From Rufibacter sp. LB8 (GTDB taxonomy: Bacteria > Bacteroidota > Bacteroidia > Cytophagales > Hymenobacteraceae), in contig NZ_JADALJ010000001.1 of NCBI RefSeq assembly GCF_014876185.1, positions 3,019,501-3,083,500 of the forward strand: a stretch of 64,000 bases of DNA. The letters run 5' to 3'. Made by a program: the position numbers and the translations under genes. This document shows positions 1 to 64,000 of the stretch, piece by piece. The notes under the pieces are model-generated. The model did not search any database. It was not told the origin of the DNA and worked only from the letters and a program-made list of their open reading frames with translations. Position 1 is the stretch's first letter. Each line of letters opens with the position of its first letter.

Positions 1-1745
1 AAATCTACCGGGTACAGGCGCTCGGCAATTTTAAACGGGTTGTCTCCCACCGTGTGTGACAGCATTGGTGACAGATAGATGAGTTGCGCGGGCTGGCTAT
101 CACCTGCCTTGTTGAGGGTGTATTTGGTTTTGAGCGGTTCCTGCAGGTTCTCCAGGTTCTGGATGCTGAGCGCCTGGCGCTGGTAGTCACGGCCGGTCTC
201 TGTGAACTTTTTGGTGTAGCTGTCCTGCCCGTTTTCATTAATGGCAGAGCGCATCTGCAGGGCAACCATGCCGTGGTAAGAATCTTCAAAGGCGCCTGCC
301 AGTTCACCGGTGGGTTTGATTTCTATCTGGGCGGCCACCACCTGGGCGTTCCGCTCGCTGTTTTTGAGGGGCACCCATTTGCCGGCGGGCATCTCTACCA
401 CCCACCCCTGCTCATTGAGGCACCTGAAAGGCAGCATACCAAACGGCAGACTGGCATCTGTGGCATCCAGCAGATAAGACGTGCCTTCCACCGTTACGTG
501 GCTGATGACATAGTTGAACTTGCTGAGCATGGGAGATTGGGTGACCGGCTTGCCGTGCTGCCGCGTACTGACCAGCATGGGCTTGGCGTCTACGCCCCCT
601 TCGCGCAGCAGCGCCGTCAACAGCAAGTTAATATCTGCCGAAGAACCCGTGCCTTTGTCATGCGCTTTTTTGAGGTTCTCAGAGAAAACCCGGTTTTTGC
701 CGTCCCAGTCCATCTGCTTCTGCACGTACGCCAGAATTGTCTTTACCTTAGTCAGGTTGTCTGGCGCATTGGCCACCAGGGTGGCGGCAGTTTTCTGCAG
801 GAACGGCGTGCTCAAAAGCTGTCCGCCAAACTGTTCTTCTTTCTGAAGTTCTCTGGCCAGGCCTTCCCAGTTGCCGGCCATGTAGCGGGGCTCCTGGTCT
901 GGGTACTGAATTTTGGTGAGCATGAACTCCATTTTGGAGAGGTAGTCGCCCATGCTGCCCAGGTAGGGTTCCTGCACAAAGGCCGGCAAGTCTTTCATGA
1001 CCCAACGGTACTCCACCACCTGCATGCTCATACTACCTCTTTTCTCTTCATTGAGATAGCCTACTTTCTCTTCCCAGGCTATGGCAGTGGTTACATTCAC
1101 TACTTTGGCGTCTTTTATGTGGAACTGGTTGAAGCCCGTGGTCAGGGGTGTGTACTCAAAGAAAGGCACCATGTTCACCTGGTATTCGCTCCAAAGCACG
1201 GGTATGGTGCTCTGGAACTCCCATTCGCGCAGGTTCTCAATAAAATCTGATTTGATTTCATAGGCCACCTCAATCACCGACCCCACTTTCACGTTGGGCA
1301 TGGTCAGTTTCTTGGCGTACCAGTTCACGTCTTGCTTTTCCTCAAAAATGGCCTGCTCCTCCAGCTTCACCTTCACTACCTTGCCGCCTTCCAGGTTGTA
1401 GGTGAAGCCCTTCAGGTTCAAGACTTCCTCTTTGCTCTCAAAGCTTTTCTTGTAAAAAGGAATCACAATGTCTGCCTGGTCCAGCCCGCTTTTCTTCAGG
1501 ATCTTGATGCGCATGATGCGTTTGAAAAGCACCTGGGTCCCGCGCGTGAACAGAAAAGAGGACTCGCCCTGGTCATGCAGCACCACAGCGGCGGCGCTGG
1601 TGTCTTTGTCATAGACCGTCATCTTCAGCTGGGCCTCTGTGACTTTGCCCAGTTTAAACGGGTCTTCTTTGGCCCAACCGCTCAGGGGCAAGGCCAAGGC
1701 AAACACTAGACAGCAAAAAAAGGCGCGTTGGTAAAAGGAAAGCAT
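1..1745 (-). CDS. DUF3857 / transglutaminase-like secreted protein (C-terminus cut by window edge)
   Basis: The frame is open from an ATG at 1743-1745 to the window edge, giving 581 codons; about 100 C-terminal residues should lie outside. The N-terminus reads MLSFYQRAFFCCLVFALALP and is a clear signal peptide, so the protein is exported. It is a close paralogue of the gene at 3840-5885 (shared KLGKVTE, KMTVYDKDTSA, LDATD and NPFK...YPVD blocks) and has the DUF3857 plus transglutaminase-like layout. The catalytic Cys of a GDCKD-type motif is replaced (GTGSSADIN) and the expected His is Tyr (KFNYVIS), so it is probably not a working transglutaminase or protease; the Asp-containing DATD motif remains. 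It is last in a run of three related genes. Molecular role unknown; surface or envelope binding is my guess. Confidence 0.85.
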   Translation of the reverse strand, partial: MLSFYQRAFFCCLVFALALPLSGWAKEDPFKLGKVTEAQLKMTVYDKDTSAAAVVLHDQGESSFLFTRGTQVLFKRIMRIKILKKSGLDQADIVIPFYKKSFESKEEVLNLKGFTYNLEGGKVVKVKLEEQAIFEEKQDVNWYAKKLTMPNVKVGSVIEVAYEIKSDFIENLREWEFQSTIPVLWSEYQVNMVPFFEYTPLTTGFNQFHIKDAKVVNVTTAIAWEEKVGYLNEEKRGSMSMQVVEYRWVMKDLPAFVQEPYLGSMGDYLSKMEFMLTKIQYPDQEPRYMAGNWEGLARELQKEEQFGGQLLSTPFLQKTAATLVANAPDNLTKVKTILAYVQKQMDWDGKNRVFSENLKKAHDKGTGSSADINLLLTALLREGGVDAKPMLVSTRQHGKPVTQSPMLSKFNYVISHVTVEGTSYLLDATDASLPFGMLPFRCLNEQGWVVEMPAGKWVPLKNSERNAQVVAAQIEIKPTGELAGAFEDSYHGMVALQMRSAINENGQDSYTKKFTETGRDYQRQALSIQNLENLQEPLKTKYTLNKAGDSQPAQLIYLSPMLSHTVGDNPFKIAERLYPVD

Positions 1746-1855
1746 GGAAAGGTAATATTGAAAATAAGGAACCGGCTGGAAAACACACGTTGAGCGAAAG
1801 GCAAAACAGCGCCTATTGCGTTTACTTTAAGGGGTTTCTGGAGAAATAAAAAAAT

Positions 1856-1895
1856 CCGTTTTCGGGCTCATTTCTGGAAATGAGCCCGAAAACGG
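1856..1895 (-). terminator. Dispersed 40-bp palindrome acting as terminator
   Basis: Near-perfect inverted repeat CCGTTTTCGGGCTCATTT / AAATGAGCCCGAAAACGG. On the minus strand it starts nine bases after the stop of the 1905-3809 gene and is followed by ATTTTTTTA, the form of an intrinsic terminator. It is a consensus copy of the dispersed family. Confidence 0.8.
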
Positions 1896-1904
1896 AGGAA
1901 TTTC

Positions 1905-3809
1905 TTAGATGGTGGTGGCCGCCAATACTACCTGCTGCTGGTCAGCGCGCGAAACTTGCTTCAAGAATTCCACCAGGGCTTTGTACGTGGCGGGCTCATA
2001 GCGGCCTTTGTGCATGGTGAGCTGGCGCACGTACACCAGTTTGTTGCCTTTGATCTGCACCTGGGCCTGGTATTCGCCAAAGGCGGAGGCAATTTTAGAG
2101 GGCTGCGGCACGCTCTCGGGCTTGTAGCCCGCCGGAATCTCATATTCCACGGAGTCTACGTCATGGAAAGACAAAGGCCAGATCACATCTTGGGTGCGAT
2201 TTTCCTTCATGGCGGGCACGTGGTCCCAGCGGTTCATGAGGTTGGGCGTAATGAACAGGCGCTTGCCCGTGGCCGAGGCTACGCGGGGCAAATCCAGCTG
2301 CAGTTTTTCCTTAACTTCGGGTTGGTCTTTCACTTTCTCCAAGGAGTACTTCTTGATCTCAAAGGCCGGAATCTGGGTGTTTTTGTAAAGCCATTTAAGC
2401 TGGTCCTCGGGTTTGTAGTTCAGGATTACCTGGTTGTGCTCTTCGTGCTGAATGCCTTGGTACTGAGTGAAGGCTTCACCGGTACCAGAGCCCTGGGCGT
2501 TCAATTTCACCTGTACAGAGCGAAGTTGTTTGTTGTCTAAGGCGGCAAACCTGGGAGTGGGCACCAATTTACCGCCCTCTGGGGTTACCAGCAAGGAATA
2601 GCGGTCGCCGGTGAAAGAACCGGTGTAACCGGCATCATCTGTCTGGCTAGTACACTCTAGCCAAACGGTGTCTTTGGCCATGGGCACACACAAAATCACG
2701 TGGTTGAACTGGTTGCTAGGGAAGTTTTTCATCATAGGCCGGTTGTCTTTCCCGCCGTAGATAATAGCGTAGTGGCTTGGGATGTCAATAACCTCCAGTA
2801 AGGACTTGGTATAATTACTCAGGGCCTTGCAGTCTCCGTAGCCTTTGCTGTCTACCAAAGAGGCTTCAAACGGCTGCCAGCCCCCTATACCCAACTGAAT
2901 GGACACGTAGCGCGTTTTGTTCTGCATGAACTGGTACACCGCCTTCACTTTTTCTTTGGGGTCTGTGATGTTCTTGGTCAGCGCCAGAATCTGCTGCTTG
3001 GTCTGCTCGGGCAGGTGCCCGCGGTCCATGTTCAGTTTGCTGTAGAATTTCCCCAAAGACTCCCAGGAATCCATAGTACCGGCGTAGGCTTCCACCTCAA
3101 AATTGCTGGGGGCGGTTTTCACGGCGGGCACCATGTCCCAGAGGTCTGGCCCTAAGGGTTCTTCCTCATAGGGAGCCAGATCTTTTACCTGCCAGGTGTA
3201 CACTTGTTGGCTGCCTACCTGGGTAACGCTGGCTTTCTCTGGCATGAGCTGTTCTTTGTAACGCAGGGCCAGGCCCGCCGGCATGATTACCTTGAATGAG
3301 GCTTCCTCCACTGATAATTTCTCTGCGTCAATGGGGCTCCAGAAAGGATAGAACAGCATGTTGCTGGTGGTAGTCTGGTACTCATACTCCACCGTGTACG
3401 GATAAGCGGTATAGGTCAAATCCGCCACTTTCACCCGGTTGTCGCCAATGTCATCGCCGTTGGCACTTTCATCCTTGATATCTGAGTTTTTTAGGGCCTT
3501 TACCTTTTTCCCGAGCATGTCATAGACCGTGGCTTTGATATAGTCTACTTTGCTCAATTTGTCATAGTACACTACTGCCCTGGCGTGCCGTTTGCCGTCT
3601 GCATTCATCACAGCCACCACCCGGCGCACTTTCTCAGAGGCAGATTTGGGGGAATGCACCGTAAACACGGTTTCCTCTGCCCTGATCACTGCGTCTGCGC
3701 CTTTAGAAAGGGAAGACTTGATGGTTAAGGCGGTATAGGCCGGTTCATTGGCCCACGCCGACAGTCGGGTCAATGCGCCCAGGCACACAATTGCTATCCA
3801 GTTTTTCAT
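1905..3809 (-). CDS. DUF3857 domain transglutaminase-like secreted protein, catalytic residues intact
   Basis: 634 residues. A signal peptide (MKNWIAIVCLGALTRLSAWA) is followed by a DUF3857 beta-rich domain (about 40-240), a transglutaminase-like core (about 270-410) and a C-terminal DUF2569-like/beta region. The core holds GYGDCKALSNY with Cys327, FNHVILCV with His370 and a downstream VWLEC strand, so the papain-like catalytic set looks intact. Proteins of this kind in Bacteroidota are exported and uncharacterised; cysteine peptidase or crosslinking activity is inferred from the fold. It lies 30 bp downstream of the paralogue at 3840-5885 and is probably co-transcribed with it. It ends at the terminator at 1856-1895. 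The ATG at 3809 is chosen because it directly starts the signal peptide. Confidence 0.88.
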   Translation of the reverse strand: MKNWIAIVCLGALTRLSAWANEPAYTALTIKSSLSKGADAVIRAEETVFTVHSPKSASEKVRRVVAVMNADGKRHARAVVYYDKLSKVDYIKATVYDMLGKKVKALKNSDIKDESANGDDIGDNRVKVADLTYTAYPYTVEYEYQTTTSNMLFYPFWSPIDAEKLSVEEASFKVIMPAGLALRYKEQLMPEKASVTQVGSQQVYTWQVKDLAPYEEEPLGPDLWDMVPAVKTAPSNFEVEAYAGTMDSWESLGKFYSKLNMDRGHLPEQTKQQILALTKNITDPKEKVKAVYQFMQNKTRYVSIQLGIGGWQPFEASLVDSKGYGDCKALSNYTKSLLEVIDIPSHYAIIYGGKDNRPMMKNFPSNQFNHVILCVPMAKDTVWLECTSQTDDAGYTGSFTGDRYSLLVTPEGGKLVPTPRFAALDNKQLRSVQVKLNAQGSGTGEAFTQYQGIQHEEHNQVILNYKPEDQLKWLYKNTQIPAFEIKKYSLEKVKDQPEVKEKLQLDLPRVASATGKRLFITPNLMNRWDHVPAMKENRTQDVIWPLSFHDVDSVEYEIPAGYKPESVPQPSKIASAFGEYQAQVQIKGNKLVYVRQLTMHKGRYEPATYKALVEFLKQVSRADQQQVVLAATTI

Positions 3810-3839
3810 ACGTTTCAGAAATGGAGGTCAAAAACGGGA

Positions 3840-5885
3840 TTATCCTTTTTTCTTGAGCACAATCTGCTCGGCGTGCTTGGCCACCACCTGGGTGTAGAAC
3901 TGCTTCAGGAACTCATATTCCTCGGCGTAGAACACAGGCTTGGAGATGGTTAATTTGCTCATGACCTGAATTTTGTTGCCGTTCACCTGCAGCATGTAGG
4001 TGAACTTGCCGCCGTTCTCAGGCAAGGTCAGGATCATGCCTTTGGGCATCTCCTCTACCGCGTAGCCTTCTGGTATGGTGAAGTTGCACAGGTACACTTC
4101 TTCCATGGCGTGGGCGAAATCAACGGGGTATTTGCGGCCCGCGTGCTTGAACGGGTTGTCTTGCTGGGCTTTCAGCAGCATGGGGTTCAGGTAGATGATG
4201 TCTTTGGCCTGGGCGTCACCGGCGCTGGCCACTTCATACTCCAGACTGATGGGCTTGTGCAGTTCTTTCAGGTTCTGTAATACCGGCTTCTTGCGCTCCA
4301 TTTGGTTCTGGCTGTTCACCAGTTTCTCCAGGTATTTCTGCTCGCCGGCGTCTAACACGTTGCGTCTCATGTTCACGCCCCACAGCCCGCTGGAAGATTG
4401 TGATACTTTGCCGCTCAATACCCCAGAAGCCGACACCTGCAAATCTGCATTCACCAACTCAGTGGCTTTGTCATTCATGTTCAGCGAAACCCAGTCGCCG
4501 CCTTTTTGATCTACGATCCAGCCTTTGTCATTGAGGCAGTGCTTGGGCAGCAAGCCCAGCGGCACCAGCGGGTCTGTGGCATCCATGAGAATGCGGCGGT
4601 TGCCCACCTGCGCGTAGGCAATCACGTAGTTGAACCTGGACAGCACCGGCGTGTACGGCACGCGGCCATTGTCACGGGTACTGATGATCACCGGGTGGGC
4701 CTCAAACCCGGCATCGCGCAGCATGGCCACCAGCATGAGGTTGATGTCTGCCACGTTTCCCGTTTTGGTGTCAAAGGCTTTGCGCAGGGAATTGGTCACG
4801 TACTTGCCGCCCTGCCCGTTCCATTTCACAGATTTCTTCACAAACTCATAGATGGCGTTCAGGCGGGCCAAGGTGTCTGGAATGGTCTGCAAGGCGGCCA
4901 CTTCGTTTTTGAAGAAACCGGTGCGGTTCAGCTGCAAGCCAAAGCTCTCGTCGCGCATGAGTTCCTCAGAAAGGGTGCTCCAGTTACCGGCAAAGCGCTT
5001 AGGTATAGAATTTGGGTACCGCACCCACTCCAGCTCAAACTCAATCTTAGAAAGATAGTCCTGGATGGTGGTGATGTGGGCCTCTGGCGTGATGGCGGGC
5101 ACATCTTTCATGACCCAGCGATGGTTGACAGACCGGGCCGTGATGTTTTCGGCGCCACCAGAGGTACGGCCATTTGTATAGCTTTTAGAATCTAAATCAA
5201 AGGAAGCGCTCCAACGTACCGTGAAGTTCATAGTACTTGGCACAGCCTCTTTCACCGCAAACGACTCATAGCCCTGGGGCATCTGCTTGTACTCAAAATA
5301 CTCTGGAATGGCGGCACGGTATTCACTGTGCACTACCGGAATGGGGTATTGAAAGCGCCAGTCACGCAGGTTGAACAGGAAATCTGAGGCAATGGTGTAC
5401 GTTATCTCAATCACAGAACCTTCTTTGACAGCGGGCAGGGTGAATTTCTTGTTAGACCAGTTGGCGGTTTCCTTTTCGTCAAAAATGGCTTTGTCGTCCA
5501 TTTTCACTTTCACCATTTTGCCGTTCTCCATGTTATAGGTAACGCCTTTAATGCTGCTCACCACTTCTTTGCCGCTGTTCACCTTCTGGTAATACGGCAC
5601 CACAAAGTTGGCCCAGTCATAACCACCCTTCTTCAGGATTTTGATGCGGGTTACGCGCTCAAAATTCACCTGAAAGTCTTGCACATAGTTAAAATAGGAA
5701 CGGCCGTAATCTGCCAGCACCACCGCCACGGCGCTGGTGTCTTTGTCATAGACGGTCATCTTGACTTCTTCTTCGGTCACTTTCCCAAACTTAACGGGCG
5801 CTTCCTGACCCCGTGCCACGGTTTGGAAATAGAAGAACGCCAAAGCCATGAGAGGCCAAGCTCTGTAAGAGGTAGAAATGCGCAT
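3840..5885 (-). CDS. DUF3857 / transglutaminase-like secreted protein, catalytic residues lost
   Basis: 681 residues with an N-terminal signal peptide (MRISTSYRAWPLMALAFFYF, cleavage near ARG-QE). A DUF3857 domain covers roughly 60-280 and a transglutaminase-like core roughly 330-450. In the core the Cys position reads TGNVADINLM and the His position reads SRFNYVIAYA, so Cys and His have become Val and Tyr while LMDATD is kept. The same losses occur in the paralogue at 1-1745, but not in the intact 1905-3809 gene between them. I infer a pseudo-enzyme with a binding role. It is the first gene of the three-gene minus-strand run; the 350 bp upstream hold no gene and should hold the promoter. Confidence 0.88.
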   Translation of the reverse strand: MRISTSYRAWPLMALAFFYFQTVARGQEAPVKFGKVTEEEVKMTVYDKDTSAVAVVLADYGRSYFNYVQDFQVNFERVTRIKILKKGGYDWANFVVPYYQKVNSGKEVVSSIKGVTYNMENGKMVKVKMDDKAIFDEKETANWSNKKFTLPAVKEGSVIEITYTIASDFLFNLRDWRFQYPIPVVHSEYRAAIPEYFEYKQMPQGYESFAVKEAVPSTMNFTVRWSASFDLDSKSYTNGRTSGGAENITARSVNHRWVMKDVPAITPEAHITTIQDYLSKIEFELEWVRYPNSIPKRFAGNWSTLSEELMRDESFGLQLNRTGFFKNEVAALQTIPDTLARLNAIYEFVKKSVKWNGQGGKYVTNSLRKAFDTKTGNVADINLMLVAMLRDAGFEAHPVIISTRDNGRVPYTPVLSRFNYVIAYAQVGNRRILMDATDPLVPLGLLPKHCLNDKGWIVDQKGGDWVSLNMNDKATELVNADLQVSASGVLSGKVSQSSSGLWGVNMRRNVLDAGEQKYLEKLVNSQNQMERKKPVLQNLKELHKPISLEYEVASAGDAQAKDIIYLNPMLLKAQQDNPFKHAGRKYPVDFAHAMEEVYLCNFTIPEGYAVEEMPKGMILTLPENGGKFTYMLQVNGNKIQVMSKLTISKPVFYAEEYEFLKQFYTQVVAKHAEQIVLKKKG

Positions 5886-6233
5886 AAGTGGGGAGCGTAA
5901 GAGATGGAAAATAAATTATGAATTTTGTATTATAGTGGGTTGCCCTTTTTTAAAGGCAGCATGGCAAAACATATTAATTTTTATATATAAAAGGCTGTCT
6001 TGTGGCTGAAACGGGGGGCTTTGAGCACATGACACAGAAAATAGCCTTGCTTTATCTGATAGGTGAGAGAGGGTGATAGCTTACGCCTGCGCAGATTCAA
6101 CTTGGTTTACCGAATATAAAAAGAAAAAATTGCCTCTTCCTAAAAAAATTCAAAATATATAACCGGTTTTTGCCCGCTGCTTCTGAAAGAGTTGTATTAT
6201 TTCGGCAGCGCCCGGCATGCCCAACTACTCCTT
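5886..6233. other. Gene-free, AT-rich spacer
   Basis: About 350 bp between two minus-strand genes with no convincing reading frame. It should contain the promoter of the DUF3857 cluster; I could not find a full TTTG/TAnnTTTG pair. No member of the dispersed palindrome family lies here. Confidence 0.5.
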
Positions 6234-7508
6234 TTACTTGACTGGGGTAAGAGGCTGATAGTCTAAGGGTAACATCTCGGCCAGTTTCTCCCAGGCCCAG
6301 TAGCCTTCCACCAAATGCGAGTAAGGGTTCAGCAGCATTCCGGCGGGGTCAAGGTACGTGAAGGGCTCCACCAGCGTGAGCAGTGAGGTTTGAAATGAAG
6401 GCGCCCGGCGCTGGCTCAACGGCCCCTGGTTCACAAAGCTCATTTCCTCTTTCTCCCGCCCATACACCACGTTCAGGAAATCTGGGAACTGCACCCGCAT
6501 TCTTCCGGCGGCAGTGTCTGGCCGAAGGATGTTGGTGTACGGCACCGGTTCTTTGTAGAGATACGTCACTGTCTTGTCAAGCCGCGCCATGCGGGACCAG
6601 TACTGCAGGCTGTCTTCGGGGCCGGTGGCGTTGGCATTGAGGACGATAGTACCGTTGCTTTTGTTCCGCCACCGTTTCAACCCTGCCTGAATCTCTTCTT
6701 GCGGGGGCCGGTGCGGATTAGGGAGCCGCTGGAGGCGCCGCACCTGAAAGCCTTCGGCCTCCAGATTCTGGGCGTGCAAGGCCCGCAGGAAATGCATCAT
6801 GGAGCCGTTGTAGGCCTTGAGCCGCGCCGAAGCCCACCGTTTCTGCTGCGCCTGGCTGCCGGGTTTCATCTCCTCAAACCGCGGAAAACCCATATGAAAA
6901 ACCTGCCCCGTCTTAAAGTCTGCCTTGAAATCTTCCAGCAGAAAATGCAGCCGGTAGCCCAGCGCCTTGCTTTCAATGATGAGCGGCTTGGAGGCATCGG
7001 CGGTTAAGACATTGGCTTTGGCATCAAAGTTAAACTTGAGGACTTCTGCGTTGACAATGGTGGTCTTGGCGGCGTTTGGCGTCTGCCCAATGAAATTCTT
7101 GAAGAACACCTGGTAGTTGTTACGCCAGTTGGGGTCTGGTCTGATCACTACTTCCTGCAGCGCGTTGGCCTTGGGCATCAATTCAAACCTGAAGCTCAGT
7201 TGCTGGCCGGCCTGCAGCGTGATTTGGTGCGTGAGCGTTTCATAACCCAGAAAAGACACCACCAACTCATGGCTGCCCGGCGGCAAACCTATCAGTTTAA
7301 AAGTGCCGTTCTCTGCTGAATTGGTACCGTACGTGGTCTGGGCAATAAACACCGTGGCAAAGCCCAAAGGCTGCTTGGTCTGCCCGTCTATCACCGTGCC
7401 CGATACGCTGCCAATGCCGTTGGCCTGTGCTTGTACCGTTGAAGTAGGCCACCCAAACGCCAGCAGCAAAAAAGTAAAAAGAAGGCAAACAGAAAGACGA
7501 GCAGGCAT
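6234..7508 (-). CDS. Exported protein with carboxypeptidase-like regulatory domain
   Basis: 424 residues. The signal peptide (MPARLSVCLLFTFLLLAFGW...VQA) is followed by a carboxypeptidase-D regulatory-like beta-sandwich at about 35-125 (VSGTVIDGQTKQPLGFATVF, SAENGTFKL, ELVVSFLGYE), the same module that opens many TonB-dependent receptors. The rest (about 130-424) resembles conserved Bacteroidota proteins of unknown function and has no TonB plug or barrel that I can see. It is probably periplasmic or attached to the outer membrane. It stands alone with long spacers on both sides. Confidence 0.8.
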   Translation of the reverse strand: MPARLSVCLLFTFLLLAFGWPTSTVQAQANGIGSVSGTVIDGQTKQPLGFATVFIAQTTYGTNSAENGTFKLIGLPPGSHELVVSFLGYETLTHQITLQAGQQLSFRFELMPKANALQEVVIRPDPNWRNNYQVFFKNFIGQTPNAAKTTIVNAEVLKFNFDAKANVLTADASKPLIIESKALGYRLHFLLEDFKADFKTGQVFHMGFPRFEEMKPGSQAQQKRWASARLKAYNGSMMHFLRALHAQNLEAEGFQVRRLQRLPNPHRPPQEEIQAGLKRWRNKSNGTIVLNANATGPEDSLQYWSRMARLDKTVTYLYKEPVPYTNILRPDTAAGRMRVQFPDFLNVVYGREKEEMSFVNQGPLSQRRAPSFQTSLLTLVEPFTYLDPAGMLLNPYSHLVEGYWAWEKLAEMLPLDYQPLTPVK

Positions 7509-8016
7509 GACAAAAGCTTTTCCCCTGAAAGATACACTTCTGCCCGAAAAACTACTTGTTAAAGTTTGTTAAGGAATGGGTTGTTATTACCTGTAAATGG
7601 AAATTTTTGACGAAATCTCTGGAATGTCTTTTCTGTTTTCGGGCTCATTTCTGGAAACGAAGCCAAAAACGGAAAAAAGAAATCGTCATAACCAAGAAAT
7701 GCGGCAGACTTTAAAAAAGAACGTTTTTAGTAAGAGCTATTATAGTAAACCGAAAACGATAGAACCTGTCTCCTAAAAGAGAAACAAGTACCTGTGCCCT
7801 TTTTGGTGTTTCTAGGGGCCAGCAAGCAATACTGCCAATGCATAAGAGTTAGCCCTAGAAACTACGGGCAGGAACCGCCCCGCTTGTTGGTGAAAACACA
7901 CTGCAAGGGCAGCGCGGTTGGGTAACTCTTTACAGTTTCAATTTCGAAAAAAAGTTTAGCCCAAGATACACTCGCCAAGTTCGTTTCCGTTTTTGGCTTC
8001 ATTTCCAGAAACGAGG
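7509..8016. other. Gene-free spacer with two dispersed palindromes
   Basis: About 500 bp without a supported gene. It holds degenerate copies of the dispersed palindrome at 7633-7672 and 7987-8025, and a half-copy of the GTTGGTG hairpin family near 7880. The rest shows nothing I can name. Confidence 0.5.
7633..7672. repeat. Dispersed palindrome, degenerate copy
   Basis: Left arm CTGTTTTCGGGCTCATTT is consensus; the right arm (AAACGAAGCCAAAAACGG) carries several mismatches. It lies upstream of the gene at 6234-7508. Confidence 0.75.
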
Positions 8017-8025
8017 CTAAAAACG
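7987..8025. repeat. Dispersed palindrome overlapping a stop codon
   Basis: CCGTTTTTGGCTTCATTT pairs with AAACGAGGCTAAAAACG. It overlaps the 3' end of the histidine kinase at 8017-9375: read on the minus strand, its outer arm supplies the last codons and the TAG stop. Confidence 0.75.
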
Positions 8026-9375
8026 CAAGGTAAACGTGGTGCCCTGACCCAACTCAGAACTCACCGTCAACGAGCCCTTGTGCAACCGCATAATCTGCCT
8101 TGACAAACTCAACCCAATGCCGGTGCCCGTGGCCTTAGTGGTGTAAAACGGAAGGAAAATCTGCTCCAGCGCTTCCTCAGAAATGCCGCTGCCGTTGTCT
8201 GAGACTTGCAACACCACGCGGCTGTCTGAATCTGTGAAGGCCTCCAGTTGCAGGACTTTGTTTTGCTGGTCTGCCAAGGCGTGGATGGCGTTTCTTAAAA
8301 GATTAATCAATACTTGTTCCAGCAGTTCACGGTCGGCCAAGACTTGCAAGGTTTCAGGCTGGCAATTAATCAGGAACAGGATATTTTGTTGGGTGAATTC
8401 TTCCTGGAACAAAGTCTGCAACTGCCGCAGCATTTGGTCAACAGAGAAGAACTGTTTCTTAGGCACCGGCACCCGGGCCAGGCTTCTAAAGTCATGGACA
8501 AACCGGACCAAACCCTGGCTGCGACGCTCAATGGTCTGCAGCGCCATGCCCATGTCTTCGGTTTCCTCGCGGGCCAGTAAGATTTGTTCACCGGGTTGCG
8601 CTTCCAGGTAATCCTGCACATCAGCGGCCACGCTGCCCGCTAAAGACGAAATGGGCGTCACAGAATTCATGATTTCATGGGTGAGCACACGTATCAGGTT
8701 CTGCCAGGCTTCCATCTCTTTCTCCTCCAGTTCGCGCTGAATGTTCTGGATAGAAGCCAACCGGAAGTCCTCGCCGCGCAAGACCAAATCCACCACAAAC
8801 ACCGAGACCGGCACGCGCTCTTTGCCGTGCTTGAGGCGCAAAACGGTGCTTTGGCCGGCGGGTAATTGCAGCAACGCTTCCACCAAACCGGCAGCCTCAG
8901 AACGCAAGTGTTCCACGTGGGAAAGGTGCGGCACCTGCAGCAGGCGCTTGGCGGCGTTGTTGATTAATTGTATTTCGCCGGATTTCTTGAACGTGAGAAT
9001 GCCAATGCCAATGTGCTGCACCACGGTCTGGAAATACTGCGCGGTAGCCTCTTTCTCAGACCTGATATCCCGGAATTTCCTGATGACTTCATTATAACGC
9101 TCGTAGAGCTCGTCAAAAGCTTTTCCTTCGCCGCGCGCGGTGAACACCTCAGAGAAATCATCATACTTAATGGTGTTCAGGAATTTGGTGAGCCGCTCGG
9201 TGCTCCGTTCCACAAACAGAATAAGCGCAACAGTCTGCACGGCTACTAGCACGCCAATGGCCATCTGCGTGGCCAAAAACGCCGCCTTAAAATCGAAATG
9301 GAAAAATAGAAACACTGACAGCACCAGCAGAATCACCCGCAGCACCACCTGAAACCGGAAGTTCTTAAAGCCCAT
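8017..9375 (-). CDS. Membrane sensor histidine kinase (partner of NtrC-type regulator)
   Basis: 452 residues from the ATG at 9375 (MGFKNFRFQ). An in-frame ATG lies 75 bp upstream, inside the preceding gene, but the chosen start begins right at the first hydrophobic segments and gives a usual 11-bp overlap with the regulator stop. There are two membrane segments (about 6-26 and 31-56), a HAMP-like linker, a PAS-like domain (about 110-215), a HisKA H-box LTHEIMNSVTPISSL with the phospho-acceptor His at about 233, and a HATPase_c domain ending DNGSGIS, FLPFYTTKATGTGIGL, GQGTTF. It should autophosphorylate and phosphorylate the regulator at 9365-10747. The signal is unknown. Confidence 0.9.
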   Translation of the reverse strand: MGFKNFRFQVVLRVILLVLSVFLFFHFDFKAAFLATQMAIGVLVAVQTVALILFVERSTERLTKFLNTIKYDDFSEVFTARGEGKAFDELYERYNEVIRKFRDIRSEKEATAQYFQTVVQHIGIGILTFKKSGEIQLINNAAKRLLQVPHLSHVEHLRSEAAGLVEALLQLPAGQSTVLRLKHGKERVPVSVFVVDLVLRGEDFRLASIQNIQRELEEKEMEAWQNLIRVLTHEIMNSVTPISSLAGSVAADVQDYLEAQPGEQILLAREETEDMGMALQTIERRSQGLVRFVHDFRSLARVPVPKKQFFSVDQMLRQLQTLFQEEFTQQNILFLINCQPETLQVLADRELLEQVLINLLRNAIHALADQQNKVLQLEAFTDSDSRVVLQVSDNGSGISEEALEQIFLPFYTTKATGTGIGLSLSRQIMRLHKGSLTVSSELGQGTTFTLRF

Positions 9376-10747
9376 ACTTCTCCAGTCTTCTGTACAAAGA
9401 CGCGCGCGACAGTCCCAGTTCTTTGGCCGCTTTGGAGATGTTGCCGTCATGCTTGCCCATGGCTTTCATGACGGTTGACTTCTCCACTTCGTCCAGGTTA
9501 TGGCTTTGAAGCGCTGGTTCCAGTTGCTGAGAATGCTGTTGCATTTGCAAGAAGAAAAAGTCCTGCGGCTGCAGCACGTGGTTTTCTGAGATAATGGTGG
9601 CGCGCTCCAGCACGTGTTCCAGTTCCCTGATATTGCCGGGCCAGTCATAGCGTTTTAGGCGGTCCAGCGCGGCCGGAGCCAAGGATTTAGCGGGCTGCTT
9701 GTACTTGCCCGCGTAACGTTTCAGGAAATGGTCTACCAGCAGCGGTAAATCTTCTTGGCGGTCGCGGAGCGGCGGTAAATGCAGTTCTATGGTGTTAATG
9801 CGGTACAGTAAATCTTGCCGAAACCTGCCCTGCGCCACCATTTGCGCCAGCGGCATGTTGGTAGCGCAAATCAACCGCACATTGATAGGAATGGGCTGGC
9901 CGGTGCCTACTCTTATGACTTCGCGACGCTGCAATACGGTGAGCAGTTTGGCTTGCATGGCCATGGACAGGTTCCCGATTTCATCTAAGAACAAAGTGCC
10001 GCCATTCGCCATCTCAAACCTACCAATTCGGTCTTCCTTGGCATCTGTGAACGCGCCTTTCTTATGCCCAAATAACTCGCTTTCAAACAGACTTTCGGTG
10101 AGTGAGCCCATGTCCACGGAGATGAAGACTTTGTCGGCGCGGTTAGATTGCTGGTGCAGGCTTCTGGCAATGACCTCTTTGCCGGTGCCGTTTTCGCCAA
10201 GGAGCAACACATCCGCATCGGTTTTGGCTACGCGGTTCATCAGGTGCAAAAGTTGTTGCATGGCGGGGCTCTTGCCGGTGACCAAATTCACGCTCTGGTT
10301 CAATTGCGAGGCCAGCGCCGTGTTGGTTTTCTTGAGCGTGGAAATCTCTTTGTAGGAATTCTTGAGCTTGGCCGCCGCCGAAAGCGTGGCAATCAGTTTC
10401 TCGTTCTGCCAGGGCTTAAGCACAAAATCGGTGGCGCCTTCTTTGAGCGCGCGCACTGCCATTTCCACATCCCCGAAGGCCGTAATCATAATCACCACCG
10501 CGCTGGGGTCACGCGCTAAAATTTCCTTCAGCCACTGAAAGCCTTCATTGCCGCTGGTGGTGTCTTGGCTGAAGTTCATGTCCAGCAAAATCAGATCATA
10601 GGTGTCATGGTTGAGCAGAAACGGAATCTTGCGCGGGTCTTTCTCAATCAATACTTGCTGAGAATACTTTTTCAGCAGCATCTTGGCCGAGAACAGAATG
10701 TCCTCGTTGTCATCTATGATCAGAATCTTGCCTAAATTTTCTTGCAC
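9365..10747 (-). CDS. Sigma-54-dependent NtrC-family response regulator
   Basis: 460 residues: receiver domain (1-125, phospho-acceptor Asp56 in LILLDMN), AAA+ sigma-54 activation domain (about 155-385; Walker A GENGTGKE at 184-191, Walker B TLFLDEIG at 251-258) and a Fis-type helix-turn-helix at the end (GNISKAAKELGLSRASLYRR). The sigma-54 contact loop reads GAFTDA at 231-236 instead of the textbook GAFTGA. It overlaps the histidine kinase start by 11 bp, so the two form one two-component unit. In Bacteroidota such pairs often control nearby MacAB-like exporters; one lies at 14.9-19.5 kb, but this link is only inference. Confidence 0.92.
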   Translation of the reverse strand: MQENLGKILIIDDNEDILFSAKMLLKKYSQQVLIEKDPRKIPFLLNHDTYDLILLDMNFSQDTTSGNEGFQWLKEILARDPSAVVIMITAFGDVEMAVRALKEGATDFVLKPWQNEKLIATLSAAAKLKNSYKEISTLKKTNTALASQLNQSVNLVTGKSPAMQQLLHLMNRVAKTDADVLLLGENGTGKEVIARSLHQQSNRADKVFISVDMGSLTESLFESELFGHKKGAFTDAKEDRIGRFEMANGGTLFLDEIGNLSMAMQAKLLTVLQRREVIRVGTGQPIPINVRLICATNMPLAQMVAQGRFRQDLLYRINTIELHLPPLRDRQEDLPLLVDHFLKRYAGKYKQPAKSLAPAALDRLKRYDWPGNIRELEHVLERATIISENHVLQPQDFFFLQMQQHSQQLEPALQSHNLDEVEKSTVMKAMGKHDGNISKAAKELGLSRASLYRRLEKYGL

Positions 10748-10900
10748 GGCGGTCAGGGTCTGGGTGGGTTTGGGGAACGGGTACGCCTAAACTGTGCCAG
10801 AGAGGGGAAAACCCATGTAGGGCCGCTGGCGAGGTGAATTTACAAATTCCAGTGACATGCCGGTGTTCACGGTTGAACAAAAAGTGTCCGGTGGTGAACA

Positions 10901-10935
10901 CCTCACCCCCAGCCCCTCTCCCACGGAGAGGGGAG
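10901..10935. repeat. C-rich REP-like hairpin
   Basis: CCTCACCCCCAGCCCCTCTC followed by a short G-rich pairing arm (GGAGAGGGG). Related units occur at 32269-32309, 33316-33354, 37151-37187 and, as inverted pairs, at 14528-14610, 16204-16363 and 43657-43938. Confidence 0.65.
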
Positions 10936-10948
10936 TTTTCTGGAATTC

Positions 10949-10986
10949 CTGTTTTCGGGCTCATTTCTGGAAATGGAGCAGAAACC
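10949..10986. repeat. Dispersed palindrome, degenerate copy
   Basis: The left half CTGTTTTCGGGCTCATTTC is consensus; the right half AAATGGAGCAGAAAC has decayed. Confidence 0.7.
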
Positions 10987-11069
10987 AGCTTTGCTACCTT
11001 CTATTCTATCCGCTGCAACCTTACTAAATCTCTTTCCTCTCTCACCATCTCGCTGCGCTTCTCCCCACT

Positions 11070-11243
11070 TTGTCATCCTGAAAGGATCTTGGTGGCAAAC
11101 TAGATAGACCTCGTTTAATCATAAATCCCGTTTTGGGGCTCATTTCTAAAAATGAGCCCCAAAACGGGATTTATGATTTTATTTTTGGAGCCTTTAGCAG
11201 GCGCTTTTTTAGCTTGCCCACAAGATCCTTTCAGGATGACAAA
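11070..11243. repeat. Composite inverted-repeat element (BIME/MITE-like)
   Basis: A unit TGTCATCCTGAAAGGATCTT (11071) and its inverted partner AAGATCCTTTCAGGATGACA (11223) enclose about 130 bp. In the middle sits a long form of the dispersed palindrome (11118-11177) with about 28-bp arms. The same outer units recur as a pair at 30085-30178 and singly at 38074-38110. There is no coding capacity. Confidence 0.7.
11118..11177. repeat. Dispersed palindrome, extended 60-bp copy
   Basis: The TTTTGGGGCTC version of the family, with arms lengthened outward to ATCATAAATCCCG. It is almost perfectly self-complementary, and lies within the composite element 11070-11243. Confidence 0.8.
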
Positions 11244-11253
11244 TGGGGTAAAT

Positions 11254-11886
11254 CTATGATCTTTCTTGAGATAGAATCTCCTTCGCCAGTTCCAGTTCTT
11301 CCTGAAGAATGGTGTGCGGGCGGCCTGGGTAGATTTTCTGGGTCACGGTGGCGCCAAGTTTTTCCAGAATAGCCGTGGTTTCCTCTACCCTGCTCACGGG
11401 CACGTGCGGGTCGGGGTTGCCGGTGGTGATGACAATAGGCGTGCCGCCGAAATCTCCCTGGTAGTTACTTTCCTCCAACTCTTGCCCAATCAGGCCGCCG
11501 GTAAACAGGAACAGACCGCCGTAGCGCTGGGCGTTCCGTGCCGCGAATTCAGACGTGAGACAAGCGCCTTGTGAGAAACCCAACAGGTAGATGTTCTCGG
11601 TTTTCACGCCCTGGCTTACCAGGCTGTTCACCATTTCGGCTAACACTTCTAAAGCTGAATCCAGAGCGGGTTGGTTCTGGGCGGCAGGGGCCATAAAGCT
11701 GTACGGGTACCAGCTGTGCTGCGTGGCCTGCGGCGCTACCAAGGCGAATTCCTGCACCGGCAAATAGTTGGACAACTCCAGAATGCTTTGCGCCGATGCG
11801 CCTCGGCCGTGCACCATTACCAGCACCTTGCTCTCTGGCGAAATGGGCCGACCGGCACTAAGAATGTTTTTCTGATGCGTGTACAT
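11254..11886 (-). CDS. Alpha/beta-hydrolase, phospholipase/carboxylesterase family (MhqD-like)
   Basis: 210 residues, a usual length for this family. The fold begins with the oxyanion segment MVHGRGAS, the nucleophile elbow is GFSQGA, the acid lies in TGNPDPHVP and the His in GRPHTI, so the catalytic triad is complete. No signal peptide, so it is cytoplasmic. It is the last gene of a minus-strand set with a ring-cleaving dioxygenase, pirin and YceI. In Bacillus, the hydrolase MhqD and dioxygenases MhqE/MhqO are induced together by quinones; the same pairing here suggests hydrolysis or detoxification of aromatic products. The exact substrate cannot be read from sequence. Confidence 0.88.
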   Translation of the reverse strand: MYTHQKNILSAGRPISPESKVLVMVHGRGASAQSILELSNYLPVQEFALVAPQATQHSWYPYSFMAPAAQNQPALDSALEVLAEMVNSLVSQGVKTENIYLLGFSQGACLTSEFAARNAQRYGGLFLFTGGLIGQELEESNYQGDFGGTPIVITTGNPDPHVPVSRVEETTAILEKLGATVTQKIYPGRPHTILQEELELAKEILSQERS

Positions 11887-11932
11887 GTTCTTTTCTAATG
11901 GTACTACAGAATGTATGAATCAGCAGATGTAG

Positions 11933-11952
11933 AGACGCAATACGTTGCGTCT
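11933..11952. repeat. AGACGCAA hairpin
   Basis: AGACGCAA-TACG-TTGCGTCT, 8-bp arms, between the dioxygenase and hydrolase genes. It resembles the GAGACAAGGCA hairpins at 32399-32421 and 37021-37043. Confidence 0.6.
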
Positions 11953-11964
11953 GACGTGCACTTT

Positions 11965-12900
11965 TTAATCCAGCTTCGGCAACACGGCTTCAATGGCGGC
12001 GCGGCGCGGTTCATACTGGGGCGGCAAGAGCAAACTGGAGCCTAACTGATCCCACTCCTCGTCAATCCCGAAGCCAGGGTTGTCAGTGGCAATCTCAAAC
12101 AGCACGCCGCCCGGTTCTCTGAAATAAAGCGAATAGAAATAATTACGGTCGATTTTCTCGGTGATGTGGTGACCGGCGGCGATAACTTTCGTTCTAAATT
12201 CCATCAACGTGGCTTCGTCTTTCACCCGGAACGCGATGTGGTGGTTGGTGCCGGCTCCGCCTATTCCTCTGGCTTCATTAGGCAATTCCACCAGGTCAAT
12301 AATGGCGGCGTGGTCCACGGCATCGGTCACATAACGGTAGCGGTTGCCGCTTTTCTCCTGCAGTGTGTAACCGAAGACATTGGTTAAAATGGCGGCGGTG
12401 GCCTGCACGTTTTGTAAAGTGAGCGTCACGCTGTGGAAACCTTTAGTGGCTGCTTCGGCGGGCACTTCTGCGGTAGTCCAGGGCGTGCGGGAATCTGGGT
12501 TTTTAGTGATCACCAATTCCAACTTCAGTCCGTCTGGGTCCAGAAAAGTCAGGTACTTCTCCCCGAACTTCTCTGACGGTTTGTTGTAAATCACGTTGTG
12601 CTCTTCAAAGCGTTTCATCCAGAAATCAAAGCTGCCGTCGGGCACCGAGTAGCCGATGTTGGTGGCCATGCCGGTACCGGCGCTTCCGCGGCGGGCGCCT
12701 TCATAGGGGAAGAACGTAAGAATGGTGCCTGCGCTGCCTTTTTCATCGCCGTAATACAAATGGTAGGTGCCGGGGTCATCAAAATTCACGGTTTTCTTGA
12801 GCAGGCGCAGGCCCAGAATCTTGGTGTAGAAATCAAGGTTTTTCTTGGCCGGCCCGGCAATGGCCGTGATGTGGTGCAAGCCTAAAATTCTGTTTTCCAT
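11965..12900 (-). CDS. Ring-cleaving dioxygenase, vicinal-oxygen-chelate family (MhqO-like)
   Basis: 311 residues made of two vicinal-oxygen-chelate halves (about 5-140 and 150-290). The first opens with LGLHHITAIAGPAKKNLDFY and the second with GFHSVTLTLQN; metal ligands are likely the His of HHIT, the His of NHHIAFRV and the Glu of GGVLFEIAT. This pattern matches hydroquinone-type ring-cleaving dioxygenases annotated MhqO/MhqE. It would open aromatic rings with O2 in the cytoplasm. It lies 11 bp downstream of the pirin gene, so the two are surely co-transcribed. Confidence 0.88.
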   Translation of the reverse strand: MENRILGLHHITAIAGPAKKNLDFYTKILGLRLLKKTVNFDDPGTYHLYYGDEKGSAGTILTFFPYEGARRGSAGTGMATNIGYSVPDGSFDFWMKRFEEHNVIYNKPSEKFGEKYLTFLDPDGLKLELVITKNPDSRTPWTTAEVPAEAATKGFHSVTLTLQNVQATAAILTNVFGYTLQEKSGNRYRYVTDAVDHAAIIDLVELPNEARGIGGAGTNHHIAFRVKDEATLMEFRTKVIAAGHHITEKIDRNYFYSLYFREPGGVLFEIATDNPGFGIDEEWDQLGSSLLLPPQYEPRRAAIEAVLPKLD

Positions 12901-12911
12901 GACGATGTAAC

Positions 12912-13622
12912 TTAATGGTTGATAGGGGTTTCAATGACCAGGAACCGGCTCTCTTGCGGAAAGGTAAAATCTAGCTGGCCCGTTTCCCAGATGCCCAGCG
13001 CCTCGCGGTCTTTGAATTCTTCGCCGTTCACGTGCAGCGTGCCGCTGATGTTAAAGAGAAAGACCGCTTTGTTCACGGGGTTAAAAGAATAACGCAGCGT
13101 TTGTCCGGCCTCAAAATAACCCAATGACAGCTTCGCGTTTTGGTTGATCCAGCAATGCGCGGTGCCTTCTTCCTGGCTTACAATGGTGACCAATTGGTTT
13201 TTGCGATGCTCCTCTGGGAAATGGCGGCGCTGGTAACGCGGCGAAATGTTCTGCAGCTTCGGCTCAATCCAGATCTGCAGGAAATTAACCTCGTCTGGGC
13301 CTACATTGTGTTCTTCGTGCCGAAGGCCGCTGCCCGCGCTCATGATTTGCACCCAGTCTTTGTGCACCGTTTCATTGAAGCCCAAGGAATCAATGTGGCT
13401 CATGGATCCGGCCAGCATCACAGAAATTATCTCCATGTTGGCGTGCGGATGCAGCCCGAAGCCGTTATCTGGTTGCACCACATCATCATTGAACGCCCGC
13501 AGCAAGCCAAACCCCGCCCGCACCGGATTCTGGTAGCTCGAGAAACTGAACACGAAATTGCTTTTGAGCCAGCCCAAATCTTTCAGGCCTCTTTCTGCGG
13601 GGTTGAAGCGTTCTGTTTGCAT
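12912..13622 (-). CDS. Pirin family protein (bicupin)
   Basis: 236 residues. The N-terminal pirin cupin shows GFGLHPHANMEIISVML and HIDSLGF...AGSGLRHEEHN, supplying the His/His/Glu metal site; the C-terminal cupin is shorter and more divergent, as usual. Some bacterial pirins (YhhW/YhaK type) have quercetin 2,3-dioxygenase activity; others are redox-sensing regulators. The context with a ring-cleaving dioxygenase favours a role in aromatic or quinone stress. It follows yceI after a 105-bp gap that holds a dispersed palindrome. Confidence 0.9.
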   Translation of the reverse strand: MQTERFNPAERGLKDLGWLKSNFVFSFSSYQNPVRAGFGLLRAFNDDVVQPDNGFGLHPHANMEIISVMLAGSMSHIDSLGFNETVHKDWVQIMSAGSGLRHEEHNVGPDEVNFLQIWIEPKLQNISPRYQRRHFPEEHRKNQLVTIVSQEEGTAHCWINQNAKLSLGYFEAGQTLRYSFNPVNKAVFLFNISGTLHVNGEEFKDREALGIWETGQLDFTFPQESRFLVIETPINH

Positions 13623-13680
13623 GCGGTTAGTATTGAAGAGTGAACGAAGTGTAAGTTTACCTAGCGTGAGAAGCTTTTGC

Positions 13681-13718
13681 CGTTTTGGGGCTCATTTCTG
13701 AAAACGAGCCCCAAAACG
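13681..13718. repeat. Dispersed palindrome between yceI-like and pirin genes
   Basis: CGTTTTGGGGCTCATTTC pairs with AACGAGCCCCAAAACG. It begins ten bases after the stop of the YceI gene inside an apparent operon, so it may attenuate read-through or protect the mRNA end. Confidence 0.75.
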
Positions 13719-13727
13719 TAGCCTAAC

Positions 13728-14264
13728 TTAGGCTTGCTTTACTAACTGAATTTCAGCCTGCAGTTTTATCTCGTCACTTACTACTACGCTACCGGCTTCA
13801 GTAACGGCATTCCAAGTCAGGCCAAATTCCTTACGGCTGATTTTTCCGGTCACAGTGAAACCGGCTTTGGTCTGGCCGTACGGGTCCACCACAATTCCGC
13901 CGAACTCCACGTTCACGGTCACGGGTTTGGTCACGCCTTTTATGGTGAGGTTGCCGTGCAGCAGGTAGTCACTGCCGCTTTTCTGCTCATAGTTGGTGCC
14001 CTCAAAGGTGAGTTGGCTGTGCGCGCTGGCGTCAAAGAAATCGCCTGATTTCAGGTGCGTGTCGCGCTGCTCGTTGTTGGTGTTGATGGAGTCCACGTCG
14101 GCGGTAAAGGTTACCTTGCGGGCGCTGGTGAAGGTTTCGTCTTCGGTCTCAGCGGTCACGTGGAACGTCTGGAAATACCCGGTCACGGTGGTGATCATGA
14201 GGTGTTTCACTTTGAACTGCACTTCTGAGTGGGTGGGGTCTACAATCCATTGGGTAGTGGCCAT
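13728..14264 (-). CDS. YceI family lipocalin-like protein
   Basis: 178 residues matching YceI from start (WIVDPTHSEVQFKVKHLMIT) to end (GLTWNAV). The family forms an extended beta-barrel that binds long polyisoprenoid or amphiphilic molecules, including quinone-like ligands. No signal peptide is visible, so this copy is probably cytoplasmic, unlike E. coli YceI. It is the first gene of the yceI-pirin-dioxygenase-hydrolase set, downstream of a strong palindromic operator at 14324-14362. Confidence 0.9.
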   Translation of the reverse strand: MATTQWIVDPTHSEVQFKVKHLMITTVTGYFQTFHVTAETEDETFTSARKVTFTADVDSINTNNEQRDTHLKSGDFFDASAHSQLTFEGTNYEQKSGSDYLLHGNLTIKGVTKPVTVNVEFGGIVVDPYGQTKAGFTVTGKISRKEFGLTWNAVTEAGSVVVSDEIKLQAEIQLVKQA

Positions 14265-14323
14265 GATTTTCTGTTTTTAAGTTCTTAAATTGATTTCGGT
14301 TTCTGATTTACTGCCGAAGCAAC

Positions 14324-14362
14324 AAACAAATGTATGTACATTTATTGTATATACATTTGTTT
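14324..14362. promoter_or_regulatory. Putative MarR-type operator
   Basis: Inverted repeat AAACAAATGTATGTACA-TTTAT-TGTATATACATTTGTTT: 17-bp arms, one mismatch, 5-bp spacer, about 60 bp upstream of the YceI start. AT-rich palindromes of this size are typical MarR/MhqR operators. No repressor gene lies next to it, so the regulator would be elsewhere; the assignment is inference. Confidence 0.6.
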
Positions 14363-14464
14363 GGAAACAAAAGTTTCAAAATAATTTTTCTTGGCTTCGT
14401 TTTACGTCATTCGTCAAACCCTCAACCTCTTCTCCAAATCTGTTATTCAAAGGCGCATGATCTC

Positions 14465-14496
14465 TGCCTTTGTTGGTGATAACACCAACAAAGGCA
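14465..14496. repeat. GTTGGTG hairpin, perfect 14-bp arms
   Basis: TGCCTTTGTTGGTG-ATAA-CACCAACAAAGGCA. It shares its centre with the larger hairpin at 36550-36600 and with decayed copies near 7880 and 33760. Confidence 0.65.
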
Positions 14497-14527
14497 AGGA
14501 GCTGGAATTTTACGCTTTTATACACAT

Positions 14528-14610
14528 ACCCACCCCTACCCCTCCCAAGAGGGGAATTATCTGCAAAAGTAGAAGGAAGAATTCCCCTCTTGGGAGGGGT
14601 AGGGGTGGGT
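14528..14610. repeat. Inverted pair of C-rich REP units
   Basis: Two exact 31-bp arms (14528-14558 and 14580-14610; core CCCACCCCTACCCCTCCC) face each other across 21 bp. Non-coding. Same design as 16204-16363 and 43657-43938. Confidence 0.75.
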
Positions 14611-14669
14611 TAATCGCATTTGGAGTTATTAGACCGCAACTTAAGGTACTTATTCTATGAATTGACTTT

Positions 14670-14709
14670 CCGTTTTCGGGCTCATTTCCAGAAACGAGGC
14701 CGAAAACGG
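14670..14709. repeat. Dispersed palindrome
   Basis: CCGTTTTCGGGCTCATTTC pairs with GAAACGAGGCCGAAAACGG, two mismatches. Lies about 165 bp upstream of the exporter operon. Confidence 0.75.
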
Positions 14710-14874
14710 AAATATGACCGCCGTTCAGTCCATCGTTCGGGCCCGGACATAAAAGTGTCCGCTGGCGCACACTTCGCTAAACTTCATCTTTCATAACCAC
14801 TGTAAATCAACACGTTATAAACCTGGCACAGCTATTGGCATTGCAGCTACCATTATTGCCATTTGACCCAAATT

Positions 14875-16128
14875 ATGGACCGCCTTATAGAGAAGAAACG
14901 CTGGACACCGCAGAAAATAGCCCTCATTTTGGGCATTGTCGCTGGCCTTGGACTGTTGACCTACTTCATCGGCTTCGCCGATAACAGCTCCAGGCTGAAC
15001 GTGGAAAGTCAGAAGCTGACCATGGCCACCGTGAGCCAGGGCACTTTCCAGGAATTTATTCCCGTTGACGGCACGGTGCATCCCATTAAAACCATTGTAA
15101 TTCCGGCGGTGGAAGGCGGCACGGTAGACCAGAAATTCCTGGAAGGTGGCAAACCCGTGCAGAAAGGCGACCCCATTCTAAAACTCACCAACAACCGCCT
15201 GGTGCTGGATTTCATGAACCAGGAAACGCTCATGAACGACCTGATCAACAACCTGCAGAACTCCAAACTAACATTACAGCAAAATAAATTCAACCTCAGA
15301 CGCCGTTTGGCCACGCTCAACGCGCAGGTAGATGCCGCCAAAGACGTGTACGACCGCAACATTGCCCTCTATGAATCTAAGGCCGTTTCTCAGCAGGAAT
15401 TCTTTGGCTTTAAACGCGACTATGAACGCCTGAAAGCCGAACGCACTATTGAACTGGAGTCGCAGAAGTTTGAGGAAAGCAACGCCCGCACGCAGATTGC
15501 CCAACTGGAGACTACCATTGCCCGCACCAGCCGAAACCTGCGCATGATGGAAGACAACCTCAAAAACCTGTACATTAAAGCCCCTATCTCGGGCCAGCTG
15601 TCTTCTATACAGGTGGAGTTGGGTACGCCGGTGCAGGCCGGTCAGGTCATTGGGCAGATAGATGACTTGAGCGGTTTCAAGGTAAAAGCCGAACTGGACC
15701 AACACTACGTGAGCCGCATTTTTGCCGGGCAGCGTGGCAATTTCACCTACAATGGGCAATCTTATCCGCTGGAAATTTCCCTGGTGTATTCTGAGGTAAA
15801 CAATGACCGCTTCCCCGTGGACATGAAATTCATAGGCAAAGTACCCGAAGGCATCAGACGCGGCCAGACGCTCCAGATCAGATTGCAGCTCTCTGACCCC
15901 TCCCCGGCGGTTCTGTTGCCGCGCGGCGGCTTCTATCAAAGCACCGGCGGCGCCTGGGCCTACGTGTTAGATGAAACCGGCAAAGTGGCCACCAAACGCA
16001 GCATCAGATTAGGCCGTCAGAACCCAGAATACTATGAAGTATTGGAAGGCCTTAAACCCGGCGAGCAAGTCATCACTTCGTCTTATGACGCTTTCAATGA
16101 CAAGGATAAACTGGAGCTCAAGAAGTAA
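14875..16128 (+). CDS. Periplasmic adaptor (HlyD/MacA-like) of an ABC exporter
   Basis: 417 residues from the ATG at 14875; a TTG four codons upstream is a less likely start. One N-terminal membrane helix (about 16-36) anchors it in the inner membrane. Then come the first half of a biotinyl-lipoyl-like domain (VPAVEGG region), a long coiled-coil hairpin (about 115-230), the second lipoyl half (IKAPISGQLSSIQVELGTPV), a beta-barrel and a membrane-proximal domain (LKPGEQVITSSYD). This is the membrane-fusion protein that would link the MacB-like pump at 16420-19533 to an outer-membrane channel. No TolC-like gene is in the window. It begins the plus-strand exporter run. Confidence 0.9.
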   Translation: MDRLIEKKRWTPQKIALILGIVAGLGLLTYFIGFADNSSRLNVESQKLTMATVSQGTFQEFIPVDGTVHPIKTIVIPAVEGGTVDQKFLEGGKPVQKGDPILKLTNNRLVLDFMNQETLMNDLINNLQNSKLTLQQNKFNLRRRLATLNAQVDAAKDVYDRNIALYESKAVSQQEFFGFKRDYERLKAERTIELESQKFEESNARTQIAQLETTIARTSRNLRMMEDNLKNLYIKAPISGQLSSIQVELGTPVQAGQVIGQIDDLSGFKVKAELDQHYVSRIFAGQRGNFTYNGQSYPLEISLVYSEVNNDRFPVDMKFIGKVPEGIRRGQTLQIRLQLSDPSPAVLLPRGGFYQSTGGAWAYVLDETGKVATKRSIRLGRQNPEYYEVLEGLKPGEQVITSSYDAFNDKDKLELKK

Positions 16129-16140
16129 GAATGATGCCTG

Positions 16141-16180
16141 CTGTTTTGGGGCTCATTTCTGGAAACAGGGCCTAAAACGG
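16141..16180. repeat. Dispersed palindrome, degenerate
   Basis: CTGTTTTGGGGCTCATTTC with right arm GGAAACAGGGCCTAAAACGG; 12 bp after the adaptor stop codon. Confidence 0.7.
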
Positions 16181-16203
16181 AAAGTCCTCCGAAGTAAACC
16201 AAA

Positions 16204-16363
16204 CACGTATTTCGTCCCCCTTTGAAGGGGGTAGGGGGATGACAACGGCCCGCCGAGAAACCATCAACTATAGAAATAAAACGAGTACAATGGATTCTCG
16301 GGAATGAATAATCAGCAGGAGCAATCATCCCCCAACCCCCTTCAAAGGGGGACGAAACGCGTG
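16204..16363. repeat. 160-bp MITE-like element with 39-bp terminal inverted repeats
   Basis: Left end 16204-16242 (core TCCCCCTTTGAAGGGGG) and right end 16325-16363 (core CCCCCTTCAAAGGGGGA) are inverted copies with a few mismatches; each end is itself a hairpin. The 82-bp middle has no coding capacity. It lies between the adaptor and ATPase genes of one exporter. Confidence 0.7.
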
Positions 16364-16419
16364 CTAATTAATTTTGATAAAAGAACAATCAATAACCAGC
16401 AATTACCTAGTAAAAAGAT

Positions 16420-17109
16420 ATGCTAAAGACCGTTAACCTTCAGAAAAAATACACCACAGACGAGGTGGAGACCACGGCGTTGGTCAATGTGAACCTGCAC
16501 GTGAAAAAGGGCGAATTTTTGGCCATTATGGGACCGTCGGGCTGCGGAAAATCCACGCTGCTGAACATCATTGGCTTGCTGGACAACCCCAGCGGCGGCG
16601 AGTTCTTCTTTCTGGACCAGGAAATCTCCAAATACAGTGAGCGGCAACGGGCCAACCTGCGCAAAGAGCACCTGGGGTTTGTGTTCCAGAGCTTCAATTT
16701 GATAGATGAACTGACGGTGTACGAGAACGTGGAACTGCCCTTGATTTACCTGAAAGTGGGCAGCGCCGAGCGCAAGCAGCGCGTGGAGCAAGTGCTGGAG
16801 CAGATGCAGATTGCACACCGCCGCAACCACTTCCCGCAGCAGTTGTCGGGTGGGCAGCAGCAGCGCGTGGCCATTGCCAGAGCCGTGGTGAGCAAACCTA
16901 AACTATTACTGGCAGATGAACCTACCGGTAACCTGGACTCGGCCCACGGGCATGAGGTGATGCAGTTGCTGAGCCATCTGAATGAGCAAGGCACTACCAT
17001 TGTCATGGTCACCCACTCCCCCACAGACGCAGATTTCGCGCACCGCATTGTGAACCTCTTTGACGGGCAGATTATCTCTGAGAACGTGAAGGAACTCGCT
17101 ATTCTTTAA
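16420..17109 (+). CDS. ABC transporter ATP-binding protein (MacB/LolD type)
   Basis: 229 residues, standard length. It contains Walker A GPSGCGKST, Q-loop VFQSFNLID, signature LSGGQQQRVAIARA, Walker B LLLADEPTGNLDS and the switch His in VMVTHSPTDA. Family features place it with LolD/MacB-type ATPases that power periplasmic shape changes rather than direct drug pumping. The permease follows after 9 bp and the adaptor precedes it, so this is a three-gene exporter. Confidence 0.94.
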   Translation: MLKTVNLQKKYTTDEVETTALVNVNLHVKKGEFLAIMGPSGCGKSTLLNIIGLLDNPSGGEFFFLDQEISKYSERQRANLRKEHLGFVFQSFNLIDELTVYENVELPLIYLKVGSAERKQRVEQVLEQMQIAHRRNHFPQQLSGGQQQRVAIARAVVSKPKLLLADEPTGNLDSAHGHEVMQLLSHLNEQGTTIVMVTHSPTDADFAHRIVNLFDGQIISENVKELAIL

Positions 17110-17118
17110 CCTACGGCC

Positions 17119-19533
17119 ATGATCAAAAATTACTTTCTGGTGGCGTTGCGCACCCTTCGCCGTAACATGGGCTACACTACGCTCAACGTGGTGGGCCTGA
17201 GCCTGGGCATTACCTGTAGCCTGCTGTTGTTTCTGATAATCAGGTATGAAATGAGTTTCAACACGTTCCACAGCAAGGCAGACCGCATCTACCGCGTCAA
17301 CATTGACTCTGAGGACCAGAACGGCAAGCACCAGTCTTCTGGCACGCCGGCACCCCTGCTGGCGGCTTTAAAAGCGTCTCTGCCGGAGCTCACCCCGGCC
17401 ACGCACCTGCATGAGGAAGAAGGCGGCACCTTCGCGCTGCTGTCACAAGACACCACGCAGGTGGAAAAGAAGTTCAGGGAAGAAGGTTCTATCATGTTTG
17501 TGGAGCCGGCCTTCTTTGACCTGTTTGACTTTGAGACCAATGGCGTACCCGTGCGCGAAGCCCTCAAAGACCCCAACTCTGTGCTGCTCACCGAAAGCAT
17601 CGCCCAAAAATATTTCCCCCGGGGAGATGCTGTGGGCAAGGTAGTGCGCATGAACAACAAGATTAACCTGCAGGTGAAGGGGGTGATCCCAGACGCGCCC
17701 AGCAACTCAGACATTCCGTTCATCATGCTGGTAGCCTATGAGTCGTCTAAAGAGCTCAATATCTTCTTTATGTCAGACAACTGGAACAGCACCACCAGCA
17801 GCCAGCAAGTGTACTTTGCCCTGGCACCGGGTGCCTCTGCCCAGCAGGCCGAAGCCCAAATCAATGCCGTGGCGAACAAATACCGTCAACGCAGTCCCGG
17901 CGAACGTGAACGGTTCACGCTGCAACCGCTCTCTGACCTGCATTACAATGAGGGGTACTCCAATTACGCAGACCGCACCGTAAGCAAGAAAACCCTGTGG
18001 GCGCTGGGCATTATTGGCGGCTTTCTGGTCTTGATTGCGTGCATCAACTTTGTGAACATGGCCACGGCCCAAGCCCTGCGCCGCGCCAAAGAGGTGGGCA
18101 TGCGCAAGGTGCTGGGCGCCAGCCGGGGCCAGCTTATGTTCCAGTTCCTGAGTGAGACCGGTTTGATCACGCTGGTGGCCTTGCTGTTCTCCATGGTGCT
18201 TACTGAGCTGCTATTGCCCTGGCTCAACCAACTGCTGGAGTTAGAGATCACGTTCTCCATTGTACAGAACCCCGAGGTAGGCTTGTTCTTGCTGCTTATT
18301 CTTGTATTGGTCACGTTCTTTGCGGGTTTGTACCCAGCCTTGATTTTGTCCGGTTTCAAACCTATTTCGGCCTTAAAAAGTAAAGTGGCCACCGCCCAGA
18401 CCGCGGGGCTGTCTATGCGACGCGCGCTGGTGGTGCTGCAGTTCACCATTTGCCAGGTGCTTATCATCTGCACCATTATTGTGCACAACCAGATGGAGTA
18501 TTTCAGGACGGCGCCCCTGGGTTTTGACCAGGAAGCGGTGGTGACCATTCCCATTCCCGCCTCCAAGGCCGCAGATCTGCTGCCGTTGCGCCAGGAACTG
18601 GAAAATAACCCGGCTATAAAATCGGTTTCTTTCGCGCTGTGCCCGCCGGCGGCCAACGTGAACCTGAACATGTCTTTTAACTATGATGACTTTTCCATAG
18701 AGCGTGATTTCAACGTGAGCTTTAGGTTTGCCGATGAGCATTACCTCACCACCTTCAACATTCCGCTTGTGGCCGGGCGCATGTATGCCAAAAGCGACAC
18801 CATGCGCGAGTTTCTGGTGAATGAAACCTTCTTAAAACAAGTAGGCGAGAAAAATGCGCAGGCCGCCATTGGCAAGAAACTGCTGGTGAACGGCGGGCGG
18901 AACGAAGGCCGGATTGTGGGCGTGGTGAAGGATTTCCACGTGGGTTCCCTGCGCGAAGAAATTGACCCGGTGGTGCTGTCTACCTGGAACTATTTCTACT
19001 ACAGCCTCAACGCCAAGATTGAGATGAAAAACACCCAGGCCGCCATTGCGCACCTACAGAAACTCTGGTCCAGCGCCTACCCTAATGACGTGTTTTACTA
19101 TGAGTTTGTAGATGATACCATTGCCCAGTTCTACGTGGAGGAACAGCGCCAGGCGCACCTGTTCAAAATCTTCTCTGTGCTGGCTATCTTGATTGGGTGT
19201 CTGGGCTTGTATGGCCTGGTGGCCTTCATGGTCTCGCAGCGCACCAAGGAAATAGGCGTGCGCAAGGTCTTGGGTGCCAGTGCGGGTAGCATTGTGGCGC
19301 TGTTTTCCAAGGACTTCGCGGTGCTGGTGCTGGTGGCGTTTCTTATTGCGGCGCCCATTTCTTACTACTTCATGGAGAAGTGGCTGCAGGATTTCACGTA
19401 CCGCATTGACCTGAGTTACTGGGCGTTTCTGGCTGCCGGGGCCCTTACCTTGGTCATAGCCCTCACCACCGTGAGTGTGCAGGCCCTGCGCGCCGCTTTC
19501 TCTAACCCGGTTACCGCGCTCAAGTCAGAATAA
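17119..19533 (+). CDS. ABC transporter permease with two FtsX domains (MacB-like)
   Basis: 804 residues, about twice a MacB permease half, as usual for Bacteroidota. It has an N-terminal helix (about 20-42), a MacB periplasmic core domain (about 50-270), a first FtsX block with three helices (about 290-425, REVGMRK-like motif AKEVGMRKVLGASRGQL), a second periplasmic domain (about 460-680) and a second FtsX block (about 690-800, KEIGVRKVLGASAGSI). It would couple ATP hydrolysis by the 16420-17109 protein to export of an unknown substrate. It ends 17 bp before a dispersed palindrome. Confidence 0.93.
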   Translation: MIKNYFLVALRTLRRNMGYTTLNVVGLSLGITCSLLLFLIIRYEMSFNTFHSKADRIYRVNIDSEDQNGKHQSSGTPAPLLAALKASLPELTPATHLHEEEGGTFALLSQDTTQVEKKFREEGSIMFVEPAFFDLFDFETNGVPVREALKDPNSVLLTESIAQKYFPRGDAVGKVVRMNNKINLQVKGVIPDAPSNSDIPFIMLVAYESSKELNIFFMSDNWNSTTSSQQVYFALAPGASAQQAEAQINAVANKYRQRSPGERERFTLQPLSDLHYNEGYSNYADRTVSKKTLWALGIIGGFLVLIACINFVNMATAQALRRAKEVGMRKVLGASRGQLMFQFLSETGLITLVALLFSMVLTELLLPWLNQLLELEITFSIVQNPEVGLFLLLILVLVTFFAGLYPALILSGFKPISALKSKVATAQTAGLSMRRALVVLQFTICQVLIICTIIVHNQMEYFRTAPLGFDQEAVVTIPIPASKAADLLPLRQELENNPAIKSVSFALCPPAANVNLNMSFNYDDFSIERDFNVSFRFADEHYLTTFNIPLVAGRMYAKSDTMREFLVNETFLKQVGEKNAQAAIGKKLLVNGGRNEGRIVGVVKDFHVGSLREEIDPVVLSTWNYFYYSLNAKIEMKNTQAAIAHLQKLWSSAYPNDVFYYEFVDDTIAQFYVEEQRQAHLFKIFSVLAILIGCLGLYGLVAFMVSQRTKEIGVRKVLGASAGSIVALFSKDFAVLVLVAFLIAAPISYYFMEKWLQDFTYRIDLSYWAFLAAGALTLVIALTTVSVQALRAAFSNPVTALKSE

Positions 19534-19550
19534 TCGCTGCCTGGTCAATT

Positions 19551-19590
19551 CCGTTTTGGGGCTCATTTCCAGAAATGAGCCCTAAAACGC
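19551..19590. repeat. Dispersed palindrome, near consensus
   Basis: CCGTTTTGGGGCTCATTTC pairs with GAAATGAGCCCTAAAACG. It follows the permease stop and may end that transcript. Confidence 0.75.
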
Positions 19591-19694
19591 AAAGCCTGGG
19601 AGTTCCTTCACCTGCCCCAGCCCTGGAATTTTCCGGCTTTTTGGTGGGCGTGGGTTTCTATGGTTTTCTAGCTGGGGTTTGCGCGCCTGATTTT

Positions 19695-19733
19695 CCGTTT
19701 TTGGCTTCGTTTTCAGAAATGAGCCCCAAAACG
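19695..19733. repeat. Dispersed palindrome, degenerate
   Basis: CCGTTTTTGGCTTCGTTTTC pairs imperfectly with GAAATGAGCCCCAAAACG. Confidence 0.7.
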
Positions 19734-19863
19734 AATGCCGAATGTAATGGGATGGCAACTTTATTTCCTACTTTTACCAAAGCCTTTCATCACTGCTTCT
19801 GGCATTGGTTGTTTTATTCACTAAAAGGAAGGCCCAAAACATAAACTCCTACACCCCTCCTTT

Positions 19864-20748
19864 ATGAACAAAGAAAGCGCCGCTGCCTTAAAAGGAAAGA
19901 AAAAGCTCATTCTGCAGAACTGGATGGAAAACCAGCTGAAAGACGCCGCCCTGCGCGATGACCTCATGAGCGTGGCAGAACTACAGCAGCAGTCTGAGGA
20001 ATTTTTGACCACCTTGTTGAAAGCGTTCAGCTCCAACCAAGCCACTGACACAGAGTCTGAAGGGTATGAGGCCATTCAGGACATTCTGAATGAAATCTCC
20101 ATCACCCGCGCCCGCCAGGGCTTCTCGCCGCGCGAGACCAGCTCTTATGTGCTGAGCCTGAAAGAAGTACTGAGCAATGTGCTGGAAGACCGTTTCAGAG
20201 AGGAGCCCGCCGTGCTCTACAAAGAGATTCTCTCCATGCACAAAATCATGGACAGCCTGAGCCTGGTGACCATGGAAACCTATATCAAAGGCCGTGAGGA
20301 GGTAATCCTTCGGCAAACCAATGAAATGAGCGAGATCTCCACGCCCGTGATCAGGGTGTGGGAAGGCATTCTGGCCCTGCCCATCATTGGCACCTTAGAT
20401 AGCGCCCGCACCCAGGTGGTGATGGAAGCCTTGCTGCAGGAGATTGTGGCCACCGGCAGCCGTATTGCCATCTTAGACATTTCGGGCGTGCCTACCGTAG
20501 ATTCCTTGGTGGCCCAGCATTTGATCAAGACCGTGAGTGCCGCCAGATTAATGGGGGCTGAGTGCATCATCAGTGGCATACGCGCCGAGATTGCGCAGAC
20601 CATTGTGCACCTGGGCATTGACCTCACCAACATCCACACCAAGGCCTCATTGGCCAGCGCGCTCAAAATGTCCTTCGCCATGCTGGGCATTCAGGTATCA
20701 CGGGCGGCCCAGAGCCAGGAGGGTTCCAAACAAACCTTCGGCTTTTAA
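19864..20748 (+). CDS. RsbR-type stressosome protein (RsbRD-like N-terminus + STAS)
   Basis: 294 residues. An alpha-helical N-terminal sensor domain of RsbRD type (about 5-155) is joined to a STAS domain (about 160-285). The STAS part follows Bacillus RsbRA closely (DISGVPTVDS, LMGAECIISGIRAEIAQTIVHLGID). The two sites phosphorylated by RsbT in Bacillus correspond here to Ser214 (Thr in RsbRA) and Thr246 (in EIAQT), so both remain phosphorylatable. It would form the stressosome shell with RsbS and keep RsbT bound until stress. It is the first gene of a tight five-gene operon. Confidence 0.9.
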   Translation: MNKESAAALKGKKKLILQNWMENQLKDAALRDDLMSVAELQQQSEEFLTTLLKAFSSNQATDTESEGYEAIQDILNEISITRARQGFSPRETSSYVLSLKEVLSNVLEDRFREEPAVLYKEILSMHKIMDSLSLVTMETYIKGREEVILRQTNEMSEISTPVIRVWEGILALPIIGTLDSARTQVVMEALLQEIVATGSRIAILDISGVPTVDSLVAQHLIKTVSAARLMGAECIISGIRAEIAQTIVHLGIDLTNIHTKASLASALKMSFAMLGIQVSRAAQSQEGSKQTFGF

Positions 20749-20760
20749 TTCTCTGCAGCC

Positions 20761-21159
20761 ATGGAAAGAATTCCTATTTTAAAGATGGGCCCCTTCCTGC
20801 TGGTCACCATTCAAGTGGATCTGTATGACCGGCTGGCCCTTACCCTGGAAAACGACCTCATCAACATGGTGAGCAAGACCGAAGCCAAAGGCGTGCTCAT
20901 TGACATTTCAGCGGTGAGCATTGTAGACTCCTTCATGGGCCGCATCTTGGGCAACATTGCCTCCATGTCTAAAATCATGGACGCCACCACCGTGGTGGTG
21001 GGCATGCAGCCGGCGGTAGCCATTACACTGGTGGAACTGGGCCTCACCTTGTCTGGGGTGTACACCGCCCTGGACGTGGAGCAAGGCATGGAATTATTGC
21101 GGGACAAAATAGGCCACTTAGAAAAAGACGAGGAAGGCCTCTATGATAGTTTTATCTAA
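20761..21159 (+). CDS. rsbS: RsbS-like single STAS-domain stressosome protein
   Basis: 132 residues, one STAS domain, very close to Bacillus RsbS through the core (DISAVSIVDSFMGRILGNIA, VVVGMQPAVAITLVELGLTL). The phospho-acceptor Ser of the VDSF motif is present (Ser57). It would sit in the stressosome core and hold RsbT; phosphorylation releases RsbT. It starts 12 bp after the RsbR stop and overlaps the next gene by 17 bp. Confidence 0.93.
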   Translation: MERIPILKMGPFLLVTIQVDLYDRLALTLENDLINMVSKTEAKGVLIDISAVSIVDSFMGRILGNIASMSKIMDATTVVVGMQPAVAITLVELGLTLSGVYTALDVEQGMELLRDKIGHLEKDEEGLYDSFI

Positions 21160-21556
21160 AGAGAAGCTTCCCATACAGAAAGAACAGGATGTGGTTTTGT
21201 TCCGGAACCGAATCAAGGAACTGGCCACCAAGATAGGCATGAGCCTGGTCAACCAAACCAAACTGATCACGGCGGCCAGTGAGTTGGTGCGCAACATGCT
21301 GCGCTACGGCGGCGGCGGCGTAACCCAGCTGGAGATTGTGAGCCGCAACAGCATGCCCGGCGTGCGGCTCATTTTCACAGACAAAGGCCCTGGCATTTCA
21401 GATATTACGTTGGCTATGAAAGACGGCTACTCCACGGGCAAAAGCCTGGGGCTGGGCCTGCCCGGTGCCAAGCGGCTGGTCAATGAGTTTGACTTGAAGA
21501 GCGAACCTGGCCAGGGCACTACCGTCACAGTTATCCGGTGGAAGAATGGACTTTAA
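21143..21556 (+). CDS. rsbT: RsbT-like serine/threonine kinase (switch protein)
   Basis: 137 residues of the GHKL/anti-sigma kinase type. It has the N-box ASELVRNMLRYG, the DKGPGI motif and the glycine lid GKSLGLGLPGAKRL. It would phosphorylate the Ser/Thr sites of RsbR and RsbS and then leave the stressosome to activate a downstream partner. No RsbU or SigB gene is next to it. The start lies inside rsbS (17-bp overlap) and the end overlaps the next gene by 11 bp, pointing to translational coupling. Confidence 0.92.
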   Translation: MIVLSKEKLPIQKEQDVVLFRNRIKELATKIGMSLVNQTKLITAASELVRNMLRYGGGGVTQLEIVSRNSMPGVRLIFTDKGPGISDITLAMKDGYSTGKSLGLGLPGAKRLVNEFDLKSEPGQGTTVTVIRWKNGL

Positions 21557-22589
21557 CTTTGACGCGCACCGCCAGTTCCCGCTCACCGACAGGAGTTTCC
21601 TGAACGTGGTACGCCGTGACATAGGCAAGCTGGCTGAAACTGCCGGTTTCTCTGAGGCCGAGGTGGGCCGGGTGAACATCATTGTCACAGAGATGGCCAC
21701 CAACCTGCTCAAACACGCGGGCGTTAACGGTGGCGAACTGCTGGTGAAACCCCTTTGCCTGGCCAACGGCAAAACCTGTGGCCTGGAGCTGCTTTGCCTT
21801 GACAACGGCCCCGGCATGAGTGACCCCGCCCGCATGATGGAAGACGGCGTCTCCACGTTTGGGAGCATGGGCCAGGGCTTGGGCGCCATTCAGCGGCAGT
21901 CAGATTTTTTTGACCTTTATTCGCAGCGCGGCCTGGGCACGGTCATTCTCTCCCGAGTGTACCGCAAAGGCAAAGCCCCCAAACCGGCCGCCCGCAGTGA
22001 ACAGAAATTTGAGATGGGCTTTGTGCTGGTACCCAAGGCCGGGGAAACGGTGAGCGGCGATGGCCTGGGTATACGGTTGTCTTACGAAGGCGCCTACCTG
22101 TTGGTGCTGGACGGTCTGGGCCACGGCCCCAACGCCCATGAGGCCAGCCAATCTGCTTTGAAATCTTTCCAACAGCAGCCCAAAACCACCCCCGCCGACA
22201 TTCTGCGCGGCGTTCACGCCGACATAAAACGAACCCGTGGAGCCGTGGGCGCCATTGCCCATTGGAACGCGGAGACCGGCGCCTTGCGCTTCTGTGGCAT
22301 TGGCAACATCAGCGGAAGGCTCATTGCACCGGACAAGGCAAAAAACCTGCTTTCCTATAATGGCACCCTTGGCATGAGCATGCCCAACACCGTCAATGAC
22401 CAACTCCATACCTGGGAGCGCGGCAACCTGGTAGTGCTGCACTCAGACGGCCTTAAAAACCGCTGGGATTTTCAGAAATATCCGGAACTGACCCGCCATG
22501 ATGCTACGTTGATTGCGGCAGTACTGTACAAAGACAACACCAGAACCACAGATGACACGTTAGTGGCCGTAGTGCGGGCCACTGAGTAA
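21546..22589 (+). CDS. RsbT-like ATPase fused to SpoIIE/PP2C phosphatase (RsbX role)
   Basis: 347 residues. The first half (about 1-140) is a GHKL kinase-like domain (VTEMATNLLKHA, LDNGPGMSDP, GSMGQGLGAI). The second half (about 155-345) is a SpoIIE-type PP2C phosphatase (LDGLGHGPNAHEAS, HSDGLKNRWDF, DDTLVAVV) with the metal-binding Asp residues. In this position an RsbX phosphatase would reset phosphorylated RsbR/RsbS; the fused ATPase domain is extra. Fusions of this sort occur in Gram-negative stressosome loci. It overlaps rsbT by 11 bp. Confidence 0.88.
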   Translation: MDFNFDAHRQFPLTDRSFLNVVRRDIGKLAETAGFSEAEVGRVNIIVTEMATNLLKHAGVNGGELLVKPLCLANGKTCGLELLCLDNGPGMSDPARMMEDGVSTFGSMGQGLGAIQRQSDFFDLYSQRGLGTVILSRVYRKGKAPKPAARSEQKFEMGFVLVPKAGETVSGDGLGIRLSYEGAYLLVLDGLGHGPNAHEASQSALKSFQQQPKTTPADILRGVHADIKRTRGAVGAIAHWNAETGALRFCGIGNISGRLIAPDKAKNLLSYNGTLGMSMPNTVNDQLHTWERGNLVVLHSDGLKNRWDFQKYPELTRHDATLIAAVLYKDNTRTTDDTLVAVVRATE

Positions 22590-22596
22590 TACCGCT

Positions 22597-23934
22597 ATGG
22601 ACCAACCCATCACCACCATCAAGCTGCAGAATGAACTAGACGTAGTACTGGCCTACAAGCGCGCCATGCAGTTGTCTGAGTTTTCTGGCTTGCCCGTGGC
22701 TTCCCAAACCAAATTCGCGACGGCGGTATCTGAGATTTGCCGAAATGTATTGGAGCATGTAGGCGAAGGCACCATCAGGTTCAACATGATTGACAACCGG
22801 GGCGTGCTGCTGCTGGAGGCCCTGGTTACCGACAGAGGCCGCGGCATTGCCAACCTGGAACAACTCCTGGACCGCAAGTACATGCCCACGGGCGGCAAGG
22901 GCCAGGGCATACACAGTTCGCGCAAGCTGGTAGACCATTTCAAACTGGAGAGCGACGCGGCCACCGGCACGCGCGTGCGGCTGCAGAAACGCATTCCGGG
23001 CAACCACCCGCCCATTAACAAAGCCATTATTCAAGGCTGGGCCGATTTTTTCACCCACGAGTCTGAGATTTCGCCCTATGCGGAGATTAAGCGGCAGAAC
23101 ATGCAGCTCATTGAAGTGATGGAGCAGCTGCGCGTACGCACCATTGAAGCCGAGTACCAACTGCAGGAAATCCAGCACCTGAACCAGGAACTTCAGACCT
23201 TTAACCAGGAGATCAATCTGCTGCTGCAGGAACGTGAGGAGAAAACCCAACAACTGGAGCAGGTGAACAAAACCCTGGATGAATTTGCCCACACCGTTAC
23301 CCATGACTTAAAGGCCCCGCTCCACAACATACGGGGCCTGGCAGAGGCCGTGACTGATTTCTTGAACGAGGAATCCACGGAGGAAGCGCAGGCGGTCATG
23401 CCCATGATCATATTGCAGGTGAAACGCATGGACCACCTCATAAGGGATGTGTTGGCGTATTCGCTCACCGGGCGCCAGCAGATACAGCAGACCCAGGTGT
23501 CTTTGCCAGACTTGCTTAACCACGTGCTGGCCGCCATCTCCATACCAGAGCAGCTACAGATTGTGGTGGCAGACAACCTGCCTGTATTAGAGGCCGAGGA
23601 AATTTACCTGCAGCAGATTTTCAGCAATCTGTTGAGCAACGCCATTAAGTACCATGACCTGCCAAACGGCCACATCTGGGTGAAAGCCAACGCAACAGAT
23701 AGCCATTGGGAGTTTACCGTAGAAGATGACGGGCCCGGCATTCCCGCAGAAGACCAGGAGAAAATTTTTGAGCTCTTTGAGACCACCAGTGACGTAAACC
23801 ACCCAGACAGCACTGGCATTGGCCTGGCCTTAGTACGCAGAATTGTAGAAGAGAAAGGCGGAAAGATTTGGGTAGATTCTACCGGGCGCGGAACAGCCAT
23901 GCATTTTACGTGGCCGGTTCCTAAGGAAGCGTAA
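22597..23934 (+). CDS. Histidine kinase with N-terminal RsbW/T-like ATPase domain
   Basis: 445 residues. Residues 1-135 form a GHKL anti-sigma-like domain (VSEICRNVLEHVG, VTDRGRGIANLEQ, GGKGQGIHSSRKLVD). A coiled coil (about 170-230, many Gln/Glu/Leu) leads to HisKA (FAHTVTHDLKAPLHNIRG) and a full HATPase_c domain (NLLSNAIKYHD, VEDDGPGIP, GIGLALVRRIVEE). No membrane segment, so it is cytoplasmic. I infer that it is the stressosome output: the RsbT-type domain senses its state and the kinase domain passes a phosphoryl group to a response regulator, perhaps the one at 23992-24432. It starts 7 bp after the phosphatase gene. Confidence 0.9.
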   Translation: MDQPITTIKLQNELDVVLAYKRAMQLSEFSGLPVASQTKFATAVSEICRNVLEHVGEGTIRFNMIDNRGVLLLEALVTDRGRGIANLEQLLDRKYMPTGGKGQGIHSSRKLVDHFKLESDAATGTRVRLQKRIPGNHPPINKAIIQGWADFFTHESEISPYAEIKRQNMQLIEVMEQLRVRTIEAEYQLQEIQHLNQELQTFNQEINLLLQEREEKTQQLEQVNKTLDEFAHTVTHDLKAPLHNIRGLAEAVTDFLNEESTEEAQAVMPMIILQVKRMDHLIRDVLAYSLTGRQQIQQTQVSLPDLLNHVLAAISIPEQLQIVVADNLPVLEAEEIYLQQIFSNLLSNAIKYHDLPNGHIWVKANATDSHWEFTVEDDGPGIPAEDQEKIFELFETTSDVNHPDSTGIGLALVRRIVEEKGGKIWVDSTGRGTAMHFTWPVPKEA

Positions 23935-23952
23935 GGTTCAAAAATAGATACG

Positions 23953-23986
23953 AACAGAAAGACCCGCCAAGGCGGGTCTTTCTGTT
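23953..23986. terminator. Bidirectional terminator between convergent operons
   Basis: Perfect 16-bp arms AACAGAAAGACCCGCC / GGCGGGTCTTTCTGTT with a 2-nt loop, between the convergent kinase and response-regulator stop codons. Confidence 0.85.
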
Positions 23987-23991
23987 GGTGG

Positions 23992-24432
23992 CTATTTTTG
24001 TTTTTTCTGGTTGTATTGGGCCATGATTTCCTTTACGTCTGTCTCGGTTAAGGCTTTGGAGAAGTGCTGCTTCACGCGCTGGTAAGTCTTAAGCCTTTCC
24101 AAGTCATAGAAACTGGCCGAAGAAGTGAGCATCAGGATAATCATGCTTTCGCTCTCACCCAGGTTGCTGGCGTGGTACTCGTCCAGGAACGTGAACCCAT
24201 CCATCACCGGCATTTTAATATCCAGGAAAATAAGGTCGGGGAATTTGTTGTCACCTTCGGCTTTGCCTACGCTTTGCAGGTACTCCAACGCCTCTGCCCC
24301 GTTTTTCTTGATGACTATTTGCTTAGCCACCCCCATCTTGGCCAACAGGCGCTTGTTCACAAAATTGGTGGTATCATCATCATCAACCAACATGACCATT
24401 TCCAACGGCTCAAACTGAGTCTCCATAGACAA
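23992..24432 (-). CDS. Single-domain response regulator (CheY-like)
   Basis: 146 residues, one receiver domain and no output domain. It has the acidic pair in MLVDDDDTTNFV, the phospho-acceptor in DLIFLDIKMPVMDGF, the Thr/Ser switch in LTSSAS and the conserved Lys near HFSKALT. This is the Rcp1-like type common in Bacteroidota. It converges with the stressosome operon, whose terminal kinase is soluble and has no receiver, so it is a fair candidate partner. A TTTG-N17-TATCTTTG promoter lies upstream (24480-24508, minus strand). Confidence 0.9.
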   Translation of the reverse strand: MSMETQFEPLEMVMLVDDDDTTNFVNKRLLAKMGVAKQIVIKKNGAEALEYLQSVGKAEGDNKFPDLIFLDIKMPVMDGFTFLDEYHASNLGESESMIILMLTSSASFYDLERLKTYQRVKQHFSKALTETDVKEIMAQYNQKKQK

Positions 24433-24479
24433 ATATTCTTAGGCGGGCAACGTACAACCCGTAAACTGTAACTTACGTG

Positions 24480-24508
24480 CAAAGATAGCAATTCCAACGT
24501 AACCCAAA
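24480..24508 (-). promoter_or_regulatory. Bacteroidota-type promoter of the response regulator
   Basis: On the minus strand TTTG (24505-24508) precedes TATCTTTG (24480-24487) by 17 bp, against a usual 19. The ATG at 24432 lies about 47 bp downstream. Confidence 0.55.
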
Positions 24509-24604
24509 TCTGTGCTTTCACACCCAGTTGCGGCTAACGTTCTTAAGTGTCTGGCCCTACACATAGAGAAAGACAAATGTACAAGCCCACCAAACGTAAA
24601 TAAG

Positions 24605-25552
24605 CTAAAACTGTTGGCTTATTTTTTCAGGTTCAGGTGCTGGCCTGGTCTTTGCCTGGGGCATGGGCCCCTCCTGCGCACTATTTTGTGGTTGGTTTCG
24701 GCCAAAGCCGTAGCGCATTTGTTCATGCCAGCGTCGGGGAAAGGCCTGGCTCTCGTCAAAGCCCAGTTCTATGTCACGCCCATCTTGGGGCACATACGCG
24801 GTTTTGAACAGGTAATCCCAGAGGCTCAGGCTTATGCCAAAGTTGGCACCGTGGCGCTGGGGCAACTGTTTGGCGTGGTGCCAGATGTGCATCTGCGGGT
24901 TGTTGAAAATATACTTGAACGGCCCCAGTGGCAGCCGCACGTTGGCGTGGTTTAGATGCCCAATGCTCAAGGCCACAATGTGTACCAGAAAAAAATCCTG
25001 CAAGCCAAAACCCACCATAGCCAACGGAATGTACTCCAGGGTTCTATACACCACGTTTTCCATCCAGTGAAACCGCAGGTGCGCGGCAAACCCCATTTGG
25101 TGCACAGAGTGATGCACCTTGTGAAATTCCCAGAGCCAGGGCACGCGGTGCAGCAGACGGTGCACGTTCCAGTGAATAAAGTCGCGGAGCACAAACAGGG
25201 TGAGCAGTTGCGCCCAAGCGGGCCAGGTACCAATCTCCAGGGCCACCAGATTCTTCAGCCCCAGCCAGGCCAGAAAATCCTGAAAGGCATGCACCGCCAC
25301 GTTGGAGATGGCATAGAACCCAATCAGCGAGAACAAAAAGAAATTGAAGAAAAGGTAGAACCCGTCTAGCCAGAAATCTTGCCGAATTCTGGGTTGGTCT
25401 TTGCGCCAGGGCAAGGCCAGCTCCAGCAGGTAGACCGCCACAGAAAGCCCTAGCAGCCAGTACACGTAGTTCCCCCAGTGCGGGTGGAGCAGTTCGGCGC
25501 CCAGGTACCACGCATATTCTTTGAAGGACTGCCACAGAAGGTCTAGGTACAT
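24605..25552 (-). CDS. Sterol desaturase / fatty acid hydroxylase family membrane protein
   Basis: 315 residues with about four membrane helices (segments near 30-48, 65-90, 105-125, 170-190). The histidine boxes of the di-iron hydroxylase superfamily are all present: HWNVHRLLH, EFHKVHHS, HLNHANV and HIWHHAKQ. It would hydroxylate or desaturate a lipid in the inner membrane using O2; the substrate is unknown (carotenoid or fatty acid are both possible). Divergent from the regulator at 25785. Confidence 0.88.
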   Translation of the reverse strand: MYLDLLWQSFKEYAWYLGAELLHPHWGNYVYWLLGLSVAVYLLELALPWRKDQPRIRQDFWLDGFYLFFNFFLFSLIGFYAISNVAVHAFQDFLAWLGLKNLVALEIGTWPAWAQLLTLFVLRDFIHWNVHRLLHRVPWLWEFHKVHHSVHQMGFAAHLRFHWMENVVYRTLEYIPLAMVGFGLQDFFLVHIVALSIGHLNHANVRLPLGPFKYIFNNPQMHIWHHAKQLPQRHGANFGISLSLWDYLFKTAYVPQDGRDIELGFDESQAFPRRWHEQMRYGFGRNQPQNSAQEGPMPQAKTRPAPEPEKISQQF

Positions 25553-25784
25553 AGGGGCAAGTTACTTTTTTATGGCCATTGCGGCAAAGACCGCCCGTTT
25601 ACTGCCGGTGGTCCCCATCTGCAACACGTCTGCTTGGGCGCATGGTTCCCCGGCGGCAGGCGGGCAATTCCAACACTGGGCACCGCTGTTGCGTATGATA
25701 CCCCAAGGAGTGCGCCTGGTTTCTGTTCGTTCTTTTTTGGCGGAACAGATTCTGGCCTTACCCTTACCACTAACCACTACCGCT

Positions 25785-26189
25785 ATGGCCATTAATCTAC
25801 AACAGATAAGCGCCCGCCTCACGTTCTACATGCGCATTAAGGAGCTGGACAAGTACCAGCTGTCTGTGCTTACCCAAACCCAGCCGGCACTGGTGGGCTG
25901 CATTCTGCAAGGCGAAGAATACAGCATGGATGAATTACTGGCTTTTCTCAAGCAATTGCCAGACCTTAATTCCCGCTGGGTTATTTACGGCGAAGGCAAC
26001 GTGTTCAAATCTGAGGACCAACCCAATGCTTCCTCTCTTGACCCCATGCTCAAGAAAGACCGCTCTGCCTACCTGGCGGAGATGCAGACCCTTTTGCAGC
26101 AACTGGAGGAAGTGGAGAAGCAGAAACAGGAGCAGAACCATTTAGACCAGCTTCGGCATAAAATACGGGATTTAACGCGCCACATTTAA
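25785..26189 (+). CDS. Small HTH (XRE-like) DNA-binding protein with coiled-coil tail
   Basis: 134 residues from the ATG at 25785; in-frame codons upstream to 25521 give a low-complexity leader overlapping the divergent gene and are rejected. The N-terminal 65 residues fit the XRE pattern common in Bacteroidota (RLTFYMRIKELDKYQLSVLT, then LPDLNSRWVIYGEGN). Residues about 85-130 are charged and predicted coiled coil (LLQQLEEVEKQKQEQ). It could dimerise through the tail. Target unknown. Confidence 0.7.
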   Translation: MAINLQQISARLTFYMRIKELDKYQLSVLTQTQPALVGCILQGEEYSMDELLAFLKQLPDLNSRWVIYGEGNVFKSEDQPNASSLDPMLKKDRSAYLAEMQTLLQQLEEVEKQKQEQNHLDQLRHKIRDLTRHI

Positions 26190-26626
26190 TTTTGGCAACG
26201 ATCTGATTCTTTTTCAGTTGCAAACTATTTGGTGCCTTCAAGCTGGTTTTTCCATTGACTCTTGGGCACTTGGCTACGCATGAAGGGCAACTAAAGGCTT
26301 CTTTCACCAGTAGTATAATTGCTGTGGCCAACCAACGAGAAGGCTCTTTCTATATAGGTTTCTTTCTCTGCGGAACGGGGCCATTTGCCAGAGCCGGACA
26401 CAGATTTCACAAGGTCATTGGCGTTCTGGCCAGTGTTGGTGACAAACAAAACCAGTCTGTGCCAGCTTATTCTTCTTTTACAGCAAAAGTGCCACAGCAG
26501 CAGATCACAGCAGATTAGTACCGCGTGTCTGGGAGGCATTGCTAAGTTTTTGTTAATTGTTGGGCGCTCACGTAGGGGTAGCGCTATGGAATTTCAGTCT
26601 AACTAGTACAGGAGGGAGGTTACCAT
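26190..26626. other. Gene-free spacer
   Basis: About 435 bp in which I see no supported gene, hairpin or repeat until the small frame at 26627. Frames of 80-90 codons on both strands look random. Confidence 0.45.
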
Positions 26627-26797
26627 ATGAAACACCGAAAGCTGAAATTACCGGAGGAGTTGCAGTACAGCAACCGAAACCGTTGGGGTTTTGTCTCACC
26701 AGACAACCCCCCGCTGGTGTTGCAGCAGACACTGCCGCCAGTAGCACCACTGGCTGAGATCTATAACTTTTGCGGTTATACATTCTCAGATAACTAA
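26627..26797 (+). CDS. Candidate small protein, 56 residues
   Basis: ATG at 26627 preceded by GGAGGGAGGT, an unusually strong Shine-Dalgarno for this phylum, 6 bp upstream. The frame encodes 56 residues starting MKHRKLKLPEELQYSNRNRW and ends TAA four bases before a perfect terminator hairpin at 26801. The ribosome site, frame and terminator together look like a real short transcription unit. The charged start followed by a Pro/Leu/Gln-rich, single-Cys tail faintly recalls a peptide precursor, but no modification or export gene is adjacent. No recognised family; coding status is uncertain. Confidence 0.4.
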   Translation: MKHRKLKLPEELQYSNRNRWGFVSPDNPPLVLQQTLPPVAPLAEIYNFCGYTFSDN

Positions 26798-26800
26798 AGA

Positions 26801-26858
26801 CCTAAAAAAGCCGAAGGGCAGGAAAGATATTGCTTTCCTGCCCTTCGGCTTTTTTAGG
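26801..26858. terminator. Bidirectional terminator, perfect 26-bp arms
   Basis: Hairpin from CCTAAAAAAGCCGAAGGGCA to its exact complement ending CTTTTTTAGG, with a 6-nt loop. It serves the small frame at 26627 and possibly the convergent gene at 26909. Confidence 0.85.
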
Positions 26859-26864
26859 TGGATT

Positions 26865-26904
26865 CTGTTTTGGGGCTCATTTCTGAAAAAGAGCCCCAAA
26901 ACAG
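26865..26904. repeat. Dispersed palindrome
   Basis: CTGTTTTGGGGCTC pairs with GAGCCCCAAAACAG around a CATTTCTGAAAAA centre. It begins four bases after the stop of the minus-strand gene at 26909. Confidence 0.78.
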
Positions 26905-26908
26905 AAAA

Positions 26909-27421
26909 TTATCTGGAAGCCTGCATGCGCTCAAACGCGGGCTTTGGTTGAATCTTGAGGCTGTAGTAGTTTTGCTCCAGTCCGCCGCGGGCCACGGCTA
27001 CTTTCCCGTTTTTCTCATAGATTCTGAGTTTCACGTTGGGGGCAATAGGGTCTTGGCGGGTAAGTTTCATGGCGGCAGCACGCAAGCTACTCTGTAACTG
27101 ACTGATCAGGCCCTTCCGGAAGACGGTGTATTCAATAGCCTGCTCGCCTACCCCGTCACCTTCCACGTACAGCACCGCTGCCAGGCTGGTACCGCCGTCG
27201 CCTATCTTGAAACAGTGCCTTGGTGTTTCATCACCGCCGCAGTTGCCGTCATAGAGCCAGCCTTTGCTTTCTAAAGATGCTCTTATTTCCTCTACTGACT
27301 TTGTCTGCAGGCTTAAGAGTTCGTTCACCTGTAATTTTTGCGCCTGAGCCCCTTGCAGGCCCAATACTGCCAATGCCAGAACGGCGGCTACGCTTCTCAA
27401 AAATGAATAATACTTTTTCAT
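26909..27421 (-). CDS. Exported protein of unknown function
   Basis: 170 residues from the ATG at 27421 (MKKYYSFLRSVAAVLALAVL), which starts a clear signal peptide cleaved near AQA-QK. An ATG 45 bp upstream would place unrelated residues before the signal. The mature part has a pair of Cys (NCGGDETPRHCF) that could form a disulfide, and alternating beta-strand character. No family recognised. It stands alone between a terminator region and a promoter-sized gap. Confidence 0.65.
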   Translation of the reverse strand: MKKYYSFLRSVAAVLALAVLGLQGAQAQKLQVNELLSLQTKSVEEIRASLESKGWLYDGNCGGDETPRHCFKIGDGGTSLAAVLYVEGDGVGEQAIEYTVFRKGLISQLQSSLRAAAMKLTRQDPIAPNVKLRIYEKNGKVAVARGGLEQNYYSLKIQPKPAFERMQASR

Positions 27422-27738
27422 ACCAATCGCTTTTAAATAGTACTCTGAGTGTGCAGTCTCTATCACTCTATACGGCGGAAGGCATTTTTGGATAGGGCTA
27501 TTTCTTAAAATTTTACTAACCCCTTATTTAATTAAGTCTATCCAAAGTGCGTAAAATATGCGCGAAAATCTATATTGAAGGCCTTTCCGGTAGTGCCATC
27601 TCCTTATTTGCTATATCATCACCAACCACAATACATTAATAATACAACAACCTTCATTTATAAATACTGAAACAATTAGGCACGGTTTATGGTATAAGTA
27701 CTATTGCAGCGTCTTAGAAAAGTGATGCCAGAAAGGTC

Positions 27739-27957
27739 ATGATGAAGCAACTGAGAAGAATAAAGCTTGAATTATATAACTTAAAAACCAAAGCACGGAA
27801 GATTTTCATGCGGGGGTATGAAGACCTCACCATGCTGATATATTACCATGACTTCAAGAAAAACTTTCAGTTGCTGATAGTGGGCCACAATGACTTGCTT
27901 CTAGCAGAAAGGGAGATTTCACGCGAAGAGGCGTTCAGGATTATGAACACCCGCTAA
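27739..27957 (+). CDS. Small basic protein of unknown function
   Basis: 72 residues, rich in Lys/Arg/Leu (MMKQLRRIKLELYNLKTKAR), with no signal or membrane segment. A T-rich hairpin (CCCCACCTTTGGGG then CTTTTTATA, 27970-27991) follows directly, which supports a real unit. No family recognised; start could be either of two adjacent ATG codons. Confidence 0.45.
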   Translation: MMKQLRRIKLELYNLKTKARKIFMRGYEDLTMLIYYHDFKKNFQLLIVGHNDLLLAEREISREEAFRIMNTR

Positions 27958-27969
27958 CTCAAAATTGTA

Positions 27970-27991
27970 CCCCACCTTTGGGGCTTTTTAT
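27970..27991 (+). terminator. Short hairpin with T-tract
   Basis: CCCC-ACCTTT-GGGG followed by CTTTTTATA, 12 bp after the stop of the 72-residue frame. Weak stem. Confidence 0.45.
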
Positions 27992-28143
27992 ATACCCGGC
28001 GCAAGCCAACACCACAAACGAAAGGACTAGCCTACCATGGCTGGTCCTTCTTGTTGTGGGCTACTCCATACAGCCTTCTTTCACTAGCAAAAGGTTTTAG
28101 GTACGCCTGTATCTTATACCCGAAAAGTGCCGTACGCCTGCCT

Positions 28144-29232
28144 ATGCGCTCTTTTCAACAAGCCTCCATTTACACCTTATTGCTGCTTCTGCTGCTAACG
28201 GCCTGCACGTCCACAGACACTGCCCGGCTGGAGACGTTGCCGCTGGCTTCGGCCTCCGCCCCCTTGTCGGTGATTGCCCTGGGCTCCTGCAACTCCCAGG
28301 ACCGCAAGCAGCCGCTTTGGGAAGAGATTCTCAAAAACAACCCGCAACTCTGGATCTGGCTAGGCGACAACATCTACGGCGACACCGAGGACATGGCGCT
28401 GCTCAAAGTCAAATATGAGAAACAGCGGCAACAGCCCGGCTACCAGAAACTGCTTGCCACCGTGCCCGTGGTTGGCATTTGGGACGACCATGATTACGGG
28501 CAGAACAACGCAGGCAAAGAATACGCACACAAGGCCGAGAGCCAACAGCTGTTCTGGGATTTTGTAGACGAACCCGCCAACAGCCCCCGCAGAAAGCAGG
28601 AAGGCGTGTACAGTGCCCATACCTACGGCCCGCCGGGGCAGCAGGTGAAAGTCTTGCTGCTGGACGGCCGCTACCACCGTGATCCTTTAATAGGCGAAGA
28701 ACCCAAATACAAACCCAACCCCACCGGTGACATGCTGGGCGAGGCCCAATGGCAGTGGCTGGAACGCGAACTCACCAACAGCACGGCTCAGTTCCACCTC
28801 ATTGGCAGCGGCCTGCAGTTTATTGCAGATGACCACCGGTATGAGCGCTGGGGCAACTTTCCGGCTTCCAGAAAGCGGCTGTTTGACCTCATTGCCCGTA
28901 CCAAAGCCGCCAATGTGATCTTGCTTTCCGGAGACCGCCACTTTGCCGAACTGTCTAAGATAGACTGGCCCGGCGTGCCCTATCCGCTTTATGATCTTAC
29001 CAGCAGCGGCCTGACCCATAACTGGCGAGACGGCTTTTTCATTGAGCCCAACCGCCACCGCGTAGGCGCCATACAAGACCGCCTGAACTTTGGGCTTCTC
29101 AAAATACATTGGGACCAGAACCCCGTGGTGGTGGAGTTTCAGATAAGAGGCAAAAGCAACCGCCTGGTGCAACGCATAAAAGCCGAATATGACGTGCCCG
29201 CCCTTACCGCCGTAAACCCGAAGGAATTCTAG
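28144..29232 (+). CDS. PhoD-like alkaline phosphatase-family lipoprotein
   Basis: 362 residues from the ATG at 28144. That start begins a lipoprotein signal (SIYTLLLLLLLTACTS, lipobox LTAC), while the upstream in-frame ATG adds 31 residues of no use. The metallophosphatase core shows ALGSCNSQD, IWLGDNIYGDTED, GIWDDHDYGQNNAG and ILLSGDRHFAELS, the metal ligands of the PhoD family. It would be a membrane-anchored phosphodiesterase or phosphatase facing the periplasm or surface. No phosphate-regulon gene is nearby. Confidence 0.88.
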   Translation: MRSFQQASIYTLLLLLLLTACTSTDTARLETLPLASASAPLSVIALGSCNSQDRKQPLWEEILKNNPQLWIWLGDNIYGDTEDMALLKVKYEKQRQQPGYQKLLATVPVVGIWDDHDYGQNNAGKEYAHKAESQQLFWDFVDEPANSPRRKQEGVYSAHTYGPPGQQVKVLLLDGRYHRDPLIGEEPKYKPNPTGDMLGEAQWQWLERELTNSTAQFHLIGSGLQFIADDHRYERWGNFPASRKRLFDLIARTKAANVILLSGDRHFAELSKIDWPGVPYPLYDLTSSGLTHNWRDGFFIEPNRHRVGAIQDRLNFGLLKIHWDQNPVVVEFQIRGKSNRLVQRIKAEYDVPALTAVNPKEF

Positions 29233-29270
29233 AAACCGAGCACCTAAATCTGCTTCTTTGTTCAAACAAA

Positions 29271-29320
29271 AATTCCTGTTTTCGGGCTCATTTCTGGAAA
29301 TGAGCCCGAAAACAGGAATT
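29271..29320. repeat. Dispersed palindrome, extended 50-bp perfect copy
   Basis: Perfectly self-complementary 24-bp arms starting AATTCCTGTTTTCGGGCTC with a 2-bp centre; 38 bp after the phosphatase stop. Confidence 0.8.
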
Positions 29321-29480
29321 TTACAGGGAGAAACTTCGGAAGGAAATCAGTTCAAAAGCACTTCTTATATCATGTATTCGGTCAAGAATAGAATTCTCTG
29401 TAAAGAAGACGAAATGCGTGAAATGATTTGAGTTCCTAAGCTAGCAGAAGAAGCTTTCAGCTACCAACTCTTTGGAATTC

Positions 29481-29999
29481 TTACTTCAAAAACACCTGAA
29501 TCTGGGCGGGCTTGCCTTCTGGGAAACGTTCCACGTAGAATTCCTGCAGGGCAAGCTTGTGCTCCTCAGCGTAATCAAACAGGGCTTCATAGATTAATTT
29601 GGGCGCCAGCATCACGCTTGCCTCAGATTTCCCCAGCAGCACCGGTTGGCCGGCGGGCACCACCCGCAACTCAAAGCCTTGGGGCACCGCCACCGTAGAA
29701 TCTGCCACGGCCACGCCAATAAATGCCTTGAGCAACTTGGTTTCTTTGGTGGGTTTATTGTAATAGATGCCGGCAAAATCGCCGGTCAGTTGTTTTTTCT
29801 CCACCAGCTGGCCCACCTCGGTGAAGCGCTCGCCCAGCTCTTTGGATTCTGGGTTGCCCTGGTAATAGCGGCCCACCACAAAGGTCTGCTCAGAGGTTGC
29901 CTTGGTGATGTCAACGCTTGAAAAACCGCCTACGTACGCGTAAATCCCGAGGGTGATGGCCAACACCACCGCCATGTAGATAAAAAACTTCTTATTCAT
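29481..29999 (-). CDS. Membrane-anchored GyrI-like (effector-binding) domain protein
   Basis: 172 residues. One N-terminal membrane helix (MNKKFFIYMAVVLAITLGIYAYVG) is followed by a domain that fits the GyrI-like/SOUL small-molecule-binding fold (GDFAGIYYNKP, GFELRVVPAG, ERFPEGKPAQIQVFL). Such domains bind hydrophobic ligands in regulators and in stand-alone proteins; no DNA-binding part is present here. Function unknown. Confidence 0.65.
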   Translation of the reverse strand: MNKKFFIYMAVVLAITLGIYAYVGGFSSVDITKATSEQTFVVGRYYQGNPESKELGERFTEVGQLVEKKQLTGDFAGIYYNKPTKETKLLKAFIGVAVADSTVAVPQGFELRVVPAGQPVLLGKSEASVMLAPKLIYEALFDYAEEHKLALQEFYVERFPEGKPAQIQVFLK

Positions 30000-30084
30000 T
30001 TATGAAATTGCTGCTTGTTAATTGCTGATTGTTCTGTGGCTAGTAAGCACGGTGAAACTAACCGCAAGAACGAATTACTCTTCT

Positions 30085-30178
30085 TTTGTAATCCTGAAAG
30101 GATCTCGGTTGCGAACTAGACAGGCTTTTACGAAACGTTTTCTTAGCTTGCCACTGAAATCCTTTCAGCATGACAAAG
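30085..30178. repeat. Inverted pair of CCTGAAAGGATC REP units
   Basis: ATCCTGAAAGGATCTCGG (30090) faces its inverted partner AAATCCTTTCAGCATGAC (30157) across about 35 bp; same units as in 11070-11243. Confidence 0.65.
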
Positions 30179-30195
30179 AAAGTCCGTAGAAATTT

Positions 30196-30235
30196 CCGTT
30201 TTCGGGCTCGTTTCTGAAAATGAAGCCGAAAACGG
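30196..30235. repeat. Dispersed palindrome
   Basis: CCGTTTTCGGGCTCGTTTC with right arm AAATGAAGCCGAAAACGG; ten bases after the stop of the ABC exporter gene on the minus strand. Confidence 0.75.
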
Positions 30236-30244
30236 AATTATCAC

Positions 30245-32011
30245 CTACACGAAATTCTTGTACTGCATCTCGTGGAGTTGCGCGTAGTAACCACCAGTCT
30301 GCAGCAGTTCCTCGTGTCTTCCGCTTTCCTTGATTTCGCCGCGGTCTAAGACAATGATGTTGTCTGCTTTCTGAATGGTAGAGAGCCGGTGCGCAATCAC
30401 AATAGACGTTCGGCCCTGCATTAACTGAGAAATGGCGAACTGAATCAGTTCCTCGGTCTCTGAGTCAACGCTGGAAGTGGCTTCATCCAGAATGATGATT
30501 TTAGGGTTGTACACCATGGCGCGCACAAAGGAGATCAACTGCCGCTGGCCCACTGATAAGGTAGCACCGCGTTCCATCACGTTGTACTGCAGACCGCCGG
30601 GCAAGCGCTCAATAAACCGGTCGGCGCCTACCAGTTTGGCGGCGTGCCACATCTGTTCTTCGGTGATGTCTTTGTTGCCCAGGCTAATGTTATCGGCGAT
30701 GGTGCCGGAGAACAAGAACACGTCTTGCAACACCACGCCAATCTGCCGGCGGAGCAAATCGAGGTCGTATTCTTTGATGTCTACGCCGTCTACTTTAATG
30801 GTGCCTTTGTTGATTTCGTAGAAACGGCTGAGTAAGTTGATGATGGAGGTTTTGCCCGCGCCCGTCGCGCCCACCAAGGCCACGGTCTGCCCGGCGTGCA
30901 CGTTGAACGAAATGCCGCGCAAAACCCAATCCTCGTCATTATAGGCAAACCACACGTTCTCAAAAGAAACATCGCCACGCACGTTTTCAGGTCGATGTTC
31001 GCCGGAATCAGAAATCATTTCCTGGCTTTCCAGCAGTTTCATAATCCGCTCAGAACTCACCACGCCCAGTTGCAGCGTGTTGAACCTATCGGCAATCTGC
31101 CGAATTGGGCGGAAGAACATGGCAATGTACATGATAAACGCAATCAGAGAACCCAGCGTGACGGTGTCCTGAATCACGCCCTTCGCGCCGTACCAGACCA
31201 GGAGGCCCGTACCAGCCGCGCCAATCACCTCGGCCACCGGAAAATACACCGAGTAATATAGCACCGATTTGATGTTGGCGCGCGTGTGTTCTTTGTTGAT
31301 GGCCTCAAACTTCTTCATCTCGCGCTCCTCGTTGTTGAAGATTTGCACAACCATCATGCCTGTTATGTGCTCCTGCACAAAAGCGTTGAGCTTGGCCACC
31401 GCGCCCCGCACTTCCTGGAAAGAGGCCTTCACCTTCTCCTTAAAAATGTACGTGCTGATGATCAACAACGGGAACATGGAAAGGCTCACCAAAGTGAGTT
31501 TCCAATCAATCCAGAACATGTAGCCCAAGATGAAGACCAGTTGCAGCACATCGCCAATCATAGCGGCCAGACCTTCAGAAAACACGTCAGAAAGGGTTTC
31601 CACGTCGCTCACGTTGCGGGTCACCAGCGTACCAATGGGCGTGCGGTCATAGAACTTAAGTCGTAGCTTTAAGATGTGCTCGTAGAGTTTCACGCGTATG
31701 TCGCGCACCACGTACTGGCCCAGCCAACCGGCAAAATACGTATGGAAATAAGACACCGCCGTGTGCGCCACCAGCAAAACTATCAGCCAGATGAACATTT
31801 GGTTCACGCCTTGCCAGTCATACTGCAGAATCTCCTTGTCCACCATTTCCTGAATCAGGAAGGGGCGCACCGTGGCCAGAAACGCCGAGGCCACCGTCAG
31901 GAAAATCACCAGGTAGAACACCTTCTTGTAGGGCGTGACAAACCGGAAAATCTTCCGCAGCACGTCCCAGTCAAAGGCACTCCCGGTTTTGTTACCGCCT
32001 ATTTCACTCAT
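30245..32011 (-). CDS. ABC exporter, fused membrane and ATPase domains (MsbA-like)
   Basis: 588 residues. Six membrane helices in about 25-330 form an ABC type-1 exporter domain. The ATPase domain follows (about 350-585) with Walker A GATGAGKTS, signature LSVGQRQLISFVRA, Walker B IIILDEATSSVD and switch His in IVIAHRLST. It works as a homodimer or heterodimer; lipid, peptide or drug export are all possible and the substrate cannot be told. A minus-strand TACTTTTG box at 32151-32158 may be its -7 element. Confidence 0.92.
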   Translation of the reverse strand: MSEIGGNKTGSAFDWDVLRKIFRFVTPYKKVFYLVIFLTVASAFLATVRPFLIQEMVDKEILQYDWQGVNQMFIWLIVLLVAHTAVSYFHTYFAGWLGQYVVRDIRVKLYEHILKLRLKFYDRTPIGTLVTRNVSDVETLSDVFSEGLAAMIGDVLQLVFILGYMFWIDWKLTLVSLSMFPLLIISTYIFKEKVKASFQEVRGAVAKLNAFVQEHITGMMVVQIFNNEEREMKKFEAINKEHTRANIKSVLYYSVYFPVAEVIGAAGTGLLVWYGAKGVIQDTVTLGSLIAFIMYIAMFFRPIRQIADRFNTLQLGVVSSERIMKLLESQEMISDSGEHRPENVRGDVSFENVWFAYNDEDWVLRGISFNVHAGQTVALVGATGAGKTSIINLLSRFYEINKGTIKVDGVDIKEYDLDLLRRQIGVVLQDVFLFSGTIADNISLGNKDITEEQMWHAAKLVGADRFIERLPGGLQYNVMERGATLSVGQRQLISFVRAMVYNPKIIILDEATSSVDSETEELIQFAISQLMQGRTSIVIAHRLSTIQKADNIIVLDRGEIKESGRHEELLQTGGYYAQLHEMQYKNFV

Positions 32012-32096
32012 GTAGTTTGTTTCGCTAATATATTGGAAGGCAGACGATTGGATCTTTATTTTTGGCTCAACCCAAGGAGTTTACCACGCGTCCATT

Positions 32097-32135
32097 CCGT
32101 TTTTGCCCTCATTTCTGAAAATGAGCCCGAAAACG
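32097..32135. repeat. Dispersed palindrome
   Basis: CCGTTTTTGCCCTCATTTC pairs with AAATGAGCCCGAAAACG. Confidence 0.72.
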
Positions 32136-32268
32136 CCCGTGCCCTCCCGGCAAAAGTACACAATTGCGCCTTTAATCTGATATCCCTTGACGCATCAAAA
32201 GTAAACCGACAACCCAGAGATTAGTTACCCTTATTTATCATTGTCTACATCCCAAAAAACAAGAGTGT

Positions 32269-32309
32269 AATCCCCTCTCCCTCTGGGAGAGGGTTAGGGT
32301 GAGGGAGTA
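32269..32309. repeat. C-rich REP-like hairpin
   Basis: CCCCTCTCCCTCTGGGAGAG is a hairpin followed by GGTTAGGGTGAGGGAG; same family as 10901-10935. Confidence 0.6.
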
Positions 32310-32398
32310 ATAACATTAGTAATTCTAGGCTCTTGCTGATTTTACAGACTATTAAAAGTTGCTGGGGCCAGCGTCTCAGTGTACCCAAGCAGTCATCG

Positions 32399-32421
32399 GA
32401 GACAAGGCAGTGCCTTGTCTC
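32399..32421. repeat. GAGACAAGGCA hairpin
   Basis: GAGACAAGGCA-G-TGCCTTGTCTC, 11-bp arms. A second copy with one change is at 37021-37043. Confidence 0.65.
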
Positions 32422-32438
32422 TACAAGAGCATGGTAAC

Positions 32439-32476
32439 TGTTTTCAGTCTCATTTCTGAAATGGAAGCCAAAAACG
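32439..32476. repeat. Dispersed palindrome, degenerate
   Basis: TGTTTTCAGTCTCATTTC with AAATGGAAGCCAAAAACG; directly after the truA stop on the minus strand. Confidence 0.65.
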
Positions 32477-32480
32477 AGGA

Positions 32481-33296
32481 TCACTCCGCAGTCTGTTCTG
32501 GCTTCATAATCGCCTGGGCGGCAGCTTCCTGGTCAAACAACATCTGCTGCTTCTGGAAATAATTTTCAGGATACTCCACACGGTGCAGAAACAGACCTTG
32601 GGCGGGCGCTGCCCCGCTGGCCAGGCTTCTATCCTGGCGTTCAATGATTTCCCGGAACTGCGCCGGTGTCAATTTGCCTTTGCCCACATCCAGCAGCGTG
32701 CCCACAATTAACCGCACCATGCCGCGCAAAAACCGATTAGCCGAAATAGTGAAAATCAGCAAGTTTCCCTCCTCGCGCCAAAAAACCTGGGAAATGGTAC
32801 AGCGGTAGTGCTTGGTATCGCCTTTTACTTTGGAGAACGTGGTGAAATCTTCCAGTTCCAGCAGCGCCTGCGCCGCCTGGTTCATGGCTTCTACGTCTGG
32901 CTTTCTGGAAAGCATGGCGGCATGCCGCACCAGAAACGGATTTCGGCCTAAAGAGATTCGGTATTCATAGGTGCGCTGCACGGCATCAAACCGGGTATGC
33001 GCTTCTGGCCCCACTTGAAACACCTGCCCAATGGCAATGTCTGGTGGCAAGATTCGGTTGAGTTTGTGCTGGATTTCTTCTGCGGCCATAACCTGTGGCA
33101 AGTCCACGTGCACCCATTGTTGGGAGGCATGCACGCCGGTATCTGTTCGGCCGCTGCCTATGGTCTCTACTATTGATAATCGGAAGACTTTTTTCAGGCA
33201 ATCGTCCAGCACCTGCTGCACCGTGACCGCGTTGGGCTGCGTTTGCCAGCCATGAAACCGCGTTCCGTCATACGCCACCTCTAGAAAATACCGCAT
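32481..33296 (-). CDS. truA: tRNA pseudouridine(38-40) synthase TruA
   Basis: 271 residues, normal length. It has the start MRYFLEVAYDGTRFHGWQ, the catalytic Asp in GSGRTDTGVHASQQ, the RTYEYRI motif and the C-terminal FLRGMVRLIVGTLLDVG block. It converts uridines 38-40 of the tRNA anticodon arm to pseudouridine. A minus-strand TATCTTTG box (33301-33308) lies only four bases before the ATG, so the mRNA may be leaderless or nearly so. Confidence 0.95.
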   Translation of the reverse strand: MRYFLEVAYDGTRFHGWQTQPNAVTVQQVLDDCLKKVFRLSIVETIGSGRTDTGVHASQQWVHVDLPQVMAAEEIQHKLNRILPPDIAIGQVFQVGPEAHTRFDAVQRTYEYRISLGRNPFLVRHAAMLSRKPDVEAMNQAAQALLELEDFTTFSKVKGDTKHYRCTISQVFWREEGNLLIFTISANRFLRGMVRLIVGTLLDVGKGKLTPAQFREIIERQDRSLASGAAPAQGLFLHRVEYPENYFQKQQMLFDQEAAAQAIMKPEQTAE

Positions 33297-33315
33297 GGCG
33301 CAAAGATAAGGAAAT

Positions 33316-33354
33316 TAGCCCCACCCCCGGCCCCTCCCCAACGGAGAGGGGAGA
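33316..33354. repeat. C-rich REP-like hairpin
   Basis: Reads GCCCCACCCCCGGCCCCTCC then ACGGAGAGGGGAG; same family as 10901-10935. Confidence 0.6.
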
Positions 33355-33356
33355 TT

Positions 33357-33386
33357 AATAGACCCGCCCTGAAGGGCGGGTCTATT
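33357..33386. terminator. Strong GC hairpin, terminator-like
   Basis: AATAGACCCGCCCT-GA-AGGGCGGGTCTATT, perfect 14-bp arms. Lies upstream of truA; which transcript it ends is unclear. Confidence 0.6.
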
Positions 33387-33971
33387 CAAGGCAAAACAAT
33401 TTATAAAGCCTCAGCACGGAGGGCGAACAAGGCATTGCAGCTTCTCAAATAGTAGCAGCGTTTCCTCCCGACCATGCGTAGGGCAGCCTTGGCTGTGCGC
33501 CCGAAGCATGGGAGGGAGCAAGTAGAAGCCTATGAATGGCAGTGGCGTAAGTGAGCTATGAAAGAAATAGCATTAGCCAAGTGCAAAGAAATGAACTCCC
33601 GCCTGTCTGAGCGGCAGCGAGTTCGGGGGTTCTTGATTCTTTTGGTTAGGTTGAGCATCAAGGAGAAAAGTGACAAACCTTGGCAAAATGTAAGAAAGAA
33701 TTAGGCAAGGTAGGTGGTTGGAGTATTGGCCATAATGTTAGTGGCAAGGCAGTCTCAGTCGTTGGTGAGAACACCGACAACGGCGAGAGGCAGACTTAGT
33801 TGTTGGCTCCTAGGAATACCAGCAACGGTAGGAATCAGCTAGTGTAAACATCTCCCTTCATCCCCTTCAAAGAGAGAATACGCGTTTGGCAAAAGGGTAT
33901 TACTTCAGTTCAAAAAATACTTCAGCAAGCAAAGGCAGAGAACTACTATCATAAGAATTTTAAAGCAAACC

Positions 33972-34412
33972 CTACAATTTCACCAAAGACAATTGCCCTC
34001 TTTCACCCTGCCATTTCGCTTGACGCTGATCACGCTTGCGTTCATACTTCTCCTGTAGTTTCTGACGGTCTTGCTCATAATCAGCTTTCAGACGGGCTAG
34101 GTCCTGCTCAAAGGCAGCTCTATCTCCGTTGTTAGACTTGGAAAACCGGTCATTGAGTTTATGCTGCCGACGGTTATAATCTTCTTTCAATTTAAGCTGG
34201 TCGCGCTCGTATTTATCCTTAGCCTGCGCCAGTTGCTGTTGATATTTTTCATCTTTCTTAGCTGCTTTAGCTAAGGTTTTAGCGCGTTGCTTTTCAGTTT
34301 TAGACAATTGCGCCTTCTGCTGCACGCCAACTCTAGTATAACTCTGAGCAGCGACATTTTGTCCAATCAAAAGAAGTGCTATAAAAGACAAGACAAAGAC
34401 AAACTGTTTCAT
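33972..34412 (-). CDS. Exported coiled-coil protein of unknown function
   Basis: 146 residues. A signal peptide (MKQFVFVLSFIALLLIGQNV, cleaved near AAA-QS) precedes about 110 residues of almost pure charged coiled coil (Lys, Arg, Gln, Glu, Asp; repeats of the type YEQDRQKLQEKYERKRD). It is probably a periplasmic helical rod or dimer. No family name can be assigned with confidence. Confidence 0.7.
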   Translation of the reverse strand: MKQFVFVLSFIALLLIGQNVAAQSYTRVGVQQKAQLSKTEKQRAKTLAKAAKKDEKYQQQLAQAKDKYERDQLKLKEDYNRRQHKLNDRFSKSNNGDRAAFEQDLARLKADYEQDRQKLQEKYERKRDQRQAKWQGERGQLSLVKL

Positions 34413-34522
34413 TTTTCTAAGGATTTAATATGACAACTTCCTCGCAACGTTTGTGCCAGATTGAGCTTCTAAAGAAATTAAGGCCTACCTCTTTCGTCAA
34501 CTATCTGCCAATCAGGTATAAA

Positions 34523-34560
34523 AAAATCCCGCCTGCTTTTCACAGACGGGATTTATATTT
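34523..34560 (-). terminator. Intrinsic terminator of the thiolase gene
   Basis: On the minus strand AAATCCCGTCTG and CAGGCGGGATTT pair across a 7-nt loop and a TTTTTTTA tract follows, 13 bp after the thiolase stop. Confidence 0.8.
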
Positions 34561-34572
34561 TCAGCTCTACTC

Positions 34573-35793
34573 TTATCCTTCAGAGCCGTCACATTTTTCA
34601 TAAAGAATGGCCAGGCCCTGCCCTACACCAATGCACATGGTAGCTAAACCGTATTTGGCATCTGACCTTCGTTGCATTTCATGCAGCAACGTAGCTGAAA
34701 CGCGGGTACCGCTGGCACCCAGTGGGTGACCTATGGCAATGGAACCACCGTTCACGTTCACTTTGCTTTCATCTAAACCCAACTCCTGCATACAGGCCAC
34801 GGCCTGCGCCGCAAATGCCTCATTCAACTCCACCAAATCTAAATCTTTGACTTCTAACCCAGCACGCTCCAATACTTTTCTGGTGGCGGGCACCGGCCCA
34901 ATGCCCATGTGCGCCGGGTCTACACCCGCTACGGCGGCGCCCACAATCTTGGCCATGGGTTTGAGGTTATGTTTGCGCACGTAATCTCCGCTTACAATTA
35001 AAGCAGCGGCGGCACCGTCATTAATGCCCGAAGAATTCCCGGCGGTTACCGAGCCATTCTCCTTAATAAAGGCAGGTTTCAACTCGGCCAATTTCGCCAA
35101 CGGCGAGAGGCGCGGGTGTTCATCGGTGTCAAATACCAAGGGGTCGCCTTTTTTCTGCGGAAGCGTGACGGGCACAATTTCGTCTTTGAACTTGCCGGCC
35201 TGGGCCGCAGCCTGGTAGCGTTCCTGTGATTGAAGCGCGAAATTATCCTGCGCCTCACGCGTCACGTTCCAGTCGCGGGCTACGTTCTCGGCGGTTTCGC
35301 CCATGGAAAACGGGTGGTACAGTTTTGACAAAGCCGGGTTGATGAAGCGCCAGCCAATGGTGGTGTCATGAATCTCAGGGCTGCGCGACCAGGCCGCATC
35401 TGCTTTCGCCATCACAAACGGCGCGCGCGTCATGCTCTCCACGCCACCGGCAATGTAGACCTCGCCCTCCCCGGCTTTGATAGCGCGGCTGGCATCCATG
35501 ATAGACTGCAGACCCGAAGCGCACAGTCGGTTCACGGTCACGCCGCCAATCTCCTTGGGCAGACCCGCCAGCAGCCCGGCCATGCGGGCCACGTTGCGGT
35601 TGTCTTCGCCGGCTTGGTTGGCCGCGCCCAAGATAATGTCTTCCACGTCTTCGGGGTTCACGCCGGGGTTGCGGGCCATCAGGGCTTTGATCACGTGCGC
35701 GGCCAGGTCATCGGGCCGAACCGTGCTGAGCGACCCCCCGAATTTCCCCACCGGGGTACGTACTATGTCTAGGATATATGCGTCTTGCGCCAT
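34573..35793 (-). CDS. Thiolase (acetyl-CoA acyltransferase)
   Basis: 406 residues, usual length. Motifs: nucleophile Cys in [18 protein letters not shown], the His in [12 protein letters not shown] and the second Cys in [10 protein letters not shown]. It cleaves or forms beta-ketoacyl-CoA with CoA or acetyl-CoA. It resembles FadA/PcaF-type thiolases; no beta-oxidation or paa/pca gene is adjacent, so the pathway stays open. It is divergent from the DUF4293 gene and ends at the terminator at 34523-34560. Confidence 0.93.
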
Positions 35794-35811
35794 GGATTGC
35801 CAAGTTTTATG

Positions 35812-35819
35812 TAGCTTTG
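35812..35819 (+). promoter_or_regulatory. Candidate -7 element of the DUF4293 gene
   Basis: TAGCTTTG fits TAnnTTTG and lies 30 bp before the ATG at 35850. A matching TTTG 19 bp upstream is not seen. Confidence 0.4.
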
Positions 35820-35849
35820 TAAACTATCTGCAAGTTAACTAACCCTGTT

Positions 35850-36317
35850 ATGATACAAAGAATTCAAAGCGTGTTTCTCTTCCTTTTAGTGGTGGCCATG
35901 GTATCTCTGTTCTTTTTGCCCATCTGGGCGAAAACCAACCCCGCTGACAACCAGGAATATGTGCTCACCGCTTATCAGTTAGGCCCCGTGAACGGTGCCG
36001 CCACTACCAGCACCATCTTCATTGCCGTGCTCGCCGGCCTGGCCGGACTAATTGCCCTTTACGAGATTTTCCAGTACAAGAACCGTCTTACGCAAATGAA
36101 ACTGGGCATGCTTAATTCCCTGGTAATGGCAGGTTTGATGGGCTTGGTGTTCTACTATTCTTCTTACGTAGGCGAAGACCTGGTAAAAACTACTACGCAA
36201 GGCGACTACCTCTCAGGCTTCTATCTTCCGGCAGTTGGTCTGTTAATGAACGTACTGGCCAACCGTTTCATCAAGCGTGACGAGGATTTGGTGAGGTCTA
36301 TGGATAGGCTGCGCTAG
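35850..36317 (+). CDS. DUF4293 family membrane protein
   Basis: 155 residues with four membrane helices (about 5-25, 50-72, 84-104, 118-140), starting MIQRIQSVFLFLLVVAMVSL, the typical opening of DUF4293. This family is restricted to Bacteroidota and has no known function. It is followed after 24 bp by a dispersed palindrome with a T-tract that forms a full terminator. Confidence 0.88.
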   Translation: MIQRIQSVFLFLLVVAMVSLFFLPIWAKTNPADNQEYVLTAYQLGPVNGAATTSTIFIAVLAGLAGLIALYEIFQYKNRLTQMKLGMLNSLVMAGLMGLVFYYSSYVGEDLVKTTTQGDYLSGFYLPAVGLLMNVLANRFIKRDEDLVRSMDRLR

Positions 36318-36341
36318 GCGATATTTGATTTTTCTTTTCAA

Positions 36342-36382
36342 CCCGTTTTGGGGCTCATTTCCGGAAATGAGCCCCAAAACGG
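36342..36382 (+). terminator. Dispersed palindrome acting as terminator of DUF4293 gene
   Basis: CCCGTTTTGGGGCTCATTTC / GGAAATGAGCCCCAAAACGG followed by TTTTTTCTTTTTT, 24 bp after the stop codon. The best terminator-like copy of the family. Confidence 0.82.
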
Positions 36383-36477
36383 TTTTTTCTTTTTTCACGT
36401 CATCCTGAGCATTCCTGAGGCGGTAGCCAAAAGTAGCGAACGAAGCGAAGGGAAGCTCTCGCAGATAGAAATTGAAC

Positions 36478-36503
36478 GTCATCCTGAGCTTGTCGAAGGA
36501 TCT
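36478..36503. repeat. REP unit (CATCCTGAGCTTGTCGAAGGAT type)
   Basis: Short hairpin CATCCTGAGCTTGTCGAAGG, a sequence type dispersed in many bacterial genomes; a decayed relative is at 36397-36425. Confidence 0.6.
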
Positions 36504-36549
36504 AACGAAGATTATTGCTTTCCTCTTCTTGACTTTCAGAGGTGTACAA

Positions 36550-36600
36550 GCAGTTTCCTTCGCCGTTGGTGGTATTATCACCAACGGCGAAGGAAACTGC
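36550..36600. repeat. GTTGGTG hairpin with perfect 22-bp arms
   Basis: Arms start GCAGTTTCCTTCGCCGTTGG and pair exactly across a 7-nt centre. Larger relative of 14465-14496. Confidence 0.7.
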
Positions 36601-36921
36601 GTTCCCAGCTGCCATTGTGCATGCAGTTTGCTTTCCTTCCAAATGACCGCTGCATCCCGAGTTCTACAAGACGGCCTTTTCCATTGCCGGGCTCCGAGCG
36701 CTCACGGCCGCGAGGCCCCGCCTTCCCCTCTCGCACTGCCCGTCTTGGCCATGACTGTTATCTGCCTGTAGTTCCCGTCGTTCAAGGCCAACCCGCGAGG
36801 CGCTCGATGGAAAGGCTGGAAAAGGTACAGTTTGAAAGGCAGTCTGCGTTTTGGGCATCAGCAGTGCTGCCTGCTCAAAAGACTTCACAGGTTTTGGAAA
36901 CCTGTGAGGTCTGCGCCAATT

Positions 36922-36958
36922 GCGTTTTCGGGCTCTAAACTGGAAATGGAGGAGAAAA
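36922..36958. repeat. Dispersed palindrome, heavily decayed
   Basis: GCGTTTTCGGGCTC is kept on the left; the right half (GGAAATGGAGGAGAAAAC) is decayed. Confidence 0.55.
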
Positions 36959-37020
36959 CAAGCATATCATTCTCTACCGCAAGTTTAGCGACAGCGTAAC
37001 TTGCGGCAGAGGTTTTTGTA

Positions 37021-37043
37021 GAGACTAGGCACTGCCTTGTCTC
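37021..37043. repeat. GAGACAAGGCA hairpin, second copy
   Basis: GAGACTAGGCA-C-TGCCTTGTCTC; compare 32399-32421. Confidence 0.6.
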
Positions 37044-37150
37044 CAACGGTCGAGGACCCGACGAACGCCTGCTCAAAAGACCTCGTAGTGTGCGCAGCTC
37101 CTACGAGTGTCTCCGCCAAAGACCTTTTCTTCCACAACACATATTCCCAA

Positions 37151-37187
37151 AAACTCCCCTCCTATTCTAGGAGGGGCTGGAGGTGTT
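37151..37187. repeat. C-rich REP-like hairpin
   Basis: CTCCCCTCCTATTCTAGGAG hairpin, then GGGCTGGAGGTG; just downstream of the DUF4476 gene end. Confidence 0.55.
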
Positions 37188-37199
37188 CATTATCCTATG

Positions 37200-37886
37200 T
37201 TACCGCTTATAGATAAAATCCTGGAGTTGGTGTTTGCTGCTGGGGAGATCCACGGCGTCTATAACCCGGGGAAACTCTCTGAGGTCGCAGATATAGGCAT
37301 AGGCGAATTTGGCGAGGGCTACGCGGCGGTCTTCAAAATTGATGGCCTGCATCAGCAGCAAAAGGTCATCGGTGTAGAGGCTGCCGGCCAGTTTGAGTTC
37401 GCCTTTGGCAATTTCCAGGCGACGGTCGTCAAAACCTTCTTCTTTCATAAACCTAAGGGTGCGCTCTATCTGCCGTTCATCCATGGCCCCACGGCATTCT
37501 GCGTTGTTGGGTGCATCTGGGTTGGGAAGCGGCGCTTGCGGCTGCAAAGGAATTTCCTCCACCTTCCGGAGCACAAACCCTGCGCGCCGGGCGGGCTCCA
37601 GCACATAGATTGCCTCAAACCCGGCCTTCAGGAAAACCTGCGCCCTGATGTTGAGCGGCCGTCCGCGCCGGACTACTTTCAAATCGAGCCAATAGTTACC
37701 GGCGGGCAGATCAGCCACGGCCACGCGGTTAGAGGCCACGGTGTTGATCACTTTTCCACCCAGGACTACGTAAAACCGTTCGCCGCGCTGGCTTTCCACT
37801 AAGATAGCAGCTTCCCGTGGTGCCTGGGCTTGCGCCAGGCTGGTGAATAGAAATAGGAAGAAAACGGAGAAGTAGAATCTGGTCAT
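37200..37886 (-). CDS. Exported DUF4476 protein
   Basis: 228 residues from the ATG at 37886, which begins the signal peptide (MTRFYFSVFFLFLFTSLAQA); an ATG 18 bp upstream adds nothing. The C-terminal 90 residues match DUF4476 (FDDRRLEIAKGELK, INFEDRRVALAKFAYAYICD), a helical-repeat domain common in Bacteroidota. The middle has a small beta-rich domain. Function unknown. Confidence 0.8.
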   Translation of the reverse strand: MTRFYFSVFFLFLFTSLAQAQAPREAAILVESQRGERFYVVLGGKVINTVASNRVAVADLPAGNYWLDLKVVRRGRPLNIRAQVFLKAGFEAIYVLEPARRAGFVLRKVEEIPLQPQAPLPNPDAPNNAECRGAMDERQIERTLRFMKEEGFDDRRLEIAKGELKLAGSLYTDDLLLLMQAINFEDRRVALAKFAYAYICDLREFPRVIDAVDLPSSKHQLQDFIYKR

Positions 37887-37968
37887 GGCCGTAACAATTA
37901 GCACGTAAGCAATGCGTGGCCAAATCCAAATATTATGCCAAATCTATATTCCGAAGGGAAAAAGAAAT

Positions 37969-38010
37969 CCCGTTTTCGGGCTCGTTTCTGAAAACGGAGC
38001 CGAAAACGGG
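37969..38010. repeat. Dispersed palindrome
   Basis: CCCGTTTTCGGGCTCGTTTC pairs with AAACGGAGCCGAAAACGGG. Lies between divergent signals upstream of DUF4476 and downstream of purM. Confidence 0.75.
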
Positions 38011-38073
38011 AGTGCGCTGTCAGCCTGGAAAGAGCTTGTGGGCAAACTGTGGAAGCGTTTAATAATTGCTTGT

Positions 38074-38110
38074 CTAGCTTGCCACCGAGATCCTTTCAGG
38101 ATGACAGAAA
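38074..38110. repeat. Single CCTGAAAGGATC REP unit
   Basis: GAGATCCTTTCAGGATGACA with the usual AGCTTGCCACC lead; compare 11070-11243 and 30085-30178. It lies 30 bp after the purM stop. Confidence 0.6.
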
Positions 38111-38139
38111 AGATGCAAGACCAAACTGGCTGTAACCAA

Positions 38140-39309
38140 TTATCCTTGGTACTTGAACTCGCCGTAGGGGCTGGTGATGGTGAGTTCGTTTTGTTGGCTG
38201 GCTTCTACGCGGCCAATAATCTGGGCGTCCAGGTTGAACGACTTCGCAATAGAAATCAAATCCTGGGCAATATTTTCAGGCACATAAATCTCCAAACGAT
38301 GGCCCATGTTGAAAACCTTGTACATTTCCTGCCAGCTGGTGTTGCTCTGCTCCTGAATTAGCCTGAACAGCGGCGGAACGGACAACAAATTGTCTTTGAT
38401 GATGTGCACGTTTTTGGTGAAATGCAGCACTTTGGTCTGCGCCCCGCCGCTGCAATGCACCATGCCGTGTAATTGGCTTCTATAATCTTTTAAAATAGCC
38501 TGCACCAAAGGCGCGTAGGTTCTGGTTGGCGACAACACCAATTTCCCCACGGTAAGGCCGGTTTCTTCATTGATGTCTGTGAGGCTGCAGTTGCCGGAAT
38601 ACACCAAATCTGCGGGTACGGCCGGGTCAAAGCTTTCTGGGTACTGCTTGGCCAGGTAATTACCGAACATATCATGGCGGGCGCTGGTGAGTCCATTGCT
38701 GCCCATGCCACCGTTGTACTCGGTTTCATAAGTGGTCTGGCCGTAAGACGAAAAGCCGACAATCACATCGCCGGGCTGGATAGTGTGGTTGGAGATAACC
38801 TCAGAGCGTTTCATGCGGGCGGTCACGGTGCTGTCCACAATGATGGTACGCACCAAATCGCCCACATCAGCGGTTTCGCCGCCGGTGCTGTAAATGCCGA
38901 TGCCGTTGTCTCTGAGCATCTGCAGGACTTCCTCGGTGCCGTTGATGATGGCGGCAATCACTTCGCCAGGCACCAGGTTCTTGTTGCGGCCAATGGTGGA
39001 AGACAGCAGAATATTATCGGTGGCGCCCACGCACAAAAGGTCATCAGTATTCATGATGATGGCATCTTGCGCAATCCCTTTCCAGACAGATAAGTCACCG
39101 GTTTCACGCCAGTAAAGATACGCTAAGGCAGATTTGGTACCGGCGCCGTCGGCGTGCATAATGTTGCAATAATCGGGGTCGCCCACCAGCAGGTCTGGAA
39201 TGATTTTGCAGAATGCCTGGGGAAACAAGCCTTTGTCAATGTTCTTGATGGCGTTGTGTACGTCTTCTTTGGAGGCCGAAACGCCGCGCTGCAAATACCG
39301 GTTTTCCAT
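38140..39309 (-). CDS. purM: Phosphoribosylformylglycinamidine cyclo-ligase (AIR synthase)
   Basis: 389 residues from the ATG at 39309 (MENRYLQRGVSASKEDVHNA); an upstream ATG adds 15 residues not typical of PurM. It shows HADGAGTKSA, the ATP-binding TDDLLCVGA, GGETADVGD, and VGFSSYGQT blocks. It makes aminoimidazole ribotide from FGAM with ATP in purine synthesis. This is the longer Bacteroidota form. No other pur gene is adjacent. Confidence 0.9.
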   Translation of the reverse strand: MENRYLQRGVSASKEDVHNAIKNIDKGLFPQAFCKIIPDLLVGDPDYCNIMHADGAGTKSALAYLYWRETGDLSVWKGIAQDAIIMNTDDLLCVGATDNILLSSTIGRNKNLVPGEVIAAIINGTEEVLQMLRDNGIGIYSTGGETADVGDLVRTIIVDSTVTARMKRSEVISNHTIQPGDVIVGFSSYGQTTYETEYNGGMGSNGLTSARHDMFGNYLAKQYPESFDPAVPADLVYSGNCSLTDINEETGLTVGKLVLSPTRTYAPLVQAILKDYRSQLHGMVHCSGGAQTKVLHFTKNVHIIKDNLLSVPPLFRLIQEQSNTSWQEMYKVFNMGHRLEIYVPENIAQDLISIAKSFNLDAQIIGRVEASQQNELTITSPYGEFKYQG

Positions 39310-39331
39310 GGGTGGGCAAGGTTGAGTAAAG

Positions 39332-39371
39332 CCGTTTTGGCCTGTGTTTGGCAAATGGAGCCCGAAAACGG
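39332..39371. repeat. Dispersed palindrome, decayed
   Basis: CCGTTTTGGCCTGTGTTTG with GGAGCCCGAAAACGG; upstream of purM. Confidence 0.6.
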
Positions 39372-39394
39372 AAACCGGTTGCGGGGCAAAAATA

Positions 39395-39428
39395 AGAAAG
39401 CCTCCCGGTTATGGGAGGCTTTTCTTTC
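39395..39428 (-). terminator. Terminator of the small membrane protein / OmpA-lipoprotein unit
   Basis: AAGAAAGCCTCCC-GGTTAT-GGGAGGCTTTTCTT; symmetrical hairpin nine bases after the stop of the 39437-39649 gene. Confidence 0.8.
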
Positions 39429-39436
39429 TCTATTTC

Positions 39437-39649
39437 TTATCTGGACGTGTTTTGCTCTTTATAGCGCCGCACATAATACGCCAACAGCAGCATCATCCCG
39501 AAACTCACACTGAAACCATCCAGGAAATCAGCAGCGCCACCTGGAATGATATACGTAAAGACATTCACCGCACTGAAAATGGAGAAAATGCCGATGCCCG
39601 TGAACAGAATCCCGAAAATCAGTAAAAGAAAATTGGCCATCTGCTGCAA
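39437..39649 (-). CDS. Small membrane protein, two helices
   Basis: 70 residues (or 67 from the second ATG at 39640). Two hydrophobic segments (about 5-28 and 45-62) and a basic tail (YVRRYKEQNTSR). It starts three bases after the OmpA-lipoprotein stop and is followed by a terminator, so it is the last gene of that unit. No family recognised. Confidence 0.65.
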   Translation of the reverse strand: MQQMANFLLLIFGILFTGIGIFSIFSAVNVFTYIIPGGAADFLDGFSVSFGMMLLLAYYVRRYKEQNTSR

Positions 39650-39652
39650 GGA

Positions 39653-41578
39653 TTACTCGTCAATACGGGTCACCTTGAACTCGGTGCGGCGGTTCCGCTG
39701 GTGCTCTTCCTCGGTTTTGGCGTTGCGCACCACCGGTTGGGCCTCACCGTAACCGCGGGCCGTGATGCGGGCTGGGTCAATGCCTTTGGAAATGATGTAA
39801 TCCACGGCACTCTGCGCCCGGCGTTGCGACAGGTCTTGGTTGTACTTGTCATTGCCGCGGCTATCTGTGTGCGAACTCAGTTCAATGGTGATTTTAGGGT
39901 TGTCTACCAGCGTCTGCACCAGTTTGTCTAGTTCCACGGCGGCGTCTGGCCTGATATCAGACTTGTCATAGTCATAGAAAATATTCTCTACCACAATGGC
40001 TCTGTTGCGCACAATCTTGCTGAGCGTGAGCGTGGTGCTAAGTCTGATTTCGGTCAATGGGTTTGTGAGTTCACTCTGCGGCGGTGTTTTGCCCTGCGTC
40101 ACCACAGACTGCCGCGCCGCGAAATAGCCTTCCCGCTCGCCTAACACAGAATACACGCTGGCGCTGTCTAACTTAAAGGTGAAAGCGCCGGTGGCATCTG
40201 AAAGTACTTCGGTGACTTTTACGCCTTGGGCGTTCTGCAGCGTCACGCGGGCGTTGGCCATGGGCGTGGTGGTGTTAGTAGTTGTGTTTCGCTCCAGCAC
40301 GCGGCCGTCTACAAAGAAATTGACCAGTTTGGGTTGACGTTTCTCGAAGGCGTAGATATCATCGCCGCCCTGCCCTCCGGCGCGGTTAGAGGCGAAGAAG
40401 CCTTTCTCGGTCTCGGTGAAGAAGATGGAGAAATCATCACCTATGGAATTGATAGGCGTACCGAGATTAATCACCGAATCGCCATTGATTCTAAACAAAT
40501 CCAGTCCGCCCAGACCGCTGTGTCCGTCTGAGGCGATGTACAGAGTACCATCTGGCGCCACGTGCGGAAATGCCTCGTTGCCGGGCGTGTTGATGGTGGG
40601 TCCTAAATTTTCAGGACGAGAAAATCTTCCACCGGCATCTAAAGTTGTCTTCCAGATGTCATTCCCGCCTTGGCCGCCGCGGCGGTCTGAGGAGAAATAA
40701 AGCGTTTTGCCATCGGGCGAGAAAGCAGGCGTGGCGTCCCAGGCGGAGTTTTCGTTGAAGCTCAACAAAGTGGCTTCTGACCAAGTGCCGGTTTTAAACT
40801 GTGATACATACAAATCCACGTCTTGCCGACCAGACTTCTTACCGCTGTTGCTTCTGGCAAAGACCATGGTTCGGCCCTGGTTGGTGAAGGCTGGCGTGGC
40901 ATCATGAATACCGGGCGCGGTGCCGGGGCCTTCCAGCGGTCTCAAAGAGGCTGGCGCGGCAGAACCCGTATCTGCTACGGCCACGAAATAGATATTCTGG
41001 AAGCCTTCGCCGTTGCCCAGGTATTTGGTTTCCTCTCGGCTAGCCGAGAAAAAAAGCTGGCCTTCGCGCACCACGGGCGCAAACTCAGAGGCGGCGGTGT
41101 TAGTGCCGGGCACCGGGCGTACCAATTGGTAAGAGGGTTTATTGAGAATGGAAGGCAATACCTTGAGGTTCTCAACTTCGCGCTGGGCTTCTTTAATGAA
41201 GGTGCGGTTGGTGGCCACGGCCAGATAACTCTGGAGTTGCGCGGCGGCTTCTTCATATTTGCCGGCGGCTTTGAGGGCCTTGCCGTAGCGGAAAAGGGTT
41301 TCGTCGTTTTTCACCCCGGCGTCAAGGGCGGCTTTGTAGTATTGGTCGGTTTGTGCGAGGCGGTTAGAGAGGCGGTAGGCCTCAGCGAGCTTGAAGTTGA
41401 CCGGGCCCGGATTCTTGCCTTTCGCCAGCGCGGCCTGGTAATTTTCTATCGCCAGCTGGTATTCGCCTTGGGCAAAGTCTTTGTCGCCTTTCTGCACGGC
41501 GCTCCGGAACGGGCCACAACCCGAAGCTAGCAACGTTAGGGCAGTGCCCAGGACCAAAATTCTATGTTTCAGCATCAT
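39653..41578 (-). CDS. OmpA-family lipoprotein with TPR and beta-propeller (PorE-like)
   Basis: 641 residues. Lipoprotein signal with lipobox LLASGC (Cys about 21), tetratricopeptide repeats (about 30-135: GEYQLAIENYQAAL), PD40-type beta-propeller (about 160-400: PAFSPDGKTLYFSSDRRGGQ), a carboxypeptidase-like regulatory domain (about 415-495) and a C-terminal OmpA peptidoglycan-binding domain (ELSSHTDSRGNDKYNQDLSQ). This order is that of PorE, a type IX secretion system component that binds peptidoglycan, but Bacteroidota carry several paralogues with the same layout, so I give no symbol. It would be held at the inner face of the outer membrane. Confidence 0.88.
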   Translation of the reverse strand: MMLKHRILVLGTALTLLASGCGPFRSAVQKGDKDFAQGEYQLAIENYQAALAKGKNPGPVNFKLAEAYRLSNRLAQTDQYYKAALDAGVKNDETLFRYGKALKAAGKYEEAAAQLQSYLAVATNRTFIKEAQREVENLKVLPSILNKPSYQLVRPVPGTNTAASEFAPVVREGQLFFSASREETKYLGNGEGFQNIYFVAVADTGSAAPASLRPLEGPGTAPGIHDATPAFTNQGRTMVFARSNSGKKSGRQDVDLYVSQFKTGTWSEATLLSFNENSAWDATPAFSPDGKTLYFSSDRRGGQGGNDIWKTTLDAGGRFSRPENLGPTINTPGNEAFPHVAPDGTLYIASDGHSGLGGLDLFRINGDSVINLGTPINSIGDDFSIFFTETEKGFFASNRAGGQGGDDIYAFEKRQPKLVNFFVDGRVLERNTTTNTTTPMANARVTLQNAQGVKVTEVLSDATGAFTFKLDSASVYSVLGEREGYFAARQSVVTQGKTPPQSELTNPLTEIRLSTTLTLSKIVRNRAIVVENIFYDYDKSDIRPDAAVELDKLVQTLVDNPKITIELSSHTDSRGNDKYNQDLSQRRAQSAVDYIISKGIDPARITARGYGEAQPVVRNAKTEEEHQRNRRTEFKVTRIDE

Positions 41579-41599
41579 GCAGTACTACGCGTAAAAGCT

Positions 41600-42082
41600 C
41601 TAAAAGTAACGGGCCAGCCAGGTTTCTTTGGCTGGTTTGGGCCAGTGGTCTTGCACGCCGCCCACGGTCTCCACCAAGGTGTCAAAATATAAGGTATCTG
41701 GGGATAAAGAACCATCGGCCACTTTCTTTTTCACCTCGGGCAAGGAAACGGTCTGCACGCCGTCTGCCGTCTTGAACGCCAGGCGGGTACGGTCAAAGAA
41801 TCCAACGTTGAAATCCTGTTCTAATTGCCTTAAATAGTTGACGGACTTGTCAATGGAGCAGCCGCTGGCGCTGGCCACTTGTTCATTGGTGGCCAGAAAC
41901 AGGAAATGCCGCTCCCGTATGGCAAACGAAGCCTGCAAATCACGCCCGTGGCTGCTCCACTCGGTCACAAACGCCAGCAGTTGCTGGTTCATCTGCGCTT
42001 CTTCTTCAGAGGTGAGCGGCCGGCTGAGTTGGTAGACCCACACGCGGCTCTGGGGCGGTAACTGGTGAAAGGGAACGTACAT
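41600..42082 (-). CDS. Conserved protein of unknown function
   Basis: 160 residues, cytoplasmic by composition. It starts MYVPFHQLPPQSRVWVYQLS and has a compact alpha/beta pattern with no catalytic motif. Similar Bacteroidota proteins are often labelled ABC transporter ATPase, but no Walker A or signature motif is present, so that label would be wrong here. It lies 21 bp upstream of the OmpA lipoprotein gene and is probably in the same unit. Confidence 0.7.
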   Translation of the reverse strand: MYVPFHQLPPQSRVWVYQLSRPLTSEEEAQMNQQLLAFVTEWSSHGRDLQASFAIRERHFLFLATNEQVASASGCSIDKSVNYLRQLEQDFNVGFFDRTRLAFKTADGVQTVSLPEVKKKVADGSLSPDTLYFDTLVETVGGVQDHWPKPAKETWLARYF

Positions 42083-42156
42083 TGGTTAATGTGCTGGTTT
42101 TGGTTTTGAGTATCATGTAGCAAGTACCAGGTAGCAATACACATGATTTCTGTTTT

Positions 42157-42196
42157 CCGTTTTTGGCCTCGTTTCTGGAAATGAGGCCGAAAACGG
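42157..42196. repeat. Dispersed palindrome
   Basis: CCGTTTTTGGCCTCGTTTC pairs with AAATGAGGCCGAAAACGG. Confidence 0.75.
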
Positions 42197-42260
42197 AAAT
42201 TTGGTTCTGGTTGTTTAATCTTTCCCTGCTTCAAGTTTTCAACTTGGAGCCATCCATGAT

Positions 42261-42616
42261 GGAAGTTTATCAACTTCCATATTTTTCATTTACAACAAGC
42301 GATTGGAGTACATCCGCTTTGCTGTTCAGATTTGCTTTAATTTGCTCTTCCGGATTTATCAATCCGGAAGTTGTCTGTCGGGGATTTATCAATCCCCGTG
42401 CCTGCTTTTTCCCAATTGACCAGCAACGGGGATTAGGAAATCCCCGACAGAGTGGTTCAGGATTAGAAATCCCGAACAGCAAATGTGAAGCAGCGCAGTC
42501 GCCTTCTGCCTCCTGTCGCAAGTTTAGCGATAGCGTAACTTGTGGCTAGATATGTTGGAAGTTTATAAACTTCCTTATTCCCTTTATCTGTAAGTACGCA
42601 AGTTGATAAACTTGCG
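42261..42616. repeat. Cluster of six hairpins with TTTATCAA-type centres
   Basis: GGAAGTTTATCAACTTCC (42261), CTTCCGGATTTATCAATCCG (42347), CGGGGATTTATCAATCCCCG (42379), CGGGGATTAGGAAATCCCCG (42427), GGAAGTTTATAAACTTCC (42557) and CGCAAGTTGATAAACTTGCG (42597). Arms differ in sequence while the centre is kept, which looks like repeated insertion or compensated change. Confidence 0.7.
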
Positions 42617-42664
42617 GCGTGTAAAGCTCCAAGTTACGCTACCGCTAAACTTGAAGCAGAAAAG

Positions 42665-42703
42665 GCGTTTTTGGCTCCGTTTCCAGAAATGAGCCCGAAA
42701 ACG
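42665..42703. repeat. Dispersed palindrome
   Basis: GCGTTTTTGGCTCCGTTTC pairs with GAAATGAGCCCGAAAACGC; about 40 bp after the Fe-S protein stop on the minus strand. Confidence 0.72.
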
Positions 42704-42741
42704 CACTCAGCCTCTTGATACCTGATACCTGCTACTAAATG

Positions 42742-43548
42742 CTACGCATTCAAGCCTTCGGCCTGGGCTATCAACTCTGCGATGTCAAAGACTTGCACGC
42801 TGTCTTCTTTGTTGTGGCTTTTCACACCGTCGGCCATCATGGTCATGCAGAACGGACAGGCGCTGGCAATGATGGTGGCCCCGGTGCCAATGGCTTCCTC
42901 GGCGCGCTCCACGTTGATGTCTTTACTGCCGGGTTCTGGTTCTTTCCACATTTGGGCACCACCGGCACCGCAGCAAAGTCCGTTGGCGCGGCTTCGTTTC
43001 ATCTCAACCAAGTCAGCGTCTAAAGCAGCCAGAACTTCGCGGGGGGCTTCATAGATGCTGTTGGAACGGCCCAGATAACAAGAATCATGGAACGTGATGC
43101 GTTTGCCTTTGAATTCGCCGCCGCCGGCAATTTTCACTTTGCCCTCGTTGATCAGGTTCTGCAAAAACGTGCTGTGGTGAATGACTTCGTAGTTGCCGCC
43201 CAGGGCTGGGTATTCGTTCTTAATGGTGTTGAAGCAATGCGGACAGGCGGTGACAATGGTTTTGATGCCGTAACCGTCTAGCGTAGCGATGTTGGTCATG
43301 GCCTGCATTTGGAACAGGAATTCGTTACCCGCGCGCTTGGCGGGGTCACCGGTGCAGGTTTCCTCCATGCCCAAAACGGCGTAACTGGTGCCCACGTGCT
43401 CCAGAATACGCACGAAGGCGCGGGTCACGGCTTTGTAACGGTCATCAAAGGCGCCGGCGCAGCCTACCCAAAATAAAACTTCAGGGGTTTCACCGCGGGC
43501 GGCCATGTCTGCCATAACGGGTACTTGTATCTGTTTTTTCTCTGACAT
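42742..43548 (-). CDS. Fe-S oxidoreductase with two CCG domains (HdrB/LutA-like)
   Basis: 268 residues. The two cysteine-rich CCG modules are visible: VGCAGAFDD...TACPHCFNTIKNE in the first half, and CYLGRSNSIY...GLCCGAGGAQM and SACPFCMTMM in the second. They bind a non-cubane or 4Fe-4S cluster in heterodisulfide-reductase B, GlpC and LutA proteins. Together with the membrane Fe-S protein at 43981-45432 it would form a membrane-linked oxidoreductase; electron donor unknown. Confidence 0.88.
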   Translation of the reverse strand: MSEKKQIQVPVMADMAARGETPEVLFWVGCAGAFDDRYKAVTRAFVRILEHVGTSYAVLGMEETCTGDPAKRAGNEFLFQMQAMTNIATLDGYGIKTIVTACPHCFNTIKNEYPALGGNYEVIHHSTFLQNLINEGKVKIAGGGEFKGKRITFHDSCYLGRSNSIYEAPREVLAALDADLVEMKRSRANGLCCGAGGAQMWKEPEPGSKDINVERAEEAIGTGATIIASACPFCMTMMADGVKSHNKEDSVQVFDIAELIAQAEGLNA

Positions 43549-43980
43549 CTGTGGTAATGTGCTAATGGGGTAATGTGCTGATGTGCTAATTTACTCGGCA
43601 TGCCGCACAAATACTAATGGGTGTTAGGTGGGGCTTGCGTTACTCTGGAAAGAGGGACCCACCCCTACCCCTCCGAGGAGGGGAATTATCTACTTATGTA
43701 ATCCTCGCTGTTCGGGAATTCTACTCCCGAATTTGCCTGCTGCGGAGTTCCACTCCGCCGGGAACCGAGGCATGTGAAGGGAGTAGAACTCCCCGGCAGA
43801 CTACTTTCGAAGTAGAACTCCGAAAGAGCTGGAGAACTTGAACACGCCAAAAGCTGTTTTGCAACTTCCAACTCAACTCGTTCTTCCCCACCTTCCCTCT
43901 TTGGTGATCCTCCCCTCCTCGGAGGGGCAGGGGTGGGTTACAAGAATTCCAGAAAGTTCGGTTCTGCTCCCCGCTAGAAC
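43549..43980. other. Gene-free gap between the two Fe-S genes, repeat-filled
   Basis: 430 bp. It is mostly one composite repeat (43657-43938) with several short hairpins inside (for example GGAGTTCCACTCC near 43744 and GGAGTAGAACTCC near 43779). No gene seen. Confidence 0.55.
43657..43938. repeat. Inverted pair of C-rich REP units spanning 280 bp
   Basis: Outer arms ACCCACCCCTACCCCTCCGA (left) and TCGGAGGGGCAGGGGTGGGT (right) are inverted copies; inside lie at least three TTCCACT/TAGAACT hairpins. It separates two functionally linked Fe-S genes. Confidence 0.65.
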
Positions 43981-45432
43981 TTAATTTTTTGAAGCTGTAA
44001 ACAAATCATCAGCCCAATTGAAGCGGTCACTGGGCGAGAAAGCCCACGGGGCACCGTTGTTCTCAATGTTGCTGAACATGGTGTTCAACGCTGCTGGTGC
44101 CGCAGATTCTTCAAGCACCAAGAACCTACGCAGGTCAATGATGGTAGACAGCTGGTTGATGTTCACAGGGCAGGACTCCACGCAGGCGTTGCAGGTGGTA
44201 CAGGCCCACAGTTCCTCCGGAGTAATGTAGCCACGTAGCAAAGTGCGCTCGTCAGAGACTTTCACGCGCTCAGACTCTTCTTTGTAGTGTGCGGGCGCGA
44301 AGATGATGGGCGCATGGCCTACTTCCTCCATCCGGTCACGGGTATCCATCACAATCTTACGGGGCGACAATAATTTGCCGGTAAGGTTAGCCGGGCAAAC
44401 GCTGGTACAGCGGCCGCACTCGGTACAGGTATAGGAATCCATAAGCTGTTTCCAGGTGAGGTCTTCCACGTCCTTCGCGCCAAATTTCTGCGGATCAATG
44501 CCTTCGGGGGCGGGCGGCACCACGTAGCTGGGGTCCAGCATGGCTTTGATTTCATGCGTAATGCTCTCCACGTTGCTGAACTGGCCCTTCGGCTCCAGCT
44601 TGCTGTAGTACACGTTGGGGAACGCCATGATAATGTGGAAGTGCTTGCTAGACGGCAGGTAATTCATGAACAGCAGAATGCCCACAATGTGCACCCACCA
44701 GCCAATACCGGCAATCAGGCTCAACGTGCTTTCATTGCTCCCGAATAGATCTACCAACCCAGCGGTCACCGGAAAATAGCCCGGCAGGTCATGCCCGCGC
44801 AATTGAGCCAGCTTCTGGTCAGCAATGTTGAACGCGAACAAAGCGGCCATCAATACTATTTCTGTGATAAGAATTACATTGGCATCCATCTTGGGCCAGG
44901 CGCGCATCTCAGGGCCACGGGTGAGGCGGGGCACTTTGGTCAATGTTCTTCTTGCAATGAAAATAATACAGGCCACTACTACCAGCAGCCCCAGAATTTC
45001 ATTGGTAGCCATCAATGCGCTGTACACCGGCCCCAGAAAGCCCAGCACGCGGTGCGTCCCGAAGATGCCGTCGATCAGGATTTCGATGACTTCAATGTTG
45101 ATGACCAGGAACCCCACGTACACAAACAGGTGTAAAAAGGCTGGCCACGGACGCTTGAACATTTTTTGTTGGCCGAACGCGACCAGCAAAACGGCGTTGA
45201 GGCGCTCAGACACGTTGCCCGAAATGTCTTTGTCGCGGCCCAGGTTAATGTTGGCGGTGATTTTACGCATCTGCCAGACAAACAGACCAATACCCAGCGC
45301 AGCTACAAGAAGAAAGATGATTTGGTGGATCACAGACAGGAATTTAGCGGTGAAAACTGCTTCTATTACGAACGAATTTAACAAAGTATTCTGAAACGGG
45401 TGCAAAAGATTTTTTTGCAGTAAGTTTTGCAA
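43981..45432 (-). CDS. Membrane-bound Fe-S electron-transfer protein (HdrD/NarI-like + ferredoxin)
   Basis: 483 residues. About five membrane helices in the first 285 residues (HQIIFLLVAALGIGLFVW and following) with His residues suitable for heme. The C-terminal part has two 4Fe-4S motifs, CTECGRCTSVCP and CTTCNACVESCP. It combines a NarI-like cytochrome b part with a ferredoxin part and pairs with the CCG protein at 42742-43548. The start is uncertain because the first 25 residues are unlike a membrane start, yet no later ATG fits. Confidence 0.88.
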   Translation of the reverse strand: MQNLLQKNLLHPFQNTLLNSFVIEAVFTAKFLSVIHQIIFLLVAALGIGLFVWQMRKITANINLGRDKDISGNVSERLNAVLLVAFGQQKMFKRPWPAFLHLFVYVGFLVINIEVIEILIDGIFGTHRVLGFLGPVYSALMATNEILGLLVVVACIIFIARRTLTKVPRLTRGPEMRAWPKMDANVILITEIVLMAALFAFNIADQKLAQLRGHDLPGYFPVTAGLVDLFGSNESTLSLIAGIGWWVHIVGILLFMNYLPSSKHFHIIMAFPNVYYSKLEPKGQFSNVESITHEIKAMLDPSYVVPPAPEGIDPQKFGAKDVEDLTWKQLMDSYTCTECGRCTSVCPANLTGKLLSPRKIVMDTRDRMEEVGHAPIIFAPAHYKEESERVKVSDERTLLRGYITPEELWACTTCNACVESCPVNINQLSTIIDLRRFLVLEESAAPAALNTMFSNIENNGAPWAFSPSDRFNWADDLFTASKN

Positions 45433-45456
45433 ATCTGCGCAGGCTGCTTACCTTTG
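45426..45456 (+). promoter_or_regulatory. Consensus Bacteroidota promoter of tRNA-Phe
   Basis: TTTG (45426-45429), exactly 19 bp, then TACCTTTG (45449-45456). This is a full match to the -33/-7 consensus of the phylum, 36 bp before the tRNA. Confidence 0.8.
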
Positions 45457-45492
45457 CATACTTTTTAACCAGAACGGCAAAAAGTAAGTGCT

Positions 45493-45568
45493 GGTGATGT
45501 AGCTCAGTTGGTAGAGCAAAGGACTGAAAATCCTTGTGTCGTTGGTTCGATTCCAATCATCACCACCA
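45493..45568 (+). tRNA. tRNA-Phe (anticodon GAA)
   Basis: 76 nt including the encoded CCA. Acceptor arms GGTGATG / CATCACC pair fully; D-arm GCTC...GAGC; anticodon stem AAGGA/TCCTT with loop CTGAAAA giving GAA; T-arm GTTGG-TTCGATT-CCAAT. Strong promoter upstream and terminator at 45581. Confidence 0.97.
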
Positions 45569-45580
45569 GCATAAAATAAG

Positions 45581-45616
45581 AATCCCGCTTCCATAACAAG
45601 GAGCGGGATTTTTTGT
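45581..45616 (+). terminator. Terminator of the tRNA-Phe transcript
   Basis: AATCCCGCT / AGCGGGATT hairpin followed by TTTTTG, 13 bp after the tRNA. Confidence 0.85.
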
Positions 45617-46016
45617 TTCTCCTCTACTTATAATCCTACTGGTTGCTAACAACTCAGATCTGGAGTTGAACCACTACGCGTTACTCGTTATGTAGTACAT
45701 CTTTATACCATGATATAATTACAAGAAGACGGGTACCATGCTCACTGAAATCCTACCCTACCGTCTACTACAGTTTGACTTGTTGGATAGCGTGCAACAC
45801 AATAGTATCATGCAAACGGTGGACAGACCCACCTCCCATTATGGAAGGGGTATCATGAAAGTCGCCTCCCAGAGATATAACTAGCCCTGGCAGCTGAAGT
45901 GCGAGCGGAAATCTCCCTGCTATACTAAAAGACCATCTGATCTGCCTTTTGTTTACAGCAACTCGTAACGAATATCATTCAGGTGACGTTTGTGAGATGA
46001 CTCAAAATGTACATCC
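45617..46016. other. Gene-free spacer
   Basis: 400 bp with no gene, hairpin or family repeat that I can support. No tRNA-fragment direct repeat is evident, so there is no sign that the tRNA is an attachment site. Confidence 0.45.
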
Positions 46017-46412
46017 ATGCTAGTCTACAAAAGCGGGTTCTTATTGCTGGAATTCGAACCCAGAATAGATACTATATTAGTTAGTTTACCTCCTGTGAGT
46101 GATATTCACGTCTCTGAGATTAGCAAGACGTTTGAGGTCATCACCGAGCATGTAAGGAACTATGACGCACGGAGGCTCCTGTTTGATGCAAGGACAACAA
46201 AGGTTGATATGCAGGAGGAAGTAGTCGCACCAATTATCTCTGAATTCATACAATCCCTGGCTTCCACCCGTATCAGAAAGATCGCGCGTGTTGAATCATC
46301 AAGTTTCTTAAGGGAGACCCACGTCTCTAAGGCGTTCAGAGAAAATGCACGCCGCATTCAGTTTAAAAGCTTCACAGAGATTGAACTTGCTGCAGAATGG
46401 CTGGAGGAGTAA
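46017..46412 (+). CDS. Small protein of STAS/SpoIIAA-like type
   Basis: 131 residues, cytoplasmic. The strand-helix pattern (FEVITEHVRNYDARRLLFDA, SLASTRIRKIARVES, AFRENARRIQFKSFTEIELA) fits the SpoIIAA/STAS-like fold seen in small Bacteroidota proteins; this is a weak match by eye. No neighbour suggests a role. Confidence 0.5.
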   Translation: MLVYKSGFLLLEFEPRIDTILVSLPPVSDIHVSEISKTFEVITEHVRNYDARRLLFDARTTKVDMQEEVVAPIISEFIQSLASTRIRKIARVESSSFLRETHVSKAFRENARRIQFKSFTEIELAAEWLEE

Positions 46413-46769
46413 ATTATTGCCTTGATTAAAGGAATAAAAGAAGGAATGCAACAACAAAAACCCCAAATCAGGACATAGTTGCCTACCATAGATTCACAAG
46501 ACATATAGAACAATCCTTTCTGGCACCCTTCTACTAAAATAGAGTTTCTGGAACATGATTTACTTTTTACCAGAAAAACGGTCGCCAAATACTTAGATCA
46601 ATAAGTAGGTATAGACATTCTGCACAAAGAAAGGATAGGCAAATCTAACTTTTATCTGAATCCAAGCTTGGTTCAGGTGATTGTGCATAACAGCCAAGTC
46701 TAATTTGCTGGCAAATGCTTCGCGATTTGCAATAGGATGAATAAAATCAACGAAAAACCATCGTTTTCC

Positions 46770-46849
46770 ATCATGGGTAAATTTTGCCATTTCTTACCTA
46801 TGAGAAACGTATCATGGGTAAAATTCTTGATTTTTTACCTATGAGAAAC
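46770..46849. repeat. Two 39-bp tandem copies
   Basis: Copies at 46770-46808 and 46811-46849, both beginning ATCATGGGTAAA and ending TTACCTATGAGAAAC, with a few differences in the middle. Confidence 0.75.
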
Positions 46850-46915
46850 AAAAGGCAACTTGCTGCTTGACGTTTCATTGAACCATCACTGCAAAAAAAT
46901 ACAGGCACCGTGTTT

Positions 46916-46955
46916 CTGTTTTCGGGCTTGTTTCTGGAAATGAAGGCGAAAACGG
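46916..46955. repeat. Dispersed palindrome
   Basis: CTGTTTTCGGGCTTGTTTC pairs with AAATGAAGGCGAAAACGG. Confidence 0.7.
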
Positions 46956-47068
46956 CGGATGGTTTCTTACTTCTTCCTGCACTATTTTCATCCTTTTTGT
47001 CCCAGTAAGAAGACAAAGCCGCCGCTGCCAGGCACAGGAATGAACTTCGATTAAAGAATAAAAAAAAT

Positions 47069-47108
47069 CCGTTTTCGGCCCCGTTTCTGGAAATGAGCCC
47101 GAAAACGG
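47069..47108 (-). terminator. Dispersed palindrome acting as terminator of the LuxR gene
   Basis: On the minus strand CCGTTTTCGGGCTCATTTCC / GGGGCCGAAAACGG is followed by ATTTTTTTTATTC, 13 bp after the LuxR-type gene stop. Confidence 0.78.
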
Positions 47109-47121
47109 AAAGTAGAATTAC

Positions 47122-47880
47122 TTACTGCAGGCCTTGCTCCAGGGCGTAGAGCAGCAGTTTGGCGGTGCTTTTGGCCTTGAGCTTGGTTTTCATGTTGCGG
47201 CGGTGGGTGTTCACAGTGAGGTCACTGATGTGGAGCAGGTCGGCTATCTCGCGGCTGTTCTTGCCTTTGACCAAGAGGCGAAGGATCTCCTTTTCGCGCT
47301 GGCTCAGGGTCACTACCTGCAGAATCTCCTTGTTGCTGAGCAGATACTCCTGGAAGGCAGGGTGATTGTAGCCGTACTGAATGTCAGTGGACTTTTTGTT
47401 GCCGGTGATGTTGGTGAACAAAGACACGGTCTTGGTGATGTTGCCTAGGCGGTCGGTTTCCCAGATGGCGTCCTGGCGCTGCACGCGTATGTAGTCGCCG
47501 TTGGCCACGCGCAGGCGGTAGTCTATGGAAAACACGTCATGCAGGGGCCGCAGGTGTTTGTACAGCACCGCGAAGTCAATGGCCAGCCAGGTGGCCTTGA
47601 TGACGGCCTCGCGATCTTCGGGGTGGATGATGTCATACAGAAATTCCACCGTGGGCTTCTCTATAAACCCGGTAATATCTTCATAGCTGGGGCTAATGTA
47701 CAGTACCTGTAGTGTCTGGCAGTCATGCAGGTACATGAACTGCGAGCCCAGGGTAAAGACAGACACCGCCTCCTCTGGGCTAGATTTGCGCAGTTTGAAA
47801 TCCTGGAAACCCACATCAAACGGCTGGTTCTGCCAGATTTGCTGGAATACATCAATAGAAGGCGGCAGGCGTTGCGTCAT
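47122..47880 (-). CDS. PAS-domain LuxR-type transcription regulator
   Basis: 252 residues. A PAS-like sensor domain (about 45-170: YISPSYEDITGFIEKPTVEF, HPEDREAVI) precedes a LuxR/FixJ helix-turn-helix (about 190-250: LSQREKEILRLLVKGKNSRE, LTVNTHRRNMKTKL). It should bind DNA as a dimer in response to an unknown ligand or redox state. It stands alone at the left edge of the defence island; nothing in the sequence links it to the island. Confidence 0.9.
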   Translation of the reverse strand: MTQRLPPSIDVFQQIWQNQPFDVGFQDFKLRKSSPEEAVSVFTLGSQFMYLHDCQTLQVLYISPSYEDITGFIEKPTVEFLYDIIHPEDREAVIKATWLAIDFAVLYKHLRPLHDVFSIDYRLRVANGDYIRVQRQDAIWETDRLGNITKTVSLFTNITGNKKSTDIQYGYNHPAFQEYLLSNKEILQVVTLSQREKEILRLLVKGKNSREIADLLHISDLTVNTHRRNMKTKLKAKSTAKLLLYALEQGLQ

Positions 47881-48259
47881 AGCCTTGATTTGGTGGATAC
47901 TAATTTCCCAAAAGGCAAGGTTAAGGAATAGTTTATCTCCAAAAAATGCCTACTTCTAGGTATTTTTCAGGAGTAAAGCTTACTTTCTGAGGGTAATACC
48001 AAGCTGGCAGAAGACTTATCTACCCACTGCTCCTACTGAAGAGGTAAAGAGTGACACTTTTTATTTCAGGATTGAACGCAAAGGATGCTGTTTTCGCCCT
48101 CATTTCTGGAAATGAACCCGAAAACGGAGGCATATTTGAACCAGCATCTCTGAGTTGAAAGAAGTGTATCTGCAAATTTTTCTAACTACAGCTTTATAGC
48201 TTTACTTAGCCATTTTAGATTTTAAGTAGCATAAGCTAATTAAATAGGGAAGTAAATTT
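47881..48259. other. Spacer at left edge of the defence island
   Basis: 380 bp with no gene. The last dispersed palindrome before the island (48089-48127) lies here; beyond about 48130 the sequence turns AT-rich. No integrase remnant or direct repeat with the right edge was found by eye. Confidence 0.5.
48089..48127. repeat. Dispersed palindrome, last copy before the island
   Basis: TGTTTTCGCCCTCATTTC pairs with GAAATGAACCCGAAAAC. No further copy is found through the end of the window. Confidence 0.72.
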
Positions 48260-49699
48260 TTACTCAGACAAAATAGGAACAATGGCACGGTCAAATTTCC
48301 GATATTCTCCACCTTGGCTATAAAGCAAGTTCCATACTCCCTGGCGTAATTTTATGGCTGGTTTTAAGCAGTGAGTATAAAATTCAGCAAGAGTAGGTTG
48401 AACGTGAGGAAAAAGAAGCTTCATGTACCCACTAGCTAGTGTTGTAACAGCTTCTTTGTTTCTATGATAGGCACGCTCCCCTAGGTCAATATTACGGGCG
48501 CAGAAAGTATCTGAAGCTGAATGGTGGCTACGAAGTGCTACTAAGATATCACCGAAATAATCAGCTTTTAATCCAAAGCCTAGTGCAAAGCTATTCTGCT
48601 CTAATTTAGGGATCTCCCAACCTGGGATTAGGCCTTTAATACGTTCAATGAAGGCTGTCTCTTGTAGAAATGATGGTAATTCTTGTGTAATAGGGTCATT
48701 TACAGGCTTTGACTGTGAATCAAGCGTTATGTTTGCTAATAAAACAAAACTACAATCTGAGGCAAACTCGTGAAGCCCTCCACGGGTGATACGACCGTTT
48801 GCCATGTATCCCTTCAGCCCCCCAACTATTTCAGCTGGGCTTTCAAATTTAAGGGTTTGTACTTCGTCTAATACAACAACAGCATAACGGGTAAGCAAAC
48901 CACCTTGTCCATTTGTGTTATTTACAAATAAAACCGCTGGAGATACATTACCACCACTAATCAGGCGCACCTGTGGTGATATATTTTCATATACATAGCT
49001 CTTTCCAGTACCACGTGGCGCTAGTTCTATTAGATGAGTATGCTTTTGAACTAATGGTAAAAGCCTTGCAAGAACTAACATTTGCTGCTCAGGGCTATAA
49101 AAATCTGGATTGTAACCCATAGATCTGAGAAGGACTGCGCGCCACTCTTCAATTGTAAAATGAGCTCTTGCCTCATTCCAGTCATCTAGATTGGCATCGG
49201 CCTGCATGGGTCTAAAATTAGTTATGACTACCCCTTGACCAGTTAAATAAACAAGTTCTACAACCCCCCACATTCCATGGTTTAGTAGTTGAGGGTTTTG
49301 TTTAATAATGTCTTCGCCAATGCGTCCATCAAAAATGCCAATCAAGGCAAGACGAGCATTGCGGACTGCTTTGGTCTGACCTAAAGTTACATCAATTTGT
49401 ACCCGAGTGAGAATTTTTACTCGCTCGCCAGCCAATAGCCGGTTCCGAATAGCGTTTCCTTCGTCAGCCTTAGGAATAACACGAGAGGCCCATTCTTGAA
49501 CTTTATTCGCATCAGCAGAGCTGAGTTCCCCGTGGCCTGGTACAACCGTTTCAAGTACCCATTCAGCTACATAGCCAGGTACTCCACGGTTTTTCAGTCC
49601 AGATGCTGCTAAACGGCGCTTATCTATGGCAGCATTAGTAAAGACACGATCTATTTTAGCTTCTAAGTTTTCAAATTCCATAATCAAATAATTTGGCAA
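48260..49699 (-). CDS. brxL: BrxL, BREX Lon-like AAA+ protein (short form)
   Basis: 479 residues (or 473 from a second ATG at 49681). The N-terminal part matches BrxL (LKNRGVPGYVAEWVLETVVP, VQIDVTLGQTKAVRNARLAL, NPQLLNHGMWGVVELVYL). The AAA+ core has Walker A PRGTGKSY (228-235) and Walker B AVVVLDEV (273-280). It is far shorter than the roughly 680-residue type 1 BrxL: the C-terminal Lon peptidase region is not recognisable, and the protein stops at VPILSE. A shorter BrxL family is known in some BREX types, so this need not be damage. BrxL forms DNA-encircling rings in type 1 BREX; an interference role here is inferred. It is the last gene of the operon, 18 bp after pglZ. Confidence 0.88.
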   Translation of the reverse strand: MPNYLIMEFENLEAKIDRVFTNAAIDKRRLAASGLKNRGVPGYVAEWVLETVVPGHGELSSADANKVQEWASRVIPKADEGNAIRNRLLAGERVKILTRVQIDVTLGQTKAVRNARLALIGIFDGRIGEDIIKQNPQLLNHGMWGVVELVYLTGQGVVITNFRPMQADANLDDWNEARAHFTIEEWRAVLLRSMGYNPDFYSPEQQMLVLARLLPLVQKHTHLIELAPRGTGKSYVYENISPQVRLISGGNVSPAVLFVNNTNGQGGLLTRYAVVVLDEVQTLKFESPAEIVGGLKGYMANGRITRGGLHEFASDCSFVLLANITLDSQSKPVNDPITQELPSFLQETAFIERIKGLIPGWEIPKLEQNSFALGFGLKADYFGDILVALRSHHSASDTFCARNIDLGERAYHRNKEAVTTLASGYMKLLFPHVQPTLAEFYTHCLKPAIKLRQGVWNLLYSQGGEYRKFDRAIVPILSE

Positions 49700-49717
49700 A
49701 AGTGATACACCACTAAC

Positions 49718-52075
49718 TTAAAATAAATCATCAAGTGGGTTTGTACTTGATTGCCTCAAATCTGTGTTTCGTAAGTTAGTATTGAGATTAAAAGTATGTA
49801 GTTCTCCATCAGGTGTTTCTAAGGTAACTTGTGCCACTGTTTTCTCCGCTTGAGCAGTGTCAGGCCAACGGGGTATCTCAATAGATTTACTTATTCCTAT
49901 GGTTCCAGGTAGCAGTTCATCAAATTCAATTTCCAGGTCATCAACACGTGGAATTTGGACTTTAACTTTCCGAAGGCGGGCAGGTCTAGAACTACTGTTA
50001 TTAAGATGTAGTTCAGCTTTCCCTTGTCTATAGGAACGAGATTCTCCAGACAAAAAACCGCCAATCATTAATGGCTCTAAATTGCTTTGTAATTCTATCC
50101 AAGGTACAACTACTTCTTCGGGCCAAGCACCGCCGTGTGGAAATATATCAGTTCCTCCTCGCATAGAGCCAGTATGACTAACAATTTTAAAGGAAGCATC
50201 TGAACGAGCAATAGCAACCCAATCAGGCAACTTAAAACGGTCAGGATCAAGCCAACGCACTGTATCTGTATCAATAGCTTTATCTGGCCTAGGTATAGGC
50301 TTTTTATGTGGAGGAGAAGCTCTATAGGCTGCTCTCCCATGCCCCGTAAAACCAGATATGGGGTCTAAGGTCCTTGGGCTTTCACTTAAAAGACGACCAT
50401 GGTCAGTTGTAATAATTACTCGGACCTCCGTATGAATTGGAACTGCAGCTACTGCTTCACAAATACTAAGTGCAATCCCTGTTAAAGAAGCTACTGCATT
50501 ATTTCGTATGGTTTGCGCATTTCCTGGATTATGGTAAATACTATCAGGCTCAGGAGGTAACCAAACTAACAGCTGCCCAGCCTGAGCTACATGCACAGCT
50601 TCTGCTAGATTATCTATGCCCCTAACATCTACTGGGGGCATAGGCAGTTGATTAAAATAATCTTCTTTAGCTTTTTGGGTATATTCTAAAGGCACTCCCC
50701 AGCGTACAGCCCTCTTTGTATGGGATGTGATAGTAGGGACTAAACCAAAGCAAGGGGTTGCCGCAATTAAGCTCAATCTACCCGCTGCTTGAGATAAAAC
50801 AAGCTTTTGAAGGGTGAGCGCATCATCCCACCCCAATCCATCTGCAATCACCCAAAGCACTATTTCATTTGACGCGGGCTTTTTTAGGGCACGCGCAGCC
50901 CAAAATTGCTGTTGATAGGGAGCAGGGGTACCCACCAGCTTTATTGGATATGTTTCTAAAAACCAATCACTAAAAGCTTCAGATAATCGCTGAACCTCAG
51001 CTCTTGCTTTATCATTGTTTTTCTGGCTAGCCTGCCAAAGACGATAAGGGAGATATTGTTGTGTAACCCATTGTAAGGCGCCAGAGGGCTCGCTAGGTAC
51101 AGGTGGAGGCACAGGTGGCGGAACAAGTTGCCGTAATGTTGCAACCAAAGCGGGAGTTGCTACATGGCTTCTTTCTAGCTGTGATATTAAAAGCTCAGTA
51201 GCTGCATGAGAAAATATTGGGGAGTGTAATTGTTGTACTAAAGCCTGTAGAGCCGTTTGCCTTATTTCAGGATGATGGGCTTTGCTAATTTGTAATTGCC
51301 ACCAAGCAAGAGCTGCCTCGTCTTGTTTGTCTTTAGTAACCCCGCTTAAAGTTGTAACTAGTTGCTGCAGGAAGGCGTTTCTTGCAGCAGTTATCCAATT
51401 TGTTACAGGTAATGGAAATTGTGTAGCCCAAGATATAGCTGATTTTAACGCAGGTGAAGACGTCATAGGGTTTTCATAACCTATCCAAGCAGTAAGAGCA
51501 GCTTTAGCTTGGGCAGAGTTGGTGGGGAAAAACGCTGCGGCATCTGGAAAGCTTTCATGCCAATCAGCCACCACCTTTTTTATAACTGGTAAATGTTGTT
51601 CAGGAAATTGAGTAGACTGGGTTGATAACCAAGATAACCAATAACTAGCCTGGTTACGCACTAACGTCACATCTGTTTGAGCAAGCAAACCATTCCAGTG
51701 AGAGAAACTTGGATAAAGGTTCTTTAGAATTTCCCACAAAGGAGGCAGCTTAGTGGTGAAAGGTATTGGTAAATCAGAAAGCACTTTACGGGCTTGTTGC
51801 TCTGTAAGTGAAGGGCAACGCTCTCTTAATTGAACGGAAGGAGATATAAGCGTTGCTGTTTGTCCACCAAGTGCTTGCCACCAAATATAAGCCCAATTGC
51901 ACCGTTCTACTCCACGTACCACTACTTTAGGAACATTATCAGTGGTCTTAACTTTAGCAGCAGCTTTAAGCCATGCTACATCGGTATCTATAACACTATA
52001 CCCCTCTGGTGCAGGAGCGTCACCAGAGGGGTCTAATAATAGTGCCTTAATTGGTAAAGAAGAACTCTTTGACAT
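49718..52075 (-). CDS. pglZ: PglZ, BREX alkaline-phosphatase-superfamily protein
   Basis: 785 residues from the ATG at 52075, which follows the brxC stop directly (TAATATG on the minus strand). An ATG at 52102 would overlap brxC by 26 bp and is less likely. The PglZ domain (about 400-690) shows the metal-site motifs LWVIADGLGWDD (Asp412), ITTDHGRLLSE (Asp558-His559) and the late block GGTDIFPHGG. The N-terminal 390 residues are helical and variable, as in other PglZ proteins. PglZ is the one protein found in all BREX types; in characterised systems it is needed for defence and has metal-dependent nuclease or phosphatase potential. Confidence 0.92.
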   Translation of the reverse strand: MSKSSSLPIKALLLDPSGDAPAPEGYSVIDTDVAWLKAAAKVKTTDNVPKVVVRGVERCNWAYIWWQALGGQTATLISPSVQLRERCPSLTEQQARKVLSDLPIPFTTKLPPLWEILKNLYPSFSHWNGLLAQTDVTLVRNQASYWLSWLSTQSTQFPEQHLPVIKKVVADWHESFPDAAAFFPTNSAQAKAALTAWIGYENPMTSSPALKSAISWATQFPLPVTNWITAARNAFLQQLVTTLSGVTKDKQDEAALAWWQLQISKAHHPEIRQTALQALVQQLHSPIFSHAATELLISQLERSHVATPALVATLRQLVPPPVPPPVPSEPSGALQWVTQQYLPYRLWQASQKNNDKARAEVQRLSEAFSDWFLETYPIKLVGTPAPYQQQFWAARALKKPASNEIVLWVIADGLGWDDALTLQKLVLSQAAGRLSLIAATPCFGLVPTITSHTKRAVRWGVPLEYTQKAKEDYFNQLPMPPVDVRGIDNLAEAVHVAQAGQLLVWLPPEPDSIYHNPGNAQTIRNNAVASLTGIALSICEAVAAVPIHTEVRVIITTDHGRLLSESPRTLDPISGFTGHGRAAYRASPPHKKPIPRPDKAIDTDTVRWLDPDRFKLPDWVAIARSDASFKIVSHTGSMRGGTDIFPHGGAWPEEVVVPWIELQSNLEPLMIGGFLSGESRSYRQGKAELHLNNSSSRPARLRKVKVQIPRVDDLEIEFDELLPGTIGISKSIEIPRWPDTAQAEKTVAQVTLETPDGELHTFNLNTNLRNTDLRQSSTNPLDDLF

Positions 52076-52076
52076 A

Positions 52077-55000
52077 TTAGTTGGCAGCTGCAAACGACTC
52101 ACGTTCTAATAAAAGTTTTAATCGCTCAACACATTTCTTCCTTTGTTGAGCATCCTTTATCTGGCTAAAACGCACAGTAATATCTTCAACTTGGTCAGCA
52201 TCGAAGCGTTTTTGAAGTGCTTTTTCAAGCTTTTCTTTTCGTGACTTTTCCTCTTTAGGTAAAAAGTGAAATTCCTTATTTATAGCATTCTGAAGCTCTT
52301 GATAAATTTTGGCAGGTGGATCATTGGGGTCATTTAACTCATTGCGAGTAATTAAATTAGATAAAATTTCTTCTGCCTCATTTACATGCTCTGCAAAAGC
52401 GTCTACCACCGTCTGCTTTGCTTCTAAAACGTAAGATTGTTGTGATTCAGAAATCCCTTCAAGAAGCGTTAGTTTATCATACTTCTTTAGTAGTTTTTGT
52501 AGTTCAGTAGTATTTTCTGGGTTATCCTCACGTAAATCAGAAATATCATCTAAGATCTTATTCCATATCCTACACCATTTTAGTGCTTGAGAATGCATTT
52601 CACTTTCAGGATTTGCATCCTGATAGTTATCGTACTGCCGCTCAAGTGTACTGGAAAGTGTTTTAATCTCCTTCTCTAAAAATTTTAAGGATTTACCTTC
52701 TTTCCCGGGTAGATCCCTTGCTTTAGTTTTATTATTGATCACGCTACTCTCAAGCTCTACAATACGACCTTTAACAGTTGTGATAGTAGAATTAAGAGCA
52801 GTTTCTCCTTTTTCAGAATGAGGATTTAAAGTTGTTAGTTCTTCTAAAGCTTCTCGTAATTCATTTAGATTTTTAAGTTTTTCGAAGTCTTTTAGCCTTG
52901 CTAATAGGGTAATATCTTTTTCCTCTCCTTGTAGTTTGTCTTTTTGTTTTAAGATAGTTGAAATAGATTCTTCTACCATAGAAAGTCCAACTTCCTCAGT
53001 CAAAGGAGATAAATAATTCTTAATTGAAAATAAACGGGTTGTGTTTTCCGAACATTTAGTAGTCGTGCCTAATTGTTGCTGTGAGGTGTATATACTGCAT
53101 ATCAGTTTTACAAGTGAGCGGAGCTTTATTATAAGTTGGGCTTCGGCTTTCTTTACTAAATCTATATTTGGAGGTAGCACACTAACCTGTGGTGGGCCAT
53201 TCTGGATCTGAACGATTGCTTTGACAATTGCTTGAATTGTGTCGGGGTGGGTGGTTGAGGACAATGTAAAACGTTCAGTTGTTTCACCTAGCCAATTGCA
53301 ATAAGCTTCTATATTTTGTATTGCAGTTTTTATTTGAGGTGCCGTTTCTCTGGCCCGCTCTTTAAGGATAGGGTCATCACTTTCACTAGCTATAAATTCT
53401 TCTAAGGCAGTAAGCCTTGCTTCTGCTTCAGAAAATTCGAGCACCCCTTGATTTTCCCAATCATTCAGTATTTGCTCAAGATAAACTTTAGCCGTTTCTT
53501 GGTCTTCACGTGTAGCATGGAGATTAAGGGGGCCAAGAAGGGTGGAGATAACCTTTTCAAAGTTGTTTTCTGTGGTGAACCAGTCTTCCCCTTTTAGTTT
53601 TTGCCCAGTTGGGCCGTGATAAAAATTGAGTGAACGGCGATATCTGCCTGCCCAAGCGCAAAAAAGAAGTCCTAATGCGTAATAATCATACCCGTAAGGG
53701 GCATTTAACAACTGCAATAGAGGACCTCTAAGCGATACACGGTCATCAGGGCTAGTGCCAACAGGCACTGCTGCTTCTAAAACTTGCCAACCACGTTGTA
53801 CTACCTCAAGACGAGGGTCTACCACACGTAAGCTTGCGTCAACAACTCCCCAAGTAGTAGAGGAGTCGCGAAGAACTTTGTCATATACTTTTCTTGCTGG
53901 GGCTCCAGCGGCACTCCTTGTGTTATTTTCCCAATCTATAAACTTATCACGTCTTAAATAGTCACAGGCTGTCCATACCCCTCTTCTATAATTAGTGCCA
54001 GAAGAGGCATCGTCAAGATAAGGAGCTCGCCAGCCATAGGAGTAATCATAGCAGGCTTTGAGTAAAACTCTTAAAGAAGGAGTTGGGATGGTAGATAATA
54101 AGGCATTCACAGCAGAAGCGTATACTGTTGGCACCTTGTAATCAATAACTTTATTTTCTTCTTTTCGAAGCTTAGTTAGTTCTGCTTGTTTTTGCGTATT
54201 TATCTGCGCTTGAATTTGCTCAATAGCTTTTACTCCTAAGTCAGCACGGGTTTGCGAACCCCAACCATCTAATACATACTGCTGCGCTAAAGCCCGTAGT
54301 AATCCTGTATGTGGCTGTTGAGGTAATACAAGAACTACAGGTGGTGGATAAGTTGCATCCAGTTCTTGTATTACTGCATCAAAGTCAGCTTGGGCGTTGG
54401 CTCTTAACCAAGCAACCTCTCCATCAGTAAATCCAACTGGCCTTATTGCATAACCCCGACGTGCAGCTACGTCAAGAGAGGAGCTGTCACTGGTAAGCTG
54501 GTAACGACGAATTACTTGGCGAAGGTAATCTTGCGACCATAAAATACGTGGCACTACAAATACGTGTGCAGCCCAGTCTATTGGATTACCTAGAGAAACT
54601 TCCTCAGCATGATTTAAGGTAGTTAGTTGTTTTCTAAGTGCCTTCTTAAGGTCTTCTTGGTCTTGTACTAATAGATCTGTTTCAGTAGCAAGTGTTTTGC
54701 TTGCTTTCATGCCATCTTGGCCCAAACTCCAAAATAAATATTTTGCTCCAGCCGGATCGTGCTGGATACGGCTATCAGCCGCTAACTCTTCAAGTGCTTT
54801 TGCCGCATCTTCAGGTGAGTGTCCACTTAGAGCAGCAATAATATTTTCAAAATTAGTTATGCCATCTCCTACAGTTAAATTTGCTGTTTCACGCACAAAC
54901 ATTGCTGCTAATACGTCATCTTTTAACCTAGATAATTCAGCTAATTTTAACTGGGGTAAATCAGCCCCAGCTAATCTAAGCGCATTTTGGTACCTATTCC

Positions 55001-56447
55001 AATCTTCATCATTTTTAGCCAATGACTCTTTGAAATAGGCGACTAGTTGAATGGCTGGAATAAATTGAAGTGTACCATTAGCATTAAGAACAGGATAGTC
55101 AGCAAAGCGTTGGAAGGTCTCCTTGACAAAACCTAAACTGGGCCGAGCTGATACAGTTTCCCGAATACCTAGCGTGCAAAGCAAAGCAGTAGTAAGCGGG
55201 TGTAGTGGAAAGCACTCATAACCCAGCTGATTCTGCAATTGCTGTGATGACCATGTAGAATATCTTGCTTGAAAAAGCAACTTTGTCATGTCTACTGCAG
55301 CATCTAAGTTGGCTTCGGCAGTCTGATTTTCATCCAATATAGTGCCCAAAAGATCTTTATCTTGCTGAAGGAAATCCCCCAAGACAGCTTCCAGGGGTGA
55401 TACTAGTACTTTGCGTCCAGGATCTGGAAAACGAGTGAGCTCTCTATTTACTTCATCCAGTCTAGAAGAATTTGCGCCCATAGCACGCTTGGCTATGCCT
55501 TCAGGATTCGCTTGCGTAAAAGCTACTATGGCGGCTTTGCTTTGTAAACCAGCAACGGCCTCTAAGAGGTTTTGTAAAGGTTGGTTCCTGCTTAATAAAT
55601 CATACTCAGTTGCATAATCTTGCACAAACCGGCCAAATTCATCATAAAGAATAAGTAAGCCAGCAAAGGGCTTCCCTTCTCCACAATACCTTTCTACAAC
55701 ACTTTCTATAACCTGTTTTGGGCCTAACATATCGCCAAAGGCAGGAGGGAAACCCGTTACATAGTGCACCATTTGACTTAACTGCTCCCGGTACTGCCCT
55801 CGCCGAGAGCTAAGGTCCTCTCGTAGGTCTTGTAGGGTTAAAGAGGGGGTAAGAGACTGCAAAAACTCAGATGCTTTTTCTACATCCGTTTCTTTAGCAG
55901 AAAGTGCTGCCAGACCTTCTTCAGCGGGCTTAAACCATAAACCTATATCTTCATTTGCAGTAGCCGGATTGAGAGCAAAGGCTTTTTCAATACCCCTAGT
56001 AATACTTTGGGCAATAGTAAGGGTGTCATTCCCAAAAAGAGTTAATACTAAATATGGTTGGCGGCTTTCTTTGAAATTCTTTAGTCCTTCAAAATCCCCT
56101 TTAGCATGTTTTATGGCCTCTAGTACCGTGTTTACCTCTGGCGACCCAGCAGTCTTTCCGAAAAAATTAGCTATAGCTAAAGCCAAGTGAGATTTGCCGT
56201 GGCCGTAGATAGCCTCCCACAAATGGCGATTACCTTGCTTGGCTATTTCGTCTGACTCAAACCCATCGCGTAATTTATTTAAGGCTTCTAAGGAAGGGAG
56301 CTCTTCGCCAATCTGCTGGCGGGTCCAAGAATAAGAGCCAGCTAATTTGGCATTGTTTGGGTGAGAAGGATACCAGGCTAGCTGTACATCGCTGACAAAA
56401 GCAGCTTGAGGATTTTCTCTTGTGATATTACCTATTAAATAGTTCAT
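52077..56447 (-). CDS. brxC: BrxC/PglY large P-loop ATPase
   Basis: 1456 residues, in the size range of PglY/BrxC. Walker A YGHGKSH at 81-87 and Walker B GLLILYDEFGRF at 263-274 are clear. From about 1080 onward the chain turns into long charged coiled coil (LREALEELTTLNPHSEKGE, KIYQELQNAINKEFHFLPKE). BrxC acts as an ATPase hub that joins the other BREX proteins and DNA. The N-terminal design (YG.GKS, then DEFG) is shared with the ATPase at 59074-62295. It lies 38 bp downstream of the small gene at 56486 and is joined to pglZ. Confidence 0.92.
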   Translation of the reverse strand: MNYLIGNITRENPQAAFVSDVQLAWYPSHPNNAKLAGSYSWTRQQIGEELPSLEALNKLRDGFESDEIAKQGNRHLWEAIYGHGKSHLALAIANFFGKTAGSPEVNTVLEAIKHAKGDFEGLKNFKESRQPYLVLTLFGNDTLTIAQSITRGIEKAFALNPATANEDIGLWFKPAEEGLAALSAKETDVEKASEFLQSLTPSLTLQDLREDLSSRRGQYREQLSQMVHYVTGFPPAFGDMLGPKQVIESVVERYCGEGKPFAGLLILYDEFGRFVQDYATEYDLLSRNQPLQNLLEAVAGLQSKAAIVAFTQANPEGIAKRAMGANSSRLDEVNRELTRFPDPGRKVLVSPLEAVLGDFLQQDKDLLGTILDENQTAEANLDAAVDMTKLLFQARYSTWSSQQLQNQLGYECFPLHPLTTALLCTLGIRETVSARPSLGFVKETFQRFADYPVLNANGTLQFIPAIQLVAYFKESLAKNDEDWNRYQNALRLAGADLPQLKLAELSRLKDDVLAAMFVRETANLTVGDGITNFENIIAALSGHSPEDAAKALEELAADSRIQHDPAGAKYLFWSLGQDGMKASKTLATETDLLVQDQEDLKKALRKQLTTLNHAEEVSLGNPIDWAAHVFVVPRILWSQDYLRQVIRRYQLTSDSSSLDVAARRGYAIRPVGFTDGEVAWLRANAQADFDAVIQELDATYPPPVVLVLPQQPHTGLLRALAQQYVLDGWGSQTRADLGVKAIEQIQAQINTQKQAELTKLRKEENKVIDYKVPTVYASAVNALLSTIPTPSLRVLLKACYDYSYGWRAPYLDDASSGTNYRRGVWTACDYLRRDKFIDWENNTRSAAGAPARKVYDKVLRDSSTTWGVVDASLRVVDPRLEVVQRGWQVLEAAVPVGTSPDDRVSLRGPLLQLLNAPYGYDYYALGLLFCAWAGRYRRSLNFYHGPTGQKLKGEDWFTTENNFEKVISTLLGPLNLHATREDQETAKVYLEQILNDWENQGVLEFSEAEARLTALEEFIASESDDPILKERARETAPQIKTAIQNIEAYCNWLGETTERFTLSSTTHPDTIQAIVKAIVQIQNGPPQVSVLPPNIDLVKKAEAQLIIKLRSLVKLICSIYTSQQQLGTTTKCSENTTRLFSIKNYLSPLTEEVGLSMVEESISTILKQKDKLQGEEKDITLLARLKDFEKLKNLNELREALEELTTLNPHSEKGETALNSTITTVKGRIVELESSVINNKTKARDLPGKEGKSLKFLEKEIKTLSSTLERQYDNYQDANPESEMHSQALKWCRIWNKILDDISDLREDNPENTTELQKLLKKYDKLTLLEGISESQQSYVLEAKQTVVDAFAEHVNEAEEILSNLITRNELNDPNDPPAKIYQELQNAINKEFHFLPKEEKSRKEKLEKALQKRFDADQVEDITVRFSQIKDAQQRKKCVERLKLLLERESFAAAN

Positions 56448-56485
56448 AAAATTGTTGAATAGGACTGCTTAATATTTTATTAAAA

Positions 56486-56977
56486 CTATGTCAAAGACAG
56501 AAAACGTTGAGTGCCCCAAGTAGATTCTGGCTCAGGTGGACCAAAACGAGATAATAAGTTAGATGGTATGGCTACAACAATGGGTGGGCGGTAAGAAGCC
56601 ATACCGTGTAGCTTACTCCAAAATATAGTGCGTTCATTTTCTGATAGCTTGGCTAAAAGAATATCAATTCCCCAAATCCAAACTCCAGGTTCCATAGGGT
56701 CTGGGTTGTCATTATTTGGTAATAAATTCAGTATATACTCTAATAATTGAGTGGGACTTAAGCCTACATGGCCATAGGTCTGGCATTTCTCCGCAACGTG
56801 TAAACTTAAATGAATTGGCTCTAAAAATAGGCTGGAAGCCCAAGTCTCAGGGGCAGTAAAATATTCATCTTTATTTAAAGCAATTAAAGCCGTGCGTACC
56901 CTAGGAGCCGTATGGCCCCGAAGAGAGTTCGCAAGCTTAATTAATTTATTTGGGGCAGAAGTGGCGGTTGTTGACAT
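56486..56977 (-). CDS. Small BREX-associated protein of unknown function
   Basis: 163 residues from the ATG at 56977 (MSTTATSAPNKLIKLANSLR). An ATG at 57037 lies inside the upstream gene and gives a hydrophobic leader that is that gene read in another frame. No Walker A motif. The C-terminal half (GVWIWGIDILLAKLSENERT, then PPIVVAIPSNLLSRFGP) resembles the Walker B and sensor-1 strands of a P-loop fold without the nucleotide loop, as in a degenerate BrxF-like adaptor; this is a guess. It sits between the second DUF4007-like gene (17-bp gap) and brxC, so it is probably a BrxC partner. Confidence 0.7.
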   Translation of the reverse strand: MSTTATSAPNKLIKLANSLRGHTAPRVRTALIALNKDEYFTAPETWASSLFLEPIHLSLHVAEKCQTYGHVGLSPTQLLEYILNLLPNNDNPDPMEPGVWIWGIDILLAKLSENERTIFWSKLHGMASYRPPIVVAIPSNLLSRFGPPEPESTWGTQRFLSLT

Positions 56978-56994
56978 GTAAGAAAATAATATGA

Positions 56995-57858
56995 TTAGGC
57001 ATAAAGCGATTCCCATAGGGAGGCTGTGTCTGACCACCTACGCAAAATTTGGGGAGGGTCAAAACGCCGCTGTCTCTGTATTAAACCAATATGTGGTGCC
57101 GCTAACTCTGCTAGCTTTGCATTAAAGCCATCTACCCCTAATAATAGTATTTTAGGCAATTCACTTCTAGTTAGAACCTCTTCGTCTAGGGAAGCTGAAG
57201 TAGGAAAATGAGCCTGCCAGTAATCCGCTAAAATGCAGGCGAAAACATTAGTAGGAATTGATTGAGGCATTCTAACAAAATATTGGTTTTTTTCTGGTCC
57301 TACAAGGAGTCCTAATTTATTTAATCCGTCTTCAGCAGAATAACTCCCTAGTATAGCAGTGGCTGCTGCTTCATATGTTCCGGATGCAAGCTCCTTTTCT
57401 TCTGACCCTATGCTTTCAGCTTTGATTGATTCGCTGATTTCATTTTTATTTAATGAGTTACCTAAAAGGAATCTAGTTGTTACTATACTACCCCAGAATT
57501 TGGGGCCAAAACCATGTTCTACTGAAATAAAGTAGTGTAAAAGCCATTGAGTTTCGACTAGACTTAAGTTTAAGTCATTTTCAATAACAAGTTTTCCAAA
57601 ATCAGTGATAGTGCCGTCCCTTTTAATTAAACCGCAACCACGAGCATAGTTTACATTAGAAGTTATTTGATTAGGTCCAAGAGTAGTATTTTCTTGTAGT
57701 ACTTTATCAGTAGGTTTAATGTTGTTTTTATTATTAGCAGAAACTAAGGCATTCAAAATTTGATTTAACCCAGATCGACTTAATCTAAAAGTTTCTGAAA
57801 AAGAAGTTTTTAGCTTTATAATTAGTTTAGATTCATTTTGGTTTGTTTGAACCATCAT
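56995..57858 (-). CDS. Diverged DUF4007-like protein (second copy)
   Basis: 287 residues. It follows the layout of the DUF4007 protein at 62285-63196: a first domain with TTLGPNQITSNVNYARGCGL aligning with the LGVGKNMVASIRYWLKAF block, then TDFGKLVIENDLNLSLVETQ and WLLHYFIS aligning with TEFGESLF...WLLHYQLV. It lacks the GHESF motif at the start, so any nickase function of SspB may be lost. It is the first gene of the BREX half, ahead of the small protein and brxC, after a 112-bp gap from the PAPS-reductase gene. I infer a DNA-binding adaptor for BrxC. The family assignment rests on alignment by eye. Confidence 0.65.
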   Translation of the reverse strand: MMVQTNQNESKLIIKLKTSFSETFRLSRSGLNQILNALVSANNKNNIKPTDKVLQENTTLGPNQITSNVNYARGCGLIKRDGTITDFGKLVIENDLNLSLVETQWLLHYFISVEHGFGPKFWGSIVTTRFLLGNSLNKNEISESIKAESIGSEEKELASGTYEAAATAILGSYSAEDGLNKLGLLVGPEKNQYFVRMPQSIPTNVFACILADYWQAHFPTSASLDEEVLTRSELPKILLLGVDGFNAKLAELAAPHIGLIQRQRRFDPPQILRRWSDTASLWESLYA

Positions 57859-57970
57859 ATTTAAATTTACTTTATATTATATTTAATTTATGCTAAATTC
57901 ATTTTGATAAAACAAATCCCAATTAACTACAGAACTAATCTTGTATTTTAATAGAATTGTTGTTTTATGC
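57859..57970 (-). other. 112-bp AT-rich gap between the two halves of the defence operon
   Basis: The only sizeable gap in the eight-gene run. It could hold an internal promoter; I see no full TTTG-N19-TAnnTTTG match and no terminator hairpin, so read-through is expected. Confidence 0.5.
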
Positions 57971-59077
57971 TTATATAAAGCAAGCAGCGCACCCTTCTGC
58001 TTCAGAATCGTCTAGAATATCTAAAAGAAATGAGGACTTTAAATTAGATTGATTATGTTCCTGCCGTTTAATATAGTCTTCTTTGATTTGCTTTACTCTT
58101 TCAGGCTGAATTAATTCTGACAAGGTTTCTTCCTGGCTCCAGTTATAACCTGCTTTTTCATACTCTAAAGCTTGCTGAAATAACTCTGGATGCTGCTCAT
58201 ATAACCATACCCATTCTATTTTTTGTTGAAAGAAGCAGAAATAACAACCAGAACGACTTCTAGCATATTGCCCTTTCTTATCACCTACCTCAAAATCAAT
58301 TTTCTTATAATAGGCTGGGACGCCTACTCCGCTCTCTTCAAGAATCCTAAAGATATCATTTCTTAATAGAATCTCTTCATTATCTAGGAGCGGAAAATCT
58401 TCTTCCTGCGCTAAAGGATATTCTGTGGATTTAAGAAACTCAAAGATGAGTCTATTGGTCTCTTTGATTCCTTGATTAAAAAGTTGATCTATTTTGCTTT
58501 GCTGATTGAAGTTCAAAGCAATCGGCTTAGCTAGTATGTCAATAATTTTGTCTCTTCTACTCCCAAGATCTACACAATCAGTTAAAGCAATAAGTTTTCC
58601 AATATTGTTATTATTAACAAACTTGTTAATCACATCTTCACTAAAGATATTCTTTCTAAAGGGGAAGATAGACTGGATATTAGTTTTCTTTGATATATAT
58701 CCTTCCCTATCTTCATCTCCTCTAATGCCTACATAAGAGACTACCAAGTCATTGCCAACGTACTTCTCAAAAGGTTCTAGTTTAAGCTTTTTGGTACACC
58801 AACGAGAGTTAGAAGAAGGTAAAAAGCCACCATACATTTTCAAAAAATGATCAAAAGAGTCCACGTGGCTTCCTTCGGCAGCTTTCAATAATGTAATCCT
58901 TTTCCCTAAATAGACTTCTAGGTTCTCAATTAACTGATAAGTTTCATCTAACTCCTTACCTGTATCTGTAGTGTAGTAATCAATATTTAAAGTTGGATAG
59001 TTCTGTTTTAGATAAATAGCTAAAGCGGCACTGTCTTTGCCCCCTGAAATGCCTAATACATGCCGTACATTACTCAT
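57971..59077 (-). CDS. PAPS-reductase/PP-loop enzyme, SspD/DndC-like (BrxP equivalent)
   Basis: 368 residues. The PP-loop ATP-pyrophosphatase motif is GISGGKDSAAL (SGGKDS at 11-16). Cysteines suited to an Fe-S cluster occur in SNSRWCTKKLK (Cys94) and SGCYFCFFQ (Cys278, Cys281), with a further Cys pair at the C-terminus (GCAACFI). This is the pattern of DndC and SspD, which activate DNA with ATP for sulfur insertion. A PAPS-reductase gene (brxP) is also the marker of type 4 BREX. It overlaps the upstream ATPase by 4 bp. No cysteine desulfurase (DndA/SspA) lies in the window, so sulfur would come from a host IscS/SufS-type enzyme. Confidence 0.85.
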   Translation of the reverse strand: MSNVRHVLGISGGKDSAALAIYLKQNYPTLNIDYYTTDTGKELDETYQLIENLEVYLGKRITLLKAAEGSHVDSFDHFLKMYGGFLPSSNSRWCTKKLKLEPFEKYVGNDLVVSYVGIRGDEDREGYISKKTNIQSIFPFRKNIFSEDVINKFVNNNNIGKLIALTDCVDLGSRRDKIIDILAKPIALNFNQQSKIDQLFNQGIKETNRLIFEFLKSTEYPLAQEEDFPLLDNEEILLRNDIFRILEESGVGVPAYYKKIDFEVGDKKGQYARSRSGCYFCFFQQKIEWVWLYEQHPELFQQALEYEKAGYNWSQEETLSELIQPERVKQIKEDYIKRQEHNQSNLKSSFLLDILDDSEAEGCAACFI

Positions 59078-62000
59078 TTGGATATTATTTCTTTTAAAAG
59101 CTTGGCTAATGCAGCTATGTTTAAGCTATTGTCTTTTGAAAGCGCTTCTGCTATAGATCTCTTGATAACTTCTATCTCCTCACTTTTGGTCTTTGGTAGT
59201 CTAAGGGTACTGCGGGTAACACCTTCTGCAAAGGAATCAAACTGAAGACCTAGCACTTCTTCTTTCTCTTCATTAATCTCAGATTGAGAGAGTACAGTTA
59301 GGCTATCTAAATCTAAGATTAAGGTCTTGAACTTTTCATACAGCAGAATTTCTTCCTCATCTTTCAAGTTCTCTAATGATTTGCCTACTACTGCCTGAAC
59401 TATTGAGTTCAGCCACGCCTTACGGTCATCTAAAGCTGAGTCTAAGCGCTGGATAAATGTCTTTTGATAAGGCAAGAGCAAATGCTTCTTCAGCTTTTTA
59501 TAACGCAGCTGTAATTTATTTTTATACTCTTCAAAAGAGTAGCGTTCATATAGTAGTTCATCTTGAATGAAGTCCTCTACTCTATTTACTAAACCTTCAT
59601 AGCTGGTTCTCACCTCTCTTATAGCATTTTGCAAGGTACTGATATAGTCATTTAAACTAATAGAATCAGTCTTTAATTGGCTAAAAGAAATACCCAATGC
59701 ACTAGGAAAATCTTCAAAGAAGGTTTTCTCAGGATCTTCTGATTTAGTAATGGCTGCGCGTATAGCCAATGCCTCTCTGCTTAAGCGCTTGGTGTTTTTG
59801 GAATATGCGGGTAAGTCTCTGTAAAAGGTTAAAAAAGGCTTAATGGTCTGGATGAACGTCTGGTTGTCAACTTTCTCTTTTATTTCCTGGTTTAAAAACA
59901 AGCGGTAGCTATTGAAGATATCAAGTTTAACTCCTTCAATGTCAAACGCCTTAACCCAAAAAGCCTTAGGCTCTTTAGAAATAAGTTCTAGGATCTCATC
60001 ATTTAAAACAGGGATGTAACCATTCTCACCAAAGAGTGCCAAATCGTTCCTTTTCAAGAAAAGAAAAGTAGGTACCCAAAAGCCTATCAACCCTTGTTTT
60101 AGTTTTAAAGGCCGTTTATTCAACTCCTCTATAAATTCAGTAAGGTTAGTCTTCTCCTGCTTTGCTTTTCCTAAGAAGTTAAGTGAGCAATCCCATAAGG
60201 CTTTGAAAGAGGACTTTTCTGTAACAGCTATATCTTGCCCTGCTACATCTATGTAAGGAGAAAGTCCATTCTGCTTAAGCAAGGTAATGTAAATGGTTTT
60301 CTCTGCAGGAAATTTATCTGCTGGAAAACCAAGATCTACTTGCATCCAGTGGTTAGCCAGTGCTTTAAAGTAATTCCTTTTTGCACTATGTATAGCCCCT
60401 GAAATACGATGTTTGTTGACTAATTCATTATTGAATTTTGGCGTGCTTGGATATACATCAACACAAATGGTAGAGAGTAGTACAACAAAGGCTTTCTTAT
60501 CTTCAAGCTTCCATTCTTTACCACCCCAAAACCAAGCAACTGCGCTTTTCTCACCAAAAAGATTTCTATCAATGTAATGCTGAAGCAACTTCTTTTGATG
60601 GAGAATAATATTCTCTAATTCTCTTTTAGCTGTCTTGTCATCCCGGTTCCCTTGTAAGACTTTCTCGGTTTTTTCAATCTCATACAGAAGAGTTTTTATC
60701 TCTTTTGAGTTTTTAAAATACCCATAGAGTACTGCTTCCTTTTGCTCCTTAGATGCCTCTTGAACTTCTTCTATGCTTAATTTCTCATTGAAGATAAGGT
60801 TAATGAAACCATCCATTTCTCCTTGTGGAATGTCTGCTTCAAGATTTTCTTTAATCTGGTAACTGAAGTACCGCGGAGTGCCTGTCCAGTAAAAATATGA
60901 TTTAGCTAATACTGGCTCTTGCTCCAAGTATTTTTCAAGGACAGTTTTAACATCTGTGATTTCATTGACAGTGTCTGCCGCTTTAATTAACTCTCCTTCT
61001 ATGTCTACATCTGTTCCCTCAAACAAAATGTACCGCTTACTATGATTACGGTACCTAATAATTTGCTTTGACTTAGATTCTAAATCATTTATCAAAACCT
61101 CTGCCTCTGGAATTCCTAAACAGAGAGTAGAGTATGCAACTAAGAAGCTCTTGTTTAGATTTGAACCCGCAGCTGCATAGATGCTTAATAACCCAATTGA
61201 TTTTACTATTCTGGAATATGCTTCTAAATTATTCTCAAAGCTATTTTCTACTTGCTCTAGCGCAGTTCTAATAGATCCCCAAGCTGTTAAATCAGGATTA
61301 TATTTCGAAGTAAGGAATGAATAGAAGTTAAAGCTTAGATAATCATAAACATTTGCCAAATTATAGAAAGGGGCTTCTGTTTTTCTGAACCTTGCAATAC
61401 TCGTATAGTCTGTTGCTTCCAAAAACGAAAACAATGACCGCTCATTCTGCCCATACCGCTGTAAAGATAATGTCAAAATATTGGCAGCAAAGAGATCTAG
61501 CGGGAATACCTTCTCACTAATTTCATTGCTGCATGCAGTATTTTGGAATGCTTTAGAGTTTGCAAATATTTCATGTGCATCTTCAACGCTCTCCTTTGGA
61601 GCTTTGAATTTAGTGGCTGCATCTATGTGCTCTGCTGCAAGAAAAAGCAGCTGTTCTACCGGCTCATTAAACGTAATTTCTCTGAAGCGGCCTTTTACTT
61701 TTGTCCATTCCTGCCGCTGAGCAGGTGTAAGGCCATAGGCATAGCTTTCAAACCCCTGGTGTATTGTAGTTACTAAGACAATGTTGTATTCAGGGTTATT
61801 GGCAAACTCTGCTAACTGCTGCACAAAATATAGCTCTTGCTCAGGATTGTTCTGAGCCGCATATTCTAACAGCTTACCAAATTCATCTATCTCAATGAAC
61901 AACAATCCATTTTCGCCTAGGTCATGGTATCTGTTGTAAATTTCAGACAAAACATTCTCTGGCAGATTTTGCTCCGCTTTAATTTCCAAAGTAGAAGCTA

Positions 62001-62295
62001 GTATCTCAATAATGCTGTTGAAAGAACCTACAACTTTGATAACCTCAAAATTAGGCTCTTGCATGAACTTAGCATTAAAATAAGGCTTGACACCTTTTAA
62101 GCTTTGCTCCAGTGCAAGTAGAAAGGAAGACTTACCTGTACCGTAAGACCCAATCAGGTTAAAAGCCCGGGTACCTTTTCTAAAATCATCTACCATTTGC
62201 CCAACCACACGCTTTGCGTTAGGAGTAGGTATATAGAAAAAGTCCTTCTCAGTATCTCTTATGATATTTATAGAAGGCGTAAAATTATTTTGCAT
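59074..62295 (-). CDS. Large P-loop ATPase, SspC-like
   Basis: 1073 residues. Walker A GSYGTGKSS at 49-57 and Walker B LLFIEIDEFGKL at 131-142 mark an N-terminal ATPase domain; the remaining 900 residues are mainly helical and charged. Position and partners (DUF4007 protein before, PP-loop enzyme after, with overlaps of 11 and 4 bp) match SspC in SspBCD phosphorothioation operons. The N-terminal arrangement is like that of BrxC at 52077-56447, which suggests common descent. It would provide ATP-driven DNA handling for the modification step. Confidence 0.8.
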   Translation of the reverse strand: MQNNFTPSINIIRDTEKDFFYIPTPNAKRVVGQMVDDFRKGTRAFNLIGSYGTGKSSFLLALEQSLKGVKPYFNAKFMQEPNFEVIKVVGSFNSIIEILASTLEIKAEQNLPENVLSEIYNRYHDLGENGLLFIEIDEFGKLLEYAAQNNPEQELYFVQQLAEFANNPEYNIVLVTTIHQGFESYAYGLTPAQRQEWTKVKGRFREITFNEPVEQLLFLAAEHIDAATKFKAPKESVEDAHEIFANSKAFQNTACSNEISEKVFPLDLFAANILTLSLQRYGQNERSLFSFLEATDYTSIARFRKTEAPFYNLANVYDYLSFNFYSFLTSKYNPDLTAWGSIRTALEQVENSFENNLEAYSRIVKSIGLLSIYAAAGSNLNKSFLVAYSTLCLGIPEAEVLINDLESKSKQIIRYRNHSKRYILFEGTDVDIEGELIKAADTVNEITDVKTVLEKYLEQEPVLAKSYFYWTGTPRYFSYQIKENLEADIPQGEMDGFINLIFNEKLSIEEVQEASKEQKEAVLYGYFKNSKEIKTLLYEIEKTEKVLQGNRDDKTAKRELENIILHQKKLLQHYIDRNLFGEKSAVAWFWGGKEWKLEDKKAFVVLLSTICVDVYPSTPKFNNELVNKHRISGAIHSAKRNYFKALANHWMQVDLGFPADKFPAEKTIYITLLKQNGLSPYIDVAGQDIAVTEKSSFKALWDCSLNFLGKAKQEKTNLTEFIEELNKRPLKLKQGLIGFWVPTFLFLKRNDLALFGENGYIPVLNDEILELISKEPKAFWVKAFDIEGVKLDIFNSYRLFLNQEIKEKVDNQTFIQTIKPFLTFYRDLPAYSKNTKRLSREALAIRAAITKSEDPEKTFFEDFPSALGISFSQLKTDSISLNDYISTLQNAIREVRTSYEGLVNRVEDFIQDELLYERYSFEEYKNKLQLRYKKLKKHLLLPYQKTFIQRLDSALDDRKAWLNSIVQAVVGKSLENLKDEEEILLYEKFKTLILDLDSLTVLSQSEINEEKEEVLGLQFDSFAEGVTRSTLRLPKTKSEEIEVIKRSIAEALSKDNSLNIAALAKLLKEIISK

Positions 62296-63196
62296 AGTAC
62301 AATTTGAGAATTTCTAAAGGCGCTATTTCCTTTTTAAACTGCAATTCTTTAATACCTGCTTGGTCTGTGTATGTGATAAAAGAATATGCTTCAACAGCTT
62401 CTTCAATTTTACTTACTAAGCCTGATCTATTTAGCGCAAAGATGTTTCCTGGGCTATTAATATCATTCTCTAAACTGTGTAAACTTATGGAAGCACCATA
62501 GGCAGGATTTGAGCAGATGGCATAAAGGAGTACTTCCGCCGGAAGAGCCAACCTCTCTGTATTCTCTATATAAAATAGATCATACCTTATCTTCTTGCCA
62601 TTTTCCTCTTTTACTTGCATCATTGACTTCAACAAGCCCAACTCCGTTAATATCCCAGAAAAGCTATCTTCTATTCCATTCTTTGAATCCTCGTTGCCAG
62701 ATAGATACAATTTACGGAAAACATCAAAATCATCGCCAACTGTCTTAGGATTGAAACTCAATCCTTTTTCTGTTTCTGCTTTTCGTTTTACGTAATTGAC
62801 AAAAGTGTCTTTGTTGAAATGCATCTTTTCTTTTCTGAACTCATTAAAAATCAGAAAATAAGAAGACGCTAATCCTTTGCTTACTAGTTGGTAATGCAAC
62901 AGCCACAGGCTTGCACTGTCTTCCAAAAACGGGTCAAAACCTTTATCACTAAAAAGAGACTCTCCAAATTCAGTAACCTCATCTTTGCTGTCTACTATGT
63001 TGAAAGCTTTCAACCAATAACGGATAGAGGCTACCATGTTCTTACCAACGCCCAAATCAACCACCGCACTTTCGCTGTGGAAGGACCCTCCTGCTTTTAT
63101 ATAGTCAAATCCCTTCTTCAACCAAAGCTGTCTACATTGAAAGGACTCATGGCCTGAAAAAGAGTATTTGATACGTAGCTCTTGCTCGCTTATCAT
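62285..63196 (-). CDS. DUF4007 protein, SspB-like
   Basis: 303 residues with a clear DUF4007 pattern: FSGHESFQCRQLWLKKGFDY (13-32), AVVDLGVGKNMVASIRYWLK (44-63), then TEFGESLFSDKGFDPFLEDS and WLLHYQLV. As I recall the literature, SspB of single-strand phosphorothioation systems belongs to this family and nicks DNA so that sulfur can be placed; this should be confirmed by a profile search. It is the first gene of the operon. A TACCTTTG box (63229-63236) lies 33 bp upstream of the ATG and an 11-bp overlap leads into the ATPase gene. Confidence 0.85.
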   Translation of the reverse strand: MISEQELRIKYSFSGHESFQCRQLWLKKGFDYIKAGGSFHSESAVVDLGVGKNMVASIRYWLKAFNIVDSKDEVTEFGESLFSDKGFDPFLEDSASLWLLHYQLVSKGLASSYFLIFNEFRKEKMHFNKDTFVNYVKRKAETEKGLSFNPKTVGDDFDVFRKLYLSGNEDSKNGIEDSFSGILTELGLLKSMMQVKEENGKKIRYDLFYIENTERLALPAEVLLYAICSNPAYGASISLHSLENDINSPGNIFALNRSGLVSKIEEAVEAYSFITYTDQAGIKELQFKKEIAPLEILKLYYAK

Positions 63197-63228
63197 TCGT
63201 GTATAAAAAAGGTGATTCTGCTATATAC

Positions 63229-63236
63229 CAAAGGTA
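63229..63236 (-). promoter_or_regulatory. -7 element of the defence operon promoter
   Basis: TACCTTTG on the minus strand, identical to the -7 box of the tRNA-Phe promoter, 33 bp before the first gene. There is no clear TTTG 19 bp upstream, so the promoter may need an activator or be weak. Confidence 0.55.
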
Positions 63237-63287
63237 AGAAATCAGGGGGATATCTTACCAGTTAAACACTTGCTAAAAAGTCTAATC

Positions 63288-63304
63288 TGCTAAAATATTT
63301 AGCA
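63288..63304. promoter_or_regulatory. Small palindrome upstream of the defence operon
   Basis: TGCTAAA-ATA-TTTAGCA with a further half-site TGCTAAA at 63271. About 55 bp upstream of the -7 box; a possible regulator site or part of a weak terminator for the neighbouring gene. Confidence 0.35.
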
Positions 63305-63348
63305 CCAGCTGATATTGAAAGAATCCCCCTTTTCATCTTACTCTCCCC

Positions 63349-64000
63349 CTACAACAGCAAACTGTCAATTCTATGCGCGTGCACCATGTGCTCGCAGGGC
63401 GACCAGCTGAAGACCGTGAAGCGGCCGTCTTGGGAGGCTACCAGGGCCAGGGCGTCGCGTTGGTCGTGCACAAACTGGGCCGCGGAGAAATGGCGGGTGC
63501 CGCCGTTCTGGGTGGGGTGAATAATGACGGGCTCGTTGCCCAGAATGGGCTCAGTGGTCATGATCTTTTCCAGGGGCGCATAGCCGTCGCGGCGCGTGAT
63601 CTTCGCCCCGAAGGCCAGGAGTTCGTGGCGGTCATTGACCACGGTGGCGCCGTCTATGGCGGTGAGGCCCGCCAGGCTTTTCACTTCCTGGGTGAGCGCG
63701 GTGAGCCACGGAGTCTGCGTTTGCTCTACCTCGGCGCCTTTCATGAGTTCAGCCAGGCCCGAGAACGCCGGGGAAATGGAGTACAGTATAGGTTGCACAA
63801 TAGATTCGCGCCAGGCCAGGGAGTCACTGGGCACCACCAGCAGCGTGCCCCCGCGCCCGTGCGCCCGCATAGACACCGCCAACTGTACCAGCACGTTCAC
63901 AGAATTATCACCGGCGAAGGGCGTGGTGATATGCAGAAGCGGCTTCATGAGACCGGGGCAGTCGGGTAGGCTGGCGCTGTGTTCGTCAATGAGTTTGATT
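63349..64000 (-). CDS. DACNV-type sensor-domain protein (N-terminus outside window)
   Basis: The frame is open from the stop at 63349 to the window edge (217 codons seen); an internal ATG at 63948 is probably not the start because the frame continues upstream in plausible protein (LIDEHSASLPDCPG). The C-terminal half has RGGTLLVVPS, AIDGATVVNDRHELLAFGAK and the GGTRHFSAAQFV block that recalls the GTRHRAA motif of diadenylate cyclases. This fits the DACNV group of probable nucleotide-sensing domains related to DisA, without the full catalytic motif. GC content is that of the host, so the defence island ends before it. Confidence 0.65.
   Translation of the reverse strand, partial: IKLIDEHSASLPDCPGLMKPLLHITTPFAGDNSVNVLVQLAVSMRAHGRGGTLLVVPSDSLAWRESIVQPILYSISPAFSGLAELMKGAEVEQTQTPWLTALTQEVKSLAGLTAIDGATVVNDRHELLAFGAKITRRDGYAPLEKIMTTEPILGNEPVIIHPTQNGGTRHFSAAQFVHDQRDALALVASQDGRFTVFSWSPCEHMVHAHRIDSLLL

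Follow-up and report, generated by a model that had tools for sequence, protein, structure and literature searches.

An eight-gene locus on the minus strand of Rufibacter sp. LB8 DNA, at positions 48260-63196 of the window (the whole 64,000-nucleotide stretch that was analysed), probably encodes a defence system that relies on phosphorothioate and combines two portable cassettes, an SspBCD writer and a BREX-like interference arm that the sulfur restrains. Gene families, conserved catalytic residues, the architecture and an exact junction between alternative arms in a congener can be read from the sequence; we infer the sulfur mark and the motif that bears it, the way in which sulfur is sensed (as restraint or as licence) and the activity against phage.

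Organization of the locus

An ORF listing confirmed the existence, place and order of the eight minus-strand reading frames, which the first-pass annotation had described as an operon running DUF4007, large ATPase, PP-loop protein, DUF4007-like protein, small protein, BrxC, PglZ and BrxL. With mechanically assigned starts, neighbouring genes overlap by 11, 4, 43 and 26 bp or are separated by 38 and 18 bp, and the sole larger gap is the annotated one of 112 bp (57859-57970), an AT-rich spacer (17.9% GC) at the junction of writer and arm. A single scan of genome contigs returned one locus. The family sample comprised 12 genomes with a full-length second ATPase, and all eight genes were found in the same order in 11 of these, including G188, in which sspC is split in two frames; judged from this conservation, the arrangement is not a product of chance.

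The SspBCD writer

SspB (303 amino acids, 62285..63196), the DNA-binding part of the phosphorothioate writer, matched PADLOC PDLC02760 (361 bits), Pfam DUF4007 (250 bits) and the solved SspB structure entry 6juf_B (1.1e-20). SspC, the large writer ATPase (1073 amino acids, 59074..62295), matched PADLOC PDLC02776 with 1446 bits. The third protein, a PP-loop/PAPS-reductase-like sulfur transferase (368 amino acids, 57971..59077), matched the PADLOC SspD model PDLC02782 (312 bits) and scored 25 bits (1.1e-06) on the BrxP model and 28 bits on Pfam PAPS_reduct; its SGGKDS motif and C94, C278, C281, C363 and C366 are retained in 20/20 SspD/BrxP rows. All three upstream proteins thus belong to Ssp families rather than to unrelated ones and lie side by side, as proposed earlier for a full SspBCD-like module, and SspBCD presumably marks host DNA with phosphorothioate. 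No SspA gene was present within the locus, and the genome gave no match to SspE in a search that returned 1765 bits for the congener G739.

A desulfurase gene, present in the 11 other family loci, was absent from the window locus. The genome holds 16 matches to PF00266 (class-V aminotransferases), the best being 43% identical to the operon desulfurase of A. rhizoryzae, and the sulfur for the writer would come from a housekeeping cysteine desulfurase.

The BREX-like arm

The first arm gene encodes A2, a second DUF4007 protein (287 amino acids, 56995..57858, minus strand as throughout the locus), which matched DUF4007 with 33.6 bits (cut-off 27) and aligned with SspB in hhalign at E = 1.3e-21; it is a probable DNA or mark recognition subunit. 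The text of PMC12839542 describes a resemblance between DUF4007 and BrxA at fold level. An assignment of A2 as BrxA was rejected, hhalign giving only 0.3 and the sequence being DUF4007/SspB-like. The small protein that follows (183 amino acids, 56486..57037) had no family match in PADLOC, Pfam and NCBIfam scans, is conserved in the arm, with homologs in 13 loci (L020 being counted by position only), and probably starts downstream of the listed GTG. It fits BrxB in size and position but was rejected as such, with an hhalign probability of 0.1 (13 small proteins against 6 BrxB); a single-sequence structure model, at a mean pLDDT of 42, was unusable for this question.

The first-pass names DUF4007, PglZ and BrxL were borne out by model matches. 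The name BrxC was not, as the 1456-amino acid protein (BrxC2, 52077..56447) gave no hit above the thresholds used with the BrxC models of PADLOC, Pfam and NCBIfam; profile-profile comparison alone ties it to the SspC/BrxC ATPases (hhalign 1.3e-21 to SspC, 8.6e-10 to type-4 BrxC and 6.7e-8 to type-1 BrxC). This second large ATPase, the putative motor of the arm, has a P-loop, GHGKSH, at residues 82-87, and D269 and E270 are present in 14/14 sequences. PglZ (794 amino acids, 49718..52102), a predicted metal-dependent nuclease/phosphodiesterase effector, matched PDLC02549 (162 bits, 3.6e-48), and D421, T459, H524, D567, H568 and H656 are present in 24/24 PglZ rows. BrxL, an AAA+ DNA motor (479 amino acids, 48260..49699), matched TIGR02688 (483 bits, cut-off 329) and 8emc_A (9.4e-55). 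PbeABCD was considered as the parent of the arm and set aside, since PMC6459918 and PMC10853773 describe an HKD nuclease-helicase together with a CxC ABC ATPase.

A congener carries SspE in place of the arm

The congener G739 has the SspBCD of the window at the same chromosomal site, followed by SspE. Between the two, SspBCD is 80.1% identical at the DNA level over 6,037 bp; blastn homology to the G739 locus (L098) ends with the final base of the stop codon of sspD, at window position 57971, and restarts at 45618. The intervening segment, 45619..57970, holds the arm and two further genes (47122-47880 and 46017-46412), and in its stead G739 carries a 550-amino acid ORF, a 372-amino acid AAA protein and SspE. 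Since writer and site are the same and the junction falls at the sspD stop, the BREX-like arm occupies the place of SspE. This agrees with the earlier proposal that the BREX proteins replace SspE as the interference arm, and the comparison offers the strongest support, at the level of sequence, for a predicted role of the arm as an interference module. That one writer is joined to different attack modules at this site suggests that marking and attack modules may be interchangeable parts. Several different occupants make the site a hot spot.

Distribution and exchange of the cassettes

Thermomicrobium roseum also has the whole architecture, and Pseudanabaena has it with extra genes interspersed; searches beyond the phylum drew on plasmid records, and a weak match was seen in an Abditibacteriota plasmid. 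An Annamia plasmid carries the arm without SspBCD and with its ATPase in pieces, and both writer and ATPase are truncated in G671. Against A. rhizoryzae, the arm of the window is 57-93% identical and the writer 24-48%, whereas A. rhizoryzae and G188 share 66-93% in the writer and 33-64% in the arm. These comparisons, together with BrxL and SspD trees (short searches, SH-aLRT only, long branches), point to separate histories of writer and arm. One arm type is preceded by different SspBCD types, and in G658 and G661 a second BREX-like arm follows the SspBCD type of the window.

Sulfur-binding domains

In G188, A2 is fused to a sulfur-binding domain (8h0l, 1.4e-24), and in G686 it is likewise fused to an intact one; in these two relatives the domain is a predicted phosphorothioate reader within A2. 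The domain is absent from A2 and the junction region of the window, which speaks, like the missing desulfurase gene, against the proposed mechanism; the search for it in the genome as a whole was run without a positive control. The domain was not accepted as a standard component of the arm, being intact in two and broken in one of 13 A2-bearing loci. The three loci all fall in one SspD clade, which would occur in 1 of 286 cases if the domains were dealt randomly, a figure that ignores relatedness. Sulfur-dependent nucleases occurred in neither of the two genomes known to have SspBCD and in 9 of 14 others (a group without an SspBCD search); mutual exclusion of writers and such nucleases in the genus is suggestive only (P = 0.175).

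Type 4 BREX and other readings of the locus

Type 4 BREX is built on a four-gene core with one BrxC and a BrxP (brxP-brxC-pglZ-brxL), and Yuan et al. is said to be the primary study of it. Two canonical type-4 loci were compared with the window, each with four genes and one ATPase; their BrxP was identified from its position and from its hhalign match to SspD (97.4). The window has BrxL (TIGR02688) and a PAPS-reductase-type sulfur transferase, SspD, in common with type 4. Its PglZ scored 16.3 bits on BREX_PglZ_4 (cut-off 140) and lies nearer to type-1 PglZ (hhalign 93.7) than to the two type-4 PglZ (18.9), and the locus, instead of a four-gene core, has a pair of related large ATPases and a pair of DUF4007 proteins. 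The label of type 4 BREX given in the first-pass annotation was consequently dropped. No match to PglX was found among the eight locus proteins, and BrxA and BrxB were likewise unsupported, which sets the locus apart from type 1; nor did a scan of 10 flanking proteins reveal a linked methyltransferase that might supply a mark other than the proposed backbone sulfur. Phosphorothioate use by type-4 BREX is already in print, and the text of that report includes PglZ, BrxL and proteins like SspB, SspC and SspD among the parts of type 4 and states that 56% of 457 taxa have a cysteine desulfurase (PMC12839542). The locus is a variant on this published theme. No description of the two-ATPase layout was found in the literature searched, which for PMC12839542 means a word search of its text.

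An ordinary type 4 system whose parts are merely unfused and duplicated is an unlikely reading of the locus. The type-4 set of PMC12839542 may include the layout, as its counted parts and the desulfurase fit, and SspC is related to type-4 BrxC (hhalign 98.4) much as SspD is to BrxP; the PglZ scores and the single ATPase of the canonical four-gene loci argue against it. It is less likely still, to the point of being improbable, that two independent defence cassettes without joint function came to lie side by side. Such a reading would suit the hot spot with its several occupants, the separate histories of writer and arm and their difference in GC content (36.9% and 41.4%, respectively), but order, strand and short gaps are kept in 11 of the 12 family loci and in T. 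roseum, different SspBCD types stand before the same arm type, the SspBCD type of the window also precedes the second arm of G658 and G661, and the arm proteins gave no recognised mark-maker of their own in PADLOC, Pfam and NCBIfam scans.

A stronger competitor, to which we give a minority share, is that phosphorothioate licenses the arm: as with SspE, marked host DNA would activate the arm, which would then damage phage DNA. SspE, replaced here, requires phosphorothioate to act according to PMC9646914, and a sulfur-binding domain fused to A2 would be compatible with both directions. The combination of an intact arm and a split sspC in G188 is puzzling for an arm that harms unmarked DNA, unless the split is a sequencing error, and is less so for an arm that does nothing without sulfur. 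Conversely, SspFGH, the other known partner of SspBCD, is described as toxic without phosphorothioate in the text of PMC8092258, and the fragmented ATPase of the Annamia plasmid, which has no SspBCD, and the joint truncation of writer and ATPase in G671 are, though few cases, as would be expected of a harmful unrestrained arm.

Proposed mechanism and significance

Under restraint of the arm by sulfur, the reading preferred here, SspB, SspC and SspD would place phosphorothioate on a short DNA motif, and the A2-BrxC2 (DUF4007-ATPase) pair would most likely scan DNA. The arm would be kept in check by phosphorothioate on host DNA. On phage DNA, which is unmarked, the ATPase would engage PglZ, the predicted nuclease, together with the BrxL motor, bringing phage replication to a halt.

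Neither sspE nor sspFGH was found beside 2,211 of 2,678 sspBCD modules, printed as 83.9%, in the text of PMC8092258, which asked whether further restriction partners of sspBCD exist. The window locus provides a concrete candidate partner, with G739, where SspE follows the same SspBCD at the same site, as a natural control. This pair makes it testable whether backbone sulfur can be the self mark for a BREX-like machine, whether writers can be exchanged among effectors and whether the effect of phosphorothioate on PglZ and BrxL is one of restraint or of licensing. We lean, somewhat less firmly, towards a wider proposal, in which the arm (second DUF4007 protein, small protein, BrxC2, PglZ and BrxL) would represent a third class of SspBCD effector apart from type 4 BREX, portable, spread over at least three phyla and served by interchangeable writers, its DUF4007 protein reading phosphorothioate with the occasional help of a fused sulfur-binding domain. 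If true, this would explain some of the sspBCD loci (83.9%) reported to have neither sspE nor sspFGH.

Comparison with known systems

With SspABCD-SspE and SspABCD-SspFGH, the window shares the SspB, SspC and SspD writer; it differs in the A2-small protein-BrxC2-PglZ-BrxL arm and in having no SspA in the locus. A sulfur transferase, DUF4007, an SspC/BrxC-type ATPase, PglZ and BrxL are common to the window and type 4 BREX, from which it departs in its two ATPases, its two DUF4007 proteins and its unfused SspD and SspB. Type 1 BREX has the same PglZ catalytic residues, BrxL, a BrxC-related ATPase (hhalign 94.6) and a similar order, with a DNA-binding and a small protein ahead of the ATPase, but the window lacks PglX, and its A2 and small protein have no sequence relation to BrxA and BrxB. 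A related arm is found in G362 (L018), where hhalign to the window-type proteins gave 93.5 for DUF4007, 99.4 for the ATPase and 98.6 for PglZ, and BrxL scored 353 bits with the profile of the window arm. There the arm is preceded by a DrmMI/PglX-like methyltransferase, whereas the arm of the window has SspBCD in that position; arms of this type are thus not tied to sulfur, a point against the preferred reading.

Gene content of the locus

The eight genes lie consecutively on the minus strand between 63196 and 48260 and follow the order proposed by the first-pass annotation: SspB (62285–63196), SspC (59074–62295) and SspD (57971–59077), here termed the writer, then a second DUF4007 protein, A2 (56995–57858), a small protein of 183 amino acids (56486–57037), a second ATPase, BrxC2 (1456 amino acids; 52077–56447), PglZ (49718–52102) and BrxL (48260–49699), here termed the arm. 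The sole 112-bp gap was present at 57859–57970. The proposed SspBCD module was recognized by PADLOC models (SspB 361 bits, SspC 1446 and SspD 312), and SspB also matched the solved SspB structure 6juf_B (1.1e-20). PglZ and BrxL were likewise recovered by PADLOC (162 and 597 bits), BrxL also by NCBIfam (483 bits, cut-off 329) and against structure 8emc_A (9.4e-55). Pfam placed DUF4007 in the first and fourth genes. In PADLOC, Pfam and NCBIfam, the 1456-residue protein gave no BrxC match and the small protein no match.

By profile–profile comparison, BrxC2 was matched more weakly by type-4 BrxC (8.6e-10) and type-1 BrxC (6.7e-8) than by SspC (E = 1.3e-21); values against ATPases of other arms were 2.6e-22 (loci L058–L060), 4.9e-22 (L018) and 5.9e-39 (L017), the last ATPase adjoining SspG/SspH-like genes. 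At L017 (genome G521, 4238–15999), the neighbours of this BrxC2-close ATPase and of a DUF4007-like protein are SspG/SspH-like genes carrying a HerA domain. The BrxC2 P-loop reads GHGKSH, and its DE pair is invariant in 14 of 14 relatives. A2 was SspB-like (E = 1.3e-21); a BrxA assignment was rejected, as A2 was not BrxA-like by sequence in the same kind of comparison.

Distribution of the layout

A BrxC2 profile matched 16 of 204 family genomes, 12 at full length, and loci were examined in 15 of the 16, the weak match in G620 being left out. All eight genes occur in the same order in 11 of the 12 full-length family loci, among them G188, in which sspC is split over two frames. The exception is G671, where sspC is truncated and sspD, A2 and the small gene had no match. 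The ATPase of this locus (L052) lacks its first 76 positions, and inserted ORFs lie within the locus. The operon ends with a cysteine desulfurase gene in 11 of these 12 loci but not in the window. Wider samples gave BrxC2 in 2/247 genomes of the class and 5/395 of the phylum (three full length), the window's own included in both. Outside the phylum, a T. roseum plasmid record has the layout; a Pseudanabaena galeata plasmid has it with a toxin gene, a Uma2 nuclease and further small ORFs interspersed, and there the small protein was assigned from position only. An Annamia plasmid carries the arm without SspBCD, with the ATPase in pieces.

Separate histories of writer and arm

GC content is 52% over window 1–45600, 36.9% in sspBCD (57971–63196) and 41.4% in the arm (48260–57858), steps that would be expected for two foreign pieces of different origin. 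A. rhizoryzae shares with G188 a similar writer (protein identity: SspB 68%, SspC 66–70%, SspD 93%) and arm proteins at 33–64% identity; with the window it shares arm proteins at 57–93% and a writer at 30% (SspB), 24% (SspC) and 40–48% (SspD). In short tree searches with SH-aLRT support only, the window's SspD grouped with G658, G661 and two Hymenobacter plasmids, and its BrxL with A. rhizoryzae and G668. The window's writer type precedes another, different BREX-like arm in G658 and G661, DUF262 and SIR2 genes on one Hymenobacter plasmid, and helicase, ATPase and PLD genes on the other, with a DUF262 gene on the opposite strand. By these sequence comparisons, writer and arm have separate histories.

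The second BREX-like arm (L058 of G658, L060 of G661) comprises a DUF4007-like protein of 258–267 amino acids, an ATPase of ~1,560 amino acids, PglZ and BrxL; at L059 (G625), a contig end limits the view to the last three. In L018 (G362, 2–13069), a related arm is paired with a methylation writer: a DrmMI/PglX-like methyltransferase, a DUF4007-like protein, an ATPase, PglZ and BrxL form a single run. Because a related arm stands behind a methyltransferase there, the arm type is not bound to sulfur.

In G188, the N-terminal domain of A2 matches the sulfur-binding domain SBDHga1 (8h0l; 1.4e-24). The same fusion occurs in G686; A. rhizoryzae also has the domain, but interrupted by a frameshift and a stop. 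It was not found at the window's writer/arm junction, and a search of the window's genome, run without a positive control, gave no match. The three carriers belong to a single SspD clade and have differing arms, so the domain seems to move along with sspD; this would be sensible if reader and writer must match on motif.

Chromosomal site within the genus

The flank gene at window 63349 was found in 16 of 16 genus genomes, and the stretch beside it was examined in 8 of 15 relatives, with both flanks visible in G739, G742, G743 and G745 and one flank in the other four. In the congener G739 (L098), SspB, SspC and SspD are 88, 87 and 92% identical to the window's at the protein level and are followed by a 550-residue ORF, a 372-residue AAA protein and SspE (PDLC02789, 968.5 bits). 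DNA homology between the two runs from 63999 to 57971 (80.1% over 6,037 bp), ends at the final base of sspD's stop codon, and restarts at window 45618. The window's genome had no SspE match in a search in which G739 was positive.

Window 45618–63345 (L096–L103) is a defence hot spot, filled within the genus by Ssp systems, a sulfur-binding-domain HNH nuclease and a Mza system, among others. Across the 16 genomes, with G740 and G744 left out of the reading, the site holds SspBCD with the BREX-like arm in the window's genome, SspBCD with SspE in G739, a nuclease that combines sulfur-binding and HNH domains in nine (818–3632 bp from the flank gene), a Mza system in G741, no ORF of 300 amino acids and no profile hit in G742, and nothing in G745, where it is empty. 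The nuclease, of a 317–318-residue type, adjoins the flank gene in these nine (among them L099:13309–14265, L096:13131–14087 and L103:5660–6613), and that of L099 matches SBDHga1 (1.6e-15); it is absent from both genomes known to hold SspBCD. A site at which writers and cutters of sulfur-marked DNA alternate would merit study. On one side, homology of L097, L098, L101 and L103 ends exactly at window 45618. The final 107 bp before this boundary (45512–45618) match twice in L103 (2935–3041 and 4396–4500), which may be the trace of a site duplication by insertion.

Proposed mechanism

The PP-loop and five cysteines of SspD were retained in 20/20, and PglZ residues D421, T459, H524, D567, H568 and H656 in 24/24, four type-1 and two type-4 PglZ included. 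Type-1 PglZ has been shown to act as a metal-dependent nuclease with a part in defence (PMC12205998); on this and the conserved residues rests our proposal of a marking writer and an attacking arm. SspBCD is predicted to mark host DNA, and the BrxC2–PglZ–BrxL arm, guided by its own DUF4007 protein, would attack unmarked DNA. By analogy, sulfur could either restrain the arm, as with SspFGH (PMC8092258), or license it, as with SspE; we put restraint ahead of licensing. Counting against the proposal are the window's lack of its relatives' sulfur-binding domain and desulfurase, the intact arm adjoining a split sspC in G188, the related arm behind a methyltransferase in G362, and the small protein, for which it offers no explanation. 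PMC8092258 also reports 2,211 of 2,678 sspBCD without sspE and sspFGH and raises further sspBCD partners as a possibility.

Comparison with type 4 BREX

The locus had been labelled type 4 BREX, a name that was not supported: the window's PglZ scored 16.3 bits on the BREX_PglZ_4 model (cut-off 140). Canonical type-4 loci were found with this model in G280, the sole genome of 296 above the cut-off, and G324, just below it (138.6 of 140). These have four genes, a BrxP-sized protein of 786 amino acids, a single ATPase of 1383–1385 amino acids, PglZ and BrxL, whereas the window has a second ATPase. The hhalign probability of the window's PglZ was 18.9 against PglZ of G280 and G324, in contrast to 98.6 and 98.8 against PglZ of other arms and 93.7 against type-1 PglZ. 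By these sequence measures, the window locus is not canonical type 4 BREX.

According to PMC12839542, type 4 BREX is phosphorothioate-based, with its BrxC, PAPS reductase and DUF4007 protein corresponding to SspC, SspD and SspB, respectively; the central idea of the first-pass annotation, a backbone sulfur as the BREX mark, is thus already published for type 4. The text examined of that paper makes no mention of a second ATPase or sulfur-binding domain, but its type-4 set may include the window's layout.
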